Source: Stenotrophomonas raiganjensis (SeqCode) (GTDB lineage: Bacteria; Pseudomonadota; Gammaproteobacteria; Xanthomonadales; Xanthomonadaceae). From it: a stretch of DNA of 64,000 nt. Shown piece by piece: positions 1 to 64,000 of the stretch (position 1 is its first letter; every line of letters starts with the position of its first letter). Position numbers and translations under genes: made by a program. The stretch lies in the NCBI RefSeq assembly GCF_030658505.1, contig NZ_JAUTXR010000178.1:1-64000 (forward strand), in the 5' to 3' direction. The notes below the pieces were generated by a model that saw only the letters and a program-made list of their open reading frames with translations, was not told where the DNA came from and ran no database searches.

Positions 1-268
1 TGATACGGCCGTGCAGCGGACGCAGGCTGCCATCGGCCTGCTGCAGCTGCAGCAGCGCGCCCTGCCCGATCAGCGGCGCCAACTGCAGGCCGGCGTCCAG
101 CGACAGGGCGGTGATCGTCCACTGGAAACCGATGCCGTCGACCTGCTCGACGCCATCCAGGGTTTCGGCCACCAGCACGTCGCTCCCCAGCGATGTGTGC
201 AGCCGCAGGAAACGCTGTGCGTGCGAAGGCCCGGCCAGCGCGGCCCGCAGGTTGTTTACCAGATCCAT
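1..268 (-). CDS. vgrG: VgrG (TssI) spike protein, N-terminal fragment
   Basis: Only the first 89 codons are present; the gene continues past the left edge. The peptide starts MDLVNNLRAALAGPSHAQRF and continues with a pattern (RLHTSLGSDVLVAETLDG, then GALLQLQQADGSLRPLHGRI) that parallels the start of the complete VgrG at 13594, including the 'LQ.ADGSLR..HG' stretch. It would be the trimeric spike at the tip of the Hcp tube. It sits last in the visible minus-strand T6SS block, about 120 bases after the small gene that follows clpV. The ATG was chosen because the VgrG-like sequence starts there. Whether this copy carries an effector extension cannot be seen. Confidence 0.85.
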   Translation of the reverse strand, partial: MDLVNNLRAALAGPSHAQRFLRLHTSLGSDVLVAETLDGVEQVDGIGFQWTITALSLDAGLQLAPLIGQGALLQLQQADGSLRPLHGRI

Positions 269-388
269 GGTGCTTCCCCGGCTTCCCGTGCTTTAAGGTG
301 GTCTGCATGCGGCATGCGCATCGGTGTACTCCGCTTCCCGTTTCCGCGCGGCCTGCGCCCCTGCAGGGGCGACAGGCACGCACGGCCA

Positions 389-739
389 TCAGGCAGCCTG
401 GACGATCTCTTCCAGCTGCAGGCGCACGCCTTCGCTGATCTTCAGGCGGTAGTCGCGGCCGCCGGCGGTGATCTGCAGTTCGCGCACGTTGCTCACCAGC
501 TGCGGCTTGCCGACCACCGGGGCATCCATGTGGATGCGCCAGGAACCGCGGCTGATCTGCGCGGCGATGTTGCGCGCATCCTGTCGGGCGGCCGGCACGG
601 CGGTGTCCAGCAGTTCGATCACGTGCTCGGGGCGCAGGCGGTTCCAGGCACGCACACGGTCCAGTTCACGACCCAGGCCCAGTTCCAGGCTGTCGCAGTG
701 GTTGAGGGCGGCTTCGCGGTCAAATCCATAGAATTCCAT
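389..739 (-). CDS. Small conserved-looking T6SS-cluster protein of unknown function
   Basis: A 116-residue soluble protein with no signal peptide or membrane segment. It starts at an ATG preceded by a good ribosome site (AAGGAGAACGCT). It lies 22 bases after the clpV stop and before vgrG, so it is almost surely co-transcribed with the T6SS block. The N-terminal half is charged and helical in appearance (LELGLGRELDRVRAWNRL). The C-terminal half has beta-like stretches (GSWRIHMDAPVV, LQITAGGRDYRLKI). I do not recognise the family. Its place just before vgrG would suit an adaptor or loading factor for VgrG or an effector, but that is inference from position only. Confidence 0.75.
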   Translation of the reverse strand: MEFYGFDREAALNHCDSLELGLGRELDRVRAWNRLRPEHVIELLDTAVPAARQDARNIAAQISRGSWRIHMDAPVVGKPQLVSNVRELQITAGGRDYRLKISEGVRLQLEEIVQAA

Positions 740-761
740 AGCGTTCTCCTTATGCTCAGTG

Positions 762-3515
762 TCAGGACACTTTGTATTTGAAGTCACCCTTCTTGCCGGC
801 GGTGACCTTGATGGCGTTGATCCGGTTCCCCTCGGCCATTGCCGCCAGCACGCTCTCGGCGATTTCCGGCAGCAGGGTTCCGTTGAGGATGTGGTCAACG
901 TTGCGCGCACCCGAGTCCACTTCAGTGCAACGCGCAAGCACGGCCTCCACCAGGCTGTCGTCCCAGCTGAAGGTGGCCTTGTGGTTGGCGATGACGCGGT
1001 CGCGGATGCGGCCGAGCTTGAGCGTGATGATCTGCGCCAGCACGTCATCGTTGATGGGGTAGTACGGCACCACCTTCAGGCGGCCCAGGAAGGCCGGCTT
1101 GAAGGTGCGCATCAGCACCGGGCGCAACGCATCGGACAGCGCTTCGGCACCCGGGATCTCTTCGGCCGGCTTGTTCAGGCAGGCCTGCATGATCTGCGAC
1201 GAGCCGATGTTGGAGGTGAGGATGATGAGGGTGTTGCGGAAGTCGATCTCACGACCTTCGGCATCATCCATCATGCCCTTGTCGAACACCTGGAAGAACA
1301 TCTCCAGCACGTCCGGATGGGCCTTCTCGACTTCGTCCAGCAGCACCACGCTGTAGGGATTGCGGCGCACGGCCTCGGTCAGCACGCCACCTTCGCCGTA
1401 GCCGACGTAGCCAGGCGGCGAGCCCTTCAGGCCGGACACGCTGTGCGCTTCCTGGTACTCGCTCATGTTGATGGTGACCAGCTTGCGCTCGCCGCCGTAC
1501 AGGATGTCGGCCAGCGCCAGTGCGGTCTCGGTCTTGCCGACACCGGACGGGCCGACGAACATGAACACGCCGCGCGGCTTGTTCGGATCTTCCAGCTTGG
1601 CGGTGGCGGTACGCACGCGCTGTGCGATCGCATCCAGCGCATGATCCTGGCCGATCACGCGCTCGACCAGCAGGTTGCCCAGCGTGCGCACGGTACGGAT
1701 CTCGTCCTTGACCATGCGGCCCAGCGGCACGCCGGTCCACGCCGAGACGATCTCGGCCACGACGGTGCCATCCACCTGCAGCGGCACCATCGGCGTCTCG
1801 CCCTGCAGCTCGCGCAGCTCGGCCTGCAACCGCGCCAGTTCGGCGTGCTGCGGCGAGAGCTCCGGCTTGGCCTTGCCACGCTTGGCGGCCGGCTTGGCCA
1901 CGGCGACATCACCGTCGCCCTCGTCACTGGCCGGCTCGACCTCGCTCGACGTGGCTTCGCCCTGCTCCATCTGCTGGCGCAGTGCGGCGATGCGGCCGGC
2001 CAGGTCACGTTCGCGGCCCAGGCGCTCTTCGTTGCTGGCCAGCACGGCCTGCGCTTCGGCCTGCTGCGCATGCAGTTCGGCCAGGCGTTCCCCATGCTGG
2101 TCACTGCCGCCAGCGGTCTCGCGCTGCAGTGCACCGATCTCCGCCTGCAGGCGGTCCAGGTGCTTGCGGGTGTCTTCGATGATGGCCGGCGTGGCGCTCT
2201 GCCCCAATGCCACCTTGGCGCACGCGGTATCGAGCACGCTCACCGCCTTGTCCGGCAGCTGGCGACCGCTGATGTAGCGGTGCGACAGGCGCACCGCCTC
2301 GGTCACCGCCTCATCCAGCACGCGGATGTTGAAGTGCGATTCCATCAGCCCGACCATGCCGCGCAGCATCGCCGCCGCCAGTGCCTCGCTCGGTTCCTCG
2401 ACCTTCACCACCTGGAAGCGACGGGCCAGTGCGGCGTCCTTCTCGAAGTACTTCTTGTACTCGCTCCAGGTCGTGGCAGCGATGGTACGCAGTTCACCAC
2501 GCGCCAGCGCGGGCTTCAGCAGGTTGGCCGCGTCATTCTGGCCGGCGGTACCACCGGCACCGATCATGGTATGGGCTTCATCGATGAACAGGATGATCGG
2601 GTGAGGGCTCTTCTTGACCTCGTCGATCACGTTCTTCAGGCGGTTCTCGAACTCGCCCTTGACGCTGGCACCGGCCTGCAGCAGGCCCATGTCCAGGGTG
2701 TGCAGCTCCACGCCCTGCAGCACGTCCGGCACATCCTTGTCGGCGATGCGACGGGCCAGGCCCTCGACCACCGCGGTCTTGCCGACGCCGGCTTCGCCGG
2801 TGAGGATCGGATTGTTCTGGCGGCGTCGCATCAGGATGTCGATCACCTGGCGGATCTCGCCGTCACGGCCGATCACCGGATCGATCTTGCCCTCGCGCGC
2901 ACGCTGGGTGAGGTTGGTGGTGAACTGATCCAGCGCCGGCGTCTTCGACAGGCCGCCCTTGGCCTCAGCCGGCGCTGCGTCGTCGCCCTCGCCGGCTTCA
3001 CCGCCGGCCGAAGCATCGGCGAAACGCACGGTCTGGACCGCTTCCTGCGAGCCCTCGGTGAGCTTGGCGAAGTCGTGCTTGAGCTCATCGCGCTTGAAGC
3101 GCACGAACAGCTTCGAGCCACGATAGGCCAACTGGGCCAGATCGGGCTCGGTCAGCAGCGCCAGCAGCAGGTGGCCACTGCGGATGCGGGTGGTTTCCGA
3201 GTCCAGCGAGGCGATCAGCCAGGCGTGCTCGAACAGCTTCGGAATGTGCTGGGAGAACACCGGCGTGCGGCTGTTGCCGGTCTTGAACTGACTGATCTCA
3301 TCACTGAGATCGCGCTCCAGCGACTCGGGCAGGATGCCGCTGCGCCGTGCGATCAACACGAAATCGCTCTGCGGCTGCTCGAGCAGCGCCAGGAACAGGT
3401 GCTCCAGGTCGACCTCGTAGTTGCCGCGCGCCATGCACAGGTTCGCAGCGCGCTCGGCCGCCTGGCGGCAGGTGTCGTCCAGCTTGCTGATCAGGGTTTT
3501 GAGGTTGATGCTCAT
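762..3515 (-). CDS. clpV: T6SS sheath-disassembly ATPase ClpV (TssH)
   Basis: A 917-residue Clp/Hsp100 ATPase that, in T6SS, disassembles the contracted TssB/TssC sheath for reuse. Domain order: Clp N-terminal repeat domain (about 1-150), first AAA+ module with Walker A GEAGVGKT near residue 240 and Walker B ILFIDEAH, a coiled-coil middle region rich in E/Q/R (about 410-540), then a second AAA+ module with Walker A GPSGVGKT near residue 655 and Walker [12 protein letters not shown], and a C-terminal D2-small domain. ClpB shares this layout; the ClpV assignment rests on its place inside a T6SS operon between tssG and vgrG. It starts 66 bases after tssG ends. Confidence 0.96.
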
Positions 3516-3581
3516 GCGGAAACGCGCACTCCTTGCTGGAACCGTTCGGGGGCCGGCGGCACCAACACCACCGGCACGATG

Positions 3582-4673
3582 TCATTGCAGCGTGTGGATG
3601 CCATACGTGGTGTCCTCACGCGGGGTCGCCTGTGGCGCGGTGCACAGGTAGCTGTCCCAGCCCAGGCGCACACCGCCGCCCATGCCGAGTGAACTGCCCT
3701 CCACATCTTCCGCGCGCAGGACCAGGCGCACTTCATATTCGAGGATGCCGCCGGTCAGCAGCGACAACCACTTGGACAGCGCTTCGGCCGCACTGCCGCC
3801 TGGCAGGAAGGCGTCGAACTGGTCGCGGCGCAGCGGGCCGATGCGCAGTCGCAGGCGCAGGTCGCGCTGCCAGACGCGATCGCCGGCCAACGCGCTGGCG
3901 CCCAGCACGGCATTGGCCTGGCCCAGCCGCGTGGCCTGCCCGGTCGGGACCCGGTACCACGCGCCCACGAACTGCTCCAGGTGCAGCGGCACCTGGAAGT
4001 AGTCCGACAGCACGCGCTGCATCAGCGCCGCCGACACCGGTCGCTGGCGCACTGCGCCCGCGTAATAGGCCACGGCCTGGTCGAAGATCTCGCCCTCGCC
4101 TTCGTGCAGGCGGTCGCGCAGCTCGCTCATGCCCATGCCGAGCAGCGACAGCACCAGCGGTAGGAAGCGCTCGCGGCGATCCAGCTCGTACTGCAAAGCC
4201 AGGCGATGCTTCTTCCAGGCGGCGTAGTGCAGCGATACCGCGCGGGTGGAGAAGATGTCCAGGAACGCACGCGCGGTCCGGTCGCGCTGGTACAACTCCC
4301 GAAGCTGCAGGGTTTCGGTGTAGTGCAGCGGCAAGGCGCCGGCGGTGCCGAGCAGGCCCATGAACTGCGGGGTCAGGTGGACTTCGGCCAGCTCCTCGCC
4401 ATGCAGGGCCTGTTCGATGGCCTCGCGATCCTGCAGCCGCTCGCCCTTGAGCGAATACACTTCGCCCTCGGCCGACAATTCGGTGGCCGGGAATCCGAGC
4501 GACAGCGAGTTGCGGAACCGCACGCGCATCGGCACGGCCTGGCCGGGCTTGACGCCCTGCCGCTGGAACACCTGCTCAAGCAACCGCACCGCCTGGAAGA
4601 ACTGGAAGCGGTGCGGTTCGGTGAGCAGCTGCTGGGCTACGCCAGGATCGATTCGCCGCTGCGCGCTGGGCAT
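3582..4673 (-). CDS. tssG: T6SS baseplate protein TssG
   Basis: A 363-residue TssG/VasB/ImpH-family protein, normal length for the family. Family-like features include the N-terminal stretch PHRFQFFQAVRLLE and the middle FRNSLSLGFPATEL, followed by QFMGLLGTAGALPLHYTE. In the T6SS baseplate TssG pairs with TssF and TssE to form the wedge. The ATG lies inside the end of tssF (37-base overlap), which argues for translational coupling and for this start. No signal peptide or membrane segment, as expected for a cytosolic baseplate part. Confidence 0.95.
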   Translation of the reverse strand: MPSAQRRIDPGVAQQLLTEPHRFQFFQAVRLLEQVFQRQGVKPGQAVPMRVRFRNSLSLGFPATELSAEGEVYSLKGERLQDREAIEQALHGEELAEVHLTPQFMGLLGTAGALPLHYTETLQLRELYQRDRTARAFLDIFSTRAVSLHYAAWKKHRLALQYELDRRERFLPLVLSLLGMGMSELRDRLHEGEGEIFDQAVAYYAGAVRQRPVSAALMQRVLSDYFQVPLHLEQFVGAWYRVPTGQATRLGQANAVLGASALAGDRVWQRDLRLRLRIGPLRRDQFDAFLPGGSAAEALSKWLSLLTGGILEYEVRLVLRAEDVEGSSLGMGGGVRLGWDSYLCTAPQATPREDTTYGIHTLQ

Positions 4674-6472
4674 CGGACGATCTCCTCCCCGCTGTCGCCG
4701 GAAACCAGCACCAGTCGGGTAAAGCTGTTGGCATGCACGTAGAGTGCGAAGAAGTGGTCCATCACCTGGGCGAAGGCGGCCACACCGGTGCCCACGAAAT
4801 GGGCTTCATTGATCGTCAGGCGGATCTCCAGGCCGCGCACCACCGAGGCGAACTGGCGGCCGTGCATCCAGGTGGTCACCGGCGTCTGCTGCAGCTCGAG
4901 GATGCCGTCGATCTGCCGCGCCGAGACGTTGCTGCCGGACAGGTCGTACAGGCGCAGCATCTCCTTCAGCGCAGGCAGGCCACTGGCGGTCAGCGACAAC
5001 TGGTTCAACGACAGATGCGAGATCAGGCGCCACTGGGCGTTGCGGCCGTGACGGAAACGCAGCGGCTTGGTCGGCTTGCGCAGCAGGCTGATCGCCTTGG
5101 CCGGACTGCCACCTTCGATGCTCAGGTCACCGCCCGCCACACCGAAGGCCAGCTGGTTGGGCAGGTCCCGGTTGTTGCAGGTCAGTTCCAGGCTGACCGT
5201 ATCGGTCTGCGGCAGCACCGGGTTGAATGACAGGTCGACGAAGCTGATCTCGGTCTCGAAGCCCGGGCTCTGCCGCGCCACGTCCTCGTCACGGCGCGCC
5301 ACCCAGTACTGACCGGTGCGCTCGGGGTCTTCCCCGTGATGCAGCGAATAGAACGGGCGGAAGGCCTGGATCAGCTCACCCTGCGGGGTCTGCCGGATGC
5401 GATGCACCGAATCGATTGAGTGCACTTCATAGGCGAACGCGCGGCGGGCATCGGCCAGCACCGGGTAGTTCACCGTACGATGGGTGACACGGATCGGCTC
5501 GCCACTGGTGCGGAACAGATTGACGATGGGCGTGCACCCCAACCGCACGTTGTGCACACCCAGCTCGTCCAGCACCATCGTGTTGCCACGGTCCTGGCCG
5601 TGCGCCTGCAGCACCAGATGCAGGGTGAAACGGCGGCTGGCACCTGCCGTCACCGAGGGCAGGTGCAGGTCGACGAAGCCGAACTTTTCCGGATAGGCGA
5701 ACAGCTCGGTCAGCAGGCGATAGGCAGGATGCGAACGCGCCGGGAAATCGATCAGCGCTTCGTCATCGGCAAACCCGACCGCGCTCAGCGGCACCTTGTC
5801 GAGGCGGCGCCAGCGGCCATCTCCGTCGGACTCGACGTATGCCGCCTTCACCCCCAGCATCAGCGCATCACGCAGGGCCGCGCGCACCGAGGGCTCGCCA
5901 TCGAGGAACAGGCGCAGGTGATCGGTTCCCAACTGGTGGAAACCCAGCTGATCGGACAGCAGCTGGAACCCCATCGAGATCTGGCCTCCGGTTCCGGCCG
6001 GCAGCGTCGTGGCCATCGGTGCATCCGCCACACTGCGGTAGACCACCTGCTGCACGCCGATCGGCGCGAGCACGACGTCGTAGGCAGTGCGGAACTCGCA
6101 CGGTACGCCACGCACCGGCCGGCTCTGCAGGGCGGTGCCGCGTGGCACGCGCACCGGCGCACTCAGCTTGGATGCCACCCCTTCCAGGTCGAAATGGGCA
6201 ATCGAACAGGACGGGAACGGCCGCAGGTAGTGCGGATAAAGCACGTCCAGCAGCGCGTCGGTGAATTCGGGATAGTCATCTTCGATGCGCTTGGACACGC
6301 GCGCACTCAGCAGCGCGAAGGCCTCGATCAGGCGCTCGACATGCGGATCCTGGCTGCCCTCGGCGGAGAGCTGCAGGCGCCCGGCAATCTTCGGGTAGCG
6401 CTCGGCGAACTCGCGCCCGTAACGGCGAAGGTAGCCAAGCTCGCGTTCGTAGTAAGGCAGCAGGTCCTGCAT
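4637..6472 (-). CDS. tssF: T6SS baseplate protein TssF
   Basis: A 611-residue TssF/VasA/ImpG-family protein. The start MQDLLPYYERELGYLRRYG and the following AERYPKIAGRL are the family's hallmark N-terminus. TssF is the main wedge protein of the baseplate and binds TssG. The start codon shares a base with the tssE stop (TGATG), and the 3' end overlaps tssG by 37 bases, so tssE-F-G is a tightly coupled unit. Length and composition are ordinary for the family. Confidence 0.96.
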   Translation of the reverse strand: MQDLLPYYERELGYLRRYGREFAERYPKIAGRLQLSAEGSQDPHVERLIEAFALLSARVSKRIEDDYPEFTDALLDVLYPHYLRPFPSCSIAHFDLEGVASKLSAPVRVPRGTALQSRPVRGVPCEFRTAYDVVLAPIGVQQVVYRSVADAPMATTLPAGTGGQISMGFQLLSDQLGFHQLGTDHLRLFLDGEPSVRAALRDALMLGVKAAYVESDGDGRWRRLDKVPLSAVGFADDEALIDFPARSHPAYRLLTELFAYPEKFGFVDLHLPSVTAGASRRFTLHLVLQAHGQDRGNTMVLDELGVHNVRLGCTPIVNLFRTSGEPIRVTHRTVNYPVLADARRAFAYEVHSIDSVHRIRQTPQGELIQAFRPFYSLHHGEDPERTGQYWVARRDEDVARQSPGFETEISFVDLSFNPVLPQTDTVSLELTCNNRDLPNQLAFGVAGGDLSIEGGSPAKAISLLRKPTKPLRFRHGRNAQWRLISHLSLNQLSLTASGLPALKEMLRLYDLSGSNVSARQIDGILELQQTPVTTWMHGRQFASVVRGLEIRLTINEAHFVGTGVAAFAQVMDHFFALYVHANSFTRLVLVSGDSGEEIVRCPARSGESILA

Positions 6473-6960
6473 CAGGCGGCCTGCGTGCGGCGTGCGCGGG
6501 TGACCTGGTACTGCAGGGTCGAGGGTTGCAGCATCGCGTCGAAGCTGACCGGCTCGCGTGCAGGCTCCAGGTCGAGCAGCGCATGGATGGTGAAATGCAG
6601 CCCACCGGCGAACTGGTTGCCCGCGTCCAGATGGACATTGACGTTGCGCAGGCGGCGCTCATGGCGCGCCACGGCCTGCTCCAGCGAGCGGCAGATGGCG
6701 GCACGATCGTAGGCGTTGGCCAGGCTCATCGCGGAGAAGTCCGCCAACCCGTAAGTCAGCAGCGATTGCCGGCAATTGGGGAATTCCTTCATGTCGCCTT
6801 CCTGGAACGCGGCGCGCGAGTTCAACAGCCCCTCCAGGTCGCGGGCGATGGATTCCTTGTACTGCTCCAGCGAGACGGACTTGAATACCGGCCCGGCGCC
6901 CGATTGCTTGGGGGCGTCGTCGAACAGTTTTTCCAGCAGGCTGGGTTCGAGTCCCTTCAT
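6472..6960 (-). CDS. tssE: T6SS baseplate protein TssE (gp25-like)
   Basis: A 162-residue gp25-like lysozyme-family protein, the baseplate component that nucleates the sheath. The N-terminus MKGLEPSLLEKLFDD and the central LLNSRAAFQEGDMKEFPNC followed by LLTYGLADF match the TssE pattern. I chose the ATG that begins MKGLEPSLL because family members usually start near this motif; a GTG four codons upstream (6972) is possible. The stop overlaps the tssF start by one base. It is separated from hcp by about 125 bases holding a strong hairpin. Confidence 0.93.
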   Translation of the reverse strand: MKGLEPSLLEKLFDDAPKQSGAGPVFKSVSLEQYKESIARDLEGLLNSRAAFQEGDMKEFPNCRQSLLTYGLADFSAMSLANAYDRAAICRSLEQAVARHERRLRNVNVHLDAGNQFAGGLHFTIHALLDLEPAREPVSFDAMLQPSTLQYQVTRARRTQAA

Positions 6961-7047
6961 TGGTCGATCCACTCAGGTTCGGCATCCGTGCGGGCGGCAG
7001 CGGTGCAGCAATGGCAAGGCCGTTCCTGGCCCTGCCCGGCGATCAGA

Positions 7048-7076
7048 CTGCGATGGCGCACGAGGCGCCATCGCAG
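7048..7076 (-). terminator. Hairpin just downstream of hcp, probable attenuator
   Basis: A perfect 12-base-pair stem (CTGCGATGGCGC paired with GCGCCATCGCAG) closes a 5-base loop. It lies 11 bases after the hcp stop and before tssE. There is no T-run after it on the minus strand, so it may act as a partial terminator or as an RNA-stabilising 3' end rather than a full stop. This would let Hcp be made in excess over the baseplate genes, in line with the large number of Hcp copies per tube. Confidence 0.6.
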
Positions 7077-7086
7077 CGACACAACA

Positions 7087-7584
7087 TCACACGGTGTAGT
7101 TCGGGATGTTCTTGGTTGCGCTCCACTGCGCCACGGTCTTGCCACCAACTCCGCCTTCCGGCTTCTGCTGCTGGTAAGTCCACTTGATGGCGCCGAAGCT
7201 CAACTGAACAACTTCCTGCGGCATGCCTTCCTTGTCCACGGTCGTGGTGACGCGGTGGACCAGCACGTTCAGCAGCTCGACCGTGTAGTAATTGATCGCG
7301 TTGCCGTCCTTGTCGGCGCGCATGAACTGGATCTGCGCCTTCGGGAAGGTGGTGCCGTTGGAGGCGGCCTGGTTGAGGGCCGTGGAGGCGAGGTCGATCG
7401 ACTTGGTGATTTCGATCGGGGACAGGTTCACGCGGGCTGCAGTGGTGCCGCCGGAGGTCGACGCGGTGGCCGAACGCGGCTGCAACAGATCCTGCGAGAA
7501 CGACTGGATTTCGATCCAGTCCTTGTGCTTGTCGTCGTGCGACTCGCCCTTGATGGTGTCAATCGAGAGGAAAGCGTGCTGCAT
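7087..7584 (-). CDS. hcp: T6SS tube protein Hcp (TssD)
   Basis: A 165-residue Hcp-family protein that stacks as hexamer rings to form the inner tube and is secreted. Family features are the start MQHAFLSIDTIKGES, the HKDWIEIQSFS motif, and the C-terminal VVQLSFGAIKWTYQQQ region. A Ser/Thr/Gly-rich loop (ATASTSGGTTAARV) follows the first strands. An AGGAG site precedes the ATG by a normal distance. It sits between tssC and tssE, with about 145 bases upstream and a hairpin downstream, so it may have its own expression level. Confidence 0.96.
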   Translation of the reverse strand: MQHAFLSIDTIKGESHDDKHKDWIEIQSFSQDLLQPRSATASTSGGTTAARVNLSPIEITKSIDLASTALNQAASNGTTFPKAQIQFMRADKDGNAINYYTVELLNVLVHRVTTTVDKEGMPQEVVQLSFGAIKWTYQQQKPEGGVGGKTVAQWSATKNIPNYTV

Positions 7585-7730
7585 ATCTGGTCTCCTAAAT
7601 TCCGTTCTTCCGTGAGATTTGATGTGCCAGGCGCGGGCCTGGCGGTTAAGGGGGGCTACGCCCTCTTGAAATAAGCGTCACTGCAATCCGGGGAGCGGAC
7701 TCCCCTGGACGCTTCAGTTACAGCAAATCG

Positions 7731-9221
7731 TTACGACTTTTTCGCGGACGCCGGCAGTTCGGCGACCAGACGCAACGAAACAGACAGCTCATCGAGCTGG
7801 AAATGCGGCCTGATGAAGGCCACCGCGCGGTAGACACCGGGCTTGCCCGGCACCTCCGAAACCTGCACAGAGGCTTCACGCAGCGGGAACTGCGCCTTGG
7901 CTTCCTGCGAAGCGTTGTCGTCCAGCAATACGTACTGGGCGATCCAACGGTTCAGGAATTCCTCGACGTTGCCCGCCGAAGCGAAGCTGCCGATCTTCTC
8001 GCGCATCATCGCCTTGAGGTAATGGGCGATACGCGAGACCGCGAAGATGTACTGCAGCTGGGCAGACAGGATCGCGTTGGCATTGGCCGAATCGGTGTTG
8101 TACTTCTTCGGCTTCTGTGCCGACTGTGCGCCGAAGAACGCGGCGTAGTCGGTATTCTTGCAGTGCACCAGCGGCATGAAGCCGAGGTCACTGAGTTCCT
8201 TCTCACGACGGTCGGTGATGGCCACCTCGGTCGGGCACTTCAGCGCCACTTCGCCGTCGTCGGTACGGAAGGTATGGGTCGGCAGGTCCTCGACCAGGCC
8301 GCCACCTTCCACGCCGCGGATCGCTGCGCACCAGCCAAAGCTCTCGAACGCCTGGGTCAGCCGGGCGCCCATCGCGTAGGCGGTGTTGCACCACAGGAAC
8401 TTGCTGTGGTCGGCCGCTTCGATCTCTTCGACGAAGTTGAAACCCTCGACAGTGGTGCCGTCCTTCGGGTTGTACGGCAGGCGCCCCAGGAAGCGCGGCA
8501 TGGTCAGGCCGACGTAGCGGCTGTCCTCGCTCTCGCGGAACGACTTCCACTTGGCGTATTCGACCGTGTCGAACACCTTGGCCAGGTCGCGCGGCTTGCC
8601 CAGGTCGGTGAACGTCTCCAGGCCGAACATGCCTTCGCTGGCGGCGGAGATGAACGGCGCGTGCGCGGCAGCGGCGACGTGCGACATCTGCTCGATGAAG
8701 TACATGTCCTCCGGCTGGCGGCCAAGGAAATAGTCACCGATCAGGGCGCCGAACGGCGCACCACCGAAGGTGCCGAATTCCTCTTCATAGACCTTCTTGA
8801 ACAGCGCGCTCTGGTCGAAATCGATGGCCGACTTGAAGTCCTTGACCAGATCCTTCTGCGGCGAATTGAAGACCTTGATCTTCATGTTCGGGCCGGTGGA
8901 GGTCTGCTGGCACAGGTAGTGCAGGCCCCGCCAGCTGCCTTCCAGCTTCTGGAAGGCTTCCGCATGCATGACCGCGCTGAGCTGCTCGGAAATGATCCGG
9001 TCGATCTCGGCGATGCGTGCATCAAGGGTGAGGTTGAGGTTGTCGGAGACCACCACGGTACCGTCCAGGACTTCCTTCGCCAGCGCGGCGATGATGTCCT
9101 TGGCACGATCATGTTCGGTCTGCGACTTGGCGACCTTGCTCTTCTCGACGATCTGGTCGAGCAGGCCCACCTCTTCGGCCACGGCGGCCTGGGTGGCCAG
9201 TTGGCTGGCTTCGGCTGACAT
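7731..9221 (-). CDS. tssC: T6SS contractile sheath large subunit TssC (VipB)
   Basis: A 496-residue TssC/VipB/EvpB-family protein. Recognisable segments are LEGSWRGLHYLCQQTSTGPN near residue 90, FGALIGDYFLGRQPEDM, FLGRLPYNPKDGTTVEGFNF, and a C-terminal PHFQLDELSVSLRLVAELP. With TssB it forms the contractile sheath around the Hcp tube. The start follows the tssB stop by 3 bases, and its AAGGAGG ribosome site lies within the last tssB codons, so the two are made together. Length is typical. Confidence 0.97.
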   Translation of the reverse strand: MSAEASQLATQAAVAEEVGLLDQIVEKSKVAKSQTEHDRAKDIIAALAKEVLDGTVVVSDNLNLTLDARIAEIDRIISEQLSAVMHAEAFQKLEGSWRGLHYLCQQTSTGPNMKIKVFNSPQKDLVKDFKSAIDFDQSALFKKVYEEEFGTFGGAPFGALIGDYFLGRQPEDMYFIEQMSHVAAAAHAPFISAASEGMFGLETFTDLGKPRDLAKVFDTVEYAKWKSFRESEDSRYVGLTMPRFLGRLPYNPKDGTTVEGFNFVEEIEAADHSKFLWCNTAYAMGARLTQAFESFGWCAAIRGVEGGGLVEDLPTHTFRTDDGEVALKCPTEVAITDRREKELSDLGFMPLVHCKNTDYAAFFGAQSAQKPKKYNTDSANANAILSAQLQYIFAVSRIAHYLKAMMREKIGSFASAGNVEEFLNRWIAQYVLLDDNASQEAKAQFPLREASVQVSEVPGKPGVYRAVAFIRPHFQLDELSVSLRLVAELPASAKKS

Positions 9222-9224
9222 CGA

Positions 9225-9725
9225 TCAGTCCTCCTTGGTCACGCCGAGCTTCTTCAGCTGCTCGGTGTTGTTGAGCACATCGGTCAACAGGTCTTCCAGC
9301 TTCTCGTTGCCCGCCAGCTTGTTGCGAAGATCGGCCAGCTTGGTGCGCGACTCAAGCAGGCGGCGCAGCGGCTCGATCTGCTGGACCACCGCCTCGGGAC
9401 GGAAGTCGTCGATGGAATTGAACTTCAGCTCGACGCCGAACTCGCCCCCTTCGTCGCTGATCTTGTTCGGCACGCGATAGACCGCGCGCGGCGCAACGCC
9501 TTCCATCACTTCATCGAAGTTGTCCAGATCGACGTTGACGAACTTGCGATCCTTGACCTTCGGCAGCGGCTGTTCCGGGTTGCCGCTGAAATCGCCCATC
9601 ACGCCGACCACGAACGGCAGTTCCTTCTGCTCGATCGCGTCACCCTTCTCCACGTCGTAGGTGAGCTGGACGCGCGGCGGGCGGATCTTCTGCAGCCGCT
9701 TCTGGATGCTTTCCTTCTTGGCCAT
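9225..9725 (-). CDS. tssB: T6SS contractile sheath small subunit TssB (VipA)
   Basis: A 166-residue TssB/VipA/ImpB-family protein. The start MAKKESIQKRLQKIRPPRVQ, the ELPFVVGVMGDFSG motif and the DRKFVNVDLDNFDEVM segment are characteristic. The C-terminal region (LLESRTKLADLRNKLAGN) is the helical part that interacts with TssC and ClpV in studied systems. It is immediately upstream of tssC and 30 bases downstream of the TPR lipoprotein gene. Confidence 0.97.
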   Translation of the reverse strand: MAKKESIQKRLQKIRPPRVQLTYDVEKGDAIEQKELPFVVGVMGDFSGNPEQPLPKVKDRKFVNVDLDNFDEVMEGVAPRAVYRVPNKISDEGGEFGVELKFNSIDDFRPEAVVQQIEPLRRLLESRTKLADLRNKLAGNEKLEDLLTDVLNNTEQLKKLGVTKED

Positions 9726-9755
9726 GAGTGTCTCCTGACTGGGGCCGGTTCCGGA

Positions 9756-10379
9756 TCAGTTGCCGATGTTCTGGAACGGATCGGAGGTGTTCGAGCGGGC
9801 AGCGGGCTTGGCCGGCTGCGTCGCGGCGGGCTGGGCGGCAGCGGCGGGAGCCGCGGCACGGCCGGCACGGGCGCGGCTGCGCGGCTTGGGCTTGGGCGTC
9901 GGGTCGAGAATGGCGTCACCCATGGTGTTGCGCAGGGTGGTGGCCAGGGTCTGGGCTTCCTTGCGTGCGGTGTCCGACGCCAGTGCGCCACGGCCCTGCA
10001 GGCGGGTCAGCGACTGGTTGGCGACACGGAAGCCGGCGACGGTGATCACACCATCGGCCACCAGATCATTGGGATCGCGCTGGAGTACTTCCTCGGCTGC
10101 GACGATCGCGCGGGCGTACTGGCCCTGGTCGAACTGCAGCTGTGCGATGCGTACCCACGGCTCCTTGCGCGTCGGGTCGGCCTTGGCCGCCAGTTCGAAC
10201 GCACTGATCGCGGCATCGGCGCCGCCAGTGGTGACCTGTGCTTCGGCGTTGCTCAGCGTCGTTTCGAACGGCACGACCTCGGCCTTCTTCGGCGCCGATG
10301 AGCAGGCCGCCAGGCCCGACAGCAACATCAGCGCGAACATCGGCCGGTACACAGCCTTCCCCATTGCCTTCACTTCCAT
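9756..10379 (-). CDS. TPR lipoprotein at the head of the T6SS minus-strand operon
   Basis: A 207-residue protein with a lipoprotein signal peptide ending in the lipobox LSGLAAC, then about 100 residues resembling tetratricopeptide repeats (AISAFELAAKADPTRKEPWV and QLQFDQGQYARAIVAAEEVL). The tail is rich in Ala, Pro and Arg (PKPKPRSRARAGR) and looks disordered. It is predicted to sit in the outer membrane facing the periplasm. It is the first gene of the tssBC operon and divergent from tssJ, so a role in T6SS assembly is likely but not shown. A second in-frame ATG five codons in (10364) is an alternative start. Confidence 0.8.
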   Translation of the reverse strand: MEVKAMGKAVYRPMFALMLLSGLAACSSAPKKAEVVPFETTLSNAEAQVTTGGADAAISAFELAAKADPTRKEPWVRIAQLQFDQGQYARAIVAAEEVLQRDPNDLVADGVITVAGFRVANQSLTRLQGRGALASDTARKEAQTLATTLRNTMGDAILDPTPKPKPRSRARAGRAAAPAAAAQPAATQPAKPAARSNTSDPFQNIGN

Positions 10380-10618
10380 AGTGGTCCCTCGTCGAAATTA
10401 GTTCCTCAAGGAAGCCGAATCTCCGCCGATACAACGCACGGGATTCCTGCCCCTGTCGGCGGCAGTGTACATTCGCGAATACGCGTCGGTATAGTGAATT
10501 TCGTCAAGAATATGGCGAATTTGATAGACACAACCTTCACATCCCGATGTGATATCCGCGAGCAGAAAGTACTTATACGCTCAATTTTCGCCCTGCACCC
10601 CGAGCCGACCGACCGCAC
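10380..10618. promoter_or_regulatory. Divergent promoter region of the two T6SS operons
   Basis: A 239-base gene-free stretch between the TPR lipoprotein gene and tssJ. It is visibly richer in A/T than its neighbours, especially about 10480-10600, as expected for promoters firing both ways. I looked for sigma-70 and sigma-54 elements and found none that I would defend. It must hold the main control point of the T6SS. Confidence 0.5.
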
Positions 10619-11245
10619 ATGAATGCGCAACTTTTCTCATTCCATCGCGTGATATCCGTCACGATTTTGTCCCTGGTCATGTCCACGTCCCTGACCGGTT
10701 GCGCCAGTGACAGCAAGCTGGGCAAGGCAATGGACAAGACCCTCCAGGCCGTGGGCATCCGCGAGGACAAGCCCGAGGCGCCCCCCACCATTCCGCTGCG
10801 CCTGTACGCCGGCAGCAACCTCAACGCCGGCAACGACAAGCGGGCGACGGCCGCGGTGGTCAAGATCTACCACCTGCGCAGTCTGCAACGCTTCGAACAG
10901 GCTCCCTTCAACGCCTTCCTCGACCAGGCCGGCGAGCAGGCTGCACTCGGCGCGGACCTGTTGTCGGTCAACGAGGTCGTACTGACCCCAGGTGCCCGGC
11001 AGGAATTGTCCGAGCAGCTGAGTGAAGGAAGTGCAGTGCTCGGCGTTGTCGCCCTGTTCCGCGCTCCGGCCGAGAATCGCTGGCGGCTCGCGTTCGACAC
11101 CAAGGGCAAGACGCTTCCGCAGGATGGCGTCACCATCGGCGTCCACGCCTGTGCCCTGACCAGCGACAGCAAGGCGCTGTTGACACGCATTTCCGGTGAT
11201 CCAGGCAGTCTTGCATCCATCCGTTGTGCAGGCGCGAAGAAGTAG
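10619..11245 (+). CDS. tssJ: T6SS outer-membrane lipoprotein TssJ
   Basis: A 208-residue lipoprotein with signal peptide and lipobox (TSLTGC, Cys near residue 28). The mature part carries the TssJ/VasD pattern: PPTIPLRLYAGSNLNAGND, then VVKIYHLRSLQRFEQAPF and EVVLTPGARQEL. TssJ anchors the TssL-TssM membrane complex to the outer membrane. It is the first gene of the plus-strand T6SS block; tssK follows after about 195 bases. The first ATG gives a longer hydrophobic signal; a later ATG (10679) would leave it too short. Confidence 0.93.
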   Translation: MNAQLFSFHRVISVTILSLVMSTSLTGCASDSKLGKAMDKTLQAVGIREDKPEAPPTIPLRLYAGSNLNAGNDKRATAAVVKIYHLRSLQRFEQAPFNAFLDQAGEQAALGADLLSVNEVVLTPGARQELSEQLSEGSAVLGVVALFRAPAENRWRLAFDTKGKTLPQDGVTIGVHACALTSDSKALLTRISGDPGSLASIRCAGAKK

Positions 11246-11440
11246 CATCGCGCCGGAATTCTGGCACTCGAATTCATCGATGCGATAGTATCCTCAGCGC
11301 AACGATTGCCCTATTCGCTTGAATGTGGGATGCGATTCACACTTTCACATCACTGAAAGGGTATTCGCCACCGCGGGGCGCGAAAACGCCGGAACCAACC
11401 CGCATCGGCGACTTTTTCAAGCTATTTCCAAGGATTGAAC

Positions 11441-12792
11441 GTGGCTTATGTAAGCAGGATGTCGAAGGTTCTCTGGGGCGAAGGCCTGTTCCTGCGTCCC
11501 CAGCACTTCCAGCGCCAGGACGCCTATCACGAAGCACGGCTGCAGGATCTCTCGCAGACCCTGCACCCCTACGCATGGGGTGCGCGCCGGGTACGTTTCG
11601 ATCCACATGCACTTTCCGGTGGCACGCTGCGCCCGCTCGACCTGTCGGCGGTGTTTCCCGACGGCGAGACCTACGATGCGCCCGCGCACGACGGCCTGCC
11701 CGACGCAGTGTCCCTGCAGGAGCTGCCGCCGGGCGTGCAGACCACCGTGGTCTACCTGGCACTGCCGCTGCTGCGCGATGACGGCGCAAACTGCGCCGAC
11801 GCCGAAGGCACGGTCCTGGCCCGCTACCGCCAGGCCAACCGTGACACGCAGGACCTGTTCACCGATGCGGTCGAAGCCGAGCTCGCCTTCCTCAGCAAGG
11901 CCGTGAAGCTGCTTACCGACGATCAGCCGCGCGACGCGTACGCCACCGTGCCGATCGCACGCGTGCGCCGCACCTCCAGCGGCGGTTTCGAACTGGACGA
12001 TGAATTCATCCCCCCCTGCGCCCAGCTGCAGGCATCCCGTTCCTGCACCGCGAACTGCGGGCGGTACTCGATGCCTTGCAGGCGAAGGTCGATGCACTCT
12101 ATGGCCTGCATCGGCAGACCTCGCAGAACATCATCGAGTTCCGTTCCGGCGACATCGCCTCGTTCTGGCTGCTGCACACCATCAACAGCTCGTTCAGCGC
12201 ACTGGCCCACCTGCTGCACCATCCGCAGCTGCACCCCGAACGCCTGCACCAGGAACTGCTGCGCATGGCCGGCGCGCTGCTGACCTTCTCCAATGCCTAC
12301 CAGCTGGGCGACCTGCCGGTGTATCGCCACGACCAGCCGGAGGCTTCGTTCCGCAAGCTGCTGGAAATCGTGCGCGCGCTGCTGGATACCGTGATCTCCA
12401 CGCGTTATTTCAAGATCGCCCTGAACGAAGTCAAGCCGTCCTACCATCTCGGCCGGCTCGATTCGCAGCGCATCGACGGCAATGCCTCGTTCTACCTGTC
12501 CGTATCGGCCTCGCTGCCGGCGCAGGAGCTGATCCAGAGCGTGCCGGTGCGTTTCAAGGTGGGTGCGCCGGACGACGTCGAGAAGTGCGTGCTGTCCGCC
12601 CTGCCCGGCGTGAAGCTGACCCATGCCGCGCAGGTGCCGGCGGCGATCCCGGTGCGCCCGGGCAGTCATTACTTTGAACTCGACGCGCGCGGCGCGCTCT
12701 ATGAGCGCATGCTCAAGGCGCAGTCGTTGATGATCTACGTGCCGGCCGGCATTGCCGAGCTGAAGATGGAACTTGTGGCGGTGACCTCATGA
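11441..12792 (+). pseudogene. tssK: T6SS baseplate-membrane linker TssK, frameshifted
   Basis: TssK connects baseplate and membrane complex. The N-terminal half reads SKVLWGEGLFLRPQHFQRQD and continues in frame to DDEFIPPCAQLQAS, then the frame breaks at about 12035-12037. The rest of the protein resumes in the next frame as PFLHRELRAVLDALQ and runs to AELKMELVAVTS at 12792. One missing base explains it; with it restored the product is about 450 residues, the family's normal size. Both halves are otherwise intact with no other stops, so this is either a recent mutation or a sequencing error. I chose the GTG at 11441, with AAGGA seven bases upstream; ATG 11459 is an alternative. The 3' end overlaps tssL. 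Confidence 0.9.
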
Positions 12793-13583
12793 TGAATTCC
12801 CCCCTGCCCCCGACGCCGGGTCCGATGCCGTCGCTGACCGCCAATGGCGCGATGGTCAATCCGACGCCGCAGGCGGCCAATCCGCAGAGCCTGCAGGACC
12901 TGATGGCCGACGGCTTCTACCTGCTGCTGCTGCTCAAACGTGGCCAGCTGCCACACGATGCCGAGAGCTTCGTGCAGACGGTGCAGAAGTTCCTTGATGG
13001 CGTCGAACGCAATGCCATGCGCCTGGGCGTGGCCTCGGAAGACGTCTACGCCGCCAAGTACGCGTTCTGCGCGGCAGTGGACGAGGCCATCCTGTCCCAG
13101 CCTTCGCCGCTGCACGAAACATGGGAACGCAATCCGCTGCAGCTGCGCCTGTTCGGCGAGCATCTGGCCGGCGAACACTTCTTCGACCGCCTGGAGGAGC
13201 TCCGGCGCCAGGGCGCTGCGCGCCTGCCCTCGCTGGAGGTCTACCACTACTGCCTGCTGATGGGCTTCGAAGGCAAGTACCGACTGGAAGGTACCGAGAA
13301 GCTGGGCTACCTGACCGCCCGCCTCGGCGATGAGATCGTCTACCTGAAGGGCAAGCGGCACGGTTTCGCGCCGCATGCACTGCCCCCGGACAACGTCCGC
13401 CACAGCCTGCGCCGCGTGGTCCCGCTGTGGCTGCCGGCGGTGGTCGTGGGCTGTTTCGGCATCCTCGCCTTCTTCGGCATGCGCACCTACCTCGGCCACG
13501 AAACACGCCAGCAGCTGGCCGCCTACAACGACGTGGTGCAGATGCCCGAGCGCACCGCCCACATCACGATCACCCTGCCATGA
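12789..13583 (+). CDS. tssL: T6SS inner-membrane protein TssL (DotU-like, short form)
   Basis: A 264-residue IcmH/DotU-family protein. The family core is visible: NPQSLQDLMADGFYLLLLLK, then YAAKYAFCAAVDEAIL and HETWERNPLQLRLFGEH. A single membrane segment lies near the C-terminus (PLWLPAVVVGCFGILAFFG, about residues 210-232), as is usual for TssL, which hangs in the cytosol by its tail. There is no peptidoglycan-binding OmpA domain, so this is the short form. Its ATG overlaps the tssK stop (ATGATGA arrangement). Confidence 0.95.
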   Translation: MMNSPLPPTPGPMPSLTANGAMVNPTPQAANPQSLQDLMADGFYLLLLLKRGQLPHDAESFVQTVQKFLDGVERNAMRLGVASEDVYAAKYAFCAAVDEAILSQPSPLHETWERNPLQLRLFGEHLAGEHFFDRLEELRRQGAARLPSLEVYHYCLLMGFEGKYRLEGTEKLGYLTARLGDEIVYLKGKRHGFAPHALPPDNVRHSLRRVVPLWLPAVVVGCFGILAFFGMRTYLGHETRQQLAAYNDVVQMPERTAHITITLP

Positions 13584-13593
13584 GCCTGATGAT

Positions 13594-16500
13594 ATGGACA
13601 TCCCAAGCTCCTCACTGCTCGCATCCCTCGCTTCGCTGTCCCACCGCGAACGCCTGATCCAGCTGAAGGGGCCTGAGGAAGGCCTGGTCGTCGAACGCTT
13701 CGAAGGCATCGAATCAGTGTGCGGCGACAACCGCCTGCAGATCGACTGCCTGTCCACCGACGCGTTCCTGGACCTGGAGCCGTGGCTGGAACAGCCGCTG
13801 ACCCTGCAGCTGCGCCAGGCCGACGGTTCGCTGCGCCAGTGGCACGGGCTGTGTACCGAGGCGGCGCAGCTGGGCAGCGATGGCGGCCTGGCCCGCTATC
13901 GCCTGATCCTCGAACCGTGGACCGCGCTGCTGCGCCTGCGGCGCAATGCGGTGATCTTCCAGGATCTGGATACCCGCGCTATCTGCGAACAGATCTTCGC
14001 CGACTACCCGCAGGCCCTGTTCCGCTTCGACGTGCAGGCCGAGCTGCCGGCACGCGCGATCACCACCCAGTACCGCGAGACCGACTGGGCCTTCGTCACC
14101 CGGCTGCTGGCCGAAGCAGGCCTGGCCTGGCGCATCGAGCAGGCGCAGGACGACGATGCCGCACACACCCTGGTGGTGTTCGAGCCGGGCGCCGAGCTGC
14201 CCGACGCCGGCCGCGTGCGCTTCCATCGCGCCGACATGGCCGAGGCCAGCGACGGCATCACCGCCTTCGCCGAGCGCCAGCAGCTGGTGCCCAACGCCAG
14301 CACCGTGGCCAGCTGGCACAGCGAGCAGGTTGGTGCCGTGGCCGCGCACACCAGCGCCGATGCCGGCACCCTGCCCGCACTGGAAGTCTACGTGCAGCCG
14401 CGCGCCGGTCGATTCGCCCAGGCCGGCTGGGCCGACGCCGAAGCACAGGCACGGCTGGACGCGCTGCGCGTCGGCCAGGTGCTCTACAGTGGCAGCGGCA
14501 GCGAGCGCCAGCTGGCCGCTGGCAGCACCTTCACCCTGGCCCAGCACCCGCAGCACGAAGGCCAGGCCTTCCAGTTGCTGGCCGTGCAGCATTTGGCCCT
14601 GAACAACCTGGACCAAGGCATCGCCGAGCTGCTGGGCAGCACCGCGCTGGAGCGTGGCGCCTACCGCAACAGTTTCCTGGCCACTGGCAGCGGGGTGCCG
14701 CTGCGCGCCCTGCCGCAGGACCGGCCGACCCTGCATGGCCCGCAGACCGCACGCGTGGTGGGCATCGCCAACACCGCCGTGACCCCCAACCGCGAGCATC
14801 AGGTGCGCATCCAGTTCGGCTGGCAGCGCGGCAGCAGGCCCAATCCCGGCGGCCTGACCGACACCGGCAGCGCCCAGCCCGGACATGCTCCCGGCGACCA
14901 CACCAGTGGCAGCTGGGTGCCGGTGGCCGAGTGGGTGGCCGGCCCCAACTGGGGCACGGCCTTCCTGCCCCGCGTGGGCAGCGAGGTGCTGGTGGAATTC
15001 CTGCACGGCGACATCGACCAGCCGCGCATCACCGGCCAGCTCTACAACGGCGAGGTCGCCCCGCCCTTCGGCGGCGGCATCGACGAGAACGCACGCCACC
15101 CCGGCGTGCTCAGTGGCCTTCACACCCAGGCCCATGACGGTAGCGGCACCCAGCAATGGGTGATCGACGACACGCCCGGGCAGCTGCGCACGCGCCTGCA
15201 CAGCTCACTGGCCGACAGCCGGCTGGAGCTGGGCTACCTGATCGCGCACCAGGACACCGCCCGCGGCGCGCTGCGTGGCGAGGGCTTCGAACTGGCTACC
15301 CAGGGCTGGGGCAACGTGCATGCCGGCGAAGGCCTGCTGCTGTCGGCCAGCCTGCAGGAGCGCGCGGCGTCCACGGTGATGGACAACGCCAGCGTGGTGG
15401 CCCAGCTGAAGGGAGCCGAGCGCAGCCTGGAACAGATGCAGCAGACCCTGGCGCAGCAGCAGGTGCCGGGGCTGGCGGAGTTCGAGCGCACCAGGCAGCT
15501 GCGCGAGCAGATCGACCCGAAGGCGCAGGGCCGCTTCCAGGGCGATGTGAACGGGCAGAGCGCGATGAAACCCGGCAGCGATGGCCGCAGCCCCGGTGAC
15601 CAGCCGGTGGAACGGCTGGGCACGCCGCTGCTGCTGGCCGAGGCACCACACCATGTGGCCTGGACCACCCCGGCCAGCGCGGTGGCCTACGCCGGGCAGA
15701 ACCTGCAGATGACGGTGCAGCAGGACCTGCACGTCAGCGCCGGCGAGACCATCGCCACGGTGTCCGGCGAGCATGTCTCGCTGTTCGCGCAGAGCGGTCC
15801 GCTGCGGGTGATCGCCGCGCAGGGGCCGGTCAGCCTGCAGGCCCACGATGGCGAACTGGAACTGCTGAGCGACCAGGCCCTGACCATCACCGCCACCGAC
15901 GACCGCATCGACGTGCTTGCACAGACCAAGGTGGTGCTGCAGGCCGGCAGCAGTGCGATCACGCTGGAGGGCGGAAACATCACCTTCAGCTGCCCCGGCG
16001 AGTTCAAGGTCAAGGCGGGTGAGCATCCGTTCATGGGGGGCAGCAGCACACCCGCCAGCCTGCCACCATTGCCCGCCTTTACGATCAAGCCCGATCCGGG
16101 CCGCACCTTCGAGAGCACCTTCGCCTACGACCAGCTGCGCAGCATTGCCGCGCAGTCGACACCGGTCGAGTTCGTCATGATGATGGCGCCGACCTTCGGC
16201 TTCGATGTCCCGGCGCGGACCTACATGAAGCTGCAGGACGCACTGAAGGATGGCAGCCTGCAGGCGCCCGAACACAAGGTGATGGCCGGTGCGCCCTACC
16301 CGGCCGACTACGACAACAACAAGCGCATCATCCGCGTGAACAGCATGGCCGCTGACCGCGCAGCGACAACCATCGAAGCGTCACGCGAGCTGCTGGCCGT
16401 GTTGCTGCACGAATTCGGGCACCACGTCGACAACGTGCTGCGCAACGATCTGGCCGAGAAGGACGCGAACGGCAAGCCGACCCTCGCTGCGGACAGCGGC

Positions 16501-18180
16501 AAGGAAGAAGGCACGGCACTCGCCTACCGCCTGGCGTTCTTCGACCTGGAAGGTACGCACGAAACCGAATACGCGCAGTACACCTCTCCCGAGTACAACG
16601 GTGCGTTGAAGGTGAACTATGCCGAGGTGCAGGCGGCACTGAAGCAACAGGGGCCGGTCGCACAGGAGACCAACAAGAGCGAGGATGGACGCTACGAGGG
16701 GTTCAGCGCGGGTGATGGACAGAACCATGACAAGCGGCCGAACGAATCGTTCGGGCATCGGTCGATTGAGGCGGTGCTTAGGCATGCCGAATTCACTCCA
16801 AACCAGCGCCAAGCGATCTATTTTGGCAACTGGCTCCGGGACTACTCCCAACTGCTCGATCCCAAGATCGTACGCCCCGCAGGCCTACCGAAGAACCTCG
16901 GCAAATACCTCTCTCGCGCCGCCCTGACCCAAATTGTTGATGTCCTGGCTGGCAGTGAGTTCCACAATATACGGTACGGGAACCAAGCTGATTTTGGGGT
17001 GACGCCCGCACGCCTCGGGGTATACAAGCCAAGCGAGCATATCGACAACCCAAAGAACATCAAACCCGAGCCAGCAGACCCGAAAACCATCGACAAGGAC
17101 TTCGAGCCTTGGGTCACGCCCGGAAGTGCTCTTCTTCAGATAGACCCGAAAACCTCGATGAAGCGCTACATCATGCGCTCCAGAGACTTCATGTCTTCCG
17201 AACTGAACACAGCAATCTCAATGGGCAAGACACCCGATGGCATGCGCCATTTTGGCTCTGCCCTGCATGTTCTTGAGGACTACTTCGCACACTCCAATTT
17301 CTGCGAACTCAGCTTAAGAAAGCTCGGACACAGCACCGTGCTGCCTTGGACGTCAACTGCCAATTGCACTCATCGATACCCTGTGGTGACTGGGATGTTT
17401 GGCTCGACCGACGTCATCGCAAGCCTTGCCGAACCCATTGCTCACAAGCTCTTCGGCGTAGAAAGCTGGGAGTTCAAGGCGAGCGAGCCTGGCGACCGTT
17501 CCGACGGCGAGAAGATCATGCTGGTCCTTCTTTCCGAGCACAGCGATCAGCGTTACTACAGAGCTTTCCAGGATTTTCTCAAACTTCGAGACCGCATTGC
17601 ACGAATCCCTGGACATGAGTATCTGGAACGGGCTGGCTGGATCGCCAGCGCGCCAATGCGCGCGGTGCTCAACTGCTACAACTTCGTCTATCAACAACTC
17701 CTGCTGCTCGTAGGCAACAGCGTGGACGACGCGCAGACGATGTTCGATTCCGACCCAAACAAAAGTGGGTCAACCGACCCCAGCCATTCCCAGCTGGCAA
17801 AGGACCACGACGTTCATCCGCTGCATACATTGGCTGCTCAGCTGGCGCAACAGGCCGTCCTCCAGGTTGGGCAAGCAATGGCAGGGCGATGGCGCGGCGA
17901 TGCATCGCGTGATCCGGTCAAGATCGCACAGTCCTATCTGGTTCACCCCAATGATACGAACTGGCAGGACGCGACTGTTTCCGCTTGGGCCAAAGGCCAT
18001 ACTGCGGCGATACGGCGCGCGTCGTCCGCCACCGAACTCCAGCATCTGCACGAAGAACATGGAAAGCACGCATTGGAGAACATCCGTCGCGTGGGACGCT
18101 ACGGTTCCGATAGTTGGGACTACATCACTCGCTTCTATGAAGATCTGTTTGGCGAGAAGAATCAGGTTAAGACCAAATGA
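13594..18180 (+). CDS. vgrG: Evolved VgrG with metallopeptidase-like and HET-C-like C-terminal effector domains
   Basis: A 1,528-residue T6SS spike-effector. Residues 1 to about 500 are the VgrG gp27/gp5-like core (TQYRETDWAFVTRLLAEAGL; WVPVAEWVAGPNWGTAFLPR). About 690-815 is the repeat-rich DUF2345-type needle. Then comes a segment with HEFGHH at 939-944 (HExxH zinc motif; EEGTALAYR follows as a possible third-ligand region). After that a HET-C-like domain begins at FGNWLRDYSQ (1077) and includes HFGSALHVLEDYFAHSNFCE (1219 on). Base composition turns clearly more A/T-rich from about 16,990, suggesting the toxin tip was acquired separately. Starts 10 bases after tssL; the ATG at 13594 is the first that opens the VgrG sequence. 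The stop overlaps the next gene by 4 bases. Toxic activity is inferred, not shown. Confidence 0.93.
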   Translation: MDIPSSSLLASLASLSHRERLIQLKGPEEGLVVERFEGIESVCGDNRLQIDCLSTDAFLDLEPWLEQPLTLQLRQADGSLRQWHGLCTEAAQLGSDGGLARYRLILEPWTALLRLRRNAVIFQDLDTRAICEQIFADYPQALFRFDVQAELPARAITTQYRETDWAFVTRLLAEAGLAWRIEQAQDDDAAHTLVVFEPGAELPDAGRVRFHRADMAEASDGITAFAERQQLVPNASTVASWHSEQVGAVAAHTSADAGTLPALEVYVQPRAGRFAQAGWADAEAQARLDALRVGQVLYSGSGSERQLAAGSTFTLAQHPQHEGQAFQLLAVQHLALNNLDQGIAELLGSTALERGAYRNSFLATGSGVPLRALPQDRPTLHGPQTARVVGIANTAVTPNREHQVRIQFGWQRGSRPNPGGLTDTGSAQPGHAPGDHTSGSWVPVAEWVAGPNWGTAFLPRVGSEVLVEFLHGDIDQPRITGQLYNGEVAPPFGGGIDENARHPGVLSGLHTQAHDGSGTQQWVIDDTPGQLRTRLHSSLADSRLELGYLIAHQDTARGALRGEGFELATQGWGNVHAGEGLLLSASLQERAASTVMDNASVVAQLKGAERSLEQMQQTLAQQQVPGLAEFERTRQLREQIDPKAQGRFQGDVNGQSAMKPGSDGRSPGDQPVERLGTPLLLAEAPHHVAWTTPASAVAYAGQNLQMTVQQDLHVSAGETIATVSGEHVSLFAQSGPLRVIAAQGPVSLQAHDGELELLSDQALTITATDDRIDVLAQTKVVLQAGSSAITLEGGNITFSCPGEFKVKAGEHPFMGGSSTPASLPPLPAFTIKPDPGRTFESTFAYDQLRSIAAQSTPVEFVMMMAPTFGFDVPARTYMKLQDALKDGSLQAPEHKVMAGAPYPADYDNNKRIIRVNSMAADRAATTIEASRELLAVLLHEFGHHVDNVLRNDLAEKDANGKPTLAADSGKEEGTALAYRLAFFDLEGTHETEYAQYTSPEYNGALKVNYAEVQAALKQQGPVAQETNKSEDGRYEGFSAGDGQNHDKRPNESFGHRSIEAVLRHAEFTPNQRQAIYFGNWLRDYSQLLDPKIVRPAGLPKNLGKYLSRAALTQIVDVLAGSEFHNIRYGNQADFGVTPARLGVYKPSEHIDNPKNIKPEPADPKTIDKDFEPWVTPGSALLQIDPKTSMKRYIMRSRDFMSSELNTAISMGKTPDGMRHFGSALHVLEDYFAHSNFCELSLRKLGHSTVLPWTSTANCTHRYPVVTGMFGSTDVIASLAEPIAHKLFGVESWEFKASEPGDRSDGEKIMLVLLSEHSDQRYYRAFQDFLKLRDRIARIPGHEYLERAGWIASAPMRAVLNCYNFVYQQLLLLVGNSVDDAQTMFDSDPNKSGSTDPSHSQLAKDHDVHPLHTLAAQLAQQAVLQVGQAMAGRWRGDASRDPVKIAQSYLVHPNDTNWQDATVSAWAKGHTAAIRRASSATELQHLHEEHGKHALENIRRVGRYGSDSWDYITRFYEDLFGEKNQVKTK

Positions 18181-18773
18181 TCAAGGCACTCCTTCTTTCC
18201 ACCATCCTTCTTGTCCTTCCCGGCTGCCAGGCCGAATCATTAGATTCCAATAAACCACGGCAGCCGAGTGTCGAATTCGACAACGGAGATTTCTCAATCA
18301 ACGGTGGTCACGCGAGAATTGGGGCAACCACCAAAGAATGGATTTCCCTTCTGGGCGACAACTATAGATATGCCAATCCGGGCTCACCGGGCATGATGGT
18401 GTGGGACGAACTGGGCATCTTTATCTATACCGATCTCCCGATGAAGGATCGTGTCGATACTGTGGCCTTTGCCTTCAACACAGATCTAGATGAAGGCCCT
18501 GGATCATCAGACGCGCCAGCAACCATCAGACCCAGAAAGCCATTCCCAGGGCAGGTCGTCGTCAGTAGCACACGAATCAACGGCGACATGAAGATCAGTG
18601 ATATCCCAGCCGCCAGCAACATGATGCTTGAGGTGCACTGCAGCAAAGGCATCGCGATATGCACTACGAATCGCGTTGATGGCACTTCCCGTAACTACTC
18701 GATCTCCTTCACGGTTGACGAAAAGCAATATGAAAGCCTTCCCTACACTATAGAAATAGGCCGCGCACTTTAG
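18177..18773 (+). CDS. Lipoprotein, probable immunity protein for the VgrG effector
   Basis: A 198-residue protein with a lipoprotein signal (LLVLPGC, Cys near residue 17) and a mature part without membrane segments. Its ATG overlaps the vgrG stop (ATGA), the classic arrangement of effector and immunity. It shares the low-GC composition of the vgrG 3' end, so the two probably moved together. A periplasmic lipoprotein immunity protein would imply that the HET-C/peptidase effector acts in the periplasm. A shortened relative is encoded at 19118 (both have a GATTKEWISLLGDNYR / GAPADAWIAVLGSNYR segment). I do not recognise a named family; the immunity role is inference. Confidence 0.7.
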   Translation: MIKALLLSTILLVLPGCQAESLDSNKPRQPSVEFDNGDFSINGGHARIGATTKEWISLLGDNYRYANPGSPGMMVWDELGIFIYTDLPMKDRVDTVAFAFNTDLDEGPGSSDAPATIRPRKPFPGQVVVSSTRINGDMKISDIPAASNMMLEVHCSKGIAICTTNRVDGTSRNYSISFTVDEKQYESLPYTIEIGRAL

Positions 18774-18957
18774 CGTTCTCCGACCAATTACTCATGGCGC
18801 GCATGACTAACTGGAACAAAGATCAATCCGCACACCCCAACGGTGCGTGGACACCGAACTCGCATCACTCCTAGTCGAGTATGGATTGCGAGGTCAAACC
18901 CCAGTATAGGCTGGATGCGTAGCGCGTCCAGCAAGCTACCCGCCAGGCCGGCAAACG
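18774..18957. other. Low-GC non-coding stretch between immunity gene and toxin-tail remnant
   Basis: About 180 bases with no credible gene on either strand. A short open stretch on the plus strand (AACTGGAACAAAGATCAATC onward, about 18809-18870) reads NWNKDQSAHPNGAWTPNSHH before a stop. It may be debris of an older effector module, but I cannot assign it. Confidence 0.35.
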
Positions 18958-19117
18958 ATGGCGGAACATTTGCGGCGCGACTACGCACTTGCTGCCACTT
19001 CTCTGAACCGCCTCACTGCTGCTGTCGGAATTGCTTCGCGCGCTCCTCAGATTGAGCACCTGCATGAAGAACGTGGAAAGCACGCACTGGAGAACATGCG
19101 ACATATAGAAAGTCAAG
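18958..19117 (+). pseudogene. Remnant of a second effector C-terminal tail
   Basis: An open stretch that lacks a proper start but encodes PQIEHLHEERGKHALENMRH at about 19040-19100. This closely matches ATELQHLHEEHGKHALENIR near the C-terminus of the VgrG effector (about 18030-18090), and the DNA is also clearly related over some 50 bases. It is immediately followed by a lipoprotein gene related to the immunity gene, in the same order as the intact pair. It is therefore best read as the 3' stump of a displaced toxin module. Confidence 0.65.
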
Positions 19118-19441
19118 ATGAACGCAAGACTCCTTCCCACGATAACGCTCTCATTGCTCTTCGCTGCATGCGGCCCCGCACCTCAGGATGAGGGAAAAGA
19201 GCAGAAGCCAGCGGCCGTTTTCGAGAACGGCTCTATCCTCATCGGCTCGCAGCGCGTTGAACTTGGCGCGCCCGCCGATGCATGGATTGCCGTCCTTGGT
19301 AGCAACTATCGCCAGGTGGAAGGCGACGAACCCTTCGGCAGCGAGCGCCAGAACGATCCTGCGCTGGCATCAGCTGCGGCGCCGTTGCGTGCGCACATCG
19401 ACAGCGTATGGGAAGCGATCAAGCGCGGGAGTTCGCCATGA
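19118..19441 (+). CDS. Shortened immunity-like lipoprotein paralogue
   Basis: A 107-residue product with a lipoprotein signal (LSLLFAAC) and a mature start related to the immunity gene at 18177: AAVFENGSILIGSQRVELGA versus PSVEFDNGDFSINGG, followed by AWIAVLGSNYR. After that point similarity stops and the protein ends about 90 residues early (AHIDSVWEAIKRGSSP). It is thus truncated or a fusion of two fragments. It may still be made, since it has a start and no internal stop, and its own end overlaps the next gene by ATGA. It could be an orphan immunity gene. Confidence 0.6.
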   Translation: MNARLLPTITLSLLFAACGPAPQDEGKEQKPAAVFENGSILIGSQRVELGAPADAWIAVLGSNYRQVEGDEPFGSERQNDPALASAAAPLRAHIDSVWEAIKRGSSP

Positions 19442-19983
19442 CCGCGCCATGGTGCCAGCGCCTGCATCCGCCCGTGCTCCTGCTGGTGCTTTCGGCTGCC
19501 GCAAACGCTGCCATCGCGCGCACGCCGCCGCCCAGTCCACTGCAACGCGCCTGCGCGGCCGACATCGAGGAACGTATCGAGCTGCGGTTCGCGGACGGCA
19601 GGCATGTAAGCGCCTGCGCACCTGGCGTCGGCGACGGCTGCGCGTACGGCAGCGGGCAGACCATGCTCGACGCTACGCCCGACCTCAACAACGATGGTCG
19701 CGCCGACGCGATCCTCACCCACTTCGGCAGCAGCTACGGTGACATCGACGTCACCCATAAACTGGTGCTGGCGCAGTGCCCGGACGGAACCTATGCGCGC
19801 CTGCTGGAGGGACGGTTCACCACGCTGGCCGCACCTCCGGCTCCGCATCCGGCGTGGCCGGCGCTGGAGGCATCGCGGGACTGCCCGGGCCGCCGGGAAA
19901 CGATCGCACTGCGCTTCGAGCGCGCTACCGCCCGCTATCATGGGCCGGATCACTTCGATCCTGACAATGCCTGTGCACCTTGA
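19438..19983 (+). CDS. Exported protein with an Asp-rich FG-GAP/VCBS-like segment
   Basis: A 181-residue protein with a signal peptide (LLLVLSAAANAAIA) and several cysteines in the mature part, suggesting disulphides in the periplasm. The segment DATPDLNNDGRADAILTHFG resembles the calcium-binding loop of FG-GAP/VCBS repeats. Its ATG overlaps the stop of the shortened immunity paralogue, and a GGGAG site stands 9-10 bases upstream, so it may be read through from the T6SS block. Function unknown; it could equally be a housekeeping periplasmic protein. Confidence 0.7.
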   Translation: MTAPWCQRLHPPVLLLVLSAAANAAIARTPPPSPLQRACAADIEERIELRFADGRHVSACAPGVGDGCAYGSGQTMLDATPDLNNDGRADAILTHFGSSYGDIDVTHKLVLAQCPDGTYARLLEGRFTTLAAPPAPHPAWPALEASRDCPGRRETIALRFERATARYHGPDHFDPDNACAP

Positions 19984-20065
19984 GCGCCGCGACTTGATCC
20001 AACGCATGCCTTCGGCACGGGCGCGGTGCTATGGTGGCGCCATCATGCCCCCAGGAGCTGTATCC

Positions 20066-20371
20066 GTGAACCGATTCCGTCCCGCCCGCCTTGCCCTCGC
20101 CGCCCTCGCGTCCCCTTTGCTGCTGGCCGCCTGTGTCAGCACGCCAGGCCCGGAGGTGAAGGGCACGGGCCGCTGTAATGCCAGCCAGCTGGGCTGGGCG
20201 ATCGGCCAGCCAGCCAATGAACCCAACATCCGCCGACTGTCCAGCGAAAGCGGTGCCGGCCTGGTCAACCCGATCGGCCCCAGCACCATCACCACCAAGG
20301 ACATCCGCCAGGACCGCCTGCGCGTGTACGTGGACAAGGACAACATCATCACCGCGACCCGCTGCGAATAA
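20066..20371 (+). CDS. Lipoprotein with peptidase-inhibitor I78-like domain
   Basis: A 101-residue lipoprotein: signal peptide with lipobox (LLLAAC), then a domain resembling the I78 inhibitor family (GRCNASQLGWAIGQPANEPN, a long acidic-basic middle, and the end DRLRVYVDKDNIITATRCE). Two cysteines flank the domain. Members of this family inhibit serine peptidases; here it would act at the outer membrane or in the periplasm. I chose GTG 20066 because AGGAG lies eight bases upstream; an ATG at 20045 would lack a site. It is followed by a SMAG repeat pair. Confidence 0.75.
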   Translation: MNRFRPARLALAALASPLLLAACVSTPGPEVKGTGRCNASQLGWAIGQPANEPNIRRLSSESGAGLVNPIGPSTITTKDIRQDRLRVYVDKDNIITATRCE

Positions 20372-20388
20372 GTACCGCCACAGGTTTC

Positions 20389-20466
20389 TGTAGAGCCGAG
20401 CCTACGCTCGGCTGCTCTCCGGTCAGGCCGCACGGAAAGCCAGCCGAGCGTAGGCTCGGCTCTACA
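20389..20466. repeat. SMAG palindromic repeat dimer
   Basis: Two head-to-head copies of a GTAG-headed unit: the left arm TGTAGAGCCGAGCCTACGC and its inverse at 20441-20466, with 26 bases between. Each arm is itself a short hairpin. It sits between two convergent genes and may act as a transcription stop or mRNA stabiliser. Confidence 0.85.
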
Positions 20467-20470
20467 GGGT

Positions 20471-21355
20471 TCAGGGTTCGGTGTACCCCGCGCAATCCGG
20501 CAGCGCCTGGTCGGGGTGGAACACCCCATCACTGAAGCGGAAAAGCCGCGTGTAGCTGCACGCTGGGTCCTGCTCGGTGCGGAGGTCCTTCTTCTTCAGC
20601 GGCCCTTTGGCCAGCGAATCCTCGAAGCGCGAGACACCGGCCGGAAACCGCGTGGCCACGGTCTGGTAGCGCAGTACCGGCATGCCCTCGGCCGCCGTCT
20701 CCAGCCCCAGCTTTGCCGAGAACCCATACTCATCGTGGCAGGCACCGGCACGCTGCTTGATGTCCTGCTCGCTGAAGCAGGCACGGATCATCGCGCTGCC
20801 CAGCCACGGCACCGTCAGCACGTCGTCGTCCACCTGGATGTCGTCCTGCAGGTGGCGCACGCGTGCCAGCTGCAGCGTGGACGCATCGGCACCGCCGCCG
20901 GAATACATGCTGCTGAACGAGACGATGCCTCCCACCAGTACATTCTGGCGGGCCCGCTGCTGCCGGTCGGTCACAGGCTCGTCGCTGCCAACGCCCGGGG
21001 CCAGCCGCACGATCCACGGCCACAGCTTCAGATCGCTTTCCTGCGGCACGTCGATGCTGACGTGATAGGTGTGTGGCGTGCGCTGGCCCGGCACCTTCTC
21101 AAGTACTTCCAGCACGGTCGGCCGATCACCATCTTCGGTGACCGGCTGCACGCGCACGCACCAGGCACGATCGAGGGTGCAGTCATAGAGCCCCGCTGGT
21201 CCCGTCTCATCGGCGACCAGCACCTGCCCCAGCGGCTCCATCACATTGCCGGCAGCGTCACGCTGCTGCGGCAGGATCGAGCCCTGCGCCAACACCAGCG
21301 CTGGCGTGGCCAGCAGTGCAGCACACACGGTCGTGCGGGCAACGATGGGGGGCAT
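20471..21355 (-). CDS. Exported protein of unknown function
   Basis: A 294-residue protein with a Sec signal peptide (MPPIVARTTVCAALLATPAL, cleavage near VLAQG) and a mature part with paired cysteines (YDCTLDRAWC and others). The ATG at 21355 is supported by a GCAGGAG site. No known domain was recognised. The sequence is mixed, without repeats or membrane segments, so a soluble periplasmic or secreted protein is likely. It stands alone between two SMAG repeat clusters, convergent with the I78-like gene. Confidence 0.75.
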   Translation of the reverse strand: MPPIVARTTVCAALLATPALVLAQGSILPQQRDAAGNVMEPLGQVLVADETGPAGLYDCTLDRAWCVRVQPVTEDGDRPTVLEVLEKVPGQRTPHTYHVSIDVPQESDLKLWPWIVRLAPGVGSDEPVTDRQQRARQNVLVGGIVSFSSMYSGGGADASTLQLARVRHLQDDIQVDDDVLTVPWLGSAMIRACFSEQDIKQRAGACHDEYGFSAKLGLETAAEGMPVLRYQTVATRFPAGVSRFEDSLAKGPLKKKDLRTEQDPACSYTRLFRFSDGVFHPDQALPDCAGYTEP

Positions 21356-21400
21356 GGGCGGCTCCTGCGGTTGGGATTCCGATGGTAACCGTTGCCCGGG

Positions 21401-21498
21401 CAGAGTCGAGCCATGCCCGACTTCGCCTTTGCAGAGTCGAGCCATGCTCGACTGCTGTCTGTCGGGAAGAGCAGCCGAGCATAGGCTCGGCTCTACAG
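21401..21498. repeat. SMAG repeat cluster (three units)
   Basis: Two direct units (GAGTCGAGCCATGCCCGAC and GAGTCGAGCCATGCTCGAC) are followed by an inverted unit ending GGCTCGGCTCTACAGTA. It lies between the exported-protein gene's upstream side and the end of dld. The first two heads read GCAGAG instead of GTAGAG, a common decay. Confidence 0.8.
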
Positions 21499-21517
21499 TA
21501 AGGACACGTTGTATCCG

Positions 21518-23224
21518 TCAATGCCCATTGCAGTCGCAGCCACCCCAGCCCTTCGCTTTCGACGTCTGGCCAATGCCCGGATTGAACGTATTGCTCGGGT
21601 CCAGCTGCTTGTAGAACCCCGCCAGCGCCGGCTTGGCCGGATACAGGTGGCCAACGTTGTGCTCGGCTGGATACTCGGCGCCGCGCTGGTCCAGCAGCGC
21701 CCACATCGCATGCTCGATCGCCATCGGGTCTTCGCCCTTGCGCGCAATGTAGTCCTGGTGGAACACGTGGCACAGGAAGTGCCCGTAGTACAGCTTGTGC
21801 AGCAGGCGGCCATCGATATCCGCCGGCAGCTGCTCGAACCAGTCGGCGTCGTCACGTCGTAGCGCGATGTCCAGCGCGACGATGTCCTGCACCTGGTCGC
21901 GATGCACTTCACGGTAGCGCACTGCGGCACCGGCCACGGCGAAACGATGCAGGAAGGCCTTGCGCCCCTCCTCGGCCGTGCAGTGGAAATAGCCGCCTTC
22001 GTGGTCGGCAAAGAAGCCGCGCAGCCAGGCCTCGGTTTCCGCAGCGTCCTGGGCAGAGACCTTCAACAGCAGGTGATGCTCGTAGCGCTGGCGGAACTCG
22101 CCCATGCGCTTGGGCAGGTGCGAGGGCAGCAGGCCGGTCAGCCCCTGCATCACCCGGTCGGTCACGCCGCGCAGGCCCAGCCGTTCGAACCAGCCATCGA
22201 CGCGGCTCTTCAGTGCGAACGCGGCCGGCACGCGCGCGGTGCCCAGGCGGTCGATCAGCAGGAAGCTGTCCTTGCCGTAGCGCTCGCCGATGTCATAGGC
22301 ATCGCGGTGAATGTACTCACCAGCAATCGGCAGGCGCTCGAAGCCCGTCAGCAGCTGGCGGCGGATCGCGGTCAGGCTGTCGGTGCGGTTGCTGCCGATG
22401 TAGAAGACCTCGGCAGCTTCCTTCTCGAAGGTGTCCAGGCGCACCGCGAACACCGCCAGTTTGCCGGCCGAACCGGCGGCTTCAAAGTGACGGCTGGGAT
22501 CGGCATTGAAGCGTGCCGGGGTATCGGCATCGACCCGACGCACCTCCTCGGCGTAGCGTGGATCGGAGGCCGCACGGCCATCGCCGTCGCCCACGTCCAT
22601 CGCCGTGTAGTCGCCAGCCTGCAGGCGCTGCAGGATCTGCTCGGGCGTATCACCCAGCGCGATACCCAGATGATTGACCAGCTGCAGCTGGCCCTGCGCA
22701 TCGACCTGCGCATACAGTGCCAGCTCGGTGTAGGCCGGGCCACGACGCACCAGCGCGCCACCGGAGTTGTTGCAGATGCCGCCCAGCACCGACGCACCGA
22801 TGCAGGACGAGCCGATCACCGAGTGCGGCTCACGGCCGAGCGGTGCCAGTGTCTGCTCCAGCCGGTCCAGCGTCGCGCCGGGCAGGCACAGCACCTGGCG
22901 GCCTTCATTCAACAGCTGGATGCCGGTCAGGCGCAGCGTGCTGACCAGCACGATCGGCCGGCCATAGTCATCGCCGTCCGGGGTCGAGCCGCCGGTCAGG
23001 CCGGTGTTGGCCGCCTGCAGGATGATCGCCGCCCCACCCTGCACGGCTGCCTGCAGCACGTGCCACAGTTCCAGCAAGGTACCCGGACGCACCACCGCCA
23101 GTACCGGGCCATCGCCGAAGCGGTAGCCGCGACGGAAGCGGCGCGTGGCCTTGTCGCCGGTCAGTACATGGCGGCTGCCGACCGCGTCGCGCAACTGCGC
23201 GAGCACCGCGTCGTGGCCACTCAC
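21518..23224 (-). CDS. dld: FAD-dependent D-lactate dehydrogenase (quinone)
   Basis: A 568-residue membrane-associated flavoprotein that oxidises D-lactate to pyruvate and passes electrons to quinone. FAD-binding features of the PCMH fold are clear: [17 protein letters not shown], then [19 protein letters not shown]. The C-terminal half has the Dld-type membrane-binding region ([20 protein letters not shown]) and ends near [17 protein letters not shown]. It starts with GTG overlapping the lldD stop (GTGA), so it is the last gene of the lactate operon and is co-translated with lldD. Length matches the E. coli enzyme. Confidence 0.93.
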
Positions 23225-24360
23225 GGCAGGCTGACCAGTGAATCGCGGCCGATATCGGCAATGCGGTGCGCGCCGGTCAGCGTCATCGCCACGCGCATTT
23301 CCTTGGCCATCAGGTCCAGCAGGTTGGCCACACCGGCCTCGCCCTGTGCCGCAAGTGCATAGACAAACGCGCGTCCCAGCAGCACGGTGTCGGCGCCCAG
23401 CGCCAGCATGCGCACCACGTCCAACCCGGTACGGATGCCCGAATCGGCGAGGATCTTCAGATCGCCCTGCACCGCGTCGGCAATGGCCGGCAGTGCGCGT
23501 GCGGTGGACAGCACGCCGTCGAGCTGGCGGCCACCATGGTTGGAGACCACGATGCCATCGGCACCAAACTTCACCGCATCACGCGCGTCATCCGGGTCGA
23601 GGATGCCCTTGATCACCATCGGGCCCTTCCAGAATTCGCGGATCCACTCCAGGTCCTTCCACGAAATGGAAGGATCGAAGTTGCTGCCCAGCCAACCGAT
23701 GTAATCCTCCAGCCCGGTCGGGTTGCCGCGGTAGGTGGAGATGTTGCCCAGATCATGCGGGCGGCCGAACAGGCCCACGTCCCACGCCCAGTGCGGATGG
23801 GTGATGGCCTGGCCGATGCGGCGCAGCGAGGCATTCGGACCGCTCATGCCCGAGTGCGCGTCACGGTAGCGCGCGCCCGGCACCGGCATGTCCACGGTGA
23901 ACACCAGGGTGGTCACGCCTGCCGCCTGCGCCCGCTCCAGCGCGTTGCGCATGAAGCCACGGTCGCGCAGCACATACAACTGGAACCACATCGGCCGCTG
24001 GATGGCCGGTGCCACTTCCTCGATCGGGCACACCGATACGGTGGACAGGGTGAACGGGACACCGCGGCTGTCGGCCGCGCGCGCCGCCTGTACCTCGCCG
24101 CGCCGGGCATACATGCCGGTCAGGCCGACCGGCGCCAGCGCCACCGGCATCGCCAGTTTTTCGCCGAACAGCTCGGTTTCCAGGCTCAGGTCGGACATGT
24201 TGCGCAGGATGCGCTGGCGCAGCGCGATGTCGGACAGGTCGGAAACGTTGCGCTTCAGCGTGTGCTCGGCATACGCGCCGCCATCGATGTAGTGGAACAG
24301 GAACGGCGGCAGCCGGCGTTGCGCTGCGGCACGGTAATCGGTGGAGGCGGAGATGATCAT
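23221..24360 (-). CDS. lldD: FMN-dependent L-lactate dehydrogenase
   Basis: A 379-residue alpha-hydroxy-acid oxidase-family enzyme that oxidises L-lactate to pyruvate at the membrane. The family signature [10 protein letters not shown] with the catalytic His is present, as are the N-terminal [20 protein letters not shown] and the FMN phosphate-binding [20 protein letters not shown]. Start [14 protein letters not shown] matches family members. It lies four bases after lldR and overlaps dld, completing an lldPRD-dld operon. Confidence 0.96.
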
Positions 24361-24364
24361 GGGG

Positions 24365-25129
24365 TCAACCGTGTGGGGAAGGCAGGCGCGAGGCCCGCGC
24401 ACGCCGGGCTTCGTTGTCATCGAGAGTGCGCAGCGTGGTGTGCACGAACTCGAGGTGGGCATGCGCGGCGGCGCGCGCGCGTTCGGGATCGCCGGCCAGC
24501 ACCGCGTCCATCATCTCGCGGTGCTGGTCGGACAACGGCGAGAAGGTCCTCGCCGAGGTATAGAGCTTCTCGCGGCTTTGCGAAATGTTGGTCTGCAGCA
24601 GCTCGAACAGGCCGCGCATCACCTGCAGCAGCACCAGATTGTGCGAGGCCTCGGCAATGGACAGATGGAAGGCCGCGTCGGCCTCGGCCTCGCCCGTGGG
24701 GTCGTCCTTGCCGTGCGCATCCATCATGGTCTGGAACGCCTGCACGATGCGCGCACGGTCCTCGTCGGTGGCGCGCAATGCGGCATGCCAGGCGGTGGCG
24801 CCTTCCAGTGCGTGGCGGATCTCCAGCACGTCGAAGCGGTATTCCGGGTCGCCCTGGAACAGCGGCAGGTACGGCGCCAGCGGTTCATCCAGCGCCTGCC
24901 GCGCGCGCGCCGCCGGTTCGGCCACGTAGGTACCGCCACCAACCCGTGCGGTCAGCAGGCCCTGGCTGGCCAGCTGCGCGATGGCCTCCCGCAGCGCGGT
25001 GCGCGAGACCCCCAGCTGCACCGCCAGGGTGCGCTCGGCCGGCAGCCGGTCGCCCGGCTGCAGCCGCTGTTCCTGCACCAGGCCGCGCAGCTGCGCGGCC
25101 ACCTTGTCCGAGATACGTTGCGTGCTCAT
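24365..25129 (-). CDS. lldR: Lactate-responsive GntR/FadR-type regulator LldR
   Basis: A 254-residue GntR-family repressor. The N-terminal winged helix reads [20 protein letters not shown] followed by [17 protein letters not shown]. The C-terminal all-helical FCD domain (about 90-230) carries metal/ligand residues such as [17 protein letters not shown] and [10 protein letters not shown]. It would bind the two TGGTCGTACCA sites upstream of lldP and be relieved by lactate. Start MSTQRIS was chosen because the family begins close to the helix-turn-helix. It sits between lldP and lldD as in enteric bacteria. Confidence 0.93.
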
Positions 25130-25182
25130 GGCGCCATTGTGGCCCGAAGCGCGCAACGAAGGGTCAGTCGGCCTGGCATGGC

Positions 25183-26841
25183 TCAGGGAATCATCCAGGT
25201 CAGCCAGTAGGCCTGGGCCAGGGTGATCAGGCCGACCATCGTGGTGAAGATCAGGCTGTGCTTGACGGTAAAGCGGAACAGGTCAGATTCCTTGCCGGCC
25301 AGGCCGACCGCCGCACAGGCAATGGCGATCGACTGCGGCGAGATCATCTTGCCGGTGACACCGCCGGTGGTGTTGGCCGCGACCAGCAGCACGTCGGACA
25401 CGCCGATCTGCTGTGCGGTGGTGGCCTGCAGTGCCGAGAACAGCGCATTGGACGAGGTATCCGAACCGGTCAGGAACACGCCCAGCCAGCCCAGGAACGG
25501 CGAAAAGAACGGGAACGCATCGCCGGTGTGTGCCAATGCCAGCGCCAGCGTTGCCGACAGGCCCGAGTAGTTGGCGATGAAGGCGAAGGCCAGCACCATG
25601 CCGATCGAGTAGATCGGCATGCGCAGCTCTCGCACGGTTTCGCCAAAGGTCTGCAGCGCCGAACGGGCCGGCATGCGCAGGGCGATGATGGCGATCACCG
25701 CAGCAAGAATGATCGAGGTACCGGTAGCCGAGAACCAGTCGAATTTGTAGATTGCCTCGTAGCTGAGCGGCGCATCCACGATCGGCGGCATCTTCTGCAC
25801 CATCTGGTCCAGCCCCGGCACCGGAATCTTCAGCACCCAGCTTTCCAGCGGGCCGCCGGCCGCGAACAGCGACTTGAACGGCTTGATGCTCCACAGCGTG
25901 ACCATCGCGGTGAGGATCAGGAACGGCGACCACGCCTTGGCGATCTGGCCAACGCTGTAGCGCGGCGCTTCCAGTGCCTGGGCGGCCGCCTCGGCGCTGG
26001 TTTCGGTATCAAAGCGGAAGATCCGCACTGGCTTCCAGCGGCGCAGGAACAGGGTCAGGCACACCAGCGACGCCAGCGACGCGGTGATGTCCGGCAGTTC
26101 CGGGCCGATGAAATTGGAGGTCAGGTACTGCGCGATGGCGAACGAGCCACCGGCCACCAGCACCGCCGGCCAGGTTTCCTTGATGCCGCGCCAGCCATCC
26201 ATGATGGCCATGATCCAGAACAGCACGATCACGGTCAGGAAGGGCAGCTGGCGGCCGGCCATCTGGCCGATCTCGAACGCATCCAGCCCGGTGACCTGCC
26301 CGGCCACGATGATCGGAATGCCCATCGCACCGAAGGCCACCGGCGCGGTGTTGACGATCAGGCACAGGCCGGCCGCGTACAGCGGCTTGAAGCCCAGCCC
26401 GACCAGCAGCGCCGCAGTAATCGCCACCGGCGCACCGAAACCGGCTGCACCTTCAAGGAACGCACCGAAGGCGAAGCCGACCATCAGCATCTGCAGGCGC
26501 TGGTCTTCAGTGACCGACAGGATGGAGGCACGGATGATGTCGAACTGTCCGGTCTTGACCGAGACCTTGTAGAGGAACACTGCGCCGATGATGATCCAGG
26601 CAATGGGCCACAACCCATAGACAAAGCCGAAGCCGGCCGCACCCAGCGCTTGGGTCAGCGGCATGCGGTAGAACAGCAGCACCACGCCAAGTGCGATGGC
26701 CACGGTGATGGTGCCGGCCAGCCAGCCCTTCATGCGCAGCACAGCCAGGGCAACGAAGAAGAACGCGATCGGCAGCAGCGCGATCAGGCTCGACAACCAC
26801 AGGTTGCCGGCGGGGTCGTACAGGTGTTGCCAGGGCTGCAT
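25183..26841 (-). CDS. lldP: L-lactate permease
   Basis: A 552-residue LctP-family permease with about a dozen hydrophobic segments spread over its length. Family stretches are visible: [27 protein letters not shown]-like [19 protein letters not shown], and [18 protein letters not shown] near the C-terminus. It imports lactate (and probably glycolate) with protons. First gene of the lactate operon. Two LldR-type operator sites lie 70-175 bases upstream, so expression should follow lactate supply. Confidence 0.95.
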
Positions 26842-26908
26842 GGAAGCTCTCGACTGGGGGCGGGATGTGCTCCACCGCAGGCGGTGGGTCGCCGTGCCTG
26901 TCGATAAC

Positions 26909-26919
26909 TGGTCGTACCA
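26909..26919. promoter_or_regulatory. LldR operator O1 (proximal)
   Basis: TGGTCGTACCA, an 11-base site of the TGGTNNNACCA type known for FadR-subfamily GntR regulators, 67 bases before lldP. An identical core lies 97 bases further upstream. The pairing suggests repression by looping, as described for the E. coli lldPRD operon. Confidence 0.8.
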
Positions 26920-27005
26920 ATATCGATCTTGATCAGGCCACGTGGAGCGGATTTAACCGCCACACTGACGAAGCGCCTATTAGACCATAGGGCTAGATCA
27001 CATAT

Positions 27006-27016
27006 TGGTCGTACCA
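27006..27016. promoter_or_regulatory. LldR operator O2 (distal)
   Basis: A second TGGTCGTACCA, identical to the proximal core, flanked by AT-rich bases (CATAT before, TTAC after). Centre-to-centre distance from O1 is 97 bases, close to nine helical turns. The lldP promoter should lie between the two. Confidence 0.8.
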
Positions 27017-27030
27017 TTACAGCTGCCCGT

Positions 27031-27054
27031 GGCAGTGCCGGCCGCTGGCCGGCA
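27031..27054. repeat. SMAG-like palindrome between lldP control region and mgtC-like gene
   Basis: TGCCGGCCGCTGGCCGGCA, an 8-base-pair stem with 3-base loop, preceded by GGCAG (a decayed GTAG head). The same core recurs at 29869, 38593 and 53011. Confidence 0.75.
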
Positions 27055-27074
27055 ACCTCGTCCGCCCCCCTCCC

Positions 27075-27527
27075 CTACGAGATCTTCTTCTCCAACCGCC
27101 GCATCACCGCCAGCACCAGCACGCACAGCACGCTGACGCCAATCGCAATCACGTACTTGCCGATACCCACGGCAATGCCGATGGCCGCCGCCATGATCAG
27201 CGAGCTGGCCGTGGTCAGCCCGCTGACCTGGTCCTCGCGCGAGCCGCGCAGGATGGTGCCGGCAGCAACGAAGCCAACGCAGGCCACCACGGCCTCGATG
27301 AGGCGTACCGGGTCGACCTGCAGCAGGTCGCGGTAACGCTCCTGCTGGAAATGTTCGGCCACCGAGTCGCCGAGGCCAACGATCAGCGCAGCGGCCCCGG
27401 CGATCAGCATGTGCGTGCGCAGGCCTGCGGCGTGCTTGCCCATTTCGCGCTCAACCCCGAGCACGCCGCCGAACAGCATCGCTGCAGCCACGCGCAGCAG
27501 GATCGAGACATCCTGGGTGAGTTCCAT
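27075..27527 (-). CDS. MgtC/SapB-family membrane protein
   Basis: A 150-residue protein with four to five membrane segments. The family core is clear: LLRVAAAMLFGGVLGVEREM, then HAAGLRTHMLIAGAAALIVG, and the conserved GFVAAGTILRGSREDQVSGL followed by TTASSLIMAAAIGIAVG. MgtC-family proteins are linked to magnesium limitation and acid tolerance; the short form here lacks the C-terminal ACT-like domain of MgtC, closer to SapB/YhiD. It is a stand-alone gene. Precise role unknown. Confidence 0.88.
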   Translation of the reverse strand: MELTQDVSILLRVAAAMLFGGVLGVEREMGKHAAGLRTHMLIAGAAALIVGLGDSVAEHFQQERYRDLLQVDPVRLIEAVVACVGFVAAGTILRGSREDQVSGLTTASSLIMAAAIGIAVGIGKYVIAIGVSVLCVLVLAVMRRLEKKIS

Positions 27528-27618
27528 GGGAAAGCTCCGTGATTTTCCCGGAGCGTCGCGTGGCGATCGTGGGATCGGGGTGAAGGCGATGGCACGCCTT
27601 CTTCACCCCACGCCCTCG

Positions 27619-27635
27619 TCCACGCATGGCGTGGA
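27619..27635. repeat. SMAG-like ATCCACGC palindrome
   Basis: TCCACGCATGGCGTGGA, the same palindrome found at 38776 and 40509, located between the SDR gene's 3' end and the MgtC-like gene. Here the CTACA flank is missing. Confidence 0.7.
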
Positions 27636-27653
27636 TCCATTGACCGCACTCGC

Positions 27654-28412
27654 TCACTGTGCCAGGTAGCCACCATCGATGGCGTAATAGGTACCGGTCG
27701 CGAACGAAGCGTCGTCACTGGCCAGCCAGGCCACCAGTGCTGCCACTTCTTCGGCCGTACCCAGCCGCTTCAGTGCGTGCCGCACCTCCAGCGTGGCACG
27801 TACTTTTGGATCCATTTTCTCCAGCAGCGGCGTGCTGATGAAGCCCGGGCCAACCGCGTTGACGCGGATGCCGTCTGCTGCATGCTCCCAGGCTGCGGTC
27901 TGGGTCAGGCCAACCACGCCGTGCTTGGCCGCCACATACGCGGTGGAACCGGCATAGCCCACCTGGCCCAGGATCGAGGCCATGTTGATGATGCTGCCAC
28001 CCGTGCCGGCCGCACGCATGGCCTGGATCTGCGCACGCTGGCACAGGAACACGCTGGTCAGGTTGACGTCGATCACCCGCTGCCAGCCATCGATCGGGTA
28101 GTCACCACTGCTGGCCGCAGGCCCGCTGATGCCCGCGTTGTTCACCGCGATATGCACCCCGCCGAGGTCCTTCACCGTGCGCTGTACCGCCGCCTCCACG
28201 GCGGCATCATCGGTGACATCCAGTGCGATGCCGATCGCCTGTGCACCGGCGCTACGCAGCTGCGCCACGGTCGCATCCACTGCGTCCTGCTTGAGGTCCC
28301 AGACCGAAATACGTGCACCGGACGCAGCCAGCGTCTGTGCCACCGCCAGGCCAATGCCGGATACACCGCCGGTCACGATCGCAGTCTTGCCACTGAGCTG
28401 GTAGTCGATCAT
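27654..28412 (-). CDS. Short-chain dehydrogenase/reductase (SDR)
   Basis: A 252-residue classical SDR. The NAD(P)-binding TGGVSGIG motif, NNAG motif (HIAVNNAGISG), catalytic Ser (NMASILGQVG) and the YxxxK pair (AYVAAKHG) are all in place, and the end TYYAIDGGYLAQ is typical. An Asp after the second strand (VWDLKQDA) suggests NAD preference. Start ATG 28412 is favoured by GGAG spaced seven bases upstream over the ATG two codons earlier. It is divergent from an AraC-type regulator across a 445-base region. Substrate unknown. Confidence 0.9.
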   Translation of the reverse strand: MIDYQLSGKTAIVTGGVSGIGLAVAQTLAASGARISVWDLKQDAVDATVAQLRSAGAQAIGIALDVTDDAAVEAAVQRTVKDLGGVHIAVNNAGISGPAASSGDYPIDGWQRVIDVNLTSVFLCQRAQIQAMRAAGTGGSIINMASILGQVGYAGSTAYVAAKHGVVGLTQTAAWEHAADGIRVNAVGPGFISTPLLEKMDPKVRATLEVRHALKRLGTAEEVAALVAWLASDDASFATGTYYAIDGGYLAQ

Positions 28413-28857
28413 CTGCATTCTCCATCTGTGGGGGTATCGATGCGGCCTGTGGCCACCAACCAGCCACGCTACTCCTTCGCCCGTGATGACCTGGCAGGCA
28501 TCGCGTGCACGAACGATCGTTCCGCCGATGGAACCTCAACCGAAGTTGATGTATGGAATTGCGTACGGATATGCATGCAAACGCCGCCGTATGCTCAATG
28601 GCCGATTCAACTTGGCCGTATTCGCCAATGGTTTTGACCATCTCGAAATCAAATGCGGCTGAATCAGGGTGACAATGGGAAACGTTTCCAGTTTCTTCGA
28701 CACACTCATTCCAATCTGGCGTTTTCCCAGCCATCCGGCCTGCCACCGCGACCGCATCACAGCGGGCCTGCACCGGCAACAACCGGATCTGCGCCTGCAA
28801 TGCAGAGCACATCGGCGAGGTACTGCCAGCGTCCACCTCCTGCGCACGTGCCGAGCA
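28413..28857. promoter_or_regulatory. Long divergent control region between SDR and AraC genes
   Basis: No credible gene here. Two perfect 12-base palindromes stand out: GAACGATCGTTC at 28511-28522 and GGAAACGTTTCC at 28678-28689. The stretch 28530-28720 is richer in A/T than its surroundings. Either palindrome could be an operator, the second resembling LacI-family half-sites, but no LacI regulator is near. Confidence 0.45.
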
Positions 28858-29811
28858 ATGTCCCGATACTTCACTTTTGCCGATTACCGCCGTTTCGGCC
28901 ACCGTCATGGCTTTGATTACCGCGCCGACCCGGAACACCTGCGCGACGACCAGTGGGCTGGGCACGGCGAGGTCAACGAACAATTCCTGCGCGGTGGCAT
29001 GAGTCTGATCGCATCGGACGTGCACAATCGCTTCCCCTACGTTGCCACCGCTCAACAGAGCCCCGGGCTGGCCATCCGGGTAATGCTGCAGGGCCAGGTC
29101 GATGTCCACATTCCGCGGCGCGGCGGCTTCACCCTGCGTGCCGGTACCGCGATGACCGCGCACCACCGCGAGCAGGTGGAGATGACAGGCACGCATCCCG
29201 GCGAAACGCGCATGCGCGGTGTCAGCGTGATGGTGCCGGCGGAGATCGACCCGGACCTGTTCCAGCTGCCGCAGCTGCACACGGCACTCAACACCCAGCT
29301 GGAGTGCCGCCACTGGGCCATTCCACACACGCTGCTGCCCGTGTTGGGCCAACTGTTCGACAGCCCCTGGCAGGACGGCATCGACGCGCTGTGGCGCGAA
29401 GGCGTGGCCCTGCAGCTGCTGGCCGTCGGCCTGCAGGCCGAGGATCTGCAGACCGATCACGTGCGCACGCTGCGGGCGGGCCAGCGCGAGCGCCTGGAGC
29501 GTGTCCGGGCCTACCTGCATGATGACCCCAGCCATGCCCACAGCCTGGTCGAGCTGGCGCGGCTGGCCTGCATGAGCCCCAGCTCCCTGCGCCGCCATTT
29601 CGCCCAGCAGTATGGAAGCTCGGTGTTCGACTACCTGCACGAACAGCGTATGCGTCATGCCGAACAGGGCCTGCGCGAGGACGGCTGGACGGTCGAGCAG
29701 GCAGCCGCGGCCAGTGGCTACCGCCACCCCAGCAACTTCGCCGCCGCATTCCGCAAGCGCTTCGGCCTGGTCCCCAGCCGCTGGCGCACGGGCCCCTCGA
29801 AGGTCGGCTGA
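28858..29811 (+). CDS. AraC-family regulator, PchR-like
   Basis: A 317-residue regulator. The N-terminal ligand part (about 1-200) resembles PchR-type siderophore regulators in layout, with FTLRAGTAMTAHHREQVEM in a cupin-like core. The C-terminal double helix-turn-helix is clear: LVELARLACMSPSSLRRHFA and AAAASGYRHPSNFAAAFRKR followed by FGLVPSRWR. It probably controls the divergent SDR gene and itself; no siderophore genes adjoin it. ATG 28858 begins MSRYFTFADYRRFG; upstream in-frame codons look non-coding. Confidence 0.85.
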   Translation: MSRYFTFADYRRFGHRHGFDYRADPEHLRDDQWAGHGEVNEQFLRGGMSLIASDVHNRFPYVATAQQSPGLAIRVMLQGQVDVHIPRRGGFTLRAGTAMTAHHREQVEMTGTHPGETRMRGVSVMVPAEIDPDLFQLPQLHTALNTQLECRHWAIPHTLLPVLGQLFDSPWQDGIDALWREGVALQLLAVGLQAEDLQTDHVRTLRAGQRERLERVRAYLHDDPSHAHSLVELARLACMSPSSLRRHFAQQYGSSVFDYLHEQRMRHAEQGLREDGWTVEQAAAASGYRHPSNFAAAFRKRFGLVPSRWRTGPSKVG

Positions 29812-29829
29812 AGGCCCGGGCCCTGGCGG

Positions 29830-29849
29830 GTGTCGACCTTGGTCGACAC
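29830..29849. repeat. Palindrome GTGTCGACC/GGTCGACAC
   Basis: A 9-base-pair stem with a 2-base centre, directly after the AraC gene. A sister of the same design (GGTGCCGACC...GGTCGGCACC) follows the cyclase gene at 43266. Likely a dispersed repeat that can serve as a terminator. Confidence 0.6.
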
Positions 29850-29868
29850 GCTCTTGAGCCATCGCCGA

Positions 29869-29924
29869 TGCCGGCCAGCGGCCGGCACTACCGCCGCTCC
29901 TGCCGGGCCATGCCCGGCGTTACC
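29869..29924. repeat. Two SMAG units in tandem
   Basis: TGCCGGCCAGCGGCCGGCA followed by CTAC (inverse GTAG head) at 29869-29891, then a second unit GCCGGGCCATGCCCGGC with GTTAC at 29902-29924. They lie between convergent genes. Confidence 0.8.
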
Positions 29925-29933
29925 CCGTGGGCT

Positions 29934-31844
29934 TCAATACACCGGCAGATCGATGTAGCTGGCCTGCGCCGCGCTGTGCCAGACACGCTGCGTGGCCTTC
30001 TGGTAATCGCCTGGCTTGGCCAGGTAGATGTTCGGCACGTAGGTCTGCGGGTTGCGGTCGTACAGCGGGAACAGGCTGGACTGCACCTGCACCATCACCC
30101 GGTGGCCCTTCTGGAAGGTGTGGTTGGCGTTGGGCAGGTCGAAGCGGTACGGCAGCACCTGGTTCGCCGCCAGTGGCTTCGGATCGCTGAAGCTCTCGCG
30201 GTAGCGGCCACGGAAGATCGCCAGCGACACCGGCAGCTCGTAGCCCCCCATCTCCGGCGTCGACGCTTCCTGGTCCGGATACACGTCGATCAGCTTCACC
30301 ACCCAGTCGCTGTCGGTGCCACTGGTCGAGGCCTGCAGGTGCACCACCGGCGCGCCGCCGATGCGCAGCGGCGCGGTCAGCGGTTCGGTGATGAAGGTCA
30401 GCACGTCCGGGCGACCATCGACAAAGCGCTGGTCCTTGACCAGCCAGGTGGTCCACATATCGCGGTCACCGAAGCGGACCGGACGCGGCACGAACGGCAC
30501 CGGCTTGGCCGGGTCGGACACGTACTCCTCGAAGTCGCCCTCGCCCGCCGCCGGCGCCTGGAATGCCAGCTTGCCGCCGGCCCGCAGGTACAACGGCTTG
30601 CTGCTGGCAGCACAGCCCTTGTCGCAGCTGCGCGGCCAACCCTTCAGGCGATCCCAGTGGTTTTCGCCGGTGTTGTAGACCAGCACCGGCGGCGTGTCGG
30701 CCTTCGGCGCGCCATCCACCAGGTACTGGTCGAAGAACGGCTTGAGCACATCACGGCGGAACTGCAGCGCGGTATCGCCGTCGAACTTCAGCGCGCCCAG
30801 CTCACTGCCGCTGTAGTTCACCTGGCTGTGCCGCCACGGGCCCATCACCAGGTAATTGCGGTTGTTGCCACTGTCGCGCCCTTCCATGGCCTGGTAGGCG
30901 TGGTTGGCACCCCACATGTCCTCCTGGTCCCACAGGCCCTGCAGCCACATGGTCGGCACCTTCAACGGCGTTTTCGCCATCACCGCGTCCAGCGCCTGGC
31001 CCTGCCAGAAGCCGTCATAGGCCGGGTGCTCGACCAGCTTCTTCCACCAGGTCAGCTGGTCCACGCCGGTGAAGCGCGCATAGTCGCCAGCCGAACCGAT
31101 CCGCAGGAACGTGCTGTAGTCGTCGTAGCCGAGGCTGGGCAGCGGCGTGCCCTTGCCGCGCTTCTCGGTCTGCATCGCGAAATAGTTGAAGTTGACCTGG
31201 CGGAACGCTCCGTAGTTGAGCCAGTCGTCACCCATCCAGCCATCGACCATCGGGCTCTGCGGTGCTGCCACCCTCAACGCCGGATGCGGATCGGTCAACG
31301 CCATCACCACGGTGAAACCTTCATAGGACGAGCCCAGCATGCCGACCTTGCCGTTGCTCTCCGGTACGTTCTTCACCAGCCAGTCGATGGTGTCCCAGGC
31401 GTCGGTGGAGTGATCCACCCTGGTGTTGTTCAACGGCCCGCGCAGCGGCCGGGTCATCACGTAATCGCCTTCGGAGCCGTACTTGCCACGAATGTCCTGG
31501 AATACGCGGATATAGCCGCCATCAACGAACACCTCGTCACCCTGCGGCAGCAGATCGCGCATGCGCGGCGAATCACTGCGGCTGGCGCGACCGGCAGCGT
31601 CGTAGGGGGTGCGGGTCAGCAGGATCGGTGCGCTGCGGGCGCCCTTCGGTACCACGATCACCGTGTACAGTTTGGTGCCATCACGCATCGGCACCATCAC
31701 CACGCGCTTGTCGTAGTCGCGGCCGACATCCGGCGCAACGAAGGGCTTGCCGCTGATGTCCGGGGTCATCGGCGGGGTATCGGCGGCCAGCACGGTGCTG
31801 GACAGGCAAAGGGCAATGGCTACAGCGACGGCACGCACACGCAT
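29934..31844 (-). CDS. Exported CocE/NonD-family hydrolase (alpha-amino-acid ester hydrolase type)
   Basis: A 636-residue alpha/beta-hydrolase with a signal peptide (VAVAIALCLSSTVLAA). The nucleophile motif GSSYEG has its catalytic Ser at about residue 173, the form found in alpha-amino-acid ester hydrolases and glutaryl-7-ACA-type acylases of xanthomonads. A C-terminal jelly-roll domain of the X-Pro dipeptidyl-peptidase type follows (RFGDRDMWTTWLV onward). It would act in the periplasm on amino-acid esters or beta-lactam side chains; the natural substrate is unknown. ATG 31844 was chosen for the signal peptide; codons further upstream run into a SMAG repeat. Confidence 0.9.
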   Translation of the reverse strand: MRVRAVAVAIALCLSSTVLAADTPPMTPDISGKPFVAPDVGRDYDKRVVMVPMRDGTKLYTVIVVPKGARSAPILLTRTPYDAAGRASRSDSPRMRDLLPQGDEVFVDGGYIRVFQDIRGKYGSEGDYVMTRPLRGPLNNTRVDHSTDAWDTIDWLVKNVPESNGKVGMLGSSYEGFTVVMALTDPHPALRVAAPQSPMVDGWMGDDWLNYGAFRQVNFNYFAMQTEKRGKGTPLPSLGYDDYSTFLRIGSAGDYARFTGVDQLTWWKKLVEHPAYDGFWQGQALDAVMAKTPLKVPTMWLQGLWDQEDMWGANHAYQAMEGRDSGNNRNYLVMGPWRHSQVNYSGSELGALKFDGDTALQFRRDVLKPFFDQYLVDGAPKADTPPVLVYNTGENHWDRLKGWPRSCDKGCAASSKPLYLRAGGKLAFQAPAAGEGDFEEYVSDPAKPVPFVPRPVRFGDRDMWTTWLVKDQRFVDGRPDVLTFITEPLTAPLRIGGAPVVHLQASTSGTDSDWVVKLIDVYPDQEASTPEMGGYELPVSLAIFRGRYRESFSDPKPLAANQVLPYRFDLPNANHTFQKGHRVMVQVQSSLFPLYDRNPQTYVPNIYLAKPGDYQKATQRVWHSAAQASYIDLPVY

Positions 31845-31986
31845 GGACAACCCCTCCCGGCAGGAAAGCCTCAAGCCTACTCCTGCCTTGAGCCGTGAGG
31901 TGTGGGCGGGCTTTGCATTCTGCGGCGGATGCAGGCAGGACTGATGGCACATGTGCAGGCCGACGGGCATGCATCGATCTGGCCGA

Positions 31987-32063
31987 TGTAGAGCCGGGCC
32001 CACGCTCGGCTGGGGCCACCGCAACCTCCCCGAAGAGCAGCCGAGCGTGGGCTCGGCTCTACA
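31987..32063. repeat. SMAG repeat dimer
   Basis: Left arm TGTAGAGCCGGGCCCACGC and inverted right arm ending GGGCTCGGCTCTACA, about 25 bases apart. It fills the gap between the NTF2-like gene's 3' end and the hydrolase promoter region (about 31845-31986, which holds no gene). Confidence 0.85.
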
Positions 32064-32066
32064 ACA

Positions 32067-32453
32067 TCAGGCAGCCGTCACCTCATGCAGCGCCAGCCAA
32101 CGCCAACGGCCGTCTTCCTGCCGCAGCACGGCCAGCGCTTCACGCCAGGCCATCACGCCTCCAGCAACGCCCTGCCCCTCACGGTAGCGCAGCATCGCCA
32201 ACGGTGCCGGCACCGCAATGAACTGCAGGGCATCGATTTCGATACACAAGCCTGGGCGGGCACCATGGCCATCAGCGAACAGGGCGGCCAGGGTTTCACG
32301 GTCCAGGCGCTGCCCGGCAATTCCGACCATGCTGAAGTCGGTGCAGAAATGATCCATCAGCGCATCCAGCGTGCTGGCGGGCGCTTCCGCGCGGAACCAG
32401 GCTTGCAGCTTGGCAATCAGATCATGGAACTCGTTCTCTGCGGTCATCGTCAT
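32067..32453 (-). CDS. Small NTF2/SnoaL-like protein
   Basis: A 128-residue protein with the alpha-plus-beta pattern of the NTF2-like superfamily: an N-terminal helix (FHDLIAKLQAWFRAEA), LDALMDHFCTDFSMVGIAGQ, and final strands with aromatic residues (RWRWLALHEVTAA). Many such proteins bind or turn over small molecules. Its ATG overlaps the stop of the MFS gene (ATGA), so the two are coupled; it may help handle the exported compound. A start two codons later is possible. Confidence 0.7.
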   Translation of the reverse strand: MTMTAENEFHDLIAKLQAWFRAEAPASTLDALMDHFCTDFSMVGIAGQRLDRETLAALFADGHGARPGLCIEIDALQFIAVPAPLAMLRYREGQGVAGGVMAWREALAVLRQEDGRWRWLALHEVTAA

Positions 32454-33844
32454 TGCGTTGTCTCGGGTTGGGAAAGAGAGATCGCCTGCGGACGGCGCAG
32501 CAGCGCCATCGGCAGCAGGGTCAGTACGGCGGCCACGCCCAGCGCCACGCCGGTGGCCCGGCCCGGCAGCCATTGCATGGCCAAGGCCAGCAGCAGCGCG
32601 ATGGCGGCGGTGCCCAGGCAGAAACTGAGCTGGCGGTTGAGGTTCCAGAGTGCACTGGCATCGCCCAGCGCTTCTGCTTCGACGCCATGAAAGGCCAGCG
32701 TCTGCGCGGTGCTGCTGCACAGGCTGCCGCCGGCGCCCATCAGCGCGAACAACAATCCGGCCAGCACGAAGGCCGGCTGCGGCAGCAGCGCCATCGACAA
32801 CAGGCCGCCGGCCTGCAGGAGCATGCCGACGCGCAGTACCGTGGCCGGGCCGAAGCAAGCCAGCAGGCGCTTGCTGGCCGTGATCGCAATGGCCGAGGCC
32901 AGCGCCCAGGGCAGCATCAGCGCGCCGATGCGTGCGGCGCTGTAGCCGGCCTGGTGCAGCTGCAGGGTGCTGACCAGCTGGCTGCCGATGAACACACCGG
33001 GCACTGCCAGATAGACCAGCATCGCCAAGCGCAGGCCCCGATGGGACAGCAACGACCAGCGCAGCAGGGGCTGCGCCTGCTGCCGCGCATGGCGCAGGTG
33101 GACCGCCGCCAACAGCATTGCGATCAACAGCAATACAGCACCGGCAGCCCGATGCCCAGGTTCACCCAGCCAGGTCAGCGCCAGCAGCAGCGCACCGAGC
33201 GCCAGCATCGCGGTGGACAGCGCATAGGCCTGCAGGCGTGGCGCACTACGCGCGTCATCGGCCGGCATCCACGCCAGCACCAGCCCGATCGCCACCACCG
33301 CCAAGGGCAGGCTGGCCCAGAGCACGCCGCGCCAGGACAACCACTGCACCAGCAGCCCGCCCAACGCTGGCGCCAGTGCCGGCACCAGCAGCGCCACCAG
33401 CAGGATGCGCCGGGTCAGCGCACCACGCTGCTCGGGCGTGCACTGGCGGTAGGCCGCCGCCTGCGCCACTGGAATCAGCAGGCCGCCGGCCAGCCCCTGC
33501 AGCAGGCGCCAGCCCAGCAGCCAGCCGATACCCGGTGCAGCGCCGGCCAGCACAGCGGCAACCGCGAACAACAGCAACGCCACCAGCAGCAGGCGACGCT
33601 CGCCACAGCGCGCGGCCAGCCAGGGCGCCAGCGGAATCACCACGCTCAGGCCCAGCATGTAGGCGGTGCCCACCCAGGCCAGGGTGCTGATGTCGGCGTG
33701 CAGTTCCGTCGCCAATGCCGGATAGGCCACCGTGGCGATGAACATGTTGACCAGATCCAGGGCGAACACCAGCAGGAAGATCGCCTCATGGCGCAGGCGG
33801 GGGGACGGCATGGGGAGGCGTTCCAGCGGGGAAGCGGCCAGCAT
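32450..33844 (-). CDS. MFS drug-type exporter
   Basis: A 464-residue major-facilitator protein with about 14 hydrophobic segments, consistent with the DHA2-type exporters. Visible family features: FALDLVNMFIATVAYPAL in segment 1, the motif-A-like loop PWLAARCGERRLLL, and the antiporter-type stretch LVPALAPALGGLLVQWLSWR. ATG 33844 is preceded by GGAG; ATG 33811 is an alternative. It is divergent from a LysR gene with a perfect operator-like repeat between, so it is probably induced by that regulator's ligand. Substrate unknown. Confidence 0.88.
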   Translation of the reverse strand: MLAASPLERLPMPSPRLRHEAIFLLVFALDLVNMFIATVAYPALATELHADISTLAWVGTAYMLGLSVVIPLAPWLAARCGERRLLLVALLLFAVAAVLAGAAPGIGWLLGWRLLQGLAGGLLIPVAQAAAYRQCTPEQRGALTRRILLVALLVPALAPALGGLLVQWLSWRGVLWASLPLAVVAIGLVLAWMPADDARSAPRLQAYALSTAMLALGALLLALTWLGEPGHRAAGAVLLLIAMLLAAVHLRHARQQAQPLLRWSLLSHRGLRLAMLVYLAVPGVFIGSQLVSTLQLHQAGYSAARIGALMLPWALASAIAITASKRLLACFGPATVLRVGMLLQAGGLLSMALLPQPAFVLAGLLFALMGAGGSLCSSTAQTLAFHGVEAEALGDASALWNLNRQLSFCLGTAAIALLLALAMQWLPGRATGVALGVAAVLTLLPMALLRRPQAISLSQPETTQ

Positions 33845-33888
33845 GCCGTCCGGACTCCGTTGGAAAAACACGACGGCAGCTGCAACAC

Positions 33889-33907
33889 TGTCAAACCTGT
33901 TTTGACA
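33889..33907. promoter_or_regulatory. LysR-type operator between MFS and LysR genes
   Basis: TGTCAAACCTGTTTTGACA is a perfect 7-base inverted repeat with a 5-base centre, ending 10 bases before the LysR start codon. Its size and T..A ends fit the LysR T-N11-A pattern. Its place in a 73-base divergent gap makes it the obvious binding site of the LysR protein encoded next to it. Confidence 0.75.
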
Positions 33908-33917
33908 ATGGATCGCC

Positions 33918-34823
33918 ATGGTCAGCCTTGATCGATTCGACATCTTCCGCGCCGTGGTCGAGGCCGGCAGCCTGACTGCCGCCGCCGATCGCCTGGGCCT
34001 GAGCCGCGCGGTGGTCAGTTTCAACCTGAAGCGGCTGGAGCAGGAGCTGGGTGTGACCCTGCTGCTGCGCAGTACCCGTCACCTGTCCCTGACCGACGCC
34101 GGCGAGCAGTTCCTGCAGCATTGCGTGCAGGCACTGGATGCGGCACAGGCGGCGATCGATGCGGCGCGCCGCGACCAGCACCAGCTGCAGGGCATGCTGC
34201 GCCTGACCACCACGCCGGAGTACGCACAGCTGCGCCTGATCCCGGCGCTGGAGGCGTTCCGTGCCCGGCATCCGGCCCTGCAGCTGCACCTGTCGACCTC
34301 ACCGGCACCGGCCGATCTGATTCCCGAACGCTTCGACCTGGCGATCCGCCTCGGGCGCCTGCCGGATTCAGGCCTGCACGCAAGTGAACTGGAGCGCCAT
34401 CCACTGTGCGCGGTGGCCGCCCCGTCCCTGCTGGCGCGCCTGCCTTCTGCGGATGACGCCGATGATCCGGTACAGCTGGGCACCCTGCCCCGCCTGGGCT
34501 ATCCGCGCCTGAACGATGTGCCGGTGGTCGCGCCCGATGGCAGCGACGCACTGTTTGCCACCAATCCGGGCAACGCAGTGGTGCGCGTGGATGGCGCCAG
34601 CAGCCTGCGTGCCTTCGCTGTGGCCGGTGCCGGGGTCACCGTGCTGCCGCGCTGGCTGATCGAGGATGACCTGGCGCAGGGGCGCCTGCGGCAGGTGCTG
34701 CGCCAGCATCGTTTTCCGCAGCAGAGCGTCTACGCGGTCTACCCGCACAGCACGCAGCCCTCGCCGAAGGTGCGGCAGCTGATTGATTTCCTGCGCGGGT
34801 GGTTCACCGGCACGCCCGGGTGA
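33918..34823 (+). CDS. LysR-family regulator of the divergent MFS gene
   Basis: A 301-residue LysR regulator. The N-terminal winged helix-turn-helix reads FRAVVEAGSLTAAADRLGLS followed by RAVVSFNLKRLEQELGV. The effector domain begins near residue 90 (LRLTTTPEYAQLRLIPALEA) with the usual RLGRLPDSGLHASEL pattern of this subfamily. It is divergent from the exporter gene at 32450, the common arrangement in which a LysR protein controls its neighbour. Confidence 0.92.
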   Translation: MVSLDRFDIFRAVVEAGSLTAAADRLGLSRAVVSFNLKRLEQELGVTLLLRSTRHLSLTDAGEQFLQHCVQALDAAQAAIDAARRDQHQLQGMLRLTTTPEYAQLRLIPALEAFRARHPALQLHLSTSPAPADLIPERFDLAIRLGRLPDSGLHASELERHPLCAVAAPSLLARLPSADDADDPVQLGTLPRLGYPRLNDVPVVAPDGSDALFATNPGNAVVRVDGASSLRAFAVAGAGVTVLPRWLIEDDLAQGRLRQVLRQHRFPQQSVYAVYPHSTQPSPKVRQLIDFLRGWFTGTPG

Positions 34824-34850
34824 TGACGGCGTCCGCCGGGCGCAGCCTTC

Positions 34851-34946
34851 TGTAGAGCGGAGCCCGCGCTCGGCTCCGCTCTACAACAGCCGAGCATGGG
34901 CTCGGCTCTACAGTAGATATCGGGTAGCGCCGGGCCGTGCCCGGCG
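34851..34946. repeat. SMAG repeat cluster (three units)
   Basis: A hairpin unit TGTAGAGCGGAGC...GCTCCGCTCTACA (34851-34886), an inverted unit ending GGCTCGGCTCTACA (to about 34913), and a GGTAGCGCCGGGCCGTGCCC unit (34922-34946). Located between two convergent genes. Confidence 0.8.
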
Positions 34947-34969
34947 AGCGCAGCGGCAATCTACAAACG

Positions 34970-34995
34970 GACACGGCCCCTTCCGGGGCCGTGTC
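34970..34995 (-). terminator. Strong hairpin terminator after the GH3 gene
   Basis: GACACGGCCCC paired with GGGGCCGTGTC around a TTCC loop gives an 11-base-pair stem, eight bases after the glucosidase stop. The minus-strand continuation CGTTTG has only a short T-run. Confidence 0.7.
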
Positions 34996-35003
34996 TTCAG
35001 GCA

Positions 35004-37799
35004 TCAGCGCAGCACCTGCTCCACCAGCTGCACGTCCACGGTCTGCAGCGGTTCGGCCGCAGTGCGCGACAGCTGCACCTGGTAGGTGCCACCGTCGATC
35101 TTCCACTGGCGGGCCTGTGCATCGTAGTGGGCCAACGTCTTCGGCTCGGCTTCGATGCGGATGCGGCGCTGTTCGCCCGGCTGCAGATTCACCTTGTCGT
35201 AGCCGATCAGGCGGATCGGCGTTGAGCTGCCGGCCGGCAGCTTCAGGTACAGCTGGGCCACGTCGGCACCGGCGCGCTTGCCGGTGTTGCGGATGTCGAC
35301 GCTTGCGACCAGGCGCGCCCCCTCCACGCTCACCTTCAGGTTTTCATAGGCAAACGAGGTGTAGGACAGGCCGTGGCCGAAGGCGAAGGTCGGGGTCAGG
35401 CCCTTGGTCGCCATCCACTTGTAGCCGACGTTGGCGCCTTCGATATCGAAATCGAACACGTCGCCGAACGGCTTGGCCGGCTTGAAGCCGAGGCCGTCGA
35501 TGTGCGGGCGTGGCAGCTGCGACTCATCCGTCACCCAGGTCACCGGCAGGCGGCCGGACGGGTTGACCTGGCCGGTCAGCAGCGCGGCGATGCCTTCGCC
35601 ACCGCGGATACCCGGATACCAGGCCTGCAGCATCGCCGGCACCTGTGCCAGCCACGGGGTGCGCACCGGGCCGTTGGTTTCCAGCACCAGCACGGTCTTC
35701 GGGTTGGCCTTGGCCACCGCCGAGATCAGTGCATCCTGGTTGTCGGGCAGCTGCATGTCCGGCAGGTCCACCGATTCGGCCGCCCACTGGGTGGCGAACA
35801 CGATGGCCACGTCCGCCTGTGCGGCGGCCCTGGCCGCAGCCGCAGCATTGGTGCCGTCCACATATTCGATGGTCGCGTCCGGGCGCGCAGCGCGCAGCGA
35901 TTCCAGCGGCGAGGACGGATGGAAGATCACCGGGCCCGGCCAGGTGGTCGGCAGCACGCCCGGCACCGCGTTGGTGCCCTTGGCGGTCACGCCCACCATC
36001 GACGAACCACCACCGCCGATCACGCCCTTGTCGGCATGGCCGCCGATGATGACGATGCGCTTCACGCTGTCGGCCAGCGGCAGCAGGTTGCCTTCATTGC
36101 GCAGCAGCACGCTGCCCTCTTCCACCGTGCGCTGGGCAACAGCGAAGCCGGCCTCGGCATCCACCTTCTGGTGCTGCGGCGGGTTGTCGAAGTTGCCATG
36201 CAGGAACATCGTGCGCAGGATGCGCGCCACCATGTCGTTCAGGCGCGCCTGCGGCACCACGCCGCCGTGCACGGCCAGGCGCAGCGGCTCATCGAAGAAC
36301 ACCGCCGCGTCGAACACTTCACCGGCCGACTGCTGGTCCAGGCCGGCCAGCGCCGCCTTCGAACCGCTGTGCACGCCGCCCCAGTCGGACATCACGAAAC
36401 CGGGGAACTTCCATTCCTGCTTCAGCACCTGGTTCATCAGGTAGCCGTTCTCGCAGCCGTAGGTGCCGTTGATCTTGTTGTACGAGCACATCGCCACGCC
36501 CGGGCGACCGGCGTCCAGCGCGATCTCGAAGGCCAGCAGATCCGACTCGTGCATGGCCTGCTCGCCGATGCGCACGTCGTGGAAGTTGCGGCGGGTCTCC
36601 ATGTCGTTCAGCGCGAAGTGCTTCATCGAGGAGATCACGTGCTGGCTCTGCACGCCCTGGATCAGCGCACCGACCATCGAACCCGCCAGCAGCGGGTCCT
36701 CACCGGCATATTCGAAGTTGCGGCCGTTGCGCGGGTCGCGCTGCAGGTTGACGCTGCCCGACAGCAGGATGTTGAAGCGCTGCTGCCACGCCTCGCGGCC
36801 CATCGTTGCGCCACCGGCGAAGGCGACTTCGCGGTTCCAGCTGGAGGCGGTGGACGGGCCCGACGGCATCGCCGTGGCGAAGTCGCCCGGGCGGATGCCG
36901 CCTGGATTGGTCACGCCGACACCGGCATCGGCCGACTGCTGCGACGGAATACCCAGCCGCGCCACGCCCGGCACGAAACCGGCCGAACCGACCGCACCTT
37001 CCGGCAGCGGCCCACCGTCCTTGCCCAGCCCGAAATAGCTGTGCAGCATCTGGAACTTCTCGTCCTCGGTCATCGCCTTCAACAGCAACGCAGCGCGTGC
37101 ATCGGCGTTGAGGGTGGTGTCCATCCACGGCGTGTCGCCGTGCTTGTCGGCGGCGTAGGCCAGGGTCAACAACGTGGCGCGCAGGGTGCTGCCTTGCACC
37201 TTGAACGGTGCGCTGCTGGCGGCCTGGAATCCATCGCTGAAGTAGCTGGCATCGGCCTCCAGCGCGACACGCGCCGGATCGAAGCCTGCGGCCTTGGCCG
37301 ATTCACCGGCCACCGCGCCGAGCAGCACCGCCGGTGCACCCAGCCGCGAACGCGTAACCAGCGCCGGCAGCTGCGCGGCACCTGCGCCGGCATCGGTATA
37401 GACCGCCACGGTGTGGCGGCCATCGTCCAGGCGCAGGTAGTTCAGGCCCGGCTGGTCGGGGCCGGATTCGGCAGCAATCGGCAGCCGGGTCAGCACGGCC
37501 TGGCCGCGCTGGGTCTGGCCATCGTCCTTGCCGGCGGCGATGAAGCGGTATTCGTAGCCCAGTCCATCGGCCAGCACCTGCAGCGGATCGACCTGGCCAA
37601 TGCCGCGCTGCACCTGGCGCACGCTCACCGCGTCCACCTGCAGAGTCTTCAGCTGGGCGGCCAGGGCCGGCATCGCCTCGGCCGTCGGGGCCTGTTCCAG
37701 GGTCAGCACGGTGAACGCGGCAGGGTCGGCCCAGGCCGGAGCGGCCAGTGCGGCAGACAGGGCCAGGGACAGTGCAAGCGGCTTTGTAAACGTTTTCAT
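35004..37799 (-). CDS. Exported GH3 beta-glucosidase with an extra EEP-like N-terminal domain
   Basis: A 931-residue glycoside hydrolase family 3 enzyme with signal peptide (LALSLALSAALAAPAWA). Residues about 222-931 are GH3: catalytic N-domain from PWMDTTLNADARAALLLKAM, nucleophile Asp at about 472 in VMSDWGG, second domain with the KTVLVLETNGPVRTPWL stretch, and a C-terminal fibronectin-III-like domain (LKVSVEGARLVASVDIRNTG). Residues about 28-215 look like a degenerate endonuclease/exonuclease/phosphatase fold (see findings). It should cleave beta-linked glucosides in the periplasm. A single gene with a terminator downstream. The exact sugar specificity is not readable. Confidence 0.92.
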   Translation of the reverse strand: MKTFTKPLALSLALSAALAAPAWADPAAFTVLTLEQAPTAEAMPALAAQLKTLQVDAVSVRQVQRGIGQVDPLQVLADGLGYEYRFIAAGKDDGQTQRGQAVLTRLPIAAESGPDQPGLNYLRLDDGRHTVAVYTDAGAGAAQLPALVTRSRLGAPAVLLGAVAGESAKAAGFDPARVALEADASYFSDGFQAASSAPFKVQGSTLRATLLTLAYAADKHGDTPWMDTTLNADARAALLLKAMTEDEKFQMLHSYFGLGKDGGPLPEGAVGSAGFVPGVARLGIPSQQSADAGVGVTNPGGIRPGDFATAMPSGPSTASSWNREVAFAGGATMGREAWQQRFNILLSGSVNLQRDPRNGRNFEYAGEDPLLAGSMVGALIQGVQSQHVISSMKHFALNDMETRRNFHDVRIGEQAMHESDLLAFEIALDAGRPGVAMCSYNKINGTYGCENGYLMNQVLKQEWKFPGFVMSDWGGVHSGSKAALAGLDQQSAGEVFDAAVFFDEPLRLAVHGGVVPQARLNDMVARILRTMFLHGNFDNPPQHQKVDAEAGFAVAQRTVEEGSVLLRNEGNLLPLADSVKRIVIIGGHADKGVIGGGGSSMVGVTAKGTNAVPGVLPTTWPGPVIFHPSSPLESLRAARPDATIEYVDGTNAAAAARAAAQADVAIVFATQWAAESVDLPDMQLPDNQDALISAVAKANPKTVLVLETNGPVRTPWLAQVPAMLQAWYPGIRGGEGIAALLTGQVNPSGRLPVTWVTDESQLPRPHIDGLGFKPAKPFGDVFDFDIEGANVGYKWMATKGLTPTFAFGHGLSYTSFAYENLKVSVEGARLVASVDIRNTGKRAGADVAQLYLKLPAGSSTPIRLIGYDKVNLQPGEQRRIRIEAEPKTLAHYDAQARQWKIDGGTYQVQLSRTAAEPLQTVDVQLVEQVLR

Positions 37800-38137
37800 C
37801 GACGGGCGTAATTCCGTTGCCAAGGCAATCGGTCCAGGGAAAGTGCCGCCGAAGGGTGCAGCGTTCATGCCGCGCAGGGGTTGCCGGGCAACCTCCCGCA
37901 GGCCGAAGGACGGGCCGGTCTGCGCCTGGGACCCTCCTCCCGGCGTGACAACCTGCCTGCCCGGGCCGCGCAGGGCGACCCAATCCTGTGAAGATTGTGC
38001 GAGGGCGTTCACACCTGTCAACAGGACCTAAGTCACAGGGGCGATCCCTGCCTGCGGTTATCAGGCCATCACCGGCGGTCATCAGCGCGCTGTGCGAGGC
38101 TGCCGATAATGAAGGTCCCTGGCCACGAACCGAGCCC
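37800..38137. other. Gene-free stretch upstream of the GH3 and VOC genes
   Basis: A 338-base divergent gap. It holds the promoters of both neighbours. Apart from a short palindrome GTTGCCGGGCAAC near 37880 and several TGTGA/TCACA-like half-sites around 37990-38035 (none forming a full CRP/Clp site), I see nothing specific. Confidence 0.4.
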
Positions 38138-38572
38138 ATGACTGTACATCGCGACTTCGATCATCTCTGGCGCGACCGCTGTGATACCTCCAGCCAGCGC
38201 GCGCCGCGCGTGCTGATCCGCGTGTTCGTTGCACCGGGTGAGCTGGAGCGCAGCGTGGCCTTCTACGAGCAGCTGCAGGGTGTGGTGGCCGATGCGGGGT
38301 TCCCGTTCCCGGAGGCCGGGCTGCGCCTGGCGATGGTCGGTGCGTTCCTGCTGATCGAAGGCAGCGAGGCAGCGCTGGCACCGTTCACTTCGACCACCGG
38401 GACACTGCTGGTCGATGACGTCCGGCCCTATCACGACAAACTGGTCGCGGCTGGCGCCGAGATCATCTTTCCGTTGCAGGTGGTGCCGACCGGGGCGGCG
38501 TTCAATGCGGTGCATCCCGATGGCACGGTGGTCGAGTACGTGCATCACCGGCCCGACCCGCACGGCCGGTGA
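38138..38572 (+). CDS. VOC (glyoxalase/bleomycin-resistance) superfamily protein
   Basis: A 144-residue protein with two beta-alpha-beta-beta-beta modules. The first is VLIRVFVAPGELERSVAFYE and the second includes GTLLVDDVRPYHDKLVAAGA, ending in DGTVVEYVHHRPDP with a likely metal-site Glu. Such proteins act as small dioxygenases, isomerases or drug-binding proteins. It stands alone, so no pathway can be assigned. ATG 38138 is the first start giving the fold; a longer upstream reading is possible but weak. Confidence 0.75.
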   Translation: MTVHRDFDHLWRDRCDTSSQRAPRVLIRVFVAPGELERSVAFYEQLQGVVADAGFPFPEAGLRLAMVGAFLLIEGSEAALAPFTSTTGTLLVDDVRPYHDKLVAAGAEIIFPLQVVPTGAAFNAVHPDGTVVEYVHHRPDPHGR

Positions 38573-38592
38573 GGGTGCGCCCGGCACCAGAG

Positions 38593-38615
38593 GTAGTGCC
38601 GGCCGCTGGCCGGCA
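38593..38615. repeat. SMAG unit (GTAGTGCCGGCC type)
   Basis: GTAG head followed by TGCCGGCCGCTGGCCGGCA, 20 bases after the VOC gene stop. Confidence 0.8.
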
Positions 38616-38717
38616 ACCTCAGAAGCAACGGCCGAAGCAAAAGCGGGCTTCCTGTGGGATTGCGGGGTGGGTCCGGCTGCGGGGGGCGCTGCAAGTACGT
38701 CCATGTAAGCTCGGTCG

Positions 38718-38799
38718 CGCCATGCGTGGATGCTCTTCGTTTCATTGTCGAATTACTCGATTTCGATGGAGATTCATCCACGCATGGCGTGGATCTACA
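38718..38799. repeat. Inverted pair of ATCCACGC-type SMAG units upstream of AraC gene
   Basis: CGCCATGCGTGGATG at 38718-38732 faces CATCCACGCATGGCG at 38775-38789, followed by TGGATCTACA. The pair can fold into a long hairpin with a 42-base loop, ending eight bases before the AraC start codon. The distal unit is repeated in the same position before the LysR gene at 40562. Confidence 0.75.
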
Positions 38800-38807
38800 A
38801 TCCCTCC

Positions 38808-39488
38808 ATGTCCTCCCCCGCCCTGCCCTGGAATGGCACGTTGCAGCTGGATGCTCACGTGGCCGTGCTGCAGGGCCATGCCGGTGGCAGCGCCTCGCAT
38901 GCGCACTACGCCCATCAACTGCTGTTGAGCGACGGTACGCCCTGGCAGGTCGAAGTCGATGGCGTACGGCAGCAGGGCCAACGGCTGTGGCTGCCGTCCT
39001 TCCAGCCGCACGCAATCCTGTCGGCACCGGAAGCGGGCTGTACGGTGTTCCTCGAGCCGGCGCATGCCGACCTCGAACAGATCCAGCAGCACCTGCACTC
39101 GCTGCCCGGCACTGCGATGGAACTGCACGACTGGCTGCCACGACTGAGCCGCCCGCAACCGCTGGACCGCCGCGTGCAGGCGGCATTGGCCAGGATCGCC
39201 CAGCACCTGCCCGGCCCGGTGCCGGCCGCCGATATCGCCGAGGCGGCGCACCTGTCGACCAGTCAGCTGCACCGGCGTTTCCAGTCCGAGCTGGCAGTGA
39301 CCCTGCGCGGCTGGGTGCTGTGGCAACGGTTGCGCCGCGCGCTGATGCATCATCTGAGCGGACACAACCTGACCGACAGCGCGCATGCCGCCGGCTTCGC
39401 CGACCTGGCCCATCTGTCGCGCAGCCTGCGCCGCATGTTCGGCATCGGTGCCGCACAGCTGCAGGGCCTGCGGCTGCACGCGGCCTGA
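38808..39488 (+). CDS. AraC-family regulator
   Basis: A 226-residue regulator, shorter than most AraC proteins. The N-terminal 130 residues form a small cupin-like sensor with HAHYAHQLLLSDGTPWQVEV. The C-terminal domain carries the two helix-turn-helix motifs: PAADIAEAAHLSTSQLHRRF and DSAHAAGFADLAHLSRSLRR. Start MSSPALPWNG was chosen since upstream codons fall in a SMAG repeat. The neighbours are convergent or unrelated, so its target is unknown. Confidence 0.85.
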   Translation: MSSPALPWNGTLQLDAHVAVLQGHAGGSASHAHYAHQLLLSDGTPWQVEVDGVRQQGQRLWLPSFQPHAILSAPEAGCTVFLEPAHADLEQIQQHLHSLPGTAMELHDWLPRLSRPQPLDRRVQAALARIAQHLPGPVPAADIAEAAHLSTSQLHRRFQSELAVTLRGWVLWQRLRRALMHHLSGHNLTDSAHAAGFADLAHLSRSLRRMFGIGAAQLQGLRLHAA

Positions 39489-39497
39489 CACGGCCGA

Positions 39498-40388
39498 TCA
39501 TCCGCGCCTGCGCAGGCCTTCGGGCAGCTCCGGCACCTCGCCATGCGGCAGTTCGCGGAACGGCGCCAGCAGCTGCCCGGGATAATCGCGCGGATAGTCC
39601 GGCTGGCTGCCGATGCCAAGGTCGCGTTGCTGCAGCCGATAACCCGGCGCATCGAAGGCGGTCCCCAGCAGATGGTCCCAGGCGGTCAGGAACAGGCCGA
39701 AGTTGACGTCGCCCGCGGTGCCGTAACGCATGTGGTGGAAGCGGTGCAGCGGCGCCCACGCCATCACCCGGCCCAGTACGCCGGGACGCATGTCCACGTT
39801 GGAGTGCTGCAGCAGCAGCTGGATGGCAATGGCGAAAGCCAGCACCGCAGCCACCGGCATCGGCAGGCCCAACAGCAGCAGCGGCAGCACGCCGCCCACC
39901 GCTTCGGCCGCCTGATGCAGCGGGTGTTTCATCAGCCCGTTGAAGCCGTACATGCGGGTGACGCTGTGGTGCACCGCATGCAGCCGCCACAACCAGCCGA
40001 TGCGATGGCTGGCGTAGTGCACCAGGGTGATGCCGAGATCAGCGCAGACGATGGCCAGCAGCACCTGCAGCGCGAATGGCCACTGCACCGGCCACAACTG
40101 CCACGGAATGATTGCCGCCAGCAGCGGCACCGCCGCGATCGACAGCAGGTTCAGGCTTTCGTTGACCAGTGCATGCAGGCCGTCACGCAGGCTGTCGCCG
40201 TGGTCGTGGTTGAACGCGGGGTCGTACGGCCAGGCACGCTCGGCGGCGAACGAGACCGCGATGGCGGCCGCCAGCAAGGCCAGCAGCCACAACGGATCAC
40301 CGTGGCAATGGCCGACCCAGACGACGGCAGTGGCAACGAAGCCCAGCAGGAACAGCGGGGCATACAGGCGGAGCATCCAGTGCTTCAT
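39498..40388 (-). CDS. Membrane fatty-acid hydroxylase / sterol desaturase-family protein
   Basis: A 296-residue integral membrane di-iron enzyme. The His clusters of the family are in order: HYASH (in LVHYASHRIGWLWRLH), HAVHHS, and HRFHHMRYG. Four to five hydrophobic segments surround them (LYAPLFLLGFVATAVVWVG at the N-terminus). The di-iron centre hydroxylates or desaturates a lipid; in bacteria targets include ornithine lipids, hopanoids and carotenoids, which cannot be told apart here. The gene ends ten bases from the AraC gene (convergent) and its start faces the LysR gene at 40562. Confidence 0.88.
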   Translation of the reverse strand: MKHWMLRLYAPLFLLGFVATAVVWVGHCHGDPLWLLALLAAAIAVSFAAERAWPYDPAFNHDHGDSLRDGLHALVNESLNLLSIAAVPLLAAIIPWQLWPVQWPFALQVLLAIVCADLGITLVHYASHRIGWLWRLHAVHHSVTRMYGFNGLMKHPLHQAAEAVGGVLPLLLLGLPMPVAAVLAFAIAIQLLLQHSNVDMRPGVLGRVMAWAPLHRFHHMRYGTAGDVNFGLFLTAWDHLLGTAFDAPGYRLQQRDLGIGSQPDYPRDYPGQLLAPFRELPHGEVPELPEGLRRRG

Positions 40389-40508
40389 GGGCAACCCGGG
40401 AAGTGAGGGGCCTGCATGCTGGCGCCACGTGCGGGTTGCCGGCTTGAACAAACGGCGCAACCCGCGTCCCCGCAGAGAGGCCGCCCTGGCCGGCACCGCG
40501 TTTCCTGC

Positions 40509-40534
40509 ATCCACGCATGGCGTGGATCTACAAT
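40509..40534. repeat. ATCCACGC-type SMAG unit before LysR gene
   Basis: ATCCACGCATGGCGTGGAT followed by CTACAAT, identical to the unit at 38776 including the flank. It lies 28 bases upstream of the LysR start, within the divergent gap to the hydroxylase gene (which holds no other gene). Confidence 0.8.
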
Positions 40535-40561
40535 GGCGCCCTCATCGCGCCCGGGACCCGC

Positions 40562-41467
40562 ATGGATTCCTTCAACCTGATGCGCGCCTTCCGCCGCATC
40601 GTCGAACGCGGCGGGCTGGCCCGCGCTGCCGAAGACCTGGGCATGTCGCCGGCCGGGCTGAGCAAGCAGCTTCGCACGCTGGAAACCCATCTGGGCGTGG
40701 TGCTGCTGCAGCGGACCACGCGACGCATGAGCCTGACCGAGACCGGCCATGCCTATTACCGCGAATGCTGCCGCCTGCTCGACGAGCTGGATGCATTGGA
40801 ACGTGGCATCGCCGAGCAGCGTGGCGAGGTGGCCGGGCGCCTGCGCGTCAATGCGCCGCAGTCGTTCGCCCTGAGTACGTTGTCGCCGCTGCTGCCACAG
40901 TTCCTGCAGCAGCATCCGCAGCTGTCGCTGGACCTGGTGATGGAAGACCGCCTGCTCGATGCGGTCGGCGAAGGTTTCGATGTGTCGCTGCGGCTGCGCG
41001 CGGAGCTTGATGACTCACGATTGGTGGCACGCCGGCTGGCCTCGCTGCAGCAGGTGCTGTGCGCGGCGCCGTCCTACCTGCAGCAGCATCCGGCACCACA
41101 GGCAGTAGGCGACCTGCAGGCCCATAGCGTGCTGGCCTACAGCCTGTCCGACTCACCGGGCAGTTGGCCACTGCTCGGGCCCGACGGCCAGCTGACCATC
41201 ACCCTGCCGGCACGCGTGACCGTCAACAACAGCCTGCTGCTGCGCGACCTGCTGATCGCCGGCATGGGCATCGGCGCGCTGCCTTCGTTCCTGGCCGCGC
41301 CGGCACTGGCGCGGGGCGAACTGCAGCAGGTGCTGCCCGACCATCGCTATCCGCCGCGCTTCGTGCATGCGGTCTACCCCACGTCGCGCCACCTGCAGCC
41401 CAAGGTACGCGCCTTCATCGACTTCCTGCACGCCGAGCTGCCCGGTTGCGCTGGCCTGGATTCGTAA
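40562..41467 (+). CDS. LysR-family regulator
   Basis: A 301-residue LysR protein of the DsdC/CrgA-like group. Winged helix: FRRIVERGGLARAAEDLGMS followed by PAGLSKQLRTLETHLGV. The effector domain starts with GRLRVNAPQSFALSTLSPLL and contains the usual GFDVSLRLRAELDDSRLVAR. ATG 40562 gives the standard MDSFNLMRAF start. It is divergent from the fatty-acid hydroxylase gene and upstream of the DsbA-like and cyclase genes, either of which it may control. Confidence 0.92.
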   Translation: MDSFNLMRAFRRIVERGGLARAAEDLGMSPAGLSKQLRTLETHLGVVLLQRTTRRMSLTETGHAYYRECCRLLDELDALERGIAEQRGEVAGRLRVNAPQSFALSTLSPLLPQFLQQHPQLSLDLVMEDRLLDAVGEGFDVSLRLRAELDDSRLVARRLASLQQVLCAAPSYLQQHPAPQAVGDLQAHSVLAYSLSDSPGSWPLLGPDGQLTITLPARVTVNNSLLLRDLLIAGMGIGALPSFLAAPALARGELQQVLPDHRYPPRFVHAVYPTSRHLQPKVRAFIDFLHAELPGCAGLDS

Positions 41468-41559
41468 CCGCCAGCGAAAACTGAGCTGCCCGCGGCGTGC
41501 TGTTTCAGCCCTGCCGCGCTGCCTAACCTGCCGCCTCCCCTCTCACCGATGGCAGGCAG

Positions 41560-42210
41560 ATGTCTTCCGTTCCGTCCCCCACCACCGCCGCGCCGGTGGT
41601 CGATTTCTTCCACGACGTGGTCTGCGGCTGGTGCTTCGTGCTGGCCCCACGCCTGCAGCAGGTCTCCGCCGAACTCGGCATCGAGGTGCGCCACCGCAGT
41701 TTCGTGCTGCAGGACTCGCGCGCGCAGATGGTCGAGGTGTTCGGCTCGATGGAGCGCGCCAAGGCGATCATCCTGCGCCATTGGGCCGACTGCGCTGCGC
41801 ATGAAGACACTGCGCGCATCGATATCGAAGGCATGCGCGCACAGGATTTCGAATATCCCTCCGGCTGGCTCGGCGCACTGGCCTGCCAGACCGCCGGGCT
41901 GATGGGCGGCAACCATGCCCATGGCGCGATGTTCGATGCCGTGCAGTGGGCGCACCTGCACCAGCACCGCAACATCGGCGATGCCGAAGTGCTGCTGGAT
42001 ATTGCCGAATCGCTGGGCCATCCCCGTGGTGCCTTCGCTGACCACATGCGCGGCGACGCAGTAGCCCGGCGCGTGCAGGCCGATCGCGCCGAAGCTGCCG
42101 CGCTCGGCATCCGTTCCATTCCCACCGTGATCGGCGGCAATGGCCTGCGCCTGCAGACCCTGCCGCTGCCACACCTGCGCCAGGCCCTGGCGCCCCTGGT
42201 CGCGGTCTGA
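41560..42210 (+). CDS. DsbA-like thioredoxin-fold oxidoreductase (FrnE type)
   Basis: A 216-residue protein with a CGWC redox motif at residues 22-25 (FFHDVVCGWCFVLAPRL) and a DsbA-type helical insertion. The cis-Pro loop is visible near the C-terminus (IRSIPTVIGG). There is no signal peptide, so it should act in the cytosol, as do FrnE-like and 2-hydroxychromene-isomerase-like relatives. It is 37 bases upstream of the cyclase-family gene; the pair may be co-transcribed. Confidence 0.88.
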   Translation: MSSVPSPTTAAPVVDFFHDVVCGWCFVLAPRLQQVSAELGIEVRHRSFVLQDSRAQMVEVFGSMERAKAIILRHWADCAAHEDTARIDIEGMRAQDFEYPSGWLGALACQTAGLMGGNHAHGAMFDAVQWAHLHQHRNIGDAEVLLDIAESLGHPRGAFADHMRGDAVARRVQADRAEAAALGIRSIPTVIGGNGLRLQTLPLPHLRQALAPLVAV

Positions 42211-42246
42211 GCCGCACCCTCCCCCACCCTGCAAGGAGACTTCCCC

Positions 42247-43254
42247 ATGACCCCACGTACCCTGGCCACCGCGCTGGCCCTGCTGCTGGCCGCCACCGCC
42301 GCTTCCACCACCGTGTCCGCGCACGAACGCGTTCCCTCCGGCCAGCAGGTCGGCACCAGCCCCTGGGGGCCGAAGGACGAGATCGGCCGCCTCAACCTGA
42401 TCACCGAGGCCTCGCGTGCGGCGATCCTGTCGCGGGTCAGCGGCGGCAAGGCCTATGACCTGGCCACCGAGTACTACGTCGGCATGCCCAGCTGGCAGGA
42501 TGCCGGCGACCCGCACTACCAGTTCTGGATGACCCACACCCCGCGCGGCACGGTGATGGACGACCCGATGGGCGTGGGCGAGACCATGAACCTCACCCGC
42601 AGCTACACCGGCACCGCATTCTCGATGTACAGCCACACCGGCACCCACATCGATGCGCTGAACCACTTCGGCATCCACGGGAAGATCTGGAACGGCTTCG
42701 AGGCCGACAAGCACCTCGGCGACCGTGGCTGGAATGTCACCGGCATCGAGAAATTCCCGCCGCTGATCGCGCGTGGCGTGCTGATCGACGTGGCCGCCGC
42801 CAAGGGCGTGGACATGCTGCCGGACAGCTACCGCGTCACCCGCCAGGACCTGAAGGATGCGCTGGCACGCCAGAAGGTGAAACTGCAGCAGGGCGACGTG
42901 GTACTGATCCGCACCGGCCGCATGCGCCTGTTCGAGCAGCCCAGGGCCTACATGGCCAACCCGCCGGGCATGGGCCTGGACGCGGCGCGCTTCCTGGTCG
43001 AGGACAGCGGCGCGATGATCGTCGGTGCCGACAACCTCAGCTTCGAGACCTTCCCCTCGGAGGTGTCCGACGACTACGTGCCGCTGCACACCTACCTGCT
43101 GGCCCAGCAGGGCGCGCCGATCATCGAGCTGGTGGCGCTGGACGAACTGGCGCGCGACAAGGTCTACGAGTTCGCCTTCATCGGCGGCCCGCTGAAGATC
43201 CGCGGTGGCGATGCTGCGCCGCTGCGCCCGGTGGCGTTGCCGGTCCGCCCGTAA
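42247..43254 (+). CDS. Exported cyclase-family metal hydrolase (kynurenine-formamidase fold)
   Basis: A 335-residue protein with signal peptide (LALLLAATAASTTVSA). The family's metal motif HxGTHxDxxxH is present as HTGTHIDALNH from residue 130. The second half includes GDVVLIRTGRMRLF and the C-terminal ELVALDELARDKVYEFAFI. Relatives hydrolyse formylkynurenine or related amides/lactones; the periplasmic location makes tryptophan breakdown less likely. AAGGAGACTTCCCC stands before the ATG. A palindrome that may end transcription follows. Confidence 0.88.
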   Translation: MTPRTLATALALLLAATAASTTVSAHERVPSGQQVGTSPWGPKDEIGRLNLITEASRAAILSRVSGGKAYDLATEYYVGMPSWQDAGDPHYQFWMTHTPRGTVMDDPMGVGETMNLTRSYTGTAFSMYSHTGTHIDALNHFGIHGKIWNGFEADKHLGDRGWNVTGIEKFPPLIARGVLIDVAAAKGVDMLPDSYRVTRQDLKDALARQKVKLQQGDVVLIRTGRMRLFEQPRAYMANPPGMGLDAARFLVEDSGAMIVGADNLSFETFPSEVSDDYVPLHTYLLAQQGAPIIELVALDELARDKVYEFAFIGGPLKIRGGDAAPLRPVALPVRP

Positions 43255-43265
43255 CCGGGGCCTGA

Positions 43266-43289
43266 GGGTGCCGACCCTGGTCGGCACCC
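43266..43289 (+). terminator. Palindrome after the cyclase gene, possible terminator
   Basis: GGGTGCCGACC and GGTCGGCACCC form an 11-base-pair stem around CT, 11 bases after the stop. No strong T-run follows. It belongs to the same dispersed palindrome type as 29830. Confidence 0.55.
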
Positions 43290-43330
43290 CTTACCCCTTC
43301 AGCAACCTGAAATCCGGCCCTTCGATTTCA

Positions 43331-43345
43331 TTAGTAATTCTACTC
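43331..43345 (+). promoter_or_regulatory. LexA-type SOS box upstream of imuA
   Basis: TTAGTAATTCTACTC fits the xanthomonad LexA consensus TTAG-N6-TACTA with one mismatch at the last base. It lies about 130 bases before the imuA start. This cassette is known to be damage-inducible in related bacteria. Confidence 0.75.
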
Positions 43346-43472
43346 ACAACGCGAGTAGCATGTGCGGTCTCAGCCCCTGATACCGGCCCGTCGATACTCG
43401 CTCCATGCCCGCCGTTTCCGCCCGTCTCTGCCACTTCCAGCCGCCCCGGCACCTCCCTTGGAGGACCGGCTG

Positions 43473-44087
43473 ATGGGTGCCGTCGTCGCCCTCGACCGGC
43501 TGCTGGACGGGCGCCAGCTGTGGCGCGGCCCGGCCCGCCAGGGGCCCGCCAGCGACCACCTGGCCAGCGGCCACCCGGCACTGGACGCGCGCCTGCCCGG
43601 CGGCGGCTGGCCGGCCAGCGGCCTGTGCGAAGTGCTGCAGGCCGCGCCCGGGGTGGGCGAACTGGCCCTGGTCTGGCCAGCACTGGCGAAGCTGAGCCAG
43701 CGCGACCGCCCGATCGTCCTGGTCGCTCCGCCCTACCGCCCACACGCCCCGGCCTGGGCCGCCGCCGGGCTGGACCTGGGCCAGTTGCAGATCATCCACG
43801 CCGCACCGAAGCAGGCACTGTGGGCCGCCGAACAGTGCCTGCGCTCTGCCGCCTGCGCGGCAGTGCTGTGCTGGCCGCATCAAGCCGACGACCGCGCCCT
43901 GCGCCGCCTGCAGGTGGCCGCCGACAGCGGCCAGTGCCTGGGCTTCGTGTTCCGCGAGGCACAGGCGGCGCGCAATCCCTCCCCGGCCAGCCTGCGCCTG
44001 CAGCTCGATCACGGCCAGGTACGCGTACTGAAATGCCGTGGCGGCCTGCCACCGGCACAGCCGTTGCCGTTGGCCATCGCCCACTGA
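43473..44087 (+). CDS. imuA: Translesion-synthesis accessory protein ImuA
   Basis: A 204-residue RecA/SulA-related protein that is the first member of the ImuA-ImuB-DnaE2 mutasome. Family-like segments: ASGHPALDARLPGGGWPASG followed by LCEVLQAAPGVGELALVWPA, and VFREAQAARNPSPASLRLQL near the C-terminus. It keeps the RecA-like core but lacks a clean Walker A motif. GGAGG stands before ATG 43473, which I prefer to an earlier in-frame ATG at 43362. imuB follows after nine bases. Confidence 0.88.
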   Translation: MGAVVALDRLLDGRQLWRGPARQGPASDHLASGHPALDARLPGGGWPASGLCEVLQAAPGVGELALVWPALAKLSQRDRPIVLVAPPYRPHAPAWAAAGLDLGQLQIIHAAPKQALWAAEQCLRSAACAAVLCWPHQADDRALRRLQVAADSGQCLGFVFREAQAARNPSPASLRLQLDHGQVRVLKCRGGLPPAQPLPLAIAH

Positions 44088-44096
44088 GGACGCGCC

Positions 44097-45506
44097 ATGC
44101 ACTGGGCCTGCCTGTTGTTGCCGCAGTTGGCGCTGGACAGCGTGCTGCGCCTGCAGCCCGACCCGCAACGGCCATTGGTGCTGCTGCAGGGGCCAGCACA
44201 GCGTCGTGTACTGCGTGCGGTCAGCCCGTCGGCACGCGCAGCGGGGCTGCGCCCGGGCATGCTGCTGTCGGCTGCGCAGGTGCTGGTGCAGGACATGCAC
44301 CTGCACGATTACGATCCCAACGCCGAACAGCACACCCGGCAGCTGCTGGCCAGCTGGGCCTACGCCTACAGCTCGCAGGTCAGCCTCGATTTCCCGCATG
44401 CACTGGTGCTGGAGATCGGCGCCAGCCGCGCCCTGTTCGGTGACTGGCTGACGATCCAGCAGCGGCTGCGCAACGAACTGCACGAACTCGGCTTCCGTCA
44501 CCGTCTGGTGGCCGCACCTACCCCTCATGCCGCGCGCGTACTGGCCAACGTCCACGACGGCCTCGGCATCGATGCGCAGCAACTGCCGGCGGTACTGGCG
44601 CAGCTGCCCCTGCCGCGCTGCGGCCTGCCCAGTGAGGCGGTGACGGTGCTCGGCCGCTCCGGCCTGCGCACGCTGGGTGCGGTGCTCGAACTGCCGCGCG
44701 ACAGCCTGGCCCGGCGCTTCGCCCCCGAGGTCCTGCAGCAGCTGGATGCACTGCGCGGCCTGCCCACCGCGCCATTGCGCTACTACCAGCCACCGGACCG
44801 TTTCGATGCGCGCATCGAATTCGAATACGAGATCGAATCCAGCCAGGCCCTGCTGTTCCCGCTGCGCCGCCTGCTGCTGGACCTGGCCGCCTTCCTGTGC
44901 TCGCGCGATGGCGGCGTGCAACGCTTCGACCTGCATTTCGAGCATGACCTGTTGCCGGCCAGCGTATTGACCATCGGCCTGCTGGCACCCGAACGCGATC
45001 CCGCGCTGCTGTTCGAGATCGCACGCAACCGCATGGAAGCGTTCGCCCTGCCCGCTGGCAGCCGCGCACTACGCCTGCAGGCCGAACAGCTGCCACCGTT
45101 CGTGCCCGCCGCGCGCGACCTGTTCGACACCCGGCCGGCGCAGGCGATGCCCTGGAACCAGCTGCGCGAGCGCCTGCGTGCGCGGCTCGGCGATGACGCC
45201 GTGCAACCGCTGGCCGTGCAGGCCGACCACCGCCCCGAACGCGCCAGTGGCATCCAGCCCCCTGCCAAGCCGCCCGCTTACTGGCCACTGCGCCCTGGCT
45301 GGCTGCTGGACACGCCGCAACCATTGCGTGATCCACGCCTGCGCATCATCACCGGGCCGGAGCGGATCGAATCGGGCTGGTGGGACCAGGCCGATGCACG
45401 GCGCGACTATTACGTGGTGGAAACCGCGCATGGCCAGCGCGGCTGGGCGTTCCGCGCGCGCAACGATCCGCATGCGCCGTGGATGCTGCACGGCTGGTTC
45501 GGCTGA
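44097..45506 (+). CDS. imuB: Catalytically inactive Y-family polymerase-like hub ImuB
   Basis: A 469-residue Y-family-like protein. It starts MHWACLLLPQLALDSV, where active DinB polymerases have an Asp-containing DVD..F motif, and the later catalytic acidic pair is replaced (EIGASRALFG), so it should not polymerise. ImuB is known to recruit DnaE2 to the sliding clamp. The little-finger region and a long C-terminal tail (about 370-469) with PLRPGWLLDTPQPL follow. It lies between imuA and dnaE2 with gaps of nine and six bases, a single SOS operon. Confidence 0.92.
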   Translation: MHWACLLLPQLALDSVLRLQPDPQRPLVLLQGPAQRRVLRAVSPSARAAGLRPGMLLSAAQVLVQDMHLHDYDPNAEQHTRQLLASWAYAYSSQVSLDFPHALVLEIGASRALFGDWLTIQQRLRNELHELGFRHRLVAAPTPHAARVLANVHDGLGIDAQQLPAVLAQLPLPRCGLPSEAVTVLGRSGLRTLGAVLELPRDSLARRFAPEVLQQLDALRGLPTAPLRYYQPPDRFDARIEFEYEIESSQALLFPLRRLLLDLAAFLCSRDGGVQRFDLHFEHDLLPASVLTIGLLAPERDPALLFEIARNRMEAFALPAGSRALRLQAEQLPPFVPAARDLFDTRPAQAMPWNQLRERLRARLGDDAVQPLAVQADHRPERASGIQPPAKPPAYWPLRPGWLLDTPQPLRDPRLRIITGPERIESGWWDQADARRDYYVVETAHGQRGWAFRARNDPHAPWMLHGWFG

Positions 45507-45512
45507 GCGGCC

Positions 45513-48500
45513 ATGCACGACGAACTGCCCGGCTACGCCGAACTGCACTGCCTGTCGGCCTTCAGCTTCCAGCGTGGCGCCTCGATCGCCGAAGAACTGT
45601 TCGCGCGCGCCGCCGGCCAGGGCTACCGCGCGTTGGCGATCACCGACGAATGTTCGCTGGCCGGCATCGTGCGCGCCTGGCAGGCGGCGAAGACGCATGG
45701 CGTGGCACTGATCGTCGGTGCCGAATTCCAGGTCGAGGACGGGCCGAAGCTGACCCTGCTGTGCACCGACCAGGCCGCCTATGCCGGGCTGTGCCAGTTG
45801 ATCACCACATGCCGGCGGCGCGCGGCGAAGGGCGAGTACCGCTGCCTGCGCGAGGACCTGCTCGGCCTGCCCAACGGCCTGCTCTGTCTATGGCTGGACC
45901 GGCAACCGGCCGCTACCGACCTGGAACTGCTGCGCGCCGGCTTCGATGATCGCCTGTGGCTGGCGGTGGAACTGCACCACGAGCACGACGACGCACGCCG
46001 CCTGCAGCAGCTGCAGGCCTTCGGCGAACGCCACCGCCTGCCGCTGGTCGCCAGCGGTGACGTGCACATGCACGTGCGCCGTCGCCGTGCCCTGCAGGAC
46101 ACGCTGACCGCGATCCGCCACCGCTGCAGCGTGGCCGAAGCCGGCTGGCGCCTGTTCCCCAACGGCGAACGCCATCTGCGTCCACGCACCGCGCTGGCCC
46201 AGCTGTACCCGCCCGAACTGCTGGCCGAAACCCTGCGCATCGCCGAGCGTTGCCACTTCACCCTGGAGCAGCTGCAGTACACCTATCCGCGCGAGCTGGT
46301 GCCCGAAGGCCACGATCCGGACAGCTGGCTGCGCGTGCTGGTCGAGCGCGGCATCCCGTGGCGCTGGAAAAACGGCATCGAACCGGCTCAGCGCAAACAG
46401 ATCGAGCACGAACTGGCATTGATCCGGGAGAAGAACTACGCCTCGTACTTCCTCACCGTGCAGGACATCGTGCGCTTCGCGCGCAGCCAGGACATCCTCT
46501 GCCAGGGTCGTGGCTCGGCGGCCAACTCCGCGGTGTGCTTCGTGCTGGGCGTGACCGAGATCGACCCGGCACGCAGCAACCTGCTGTTCGAGCGCTTCAT
46601 CTCCGCCGAGCGCGACGAGCCACCGGATATCGACATCGACTTCGAGCACGAGCGCCGCGAGGAAGTGCTGCAGTACGTGTTCAAACGCTATGGCCGCGAG
46701 CGCGCTGCGTTGACCGCGGTGGCGATCAGCTACCGTGGCCGCAGCGCGATCCGCGACGTGGCCCGCGCACTCGGCCTGCCGATGGACCAGGTCAACGAAC
46801 TGGGCGCGGCGATGGACCACTGGGGCGGCCACGTACCGTTGCCGGAGACCCTGCGCGAGCGCGGCTTCGATCCGGACACGCCGTTGATGCAGCGCCTGCT
46901 GGCACTGACCTCCGAACTGATCGACTTCCCCCGCCACCTGTCGCAGCACCCGGGCGGTTTCGTGATCTCCGAGCACCCGCTGTCGACGCTGGTACCGGTG
47001 GAGAACGCAGCGATGGCCGACCGCACCGTCATCCAGTGGGACAAGGACGACCTCGATGCCACCGGCCTGATGAAGGTCGACTGCCTGGCGCTGGGCATGC
47101 TCACCGCCATCCGCAAGTGCTTGGCGATGCTGAAACAGCATGGCCTGCACAGTGGGCGCATGGATGCGATCCCTGCCAAGGATACGAAGACCTACGATAT
47201 GATCTGCGCCGCCGACACCGTCGGCGTGTTCCAGATCGAATCGCGTGCGCAGATGGCGATGCTGCCACGCCTGCAGCCGCGCGAGTTCTATGACCTGGTG
47301 ATCGAAGTGGCGATCGTGCGCCCCGGCCCGATCCAGGGCGACATGGTGCATCCCTATCTGGAACGGCGGAGGATCCTGCGCGAGCAAGGCCCGGATGCAC
47401 TGAACGACCCGAACAATCCGCTCTATCCAGCGCAACTGGAGCGCGTGTTCGCACGGACGTTGGGCGTACCACTGTTCCAGGAGCAGGTGATGCAGCTGGC
47501 AGTGGAAGCAGCAGGTTACACACCTGGCCAAGCCGATGCCCTGCGCCGCTCGATGGCGGCATGGAAGCGTCGTGGCGGCCTGGAACCGCATCGCGAGAAG
47601 CTGCTGGCCGGCATGTTGAAGAATGGCTTCAGCCGTGAGTACGGCGAACACCTGTTCGAGCAGATCAAGGGCTTCGGTGATTACGGTTTCCCGGAAAGCC
47701 ATGCTGCCAGCTTCGCCCTGCTGACCTATAACAGCTGCTGGCTGAAGTGCCACCACCCGGCTGCGTTCACCGCCAGCCTGATCAACAGCCAGCCACTGGG
47801 GTTCTACAGCCCCGACCAGCTGCTGCAGGACGCGCGGCGGCACGGCATTACTGTTCTTCCGGTGGACGTGCGCCACAGCGACTGGGACTGCACGCTGGAC
47901 TTCAGCAGGGGACCGGCGGCGATCCGTCTCGGCCTGCGCCTGATTGATGGCTGCAACGAACCCGCCGTGCAGGCCATCATGCACGAGCGAGCGCGGCGAC
48001 CGTTCGACGATGTCGGTGACCTGTGCCAGCGCACCGCCCTGGACCGCCGCCATCAGGGCCTGTTGGCCGATGCCGGTGCGCTGCGTGGGCTCAGTGGCCA
48101 TCGCCATCGCGCACGCTGGGATATCTCCGGCGTGGAGAACCGGTTGCCCTTGTTCGATCAGGCGCGTGCCACCGCCGAGGCCCGCGTGCCATTGCCGCTG
48201 CCCAGCGCATGGGAGGACATGCAGGCCGATTACCGCAGCACCGGCACCACCCTTGGCCGTCATCCCCTCTCGTTCCTGCGTGCGCAGTTGCGCAGCCGTG
48301 GCTGCCTGGATGCCGCGCAGCTGGCCGGTCACGGCCATGGCCGCCGCGTACGCATCGCCGGCCTGGTACGCATGCGCCAGCGCCCGCAGACCGCCAGTGG
48401 GGTGACTTTCCTCACCCTCGAGGATGAGACCGGCATGGTCAATGCCGTGGTCTGGCGACACCTGGCCGACCGCCAGCACCGGGTGCTGGTCGACACCCAG

Positions 48501-48623
48501 CTGATGCAGATCGATGGCCGCCTGGAGCGCGTTGATGGCGTGCAGCATGTCATCGTGCAGCGCATGCACAGCCTGGATGAACTGCTGCAGGGACTGCGCA
48601 GCCACAGCCGCGATTTCCACTGA
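45513..48623 (+). CDS. dnaE2: Error-prone DNA polymerase DnaE2
   Basis: A 1,036-residue C-family polymerase. The PHP domain starts [20 protein letters not shown], the DnaE2 variant of the PHP motif. The palm has the catalytic acidic triad region [16 protein letters not shown] and [20 protein letters not shown]. The finger and helix-hairpin-helix regions follow, ending in an OB-fold ([20 protein letters not shown]). It performs mutagenic translesion synthesis with ImuA and ImuB after DNA damage. Length is normal for DnaE2 and shorter than replicative DnaE. Confidence 0.96.
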
Positions 48624-48704
48624 CGATACACATCGTCACACAACGAACTGGCCATTGCCTGCCGGCATCCGCTATCGTCGTCACATCCAAGGAAGGACGA
48701 CACC

Positions 48705-49211
48705 ATGCCTCGCGCACTGCTGCTGACCACGCTGGTGGTCTCCACCCTCGCCCTGCTTGTTTCCGGTTGGACCGCCTGGAGCCTGCATCGCAGCCAATCG
48801 CCAGAGCGGATCATCGAAGCGCGCGGCCTGGTCATCCACGATGCAAGCGGCCAGCCACGGATGATCCTCGGTGCGCCGGTTCCCGACCCCCTCAGCAAAG
48901 GGCGCCCCCAAGGGCCGCGTGCCACCGCGTTGTCCGGCCTGATCCTGCTTGGCCCGGACGGCTCCGAGCGCGGCGGCTATGGCACCAGCGACCGCGGCGG
49001 CGAAGCCCTGCTGACCCTGGATGATGCCACCGGCACCACCGAGGTGTTCAAGGTCGTCGCCAATCCGGACCGCGGCGCCAGCCTGATGGTCAAGCACCAG
49101 AACAACACCGGCGCCATGCTCACCTCCTGGCAGGGCAAGCCGGAACTGATGTTCGTCGATGACAGCGGCCAGTCCTACTACGTCCGGCCTGGTGCCAGCG
49201 CCGCGCCCTGA
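48705..49211 (+). CDS. Single-pass membrane or exported protein of unknown function
   Basis: A 168-residue protein with one N-terminal hydrophobic segment (LLLTTLVVSTLALLVSGWTA) that may be an anchor, followed by a soluble Gly/Asp-rich domain (IEARGLVIHDASGQPRMILG, then GYGTSDRGGEALLTLDDATG) with a repeated beta-hairpin look. An AAGGAAGGACGACACC site precedes the ATG. It is separated from dnaE2 by 81 bases and followed by SMAG repeats. No family recognised with certainty. Confidence 0.72.
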   Translation: MPRALLLTTLVVSTLALLVSGWTAWSLHRSQSPERIIEARGLVIHDASGQPRMILGAPVPDPLSKGRPQGPRATALSGLILLGPDGSERGGYGTSDRGGEALLTLDDATGTTEVFKVVANPDRGASLMVKHQNNTGAMLTSWQGKPELMFVDDSGQSYYVRPGASAAP

Positions 49212-49219
49212 TCTGCTTG

Positions 49220-49350
49220 TGTAGCGTCGAGCCATGCTCGACTGCCGGTTATGTAGAGTCGAGCCATGCTCGACTGCATCTACCAACAGCAGCCGAGCAT
49301 GGCTCGGCTCTACAAAGGCGAAGCAAAGTCGAGCATGGCTCGACGCTACA
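49220..49350. repeat. SMAG repeat cluster (four units)
   Basis: Two forward units (GTAGCGTCGAGCCATGCTC and GTAGAGTCGAGCCATGCTC) face two inverted units ending GGCTCGGCTCTAC and GGCTCGACGCTAC. The last inverted head overlaps the stop codon of the neighbouring minus-strand gene. Confidence 0.85.
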
Positions 49351-50632
49351 AACCGCTCACCGCCGCGAGGTCATCCGCCAACTGCCGCAGCAGCGCTGGT
49401 TCCAACGCCGCGCAGGTGATGCGCAGGCCATGCCCTGGCGCTGCCACCGCGAACACTTCGCCTGCGCGCACATGCCAACCGCGCGAAGCCAATGCCAGCA
49501 CCTGTGGATGGCTGTCGGCCGGCAACGGCAACCACAGGTTCAACCCCTCCATCGGCTGTGGCGTCGGCACCCCGCGCGCGCGCAGCAGTTCCTGCAGCGA
49601 CTGCAGCCGTTGTTGATAGCGCTCGCCCGCCGAAGCGATCTTCGCCCGCTGCGATGCCGAGGCCAACACCGAGGTCGCCGCATCCTGCAGCAGGTGACTG
49701 ACCCAGCCCGTACCGGACGCCAACCGCAACCGCAACCGCATCGCGGTCTCTTCATCGCAGGCCAGCCAGGCCAATCGCAGATCCGGGCCCAGCGGCTTGG
49801 ACAGCGAGCGCAGCAGCGCCCAGCGACGGCCATCGAGTGGCAGCACCGAGTGATAGGCCTGCTGCGAGAGCAGCGCGTAGTGATCGTCAATCAGTACTGC
49901 CACCTGCGGATGCGCGGCCAGCAGCTGGCGCAACGCTCGCGCCCGCTTCGCATCCAGGCTGGCCCCGGTCGGGTTGTGCGCCCGTGGCGTCAGCAGCACC
50001 GCACGCGCGCCAGCCTCCAGCGCCACACGCAGCGATTCGACCTGCATGCCATGCGCGTCCACGGCCACCGGCAAGGGCGCATGGCCAATGGCATTGAGCA
50101 CATTGAGGCTGCCAAGGAAGCACGGATCCTCCACCGCGATGCGATCACCCGGCAGCAACCACGCCGCCAACAGGCGCTCGATGCCGTCGACGGCACCATG
50201 AGTCAACTCCAGCGCATAGCCTTCGGGGCAGTCCTCATCCAGCGAGGCACGCGCCAACGCCTGCAATCGCGGGTCGACGGTGCCCACGCCGTACAACCGC
50301 GGTGCCGCCGGGGCCAGGCGCAGGCTGGGCAACAGCCGTGGGTCCGGGTTGCCGCCGGCCAGGTCATGCAGGGCCAACCCTGGCGCGCTGCCCTCGCGCG
50401 CCAGCGTCGGCGGCAGCCCGCGCACCACCGTGCCGCGGCGACCCGCGGTGCTGGCCAGGCCGGCCGCGTCCAGCCGCTTGTAAGCCGCTGCCACAGTGTT
50501 GCGGTTCACCCCCAGCTGATCGGCCAGTTCACGCACCGGTGGCAGCACGCTGCCGGCCGGCAGGCGGCCCTTGCCGATACCGTCGCGGATGCTGTCGAAG
50601 ATCGACTCGGCGCTGTGCCCGGTGATTTTCAT
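49346..50632 (-). CDS. MocR-type (GntR-aminotransferase) regulator, PtsJ-like
   Basis: A 428-residue chimera: an N-terminal GntR winged helix (LPPVRELADQLGVNRNTVAA followed by AYKRLDAAGLA) and a fold-type-I aminotransferase domain with PLP lysine in SLSKPLGPDLRLAW. The N-terminus SAESIFDSIRDGIGKGRLP closely resembles PtsJ, a repressor that responds to vitamin B6 in enterobacteria. It is divergent from a yggS-type PLP-homeostasis gene, which fits a B6 role. The stop codon (TAG) is provided by a SMAG repeat, so the natural C-terminus may once have been longer. Confidence 0.85.
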   Translation of the reverse strand: MKITGHSAESIFDSIRDGIGKGRLPAGSVLPPVRELADQLGVNRNTVAAAYKRLDAAGLASTAGRRGTVVRGLPPTLAREGSAPGLALHDLAGGNPDPRLLPSLRLAPAAPRLYGVGTVDPRLQALARASLDEDCPEGYALELTHGAVDGIERLLAAWLLPGDRIAVEDPCFLGSLNVLNAIGHAPLPVAVDAHGMQVESLRVALEAGARAVLLTPRAHNPTGASLDAKRARALRQLLAAHPQVAVLIDDHYALLSQQAYHSVLPLDGRRWALLRSLSKPLGPDLRLAWLACDEETAMRLRLRLASGTGWVSHLLQDAATSVLASASQRAKIASAGERYQQRLQSLQELLRARGVPTPQPMEGLNLWLPLPADSHPQVLALASRGWHVRAGEVFAVAAPGHGLRITCAALEPALLRQLADDLAAVSGL

Positions 50633-50633
50633 T

Positions 50634-50668
50634 TTGTCCTATGCCAAAATATCTCTTGTCCTGTGCCA
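50634..50668. promoter_or_regulatory. Direct-repeat operator in the MocR-yggS gap
   Basis: TTGTCCTATGCCA (50634-50646) and TTGTCCTGTGCCA (50656-50668) are direct repeats starting 22 bases apart, about two helical turns. They lie just upstream of the MocR start in the 76-base divergent gap. MocR proteins typically bind paired direct repeats. Confidence 0.7.
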
Positions 50669-50708
50669 GTGTATCCCACCCTGGCCATCCTGCATTGGAG
50701 GTACCCGC

Positions 50709-51482
50709 ATGCCCCTTGCCGCTGCCGACTGGCCCGTCGCCCAGTCCGTTGAACAGATCGCCGCCAATCTGGTTACGGTGCGCCAGCGCATCGCCGATGC
50801 CTGTGCCCGCGTCGGCCGTGACCCGGCCAGCGTGCGCCTGCTGCCAGTCAGCAAGACCGTCGACGAGGCCCGTATCCGCATGGCCGTGGCCGCCGGTTGC
50901 CACGAACTCGGCGAAAACAAGGTGCAGGAGGCGCAGCGCAAGGCAGAATCGATGGCCGACCTCGGCGTGCACTGGTCGGTGATCGGCCATCTGCAGACCA
51001 ACAAGGCGCGCTACGTGGCGCGCTTCGCCAGCGAGTTCCAGGCGCTGGACAGCCTGCGCGTTGCCGAGGCCCTGCAGCAACGCCTGCAGCTGGAAGATCG
51101 CAGCCTGGATGTATTCGTGCAGGTCAACACCTCGGCCGAGCCCAGCAAGTACGGCCTGGAACCCGACGCCGTCGAGGCCTTCATGCGGCAGTTGCCAGCC
51201 TTCGACCGCCTGCGCGTGCGTGGCCTGATGACCCTGGCCATTTTCACCCCCGAGGTCGAACGTGTGCGCGCCTGCTTCGTGCGCCTGCGCGAACTGCGCG
51301 ACCAGCTGCGACGCAGCGCACCGCCGGGCCTCGACCTGTCGCAACTGTCGATGGGCATGTCCGGGGATTTCGAAGTCGCCATCGAAGAAGGCGCCACCGT
51401 GGTCCGTGTCGGCCAGGCCATCTTCGGCGCCCGCGCTACCCCGGACAGCTTCTACTGGCCGCACAGCGGAGCCCCGGCATGA
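50709..51482 (+). CDS. yggS: YggS-family PLP homeostasis protein
   Basis: A 257-residue PLP-binding TIM-barrel protein without enzymatic activity in known members. The PLP lysine is at about residue 49 in RLLPVSKTV, followed by ELGENKVQEA, HWSVIGHLQTNKA and the phosphate-binding LSMGMSGDFEVAIEEGATVV. It buffers free PLP and balances vitamin B6. GGAGG precedes the ATG. Its stop overlaps the next gene (ATGA). The divergent MocR/PtsJ-like gene suggests control by B6 status. Confidence 0.92.
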   Translation: MPLAAADWPVAQSVEQIAANLVTVRQRIADACARVGRDPASVRLLPVSKTVDEARIRMAVAAGCHELGENKVQEAQRKAESMADLGVHWSVIGHLQTNKARYVARFASEFQALDSLRVAEALQQRLQLEDRSLDVFVQVNTSAEPSKYGLEPDAVEAFMRQLPAFDRLRVRGLMTLAIFTPEVERVRACFVRLRELRDQLRRSAPPGLDLSQLSMGMSGDFEVAIEEGATVVRVGQAIFGARATPDSFYWPHSGAPA

Positions 51483-52171
51483 AGCGCGCCGTCATCCTGC
51501 AGCACGTCGCCTTCGAAGACCTCGGCACCCTGCAGCCCTTGCTGCTGGCGAAGGGCTGGCAGCTGCAGGTGCTGCAGGCGGGTGTAGATGCACTCGATCC
51601 GGCCGAAGCGGCTGACCTGCTGGTGGTGCTGGGGGGGCCGATCAGCGTCAACGATGTTGATCTTTACCCGTTCCTCAACGACAGCATTGCGCTGTTGAAG
51701 GCGCGGTTGCAGCAGCAGCGCCCCACCCTTGGCATCTGCCTCGGCGCGCAGCTGATGGCACGTGCACTCGGTGCCAGCGTTGCTCCCAGTGGCGGCAAGG
51801 AGATCGGTTTCGCGCCACTGCTGCTGACCGACGAAGGCCAGCGCTCGCCGCTGCAGGCGCTTCAGGGCATTCCAGTACTGCACTGGCATGGCGACACCTT
51901 CGAACTTCCTGCCGGTGCACGCCGCCTGGCCAGCACGCCGGCGTGCCGCCACCAGGCCTTCGCCATCGGCAACCATGCGTTGGCCCTGCAATGCCATCCG
52001 GAGCTGGACACGCGCCAGTTCGAGCGTTGGCTGATTGGCCACACCCTGGAACTGGCCCAGGCCGGCATCGATCCGAACGACCTGCGTGCACAGGCACGCC
52101 GCTATGGCGCGCCCCTGGCCGCAGCCGCCACTGCGATGTTCGACCACTGGCTGCAGGAGCTGACGCGATGA
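51479..52171 (+). CDS. Class-I glutamine amidotransferase-like protein
   Basis: A 230-residue GATase-1 protein of the GMP-synthase-like stand-alone type. The catalytic triad is present: Cys 87 in GICLGAQLMA, His 173 and Glu 175 in LQCHPELD. A typical LLVVLGGPISVND segment precedes. It should hydrolyse glutamine or a gamma-glutamyl compound. The start overlaps yggS by four bases and its stop overlaps the next small gene, so the three genes are a translationally coupled unit; the link to PLP metabolism is unexplained. Confidence 0.88.
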   Translation: MKRAVILQHVAFEDLGTLQPLLLAKGWQLQVLQAGVDALDPAEAADLLVVLGGPISVNDVDLYPFLNDSIALLKARLQQQRPTLGICLGAQLMARALGASVAPSGGKEIGFAPLLLTDEGQRSPLQALQGIPVLHWHGDTFELPAGARRLASTPACRHQAFAIGNHALALQCHPELDTRQFERWLIGHTLELAQAGIDPNDLRAQARRYGAPLAAAATAMFDHWLQELTR

Positions 52172-52392
52172 ACTACCGATTGCAGATCCATCGCAATGGC
52201 GCCTACTGGGGCCACTTCGACTGCAGCGGCCCCGATGCCCGGCAGCGCATGGACAGCATCGCCGCGCAGCTGCCTGCAGACCAGGGCTTCCAGTTGAAGC
52301 GGCAGAAGGGCGTCGGTGAAGAGCGCATCCTGTCCAGCAATGCCGATGGGCTGCGTGTACTGGCCGCGCAGATCCAGTACCGCGACATCTGA
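52168..52392 (+). CDS. Small unknown protein coupled to the amidotransferase
   Basis: A 74-residue soluble protein beginning MNYRLQIHRNGAYWGHFDC and ending VLAAQIQYRDI. Its ATG overlaps the amidotransferase stop (ATGA). The alternation of charged and hydrophobic residues suggests a small alpha-beta fold. No known family recognised. It is followed at once by an anomalous C-rich stretch. Confidence 0.65.
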   Translation: MNYRLQIHRNGAYWGHFDCSGPDARQRMDSIAAQLPADQGFQLKRQKGVGEERILSSNADGLRVLAAQIQYRDI

Positions 52393-52401
52393 CCCGACGA
52401 T

Positions 52402-52475
52402 GGTAGTGCCGGGCGCGGGGCCGCCCCCCCCCCCGGCCCCCCCCCGGCCCCGGCGGCCCGGCGCCCCCCACTACC
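52402..52475. repeat. Anomalous C-rich stretch inside a SMAG-like palindrome
   Basis: The ends are GGTAGTG (52402-52408) and its inverse CACTACC (52469-52475), as in a SMAG dimer. The interior is unlike any other copy: runs of 11 C (52424-52434) and 9 C (52437-52445) separated by GG. It may be badly called sequence rather than real DNA. No gene lies here. Confidence 0.6.
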
Positions 52476-52507
52476 CCGGCTGTTCGCCCGCGTGCGATGC
52501 TTCACCG

Positions 52508-53014
52508 ATGTTGACTCTGCAACGCGGCAACCACCGCGGGCTGCTTGTCGCCCCGCGCTGGCCCTCTACCCATATCCAGATCGAAGCAGAGGTGCTGCAA
52601 CGCCTGCTCGATGCGCAGGCACGCCTGCCCACCGAACTGCGCCTGCTGCTCACGCGCGGCTTCGAATCGCGCCACAGCCGCCTCGGTGGATTCCGCCGCG
52701 CGGTGCGGCGGCTCGGCATTGCGGTGTTCCGCACCTGCTACCCGCAGCGCCGCGATGAAGTCGATGCCATCTTCGGTGCCAACGGTCACGACATCGATGG
52801 CCGTCACGTCGATATCTCCATGGTGTTGCACGGCCGGCGACTGCGGCTGCTGCCACTGGGCGTGTTCACGCCACCCAACTGGCAGGCGCGCCGCGTCAGC
52901 CGCCATGCCTGGGCGGTCGCGCAGGTGAAGCACAGCCTGCTGCACTGCGGCTTCCAACTGCACCCCAACCCGACCGAAGCACTGCAGATCCATTGCGACT
53001 ATCTGCCCCGGTAG
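52508..53014 (+). CDS. Conserved-looking protein, possibly M15 peptidase-like
   Basis: A 168-residue protein without a signal peptide. The segments LLLTRGFESRHSRLGGFRRA, FGANGHDIDGRHVDISMVLH and the final ALQIHCDYLP contain spaced His and Asp residues that recall the zinc site of D-Ala-D-Ala dipeptidases/carboxypeptidases (M15), but the usual SxHxxGxAxD motif is not exact. A non-catalytic or distant relative is equally possible. Its stop codon is the TAG of a SMAG GTAG head (53011). Confidence 0.6.
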   Translation: MLTLQRGNHRGLLVAPRWPSTHIQIEAEVLQRLLDAQARLPTELRLLLTRGFESRHSRLGGFRRAVRRLGIAVFRTCYPQRRDEVDAIFGANGHDIDGRHVDISMVLHGRRLRLLPLGVFTPPNWQARRVSRHAWAVAQVKHSLLHCGFQLHPNPTEALQIHCDYLPR

Positions 53015-53033
53015 TGCCGGCCGCTGGCCGGCA
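53011..53033. repeat. SMAG unit supplying a stop codon
   Basis: GTAG followed by TGCCGGCCGCTGGCCGGCA. The TAG at 53012-53014 is the in-frame stop of the gene starting at 52508. Confidence 0.8.
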
Positions 53034-53095
53034 GCGGTGCGCTGCACCACCCGCCATAGGCCGACGCACGCCCTCATGCAGGCGATACTTCCACC

Positions 53096-53635
53096 ATGTT
53101 CGACGTACCTCCCCACCTGCATGGCGTCGCCCGCGATCTTCAGCAACGGCTCGATCGCATCCAGGCGCAGCCCAGCAACAGCGACTACCTGCTGCTGATC
53201 GATGGAGACGCACTGCGCTTCCCCTATCGGATCTACGCCGACGGTACGCGCCTGGAACGCCTGGCATCTTCCTTGCCGGGCGATCACCGCCTGCTGTGCC
53301 TGTGCCTGGCCACCCGGCATCCCGATGGCTTCCTGCGACAACGGGCTGTTGAGGCATTGGGGCAGGCATCGGCGCCGTGGGTTCTGGCGTTCCACCTGGC
53401 GCTGCTCAGCGAGTATGTCGAAGAGATCGCGCTGACGATCGACCACCATGCCCGGAAGATTGGCCTGGCCGCTTACGCACCCCTGGTCCGCGGGAACGCC
53501 GCCTTCTTCGAACGGTGTGTGCAGCGTGCCGCAAGCTATTGGAATGCCTACCACCGGCAACGGCATCCAGCGCTGCGCACGTTTCCCGCCCACCGCTTGC
53601 TGCTGGCGATACGCAGCGCCAGCCGCGCGGGCTGA
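53096..53635 (+). CDS. Protein of unknown function
   Basis: A 179-residue soluble protein (MFDVPPHLHGVARDLQQRLD start). The middle is alpha-beta with RLLCLCLATRHPDGFLRQRA; the C-terminal half is helical (LAFHLALLSEYVEEIALTID) and ends in a basic tail. The composition suits a cytosolic protein. It lies just upstream of the iron-uptake operon in the same direction but is separated from it by a Fur-like box. No family recognised. Confidence 0.65.
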   Translation: MFDVPPHLHGVARDLQQRLDRIQAQPSNSDYLLLIDGDALRFPYRIYADGTRLERLASSLPGDHRLLCLCLATRHPDGFLRQRAVEALGQASAPWVLAFHLALLSEYVEEIALTIDHHARKIGLAAYAPLVRGNAAFFERCVQRAASYWNAYHRQRHPALRTFPAHRLLLAIRSASRAG

Positions 53636-53670
53636 TCGGCCTTCCCACGCATCGTCCTCGCATCATGGAT

Positions 53671-53689
53671 GCAAATGATTCTCTTTTGC
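53671..53689 (+). promoter_or_regulatory. Fur-like box before the FecI-type operon
   Basis: GCAAATGATTCTCTTTTGC is a near-perfect inverted repeat (one mismatch) with the AATGATTCTC core typical of Fur boxes. It lies 65 bases upstream of the sigma-factor start and should confer iron repression. Confidence 0.75.
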
Positions 53690-53753
53690 TGTAAGGTGCA
53701 GGCGCTGCCCTTGCCGCCGCGGGCTGTTCCCTTTCCCAGTTGTCGCCCGCCCC

Positions 53754-54263
53754 GTGTCCACGCCTGTCGAACCGACGGATGTCGCGCAGCTGTGCGCGGC
53801 CCATTACCGGCCGCTGCACGCCCATGTCCGCCGCAAACTCCCGCAACGCAGCGACGCCGATGACGTCGTCCAGGAAACCTGGCTGCGTGTCGTCAAAGTC
53901 GCCGCCAGCGGCCTGCTGAGCAATGGCCGCGCATACCTGTACCGCGTTGCCCACAACCTGATCGCCGACCACTACCGGCAACGCCAGCGCCGTCGCGAAG
54001 AAGCGCTGGACGACGCGCAGCTGCATGCCCTTACCGATCCTGCGCCGCTGCCGGAGCAGCGCCTGCTCGATGCCGAACAGCTGCGCCATCTCGATGCGAT
54101 CATCGCCGTGCTGCCGCCGCGCTCGCGCCAGGTCTTCCTGCTGGCCCGTGTGGAACAGATGGCCTTGGCCGAGATCGGCCGCCAGCTTGGCATCAGCCGG
54201 CAGACCGCGCATGGCCATCTGCTGCGCGCCCTGGTTGCACTGCAACAGGTACCGGGCGCATGA
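53754..54263 (+). CDS. fecI: ECF sigma factor, FecI type
   Basis: A 169-residue extracytoplasmic-function sigma factor. Region 2 contains RSDADDVVQETWLRVVK and YRVAHNLIADHYRQ; region 4 is VLPPRSRQVFLLARVEQMAL followed by AEIGRQLGISRQTAHGHLLR. Such factors switch on TonB-receptor genes when the receptor signals that its ligand is bound. It starts with GTG downstream of a Fur-like box and overlaps fecR by ATGA. The named substrate is not known, so the symbol denotes the family. Confidence 0.9.
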   Translation: MSTPVEPTDVAQLCAAHYRPLHAHVRRKLPQRSDADDVVQETWLRVVKVAASGLLSNGRAYLYRVAHNLIADHYRQRQRRREEALDDAQLHALTDPAPLPEQRLLDAEQLRHLDAIIAVLPPRSRQVFLLARVEQMALAEIGRQLGISRQTAHGHLLRALVALQQVPGA

Positions 54264-55186
54264 GCCAGGATGCGATCGCACGCGAGGCCGCCCGCTGGTG
54301 GCTGGATGGGCATGACGGCAGCCGCGACGAGAACGCGTTCAACCAGTGGTACCAGGCCGATCCACGCCATGCCGCGCAGTACCAGCATCTGCAGCAGCTG
54401 TGGCAAGCCGGTGCAATGTTGCCCAGCCTGCAGCGGCAGCAGCAACGCCGGCAGCGTCGCCGCGTGCGCGAGGCCGGCATTGCCGTGCTGCTGCTGTGCG
54501 CGCTTGGCCTCTACAGCCGCCACGCCTCGCCACCTGCCGCGCAGGTGCTGCGCACCGCCGCCGGCGAAATCCGCAACGAGTCCCTGCCAGACGGTTCGCA
54601 TGTGCTGCTGTCGCCGGGCAGCGAAGTGTACGTCCGCGTCGACGCCCAGCGCCGCCAGCTGCGGCTGGAACGTGGACAGGCCTGGTTCCAGGTCACTGCC
54701 GACGCGCAACGACCGTTCCAGGTGCATACCCCGCATGGCACTGTCACCGCGCTGGGCACTGCATTCGACCTTGCTGTGCAGGGCAGCAGCAGCGTGGTCA
54801 CGGTCACTGAACATCGCGTCGGGGTGGAATCCGGCAACGGAACCCGCCAGGCAAGCGAAGGGCAGCAGCTGCGTTTCAACGGGCACTCGCCTGCCACGCC
54901 GCTCCCCGCTGATGGCGCTGCGATGGCCTGGCGCGAACGGAGGCTGCATTGGGTGTCCGCACCGCTGGCCGAGGTCACCCAAGGCCTGGACCGCTGGCAT
55001 GGCGGGCATACATGGATCATTGGCGCACGGCTTCGCCAACAGCCGGTCACCCTGCTTGGCAGTGCCGACGGCGCCGCCGGCAATCGCGACCAGTTGGCCG
55101 CACAGCTGCATGTGCGTGTGCTGCGCCTCGGTGCGGGCATGCAGGTGTGGCTGCCGCCGCGCAGGGAGCATCGTGATGCGCCCTGA
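54260..55186 (+). CDS. fecR: FecR-family anti-sigma sensor
   Basis: A 308-residue inner-membrane protein. The cytosolic N-terminus (AREAARWWLDGHDGSRDENA and FNQWYQADPRHAAQYQHL) is the DUF4880 anti-sigma part. One membrane segment follows (AGIAVLLLCALGLYS, about 73-87). The periplasmic FecR domain is clear: LRTAAGEIRNESLPDGSHVL, then FQVHTPHGTVTALGTAFDLA. It holds the sigma factor until the receptor's signalling domain contacts it. It lies between fecI and the receptor gene. Confidence 0.92.
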   Translation: MSQDAIAREAARWWLDGHDGSRDENAFNQWYQADPRHAAQYQHLQQLWQAGAMLPSLQRQQQRRQRRRVREAGIAVLLLCALGLYSRHASPPAAQVLRTAAGEIRNESLPDGSHVLLSPGSEVYVRVDAQRRQLRLERGQAWFQVTADAQRPFQVHTPHGTVTALGTAFDLAVQGSSSVVTVTEHRVGVESGNGTRQASEGQQLRFNGHSPATPLPADGAAMAWRERRLHWVSAPLAEVTQGLDRWHGGHTWIIGARLRQQPVTLLGSADGAAGNRDQLAAQLHVRVLRLGAGMQVWLPPRREHRDAP

Positions 55187-55250
55187 CATCGGGCCTGCGG
55201 ATGCGTCTACCCAGAATGACGACGCTCTGCGTCAGCCCCTGGAGCCCCCG

Positions 55251-57722
55251 ATGCTGTGCACCCGCCCCCTTGTTCTTGCCCTGTCGCTGGCCTGTGCCGG
55301 CGCTGTTCCATTGCTGCCCGGCAGCGTTCACGCGCAGACCATCGCCCGCACTTACGATCTGCCCGCGCAGCCGCTGGCCGCCGCGCTGGATGCCTACAGC
55401 CGGCTGACCGGCGTCGATCTGGTGATCGGCTCGGCCCTGCCTGCCGGCCATGCCGCACCGTCCCTGCGCGGAGACTTCGACGATGCCCAGGCCCTGTTGC
55501 GGCTGCTCGCAGGCAGCGGCCTTCGCCCACGCTTCATCGATGCGCATCGTGCCACGCTGGAACCGGCTCCTGCCGAACACACGGATGGCAGCCGTCGTAC
55601 CGGGCCACTGCGTGTGCAGGGAACGACCGCGCACGGCCACGCACCAGGCGCCGGCGCCAGCCAGTACGTGCCGGCCACGCGCGATGGCTTCGCACCCGCA
55701 GTCGGCAGCGAACGCGTGGCAATGGCCGAACGCCAGGACGGCAACAGCCTGCTGCGCTCGATGCCGGGCACCCACAGCTTCCATTCACGCAGCCAGCCGG
55801 GCCTGCAGGTCAACATCCGCGGCATGACCGGTGCTGGCCGGGTCAACACCATGATCGACGGTGTCACCCAGACCTTCCGCAACAACGCGGGGCATGGATC
55901 GGGCGGTCCCTTCGCCTATGTCGATCCGTTCCTGCTGGCCGGCGTGGACGTCCAGCGCGGTGCAGTTGCCGGCGGCGACGGCGCCGGCACGCTGGCCGGC
56001 AGTGCCAATTTCCGCACACTGGACATCGACGATCTCCTCGGCGAGGGCCGCGACTGGGGCCTGCGTGCAGGCTACCGCCACGGCAACAACGGCTACGGCA
56101 GTGGCCGCACCTTCGCCGGTGCCTGGCGCCACAGCGAGGACGGCGGTGACCGCCAGTTCGGCCTGCTGGCCGCTGCCAGCAGCAGCCGCAGCAGCGAATA
56201 CGCCACCGCCCGGGGACAGAAGAACAACGCCGACCCTGGCAGCCAGCAGCCCCGCAGCTGGCTGCTGAAAGCGCGCCTGCAGCCCAGCGACCAGCATCGG
56301 CTCGACCTGAGCCACATGCGTTACGAAAACGACTTCTACCACAACTACCCGTGGCAGATTTCCGCGCGCAACCAGCGCGCCAGCTATCACTACACGCCCT
56401 ATACACCGTGGATCGACCTGCGTGCGACGTTCGCCAGCAACAAGACCCGGCTGTTCTACCCGCCTGTGGAGGATTCGAACTACATCGGTCGCCGCACCCA
56501 CAGCAGCCTGAGCAGCTGGACGCTCGACAACACCAGCCGCTTCGATATCGGCGCAGTGCAGGCGCGCTGGAACACCGGTATCAAGCACCAGTCGGACATC
56601 TACGTCGCCGATACCCCCATCCTGCGCGGCGCCAACCCGCAGGGCCGCAGCCAGCTGGACAGCGTGTTCAGTACGCTGCAACTGCAGTACGACATCTACG
56701 CGCTGACCGCTGGCCTGCGCCAGGACCGCTATGGCATCCGCGGCCATATCCCGGTGTGTTCCGATGTGCCGGGCCAATGCACGGAGATCAATGGCGGCGA
56801 CATCGACGTGCGCCGCAGCGAGCGCGCGCTCAGCCCCAGCCTGGCGCTCTCACTGCAGGCCACCGACTGGCTGCAACTGTTCGCTGAAGTCTCGCGCACT
56901 TCGCGGCCGCCACGCGTCCAGGAGATGTTCTTCGAGAAGATCCCGCTGGAGGACGCCAGCGTCGCCGACGCTATCGGCGCCAACCCGTTCCTGCGCCGCG
57001 AGCGCTCACGCAACCTGCAGTTCGGTGCCAACCTCAGCACCGATTCGCTGCTGGTCGACGGTGACCTCGCGCAGCTGCGCATCACCCGTTTCGACAACCG
57101 CATCCGCGACTACATCAAGCCGCAGTACCTGCTGATCGTGCATCCGGCGGAACTGGAGCCGTTCGTGGTGCCGATCGACAGCGATCCGCAGCTCAATGCA
57201 TGGACCGATGTGCTGGATGCAGACGACTTCACCGCCACCACGCGCTGGATGAACCACCCGGGCGTTGTACGCATGCGCGGCATCGAGCTGGAAGCGCACT
57301 ACGCCAGCGAGCCCTACCACGCCACGCTCAGCTGGACCCGCTCGCGCACCAGCGCACCGGCCATCGAGTTCGTCAACCTGGAAGACATCACCGCCCTGCC
57401 CGACCGCTACTGGACGCTGGACGTGGGCGGCCGCTGGTGGCAGCAGCGCGTGCAGGCCGGCCTGCGCGCCGAGTACTCGGGCCCGACCGAGGAAGGCTAC
57501 GACTTCTTCCAGACCCGCAAGACCGGCGGCACCGGTGTGCTGCTCGACTTCTACGCCAGCTTCAAGCCACAGGCCAATACCACGCTGTGGCTGAACATCG
57601 AAAACCTGCAGAACAAGTCCTATGACAACAATGCCTCGATCGACAGCATCTTCAGCCCGACCTTGGACCGCGGCAACGGCCGTGGCCGCACCATCTCGAT
57701 GGGCATCAATGTGGCGTTCTAG
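55251..57722 (+). CDS. TonB-dependent receptor with STN signalling domain
   Basis: An 823-residue outer-membrane receptor. Signal peptide (LVLALSLACAGAVPLLPGSV), an STN domain at about 30-105 (RTYDLPAQPLAAALDAYSRL), a plug domain with LQVNIRGMTGAGRVNTMIDG, and a beta-barrel ending in a C-terminal Phe (GINVAF). The barrel has FRAP- and NPNL-like boxes of heme receptors (SRTSRPPRVQEMFFE and NPFLRRERSRNLQFG), but no His occurs between them. Ligand is likely heme or a related iron compound. An upstream in-frame ATG at 55174, overlapping fecR, is a possible start; 55251 gives the normal signal peptide. Confidence 0.92.
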   Translation: MLCTRPLVLALSLACAGAVPLLPGSVHAQTIARTYDLPAQPLAAALDAYSRLTGVDLVIGSALPAGHAAPSLRGDFDDAQALLRLLAGSGLRPRFIDAHRATLEPAPAEHTDGSRRTGPLRVQGTTAHGHAPGAGASQYVPATRDGFAPAVGSERVAMAERQDGNSLLRSMPGTHSFHSRSQPGLQVNIRGMTGAGRVNTMIDGVTQTFRNNAGHGSGGPFAYVDPFLLAGVDVQRGAVAGGDGAGTLAGSANFRTLDIDDLLGEGRDWGLRAGYRHGNNGYGSGRTFAGAWRHSEDGGDRQFGLLAAASSSRSSEYATARGQKNNADPGSQQPRSWLLKARLQPSDQHRLDLSHMRYENDFYHNYPWQISARNQRASYHYTPYTPWIDLRATFASNKTRLFYPPVEDSNYIGRRTHSSLSSWTLDNTSRFDIGAVQARWNTGIKHQSDIYVADTPILRGANPQGRSQLDSVFSTLQLQYDIYALTAGLRQDRYGIRGHIPVCSDVPGQCTEINGGDIDVRRSERALSPSLALSLQATDWLQLFAEVSRTSRPPRVQEMFFEKIPLEDASVADAIGANPFLRRERSRNLQFGANLSTDSLLVDGDLAQLRITRFDNRIRDYIKPQYLLIVHPAELEPFVVPIDSDPQLNAWTDVLDADDFTATTRWMNHPGVVRMRGIELEAHYASEPYHATLSWTRSRTSAPAIEFVNLEDITALPDRYWTLDVGGRWWQQRVQAGLRAEYSGPTEEGYDFFQTRKTGGTGVLLDFYASFKPQANTTLWLNIENLQNKSYDNNASIDSIFSPTLDRGNGRGRTISMGINVAF

Positions 57723-58509
57723 CCGTCACTGGTTGGCACTGTGCCTGCTGGCGCTGGCGGGCATGGCCGGCGCACAGCCGATGCCCGGCACGGCGATCGA
57801 CCTGGCCAGCGGCCAGCACCTGGACGAGGCCGCATTCGTGCAACATGTGGCCCAGGCACAGCGGCTGCTGCTGGGCGAACGCCACGACCTGGCCGATGAC
57901 CATGCCGCCCAGCGCTGGCTGCTGCAGGCGTTGCAGCGGCAGCGTCCACAAGGCGCGCTGGTGCTGGAGATGATCGCCAGCGAGCGCCAGCTGCGACTGC
58001 AGCGCGTGCAGCGCTGGCTGGCCAAGAACAACCATGCCGACGCTACGCGCCTGCAGGAACTCCTGGACTGGGATGCACGCTGGCCATGGACCGCCTATGG
58101 CGGGCTGGTACAGGACGCCACCGCGGCCGGCATCGCCCTGTTCGGTGGCAACCTGTCGCGTGCTGAGGTCAATGTGTTGCTCGCCTCCAGCGGGTCGGTG
58201 CGGTTCCCGATACCCACCGCCCGGCAACGCCTGTCGGCCGTGGTGCTGGCCCAGCACGCAGACGCAGCGCCGATGCTGGAAGGGATGCTGGCCGTGCAAC
58301 AGGCCCGCGACACGCGCATGGCACAGGTACTGACCGCAGCCCCTGCACCCGCGCTGTTGGTGGCCGGTCGCTGGCATGTAGTGCGCGGCACCGGCGTGCC
58401 GGGCTACCTGCCACCGGACGCACCAGCACTGGTGATCGCGCTTGCCTCACCCGGCGAAACCGTCGATGCAGCCGACGCCGACCTGCTCTGGGTACTCGGC
58501 GATGAGTGA
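57709..58509 (+). CDS. ChaN-like haem-binding uptake protein
   Basis: A 266-residue protein with a signal peptide (WLALCLLALAGMAGAQPM) and the ChaN/Tiki-superfamily fold: LLLGERHDLADDHAAQRWLL with Glu-His pair, GALVLEMIASERQLR, and LLVAGRWHVVRGTGVPGYL near the C-terminus. ChaN and PhuW proteins are tied to haem acquisition. Its ATG overlaps the receptor stop by 14 bases and its end overlaps tonB by eight, so it is translated with both. Confidence 0.85.
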   Translation: MWRSSRHWLALCLLALAGMAGAQPMPGTAIDLASGQHLDEAAFVQHVAQAQRLLLGERHDLADDHAAQRWLLQALQRQRPQGALVLEMIASERQLRLQRVQRWLAKNNHADATRLQELLDWDARWPWTAYGGLVQDATAAGIALFGGNLSRAEVNVLLASSGSVRFPIPTARQRLSAVVLAQHADAAPMLEGMLAVQQARDTRMAQVLTAAPAPALLVAGRWHVVRGTGVPGYLPPDAPALVIALASPGETVDAADADLLWVLGDE

Positions 58510-59215
58510 GCGCGGCCAACACTGGCAGGCGATTGCCATCAGCATCGGCCTGCACCTGTTGCCCTTGCTGGTGTTGGTGCACTGGGTGGCAGCACCGCCG
58601 TTGCTGCCGCCGCCTGAGCAGGATGTGCGCATCAGCCTGCGCCTGCTGGCACCGGCTGCGCCGCCCCAGCCGGTCGAAGAGCGCCAGGCCGACACCCCCA
58701 GCCAGGCGCAGCAGGCGCGCGCGTCGCAGCCGACCAAGTCGCCCCCGCCACCGAAGCCCACCGCCGCGCACGAGGGCGAGTTGGCCGCCAGCGAGCGCGG
58801 CGGCCCCGGCCGGCAAGCCTTGCCGGTGGCCCCACCCGCGGCCGCGACCGATGCAAGTCCCGCACCGGCATCGATCACGGCCGCGCCGCCCGCTCCAGAC
58901 GCGCCACCGGCGGACATCCAGGCCGGCGCCGCCAGCGACCAGTGGGAAGCCCGCCTGATGGCGCGGTTGGAGCGCTATCGCTACTACCCTGCTGCGGCCC
59001 GCTCACGGCGCCAGCAGGGCACTGCCTGGGTCAGGGCCAGCATCGACCGCGAGGGTCGCCTGCTGGCCCTGCGGCTGGAGCAGTCCAGTGGCCAGCCGAT
59101 GCTCGATGACGCAGCCCTGCAGACCTTCCGTCGCGCCCAGCCACTACCGCCCATTCCCGATGAACTGAAGGCACCGCAGGAACTGGTGGTGCCGGTGGAG
59201 TACTACCTGCGCTAG
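58502..59215 (+). CDS. tonB: TonB-type energy transducer dedicated to the operon
   Basis: A 237-residue protein: one N-terminal membrane segment (IAISIGLHLLPLLVLVHWVA), a Pro/Ala-rich spacer (SPPPPKPTAAHEGE and AAPPAPDAPPADI), and a C-terminal TonB domain with RYYPAAARSRRQQGTAWVRA and LDDAALQTFRRAQPLPPIP. It links the inner-membrane motor to the receptor encoded upstream. No exbB/exbD genes are near, so it would use those encoded elsewhere. It is the last gene of the operon. Confidence 0.9.
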   Translation: MSERGQHWQAIAISIGLHLLPLLVLVHWVAAPPLLPPPEQDVRISLRLLAPAAPPQPVEERQADTPSQAQQARASQPTKSPPPPKPTAAHEGELAASERGGPGRQALPVAPPAAATDASPAPASITAAPPAPDAPPADIQAGAASDQWEARLMARLERYRYYPAAARSRRQQGTAWVRASIDREGRLLALRLEQSSGQPMLDDAALQTFRRAQPLPPIPDELKAPQELVVPVEYYLR

Positions 59216-59242
59216 CCATTGTGGAACTGCGAGGCAGTCTGC

Positions 59243-59264
59243 GACCTCAACCCGGGTTGAGGTC
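59243..59264. promoter_or_regulatory. Perfect 22-base palindrome (MerR/SoxR-like)
   Basis: Left half GACCTCAACCC, right half its exact inverse. The CCTCAA...TTGAGG ends resemble SoxR/MerR-type operators, and on the minus strand it is preceded by TTGACC. It lies between the convergent tonB and CDF genes in a 175-base gap without a convincing gene. Confidence 0.5.
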
Positions 59265-59390
59265 AAACGCATTCCATGCAACAGACCGGTCCAGCCTACG
59301 CAACGATCACGGTGTGTTGCATCGCCGGGCAGATGCTCTGCGGCTCCTCGCGATCGGCCGCCACGCATGGCCCGAGCCGCAGAAGCAGCG

Positions 59391-60293
59391 CTAGGTCCAC
59401 GCCGGGTCGGCAGTAAAATCAATGGTCAGCCAGAACGTACTGCCCCGCGCATCCAGCCGCACCGCGATCTCATCGCGCATCGCGTCGACCTCGCCCACCG
59501 AACCCAGCGGAGTCGCCGGGTCGGCCAACACGTGGATCTCGATGAAGCGCATCCGCCCCATCTTGGCCACATGGCTGGTGAATCCAGCGTAGCCGTGCTC
59601 GGCCACGAATGCCTGCATCACCTGCTGTACGCGCCGGTCCAGGTCATCCGGAGCCACCTGAAGCACCTCGCGCATCGCCTTCCACGCACTGCGCGCCGGC
59701 ACCGGCAGCACGGCCAGGCTGATCAACGCCAGCACGATCGAATCCAGATAGGGCACCCAGTGGTGCCAGTCACCGCCATGCAGCGCCAGGGCCAGCACGA
59801 AGGCCAGAACCACCGCCAGGCTCATCAGCCCACCCAGCAGCCAGCCACGCACATCCAGCCACAACAGTGCCGAGCGCAGCCGCCGCGCACGCTGCGCGAC
59901 GAACGCGGCCATCGCCAGGTTGCTGGCGCTCAACAATACCGCCCACCATAGCGCGGGCCCGAATTTCACTTCGTGCCCGCCGGTGGTCAAACCAATCACC
60001 GCGTTGGCAAGCGCATACACGCAGGCCAGCGACAGGATCACCCCGCCGAGTGCCTCGACCATCGGCTCCAGGTGCCAGTAGCCGTACTGGAAGCGCGGGC
60101 TCTGCTCCCGCGCCACCAGCCGCAGTACCGACAACGACACCAGGGTCAGTGCAACATCGACCAGGCTGTACACGCCGTCGAACAGGATGGCCTGCGAACC
60201 GACCAGCAGGCCACCGATGAAGCCAACCGCGCTGACCGCGATGGTCACCCCGATCGAGAACTTCAGGATGCGTTGCTCGCGCGCGGTATCCAT
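59391..60293 (-). CDS. CDF-family cation efflux protein
   Basis: A 300-residue cation-diffusion-facilitator protein with six hydrophobic segments (ILKFSIGVTIAVSAVGFIGG onward). The site of the metal-binding motif in segment 2 reads ILFDGVYSLVDVAL, with Asp residues, and segment 5 LDSIVLALISLAVL carries an Asp as well. The cytosolic C-terminal domain (about 205-300) has the ferredoxin-like fold (IEIHVLADPATPLGSVGEVD). Such proteins export Zn, Mn, Fe or Co by proton exchange; the metal is not readable. It ends convergent with tonB. Confidence 0.85.
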   Translation of the reverse strand: MDTAREQRILKFSIGVTIAVSAVGFIGGLLVGSQAILFDGVYSLVDVALTLVSLSVLRLVAREQSPRFQYGYWHLEPMVEALGGVILSLACVYALANAVIGLTTGGHEVKFGPALWWAVLLSASNLAMAAFVAQRARRLRSALLWLDVRGWLLGGLMSLAVVLAFVLALALHGGDWHHWVPYLDSIVLALISLAVLPVPARSAWKAMREVLQVAPDDLDRRVQQVMQAFVAEHGYAGFTSHVAKMGRMRFIEIHVLADPATPLGSVGEVDAMRDEIAVRLDARGSTFWLTIDFTADPAWT

Positions 60294-60321
60294 CGTTCGC
60301 CGAAGGGCCGACCGTCGCCGG

Positions 60322-62610
60322 TCAGGCCTTCAGCACCTCCACCTTGTACGAGATCACATCGCCGTCGTGCTCGATGATCAGCCCGTGCACGTCCGACTCG
60401 AAACCGGGGAAACGTGCGTTCTGCTCGCGGGCAATGCGCAGCGACTGGATGATCGGCTCGTCGCTGTCACCAAAGCGCTCGCCCGGCATGATGGTCGGAA
60501 TGCCCGGCGGGTATGGCACCAGCATGGTCGCCGCGACGCGACCACTGAGCTGCTCGATGTCGACCCGCTCGATCTCGCCCTTCACCAGGTGGTTGTAGGC
60601 TTCGGCCGGGGTCATCACCGGCGTCGGCAGATCCACGTACATCTCGCGCATCACCTTGGCTACCGAGAACTCCTGGTTGAAGGCATGCAGTGCATCGCAC
60701 AGGTCGCGCAGGCCCCAGCCGGCGTAGGCATTGGGATAGTCGGCCGCCAGCGACGGCAGCGCCTGGCTCAGCGGCGCGTTGCGGTCATACAGCTCCTTGA
60801 ATGCCATCAGTTCGGTGACCAGCGTGCTCCACTTGCCCTTGGTGATGCCCATCGAGAACAGGAACAGCACCGAGTACAGATTGGTCTTCTCCACGGTGAT
60901 GCCGCGGCCCCACAGGAACTTGCTCAACACTGCCGCCGGGATGCCCAGCTTGCCCATGCTGCCGTCCATCGCCAGGCCCGGGGTCAGCAGGGTCACCTTG
61001 ATCGGGTCGATCAGCACATAGTCATCGACCAGGTTCTCGAAGCCATGCCAGTGCGCATCCGGCTGCAGGTACCACTCCTCGCGCTTGGCCACCAGCGGTG
61101 CCGGCGTATCGCCCTTGTCCAGGCTGCGCTCGACCTGGGTCGGCTGCCATACGCTGAACCACCAGTCGTCGCGGCCGAGATCGTCGCGGACGTGCAGCAT
61201 CGCGCGGCGGAAGGCGATCGCCTCGTCGTGCATTTCCTGCACCAGCGAACGGCCGGCATCGCCTTCCATCATCTTCGAAGCCACGTCACATGCTGCGATC
61301 ACCCCGTAATGCGGGCTGGTCGAGGTGTGCATCATGAACGATTCGTTGAAGCGCTCGGCATCCAGGTTGCGCTGCGCCGAGTTGCGCACGTGGATCATCG
61401 ATGCCTGCGAGAACGCAGCCAGCAGCTTGTGCGTCGAATGCGTGGTGAAGATGATCGCGTCCTGCTCGCGCGGCTTGCCCTTGGCCATGCCGTAATGGTT
61501 CTCGTAGAACGGATGGAACGCAGCGTAGGCGTACCAGGCTTCGTCGAAGTGCAGGAAGTCGACCGCGCTGCCGATCTCGTCGGCGATCTTCTCGGCGTTG
61601 TAGCACAGGCCATCGTAGGTGGAATTGGTCACCACCGCGATGCGCGGCTTGGAGCCGGCCTGGTAGGCCTTGCTGGCCAGCGGGTTGGCGGCAATGCGCT
61701 GCTGCAGCGATTCCGGTGTGAACTGATCCAGGCTGATCGGGCCGATGATGCCGTGCGCGTTGCGGCTGGGGGTGAAGTACACCGGCACCGCACCGGTCAT
61801 GATCAGCGCGTGCAGCAGCGACTTGTGGCAGTTGCGGTCGACGAACACCACGTCGCCGCGGGCCACCGTGCCGTGCCAGACGATCTTGTTGGCGGTGGAG
61901 GTGCCGTTGGTCACGAAGAAGGTGTGGTCGGCACCGAAGTTGCGTGCCGCTTCGTTCTCGGCGTCCTTGATCGGGCCGGTATGGTCCAGCAGCGAGCCCA
62001 GCTCCGGCACTGAGATCGACAGATCGCTGCGCAACGTGTTCTCGCCGTAGAACTGATGGAATGCGCGGCCGACCGGCGACTTGGTGAACGCCACGCCGCC
62101 GGCATGGCCCGGCGTGTGCCAGGAATAGTTCGACTCGGCCGCATGGTGAATCAGCGCCTTGAAGAACGGCGGCAGCAGGTTCTTCATGTAGTCTTCGGCC
62201 GCGCGCATCACCTGCCGCGAGATGAAGCTCTTGGTGTCTTCGAACAGGAAGATGAAGCCGTGGATGTACTTGAGCAGCTTGCTCGGCACCTTCTCGATGG
62301 TGCGACGCTCGCCGTACAGGAACACCGGCAGGTTGGCGCGGCGCGCGCTCTGCTCGCGCAGGAACGCGGTCAGGCGCTGGAACTCGCCATCCACTTCCTC
62401 GCTGCCGTCGATCGAGATCAGCACCGCCGACGCCGCCACATAGGTTCGGGCACCGGCGCGGGCATCGTCCAGGTTCAGGCCGCACAGCACGCGCTGGTCG
62501 TTGCTGCGCAGCTCTTCCACCAGGGCGCGGATCAGGATGCCGCCGATGCGCGGCGATTCGTAGTCGTTGTCGATGACAATGACCGGGTAATCCAGGGACT
62601 TGAAGTACAC
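60322..62610 (-). CDS. Orn/Lys/Arg decarboxylase, AdiA-like
   Basis: A 762-residue fold-type-I PLP decarboxylase. The N-terminal wing domain (VIVIDNDYESPRIGGILIRA) resembles a receiver fold. The PLP lysine is in TTHSTHKLLAAFSQ, preceded by LHFDEAWYAY, and the C-terminal region FLFSMGITKGKWSTLVTEL is closest to biodegradative arginine decarboxylase AdiA, including the short KA end. It starts with GTG behind AAGGAGAATCAAC. Together with the AdiC-like antiporter 20 bases upstream it would consume protons by turning arginine (or lysine) into the amine. Substrate choice is inference. Confidence 0.9.
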   Translation of the reverse strand: MYFKSLDYPVIVIDNDYESPRIGGILIRALVEELRSNDQRVLCGLNLDDARAGARTYVAASAVLISIDGSEEVDGEFQRLTAFLREQSARRANLPVFLYGERRTIEKVPSKLLKYIHGFIFLFEDTKSFISRQVMRAAEDYMKNLLPPFFKALIHHAAESNYSWHTPGHAGGVAFTKSPVGRAFHQFYGENTLRSDLSISVPELGSLLDHTGPIKDAENEAARNFGADHTFFVTNGTSTANKIVWHGTVARGDVVFVDRNCHKSLLHALIMTGAVPVYFTPSRNAHGIIGPISLDQFTPESLQQRIAANPLASKAYQAGSKPRIAVVTNSTYDGLCYNAEKIADEIGSAVDFLHFDEAWYAYAAFHPFYENHYGMAKGKPREQDAIIFTTHSTHKLLAAFSQASMIHVRNSAQRNLDAERFNESFMMHTSTSPHYGVIAACDVASKMMEGDAGRSLVQEMHDEAIAFRRAMLHVRDDLGRDDWWFSVWQPTQVERSLDKGDTPAPLVAKREEWYLQPDAHWHGFENLVDDYVLIDPIKVTLLTPGLAMDGSMGKLGIPAAVLSKFLWGRGITVEKTNLYSVLFLFSMGITKGKWSTLVTELMAFKELYDRNAPLSQALPSLAADYPNAYAGWGLRDLCDALHAFNQEFSVAKVMREMYVDLPTPVMTPAEAYNHLVKGEIERVDIEQLSGRVAATMLVPYPPGIPTIMPGERFGDSDEPIIQSLRIAREQNARFPGFESDVHGLIIEHDGDVISYKVEVLKA

Positions 62611-62630
62611 GTTGATTCTCCTTGTCGAAC

Positions 62631-63983
62631 TCAGGAACGCTGGGCGCCGGCGCTGATCGCCGAAGCCTCGCGGGCGCGCTGCCGCTGCTGGCGGCGCTCC
62701 TCGCTGAAGAAGGGATAGAACACGGTGATGAACAGCACGAACAGGAAGGCGTACTGCACGATGGTTCCCGACGAGCCATAGATCGCCCACAGGCAGTACA
62801 CGACGGTCAGGCTGGTCAGGGTCCAGAACGCGCCGGTGTGGACCAGGGTGTGCGAACGCTCGACCACGAAGTAGCAGGCCACGCACGAGTAGATGTAGGG
62901 CAGCAGGGTCAGCACCACGGCCGCCGACGTGATCACGTCGAACTGGGCCGACGCGGTTTCCGACGTGGAGGTGACCAGCACCGCCAGGGTCATCAGCACC
63001 GCCACGATCAGCACGCCCTTGACCGGCACGTCATCCTTGTTGGTCTTGCTGAAGATGCTCGGGAACAGACCATCGTCGGAGGCGGCCTTGGCGCTCTGCG
63101 CGGTCAGCAGGATCCAGCCGCCCAGCGAACCGGCGGCGCCGATGAAGGCGCACAGGCTGACCAGCGCACCACCCCAGCCACCGACGGCCTTGGCTGCGGC
63201 CAACGCGAACGGCGCGTCGGACACCTGCAGTTCCGAGTTCGGCACCATGCCCATGATCACCGAGGAACTGGCGATGTAGGCGATGGCGGCCAGGAACACC
63301 CCCGCCAGGGTGGCACGGGCCACGTTCTTTTCCGGGTTTTCCACCACGCCAGCCGTCACCGAGGCCGATTCGACGCCGATGAAGGCCCACAGGGTGAGCG
63401 CTGCAGCGCTGGAGATCGCGCCGAAGTTGGATTCACCGGACACGTTGTAGGCGCCCTTGAAGATATCGGCATCGAAGAAGAACCAGCCGAAGATGGCGAT
63501 GCCCAGGATCGGCACCAGTGCGAAGCTGGTGGTGACCGTCTGCACGCGGCTGACAAAGGCCGGGCCGATCATGTTGGCGAAGCTCAGCGCCCACACCAGC
63601 GCCAGCACCGCGATGCAGCGCACCAGTGGCTCGGACAGGATCGGGAAGAAGTAGCTGAAGTAGCCCACCGCCGCGATCGGGATGGCAACGTTGCCGATCC
63701 AGTTGGCGAACCAGTAGATGGTGTTGGTCTGGAAACCCATGTAGGGCCCGAACCAGTCACGCGCATAGGCGTAGGGACCGCCCGCCTTCGGCGCCAGCTT
63801 GCCCAGCTTGGCGAACACGAACGCCAGCAGCAGTGCACCGGCGGTGGTGATCAGCCAGCCCCAGATCGAGGCGGTACCGATCTTGGCCAGGCTGGAGGGC
63901 AGCAGGAACACGCCCGAGCCCATCATGTTGCCGGCGACGAGGAAGGTGGCTCCGACCACCCCGATTTTCTTTGCTTCTGCCAT
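62631..63983 (-). CDS. AdiC/CadB-type amino acid-amine antiporter
   Basis: A 450-residue APC-superfamily transporter with 12 hydrophobic segments. The substrate motif GNMMGSGVFLLP in segment 1 and TLWAFIGVESASVTAG in segment 6 match AdiC, including the Trp that binds arginine in AdiC (in TLWAF) and the second one in LGGWILLTAQSAKAASDDG. It exchanges external arginine for internal agmatine in AdiC; lysine/cadaverine (CadB) is the alternative. It is 20 bases upstream of the decarboxylase gene, a likely two-gene acid-resistance operon. The promoter lies at or beyond the right edge. Confidence 0.92.
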   Translation of the reverse strand: MAEAKKIGVVGATFLVAGNMMGSGVFLLPSSLAKIGTASIWGWLITTAGALLLAFVFAKLGKLAPKAGGPYAYARDWFGPYMGFQTNTIYWFANWIGNVAIPIAAVGYFSYFFPILSEPLVRCIAVLALVWALSFANMIGPAFVSRVQTVTTSFALVPILGIAIFGWFFFDADIFKGAYNVSGESNFGAISSAAALTLWAFIGVESASVTAGVVENPEKNVARATLAGVFLAAIAYIASSSVIMGMVPNSELQVSDAPFALAAAKAVGGWGGALVSLCAFIGAAGSLGGWILLTAQSAKAASDDGLFPSIFSKTNKDDVPVKGVLIVAVLMTLAVLVTSTSETASAQFDVITSAAVVLTLLPYIYSCVACYFVVERSHTLVHTGAFWTLTSLTVVYCLWAIYGSSGTIVQYAFLFVLFITVFYPFFSEERRQQRQRAREASAISAGAQRS

Positions 63984-64000
63984 GACAATCTCCTGTACTG

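What the first reader, a model, noticed from the sequence alone, without database searches (positions are those of the whole stretch)
13594..18773. VgrG with tandem metallopeptidase-like and HET-C-like effector tip plus lipoprotein immunity gene
Seen: a 1,528-residue VgrG continues past its needle into a segment with HEFGHH (residues 939-944) and then a domain with FGNWLRDYSQ and HFGSALHVLEDYFAHSNFCE, which resemble HET-C proteins. A lipoprotein gene overlaps its stop by four bases. Known: HET-C relatives act in fungal incompatibility and some are annotated in bacterial secretion loci; evolved VgrGs carry effectors; immunity genes lie next to them. Inference: the protein is a two-domain antibacterial toxin acting in the periplasm, and the lipoprotein neutralises it. 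The combination of a HExxH segment with HET-C on one VgrG may be little described.
Basis: partly seen in the sequence, partly recalled or inferred. Interest (0 to 1): 0.85.

Follow-up and report, generated by a model that had tools for sequence, protein, structure and literature searches.

The report
Spike toxin with matched lipoprotein antidote
A Stenotrophomonas bacterium carries an injection spike tipped with a protease-like domain and a HET-C domain (a family first known from fungal incompatibility), and comparing strains suggests that the small lipoprotein encoded next to it protects the bacterium from the HET-C part.

Summary
Window 13594-18180 encodes a 1,528-residue VgrG in a type VI secretion cluster of a Stenotrophomonas genome. 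Its tip has a zincin-like segment (HEFGHH 939-944, with Glu 972) and a significant HET-C domain (PF07217, E 1e-44). A DUF7738 lipoprotein gene overlaps its stop by four bases. Across strains the lipoprotein changes with HET-C, not with the HExxH segment. Against S. maltophilia SJTL3 the needle is 99-100% and the HExxH segment 98% identical, HET-C diverges, and the lipoprotein is 32%. Against LMG 978 the HExxH segment is identical, 13 of 20 tip differences fall in HET-C 1063-1139, and the lipoprotein is 65%. In 44 HET-C sequences the candidate metal ligands never vary; HExxH is intact in 24. Lipoprotein arrays and toxin-tip scraps lie downstream. Best reading: HET-C is the immunised antibacterial toxin, the lipoprotein its antidote, HExxH an accessory protease. 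HET-C as phospholipase C remains a 2012 prediction; my profile and fold tests did not support it. An evolved VgrG with HET-C was reported in this species in 2026 without function, so this is a new variant of a known kind.

The parts
13594..18180 (+). vgrG (tssI) gene, 1,528 aa evolved VgrG
   Evidence: TIGR03361 E 3.1e-85
13594..16041 (+). needle: residues 1-816 (Phage_GPD, Phage_base_V, T6SS_Vgr, DUF2345)
16060..16683 (+). zincin-like HExxH segment, residues about 823-1030
   Evidence: conservation; weak fold matches to zinc peptidases
16408..16425 (+). HEFGHH motif, residues 939-944
16507..16509 (+). Glu 972, candidate third zinc ligand
   Evidence: present in 24 of 24 sequences with HExxH, absent in 11 of 11 with a degenerate motif
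16693..18177 (+). HET-C domain, residues about 1034-1528
   Evidence: PF07217 E 1.2e-44
16780..17010 (+). HET-C block 1063-1139 that changes together with the lipoprotein between the window and LMG 978
17266..17292 (+). HxxxDxxxH (H1225, D1229, H1233), candidate metal site
   Evidence: 44 of 44 sequences
18177..18773 (+). DUF7738 lipoprotein, candidate cognate immunity gene
19015..19107 (+). scrap of another HET-C toxin tip (61% to residues 1470-1500)
19118..19312 (+). start of a second DUF7738-like gene, cut off at about 19312 and run into the downstream sequence (ORF 19118-19441)
762..13583 (.). T6SS core genes tssH, tssG, tssF, tssE, hcp, tssC, tssB, a TPR protein (minus strand), tssJ, tssK (split in two frames), tssL (plus strand)

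Best explanation
This is an antibacterial evolved VgrG. The spike carries a tip with two parts. The last part, HET-C, is a metal-dependent hydrolase and the actual toxin. It acts on the periplasmic side of the target cell, most likely on membrane phospholipid (phospholipase-C-like). The DUF7738 lipoprotein sits in the periplasm of the producer and its sisters and blocks HET-C by binding around residues 1063-1139, a stretch that holds the invariant N1079, W1080 and D1083. The HExxH part is a small zinc protease that helps HET-C (release from the spike, maturation, or help in the target) but is not the part the lipoprotein recognises. Tip and lipoprotein are exchanged as a cassette between strains, leaving orphan immunity genes and toxin scraps behind. 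Shown by sequence comparison: domains, co-occurrence, co-variation, cassette exchange, conservation. Inferred: antibacterial action, periplasmic target, binding site, enzyme activity, role of the protease.
Against: No toxicity or protection has been measured. Only 7 strains in two closely related groups carry the co-variation, and pairs are not independent. Within the closest four strains HExxH distance also correlates (r 0.84), though on differences of only 0-3%. Profile comparison of HET-C with S1-P1 nucleases gave no support (probability 0.2%; positive control 99.9%), and the fold search of the tip listed no phospholipase or nuclease, so the phospholipase reading rests on a 2012 prediction and motif order. 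All 10 immunity-linked sequences keep HExxH intact, so the protease matters in this setting and might be a toxin too. A simple lipobox pattern did not match the window's LPGC, and no signal-peptide program was run. tssK is split in the window, so this strain's T6SS may not fire as read.
Confidence: 0.6

Rival explanations
1. Both domains are toxins: the HExxH segment is a VgrG2b/Tpe1-like periplasmic metallopeptidase, HET-C is a second toxin, and one lipoprotein neutralises both.
Against: The HExxH segment is 98-100% identical in strains whose lipoproteins are only 32% and 65% identical, unlike an arms-race target. One lipoprotein for two unrelated domains would be unusual (recalled). No second complete immunity-like gene adjoins the pair: the next complete ORF (19408-19983, no Pfam match) has a close look-alike in the HET-C-negative genome G037 (by eye).
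Confidence: 0.22
2. The HExxH protease is the immunised toxin and HET-C is cargo for other uses, for example against fungi.
For: No DUF7738 was found beside the stand-alone HET-C proteins of Pseudomonas in the loci read. A P. syringae HET-C protein is reported to matter for infection of fungal hyphae (PMC3482391, passage), and phcA of P. syringae to induce cell death in Neurospora (title in the reference list of PMC10197012; original not read).
Against: 14 of the 34 stand-alone proteins also keep an intact HExxH and still show no lipoprotein gene. The lipoprotein follows HET-C, not HExxH.
Confidence: 0.06
3. HET-C acts as a nuclease (S1-P1-like) rather than a phospholipase.
For: HET-C was predicted to share the fold of phospholipase C and S1-P1 nucleases (PMC3482391, passages); the order of conserved His/Asp motifs is compatible with P1 nucleases.
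Against: The antidote looks like a lipoprotein facing the periplasm, where nucleic acid is not the obvious target. My profile comparison did not link HET-C to S1-P1 nucleases.
Confidence: 0.12

Closest known systems
Evolved VgrG4 with Het-C domain in S. maltophilia S25 and S377 (PMC13055248, 2026; passages seen)
   Same: Same genus, main T6SS cluster, VgrG with C-terminal HET-C; probably the same locus (not checked), where other strains carry other effectors
   Different: Paper gives unknown function; the passages seen name no HExxH segment, no immunity family and no co-variation
VgrG with LysM and Het-C in Acinetobacter bereziniae (PMC6838775; passages seen)
   Same: Evolved VgrG with HET-C
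   Different: LysM reported, no HExxH segment named; possible antifungal role suggested
Tox-HET-C of polymorphic toxins (PMC3482391; passages seen)
   Same: Same domain family and conserved motifs (H, HxD, HxxxDxxxH); listed for T2SS, T6SS and PVC export, with PVC-metallopeptidase as associated protease
   Different: No immunity family listed there; the PVC-metallopeptidase signature HExxHxxQ is not met here
VgrG2b / Tpe1 metallopeptidase effectors with PA0261 / Tpi1 (PMC6899460; passages seen)
   Same: HExxH zincin effector, in VgrG2b fused to the VgrG and with a Glu third ligand, with a periplasm-facing immunity protein
   Different: No HET-C named; the third ligand lies 48 residues after the first His there, 33 here; whether PA0261 is related to DUF7738 was not tested
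T6SS immunity arrays of Vibrio cholerae (PMC5361080; abstract and opening seen) and of S. rhizophila (PMC13340143; passages seen)
   Same: Orphan or homologous immunity genes behind the active pair; in V. cholerae also displaced effectors
   Different: Other effectors

Membership tests
Evolved VgrG (TssI with effector tip) | Complete VgrG needle followed in the same ORF by an extra domain, within a T6SS cluster | tested here: met
Het-C (PF07217) | Profile match above the curated cut-off | tested here: met
   153.3 bits vs cut-off 21
Het-C (PF07217) | Conserved motifs H, HxD, HxxxDxxxH listed in PMC3482391 | tested here: met
   H1055, H1149-x-D1151, H1225-xxx-D1229-xxx-H1233 in 44 of 44
Zinc phospholipase C / S1-P1 nuclease superfamily | Profile or fold similarity | tested here: inconclusive
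   No profile link to S1-P1 nucleases; fold search listed none, but metal-site loops of the model have pLDDT under 50; Zn_dep_PLPC weakly in 1 of 12 members, E 0.053
Zinc phospholipase C / S1-P1 nuclease superfamily | Enzyme activity | not testable with these tools
   needs assays
Gluzincin metallopeptidase | HExxH with a conserved downstream Glu | tested here: met
   E972 in 24 of 24 with HExxH and in 0 of 11 degenerate ones
Gluzincin metallopeptidase | Zincin fold | tested here: inconclusive
   [not shown]
VgrG2b/Tpe-Tpi effector family | Sequence relationship of the peptidase domain | tested here: inconclusive
   Profile of 17 relatives finds no solved chain up to E 10
PVC-metallopeptidase | HExxHxxQ signature (PMC3482391) | tested here: not met
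   Asp at the Q position in 17 of 17
DUF7738 (PF24880) | Profile match above the curated cut-off | tested here: met
   47.2 bits vs 24.6; 15 of 15 aligned members match at E up to 1
T6SS immunity protein | Adjacent gene, co-occurrence and co-variation with the toxin | tested here: met
T6SS immunity protein | Located in the compartment where the toxin acts | tested here: inconclusive
   Lipobox Cys in 15 of 15, but no signal-peptide program was run and the toxin's site of action is inferred
T6SS immunity protein | Binds and neutralises the toxin | not testable with these tools
   needs competition and binding assays

The most novel reading that the evidence does not exclude
DUF7738 is the first recognised immunity family for HET-C. 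It plugs the HET-C active site with a BLIP-like fold, and natural toxin-antidote variants map its contact to one block. The HExxH part is a built-in maturase that frees HET-C inside the target. HET-C, shared with fungal incompatibility proteins and the vertebrate protein VWA7, would then be a membrane-attacking metal hydrolase whose bacterial ancestor was a dedicated antibacterial weapon.
Probability: 0.2. Interest if true: 0.75.

Novelty: new variant of a known kind. Interest (0 to 1): 0.5.

Why it matters
What HET-C does biochemically is, as far as I know, open, although the family is used in fungal incompatibility and reaches animals. A bacterial HET-C toxin with a matched antidote, and natural pairs of which two differ mainly by one recombined block (window, LMG 978), gives a direct way to find its target and activity. 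It would also name an immunity family (DUF7738) for a toxin class that had none listed in the 2012 survey, and shows that in a two-part tip only one part is tracked by the neighbouring lipoprotein.

Tried and rejected
Sequence searches of the solved-structure library with the HExxH segment (0 hits), HET-C (2 chance hits, best E 0.35), the lipoprotein (2 chance hits, best E 0.083), and profiles A3 and A1 (0 hits each) led nowhere.

hhalign of HET-C against S1-P1 nucleases found no link, while the positive control (two distant nucleases against the rest) reached 99.9%. The comparison with phospholipase C is void: for L104 the script took a wrong reading frame, so only one good sequence was in the set, and it was not repeated.

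The Foldseek search of the tip gave no match under E 0.001. The VIA second look gave zinc peptidases for the HExxH part and unrelated helical proteins for the HET-C part; no phospholipase C or P1 nuclease is among the 50 rows shown. The model was 706 residues, and HET-C was not folded alone, as the second job went to the lipoprotein. The lipoprotein likewise had no Foldseek match under 0.001.

A needle or HExxH basis for lipoprotein variation was considered and judged weaker. The idea that HExxH cleavage creates a metal-binding N-terminus of HET-C, as the mature N-terminus does in phospholipase C (recalled), was dropped because 20 of 44 sequences lack a working HExxH.

The class-wide search found HET-C in 2 of 369 genomes, only the window's own above the cut-off, so it added no relatives. 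Of the 35 Pseudomonas genomes with a HET-C match, 30 loci were read and 5 genomes were not. In one search the motif filter missed L007, which was added. L028 was left out of the 44 (weak match, no motif ORF); exact duplicates were dropped. A2 holds only complete lipoprotein genes from the search for related loci records and the window.

Full report
What is there. The window lies in a Stenotrophomonas genome: its tip is 97% identical to that of S. maltophilia LMG 978 and 99% to that of an uncultured Stenotrophomonas. It holds T6SS core genes: tssH, tssG, tssF, tssE, hcp, tssC, tssB and a TPR protein on the minus strand, tssJ, tssK and tssL on the plus strand. Directly behind tssL is vgrG, 13594-18180, 1,528 residues. 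Pfam recognises the needle up to residue 816 and then HET-C from 1037 (E 1.2e-44). Between them lies a segment of about 200 residues with HEFGHH at 939-944 that no Pfam family claims for the window protein; 2 of 17 relatives touch Zincin_1 (best E 0.00097). The next gene, 18177-18773, overlaps the stop by four bases and encodes a DUF7738 protein with a lipobox-like Cys 17. My simple lipobox pattern did not match the window's LPGC, though it matched most other copies.

Distribution. HET-C occurs in 7 of 91 Stenotrophomonas genomes, the HExxH segment in the same 7 of 91, and a model of the lipoprotein in 9 of 91: those 7, plus fragments in G037 and G080. Counting the fragments as presence, Fisher p is 4e-9, with the caveat that strains are related. 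In G080 the VgrG behind tssL is 90% identical up to residue 819 and then has a different tip and other downstream genes, with a DUF7738 remnant left behind. In G037 the contig begins inside the vgrG: residues 772-860 are matched at 65%, the rest of the ORF differs, and two DUF7738 remnants follow. So the whole tip is exchangeable. DUF7738 also follows a VgrG with HExxH and HET-C in Enterovibrio calviensis (L012), a HExxH-HET-C ORF separated from its needle in another genus of the family (L034), and a HET-C ORF at a contig edge in P. putida 700447 (L037).

The lipoprotein tracks HET-C. Seven distinct Stenotrophomonas pairs were compared. Over 21 strain pairs, lipoprotein distance correlates with HET-C distance at r 0.97, and with needle and HExxH distance at 0.64 each. 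Two comparisons are telling. Window and SJTL3: needle 99-100% and HExxH segment 98% identical; DNA identity then drops from 90-95% to 60-83% at about residue 1060, and similarity is back at about window 19313; the lipoprotein is 31.5% identical (62 of 197). Window and LMG 978: HExxH segment without a single amino-acid difference; of 20 differences in residues 817-1528, 13 lie in 1063-1139 (p 4e-9); lipoprotein 65.2% (129 of 198). As a contrast, window and L026 differ at 8 tip positions, 1 of them in the block, and the lipoprotein is 99% (196 of 198). Within the closest four strains the correlations are 0.93 for HET-C, 0.99 for the block, 0.84 for HExxH (on differences of 0-3%) and -0.52 for the needle. 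The block contains the invariant N1079, W1080 and D1083, so contact near the active site is a reasonable inference.

Arrays. Behind the pair lie further DUF7738 genes and toxin scraps. Matches per genome, the cognate gene included and some of them broken: eight in G084 (L026), four in G009 (L025), two each in G061, G087 and the window's genome, one each in G052 and G056 (for the reading). In the window there is one scrap of a tip (19015-19107, 61% to residues 1470-1500) and the first part of a second lipoprotein gene that ends at about 19312 and runs into downstream sequence. Orphan lipoproteins in L025 and L026 are 79-85% identical to the cognate lipoproteins of other strains. This is the pattern described for V. 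cholerae (PMC5361080, abstract and opening seen); an array of 12 immunity homologues is reported in S. rhizophila (PMC13340143, passages seen). It argues for use against related bacteria.

The two tip domains in relatives. Many Pseudomonas genomes hold a HET-C protein that is not fused to VgrG: 35 of 199 genomes of the genus have a match, 30 loci were read, with open frames of about 520-770 residues. tblastn with the lipoproteins found DUF7738 in none of these loci; the only Pseudomonas locus with one is L037, from another search. Loci from genome searches reach only about 0.45-0.8 kb past the stop. Many lie upstream of what looks by eye like a dipeptide-binding protein gene. Among 44 distinct sequences, H1055, D1083, H1149, D1151, H1225, D1229, H1233, H1398, D1404, H1408 and H1451 are invariant. 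HExxH is intact in 24, degenerate in 11, truncated in 1 and absent in 8. Glu 972 is present in 24 of 24 intact and 0 of 11 degenerate sequences, which supports it as the third zinc ligand. On the HET-C tree the degenerate forms are one clade, and the absent forms lie in two places (L053, and a clade of seven with the truncated one); intact versus not intact needs three changes. If intact is ancestral, HExxH was lost three times while HET-C stayed intact. All 10 immunity-linked sequences keep HExxH, against 14 of 34 others. I read this as an accessory role that matters in the T6SS setting. A second toxin is not excluded.

Mechanism. Most likely the spike carries the tip into the periplasm of a neighbour, HET-C attacks a periplasm-facing substrate, and the lipoprotein in the producer's envelope blocks HET-C. 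The 2012 survey predicted HET-C to be related to zinc phospholipase C and S1-P1 nucleases at borderline significance (PMC3482391, passages seen). My own profile and fold tests did not reproduce that. The likely place of the antidote favours a lipid target over nucleic acid; this is inference. My estimates: HET-C is the immunised antibacterial toxin 0.8; phospholipase-like activity 0.45; HExxH accessory rather than independently immunised toxin 0.5-0.6.

Known and new. Evolved VgrG with HET-C is in print for S. maltophilia with unknown function (PMC13055248, passages seen) and for Acinetobacter with LysM (PMC6838775, passages seen). The 2012 survey lists Tox-HET-C for T2SS, T6SS and PVC export with PVC-metallopeptidase as associated protease (PMC3482391); that domain's HExxHxxQ signature is not met here (Asp in 17 of 17). 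The window's HET-C and its relatives also touch the family VWA7_N (10 of 12 members, best E 4.9e-5), a vertebrate protein by recall. No paper in the library holds the word DUF7738, and searches for HET-C with VgrG, metallopeptidase or Stenotrophomonas gave no description of this tip or its antidote in the listings and passages I saw. Subscription papers are not covered. The find is therefore a new variant of a known kind, with one useful new link: DUF7738 as the likely antidote of HET-C. Note that PF07217 is the het-c of Neurospora (recalled); the Podospora protein of the same name is a glycolipid transfer protein (PMC10197012, passages seen).

Noticed in passing
window 11435-12792: tssK reads as two overlapping ORFs in different frames, whereas L002, L003, L004 and L005 have it as one ORF. 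Either a sequencing error in a 192-contig draft or a real lesion that would silence this T6SS.
   Followed up: partly
window 19118-19441: The 107-aa ORF joins the first part of a DUF7738-like lipoprotein to other downstream sequence at about 19312, which looks like the scar of a deleted immunity array.
   Followed up: partly
L006-L011, L036, L044-L072: Stand-alone HET-C proteins in Pseudomonas and one Pantoea record, with no VgrG fusion and no DUF7738 seen next to them; their role and route of export are unclear.
   Followed up: partly
L091 2075-4531 and 9750-9998; L090 2-256, 3045-3410 and 4836-5171: In two HET-C-negative Stenotrophomonas genomes a vgrG with a related needle carries another tip and other downstream genes, with DUF7738 remnants.
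   Followed up: partly
L033 8938-10103: Two tandem DUF7738 genes in another genus of the family, at a contig end, so their partner is not visible.
   Followed up: no
[not shown]
   Followed up: no
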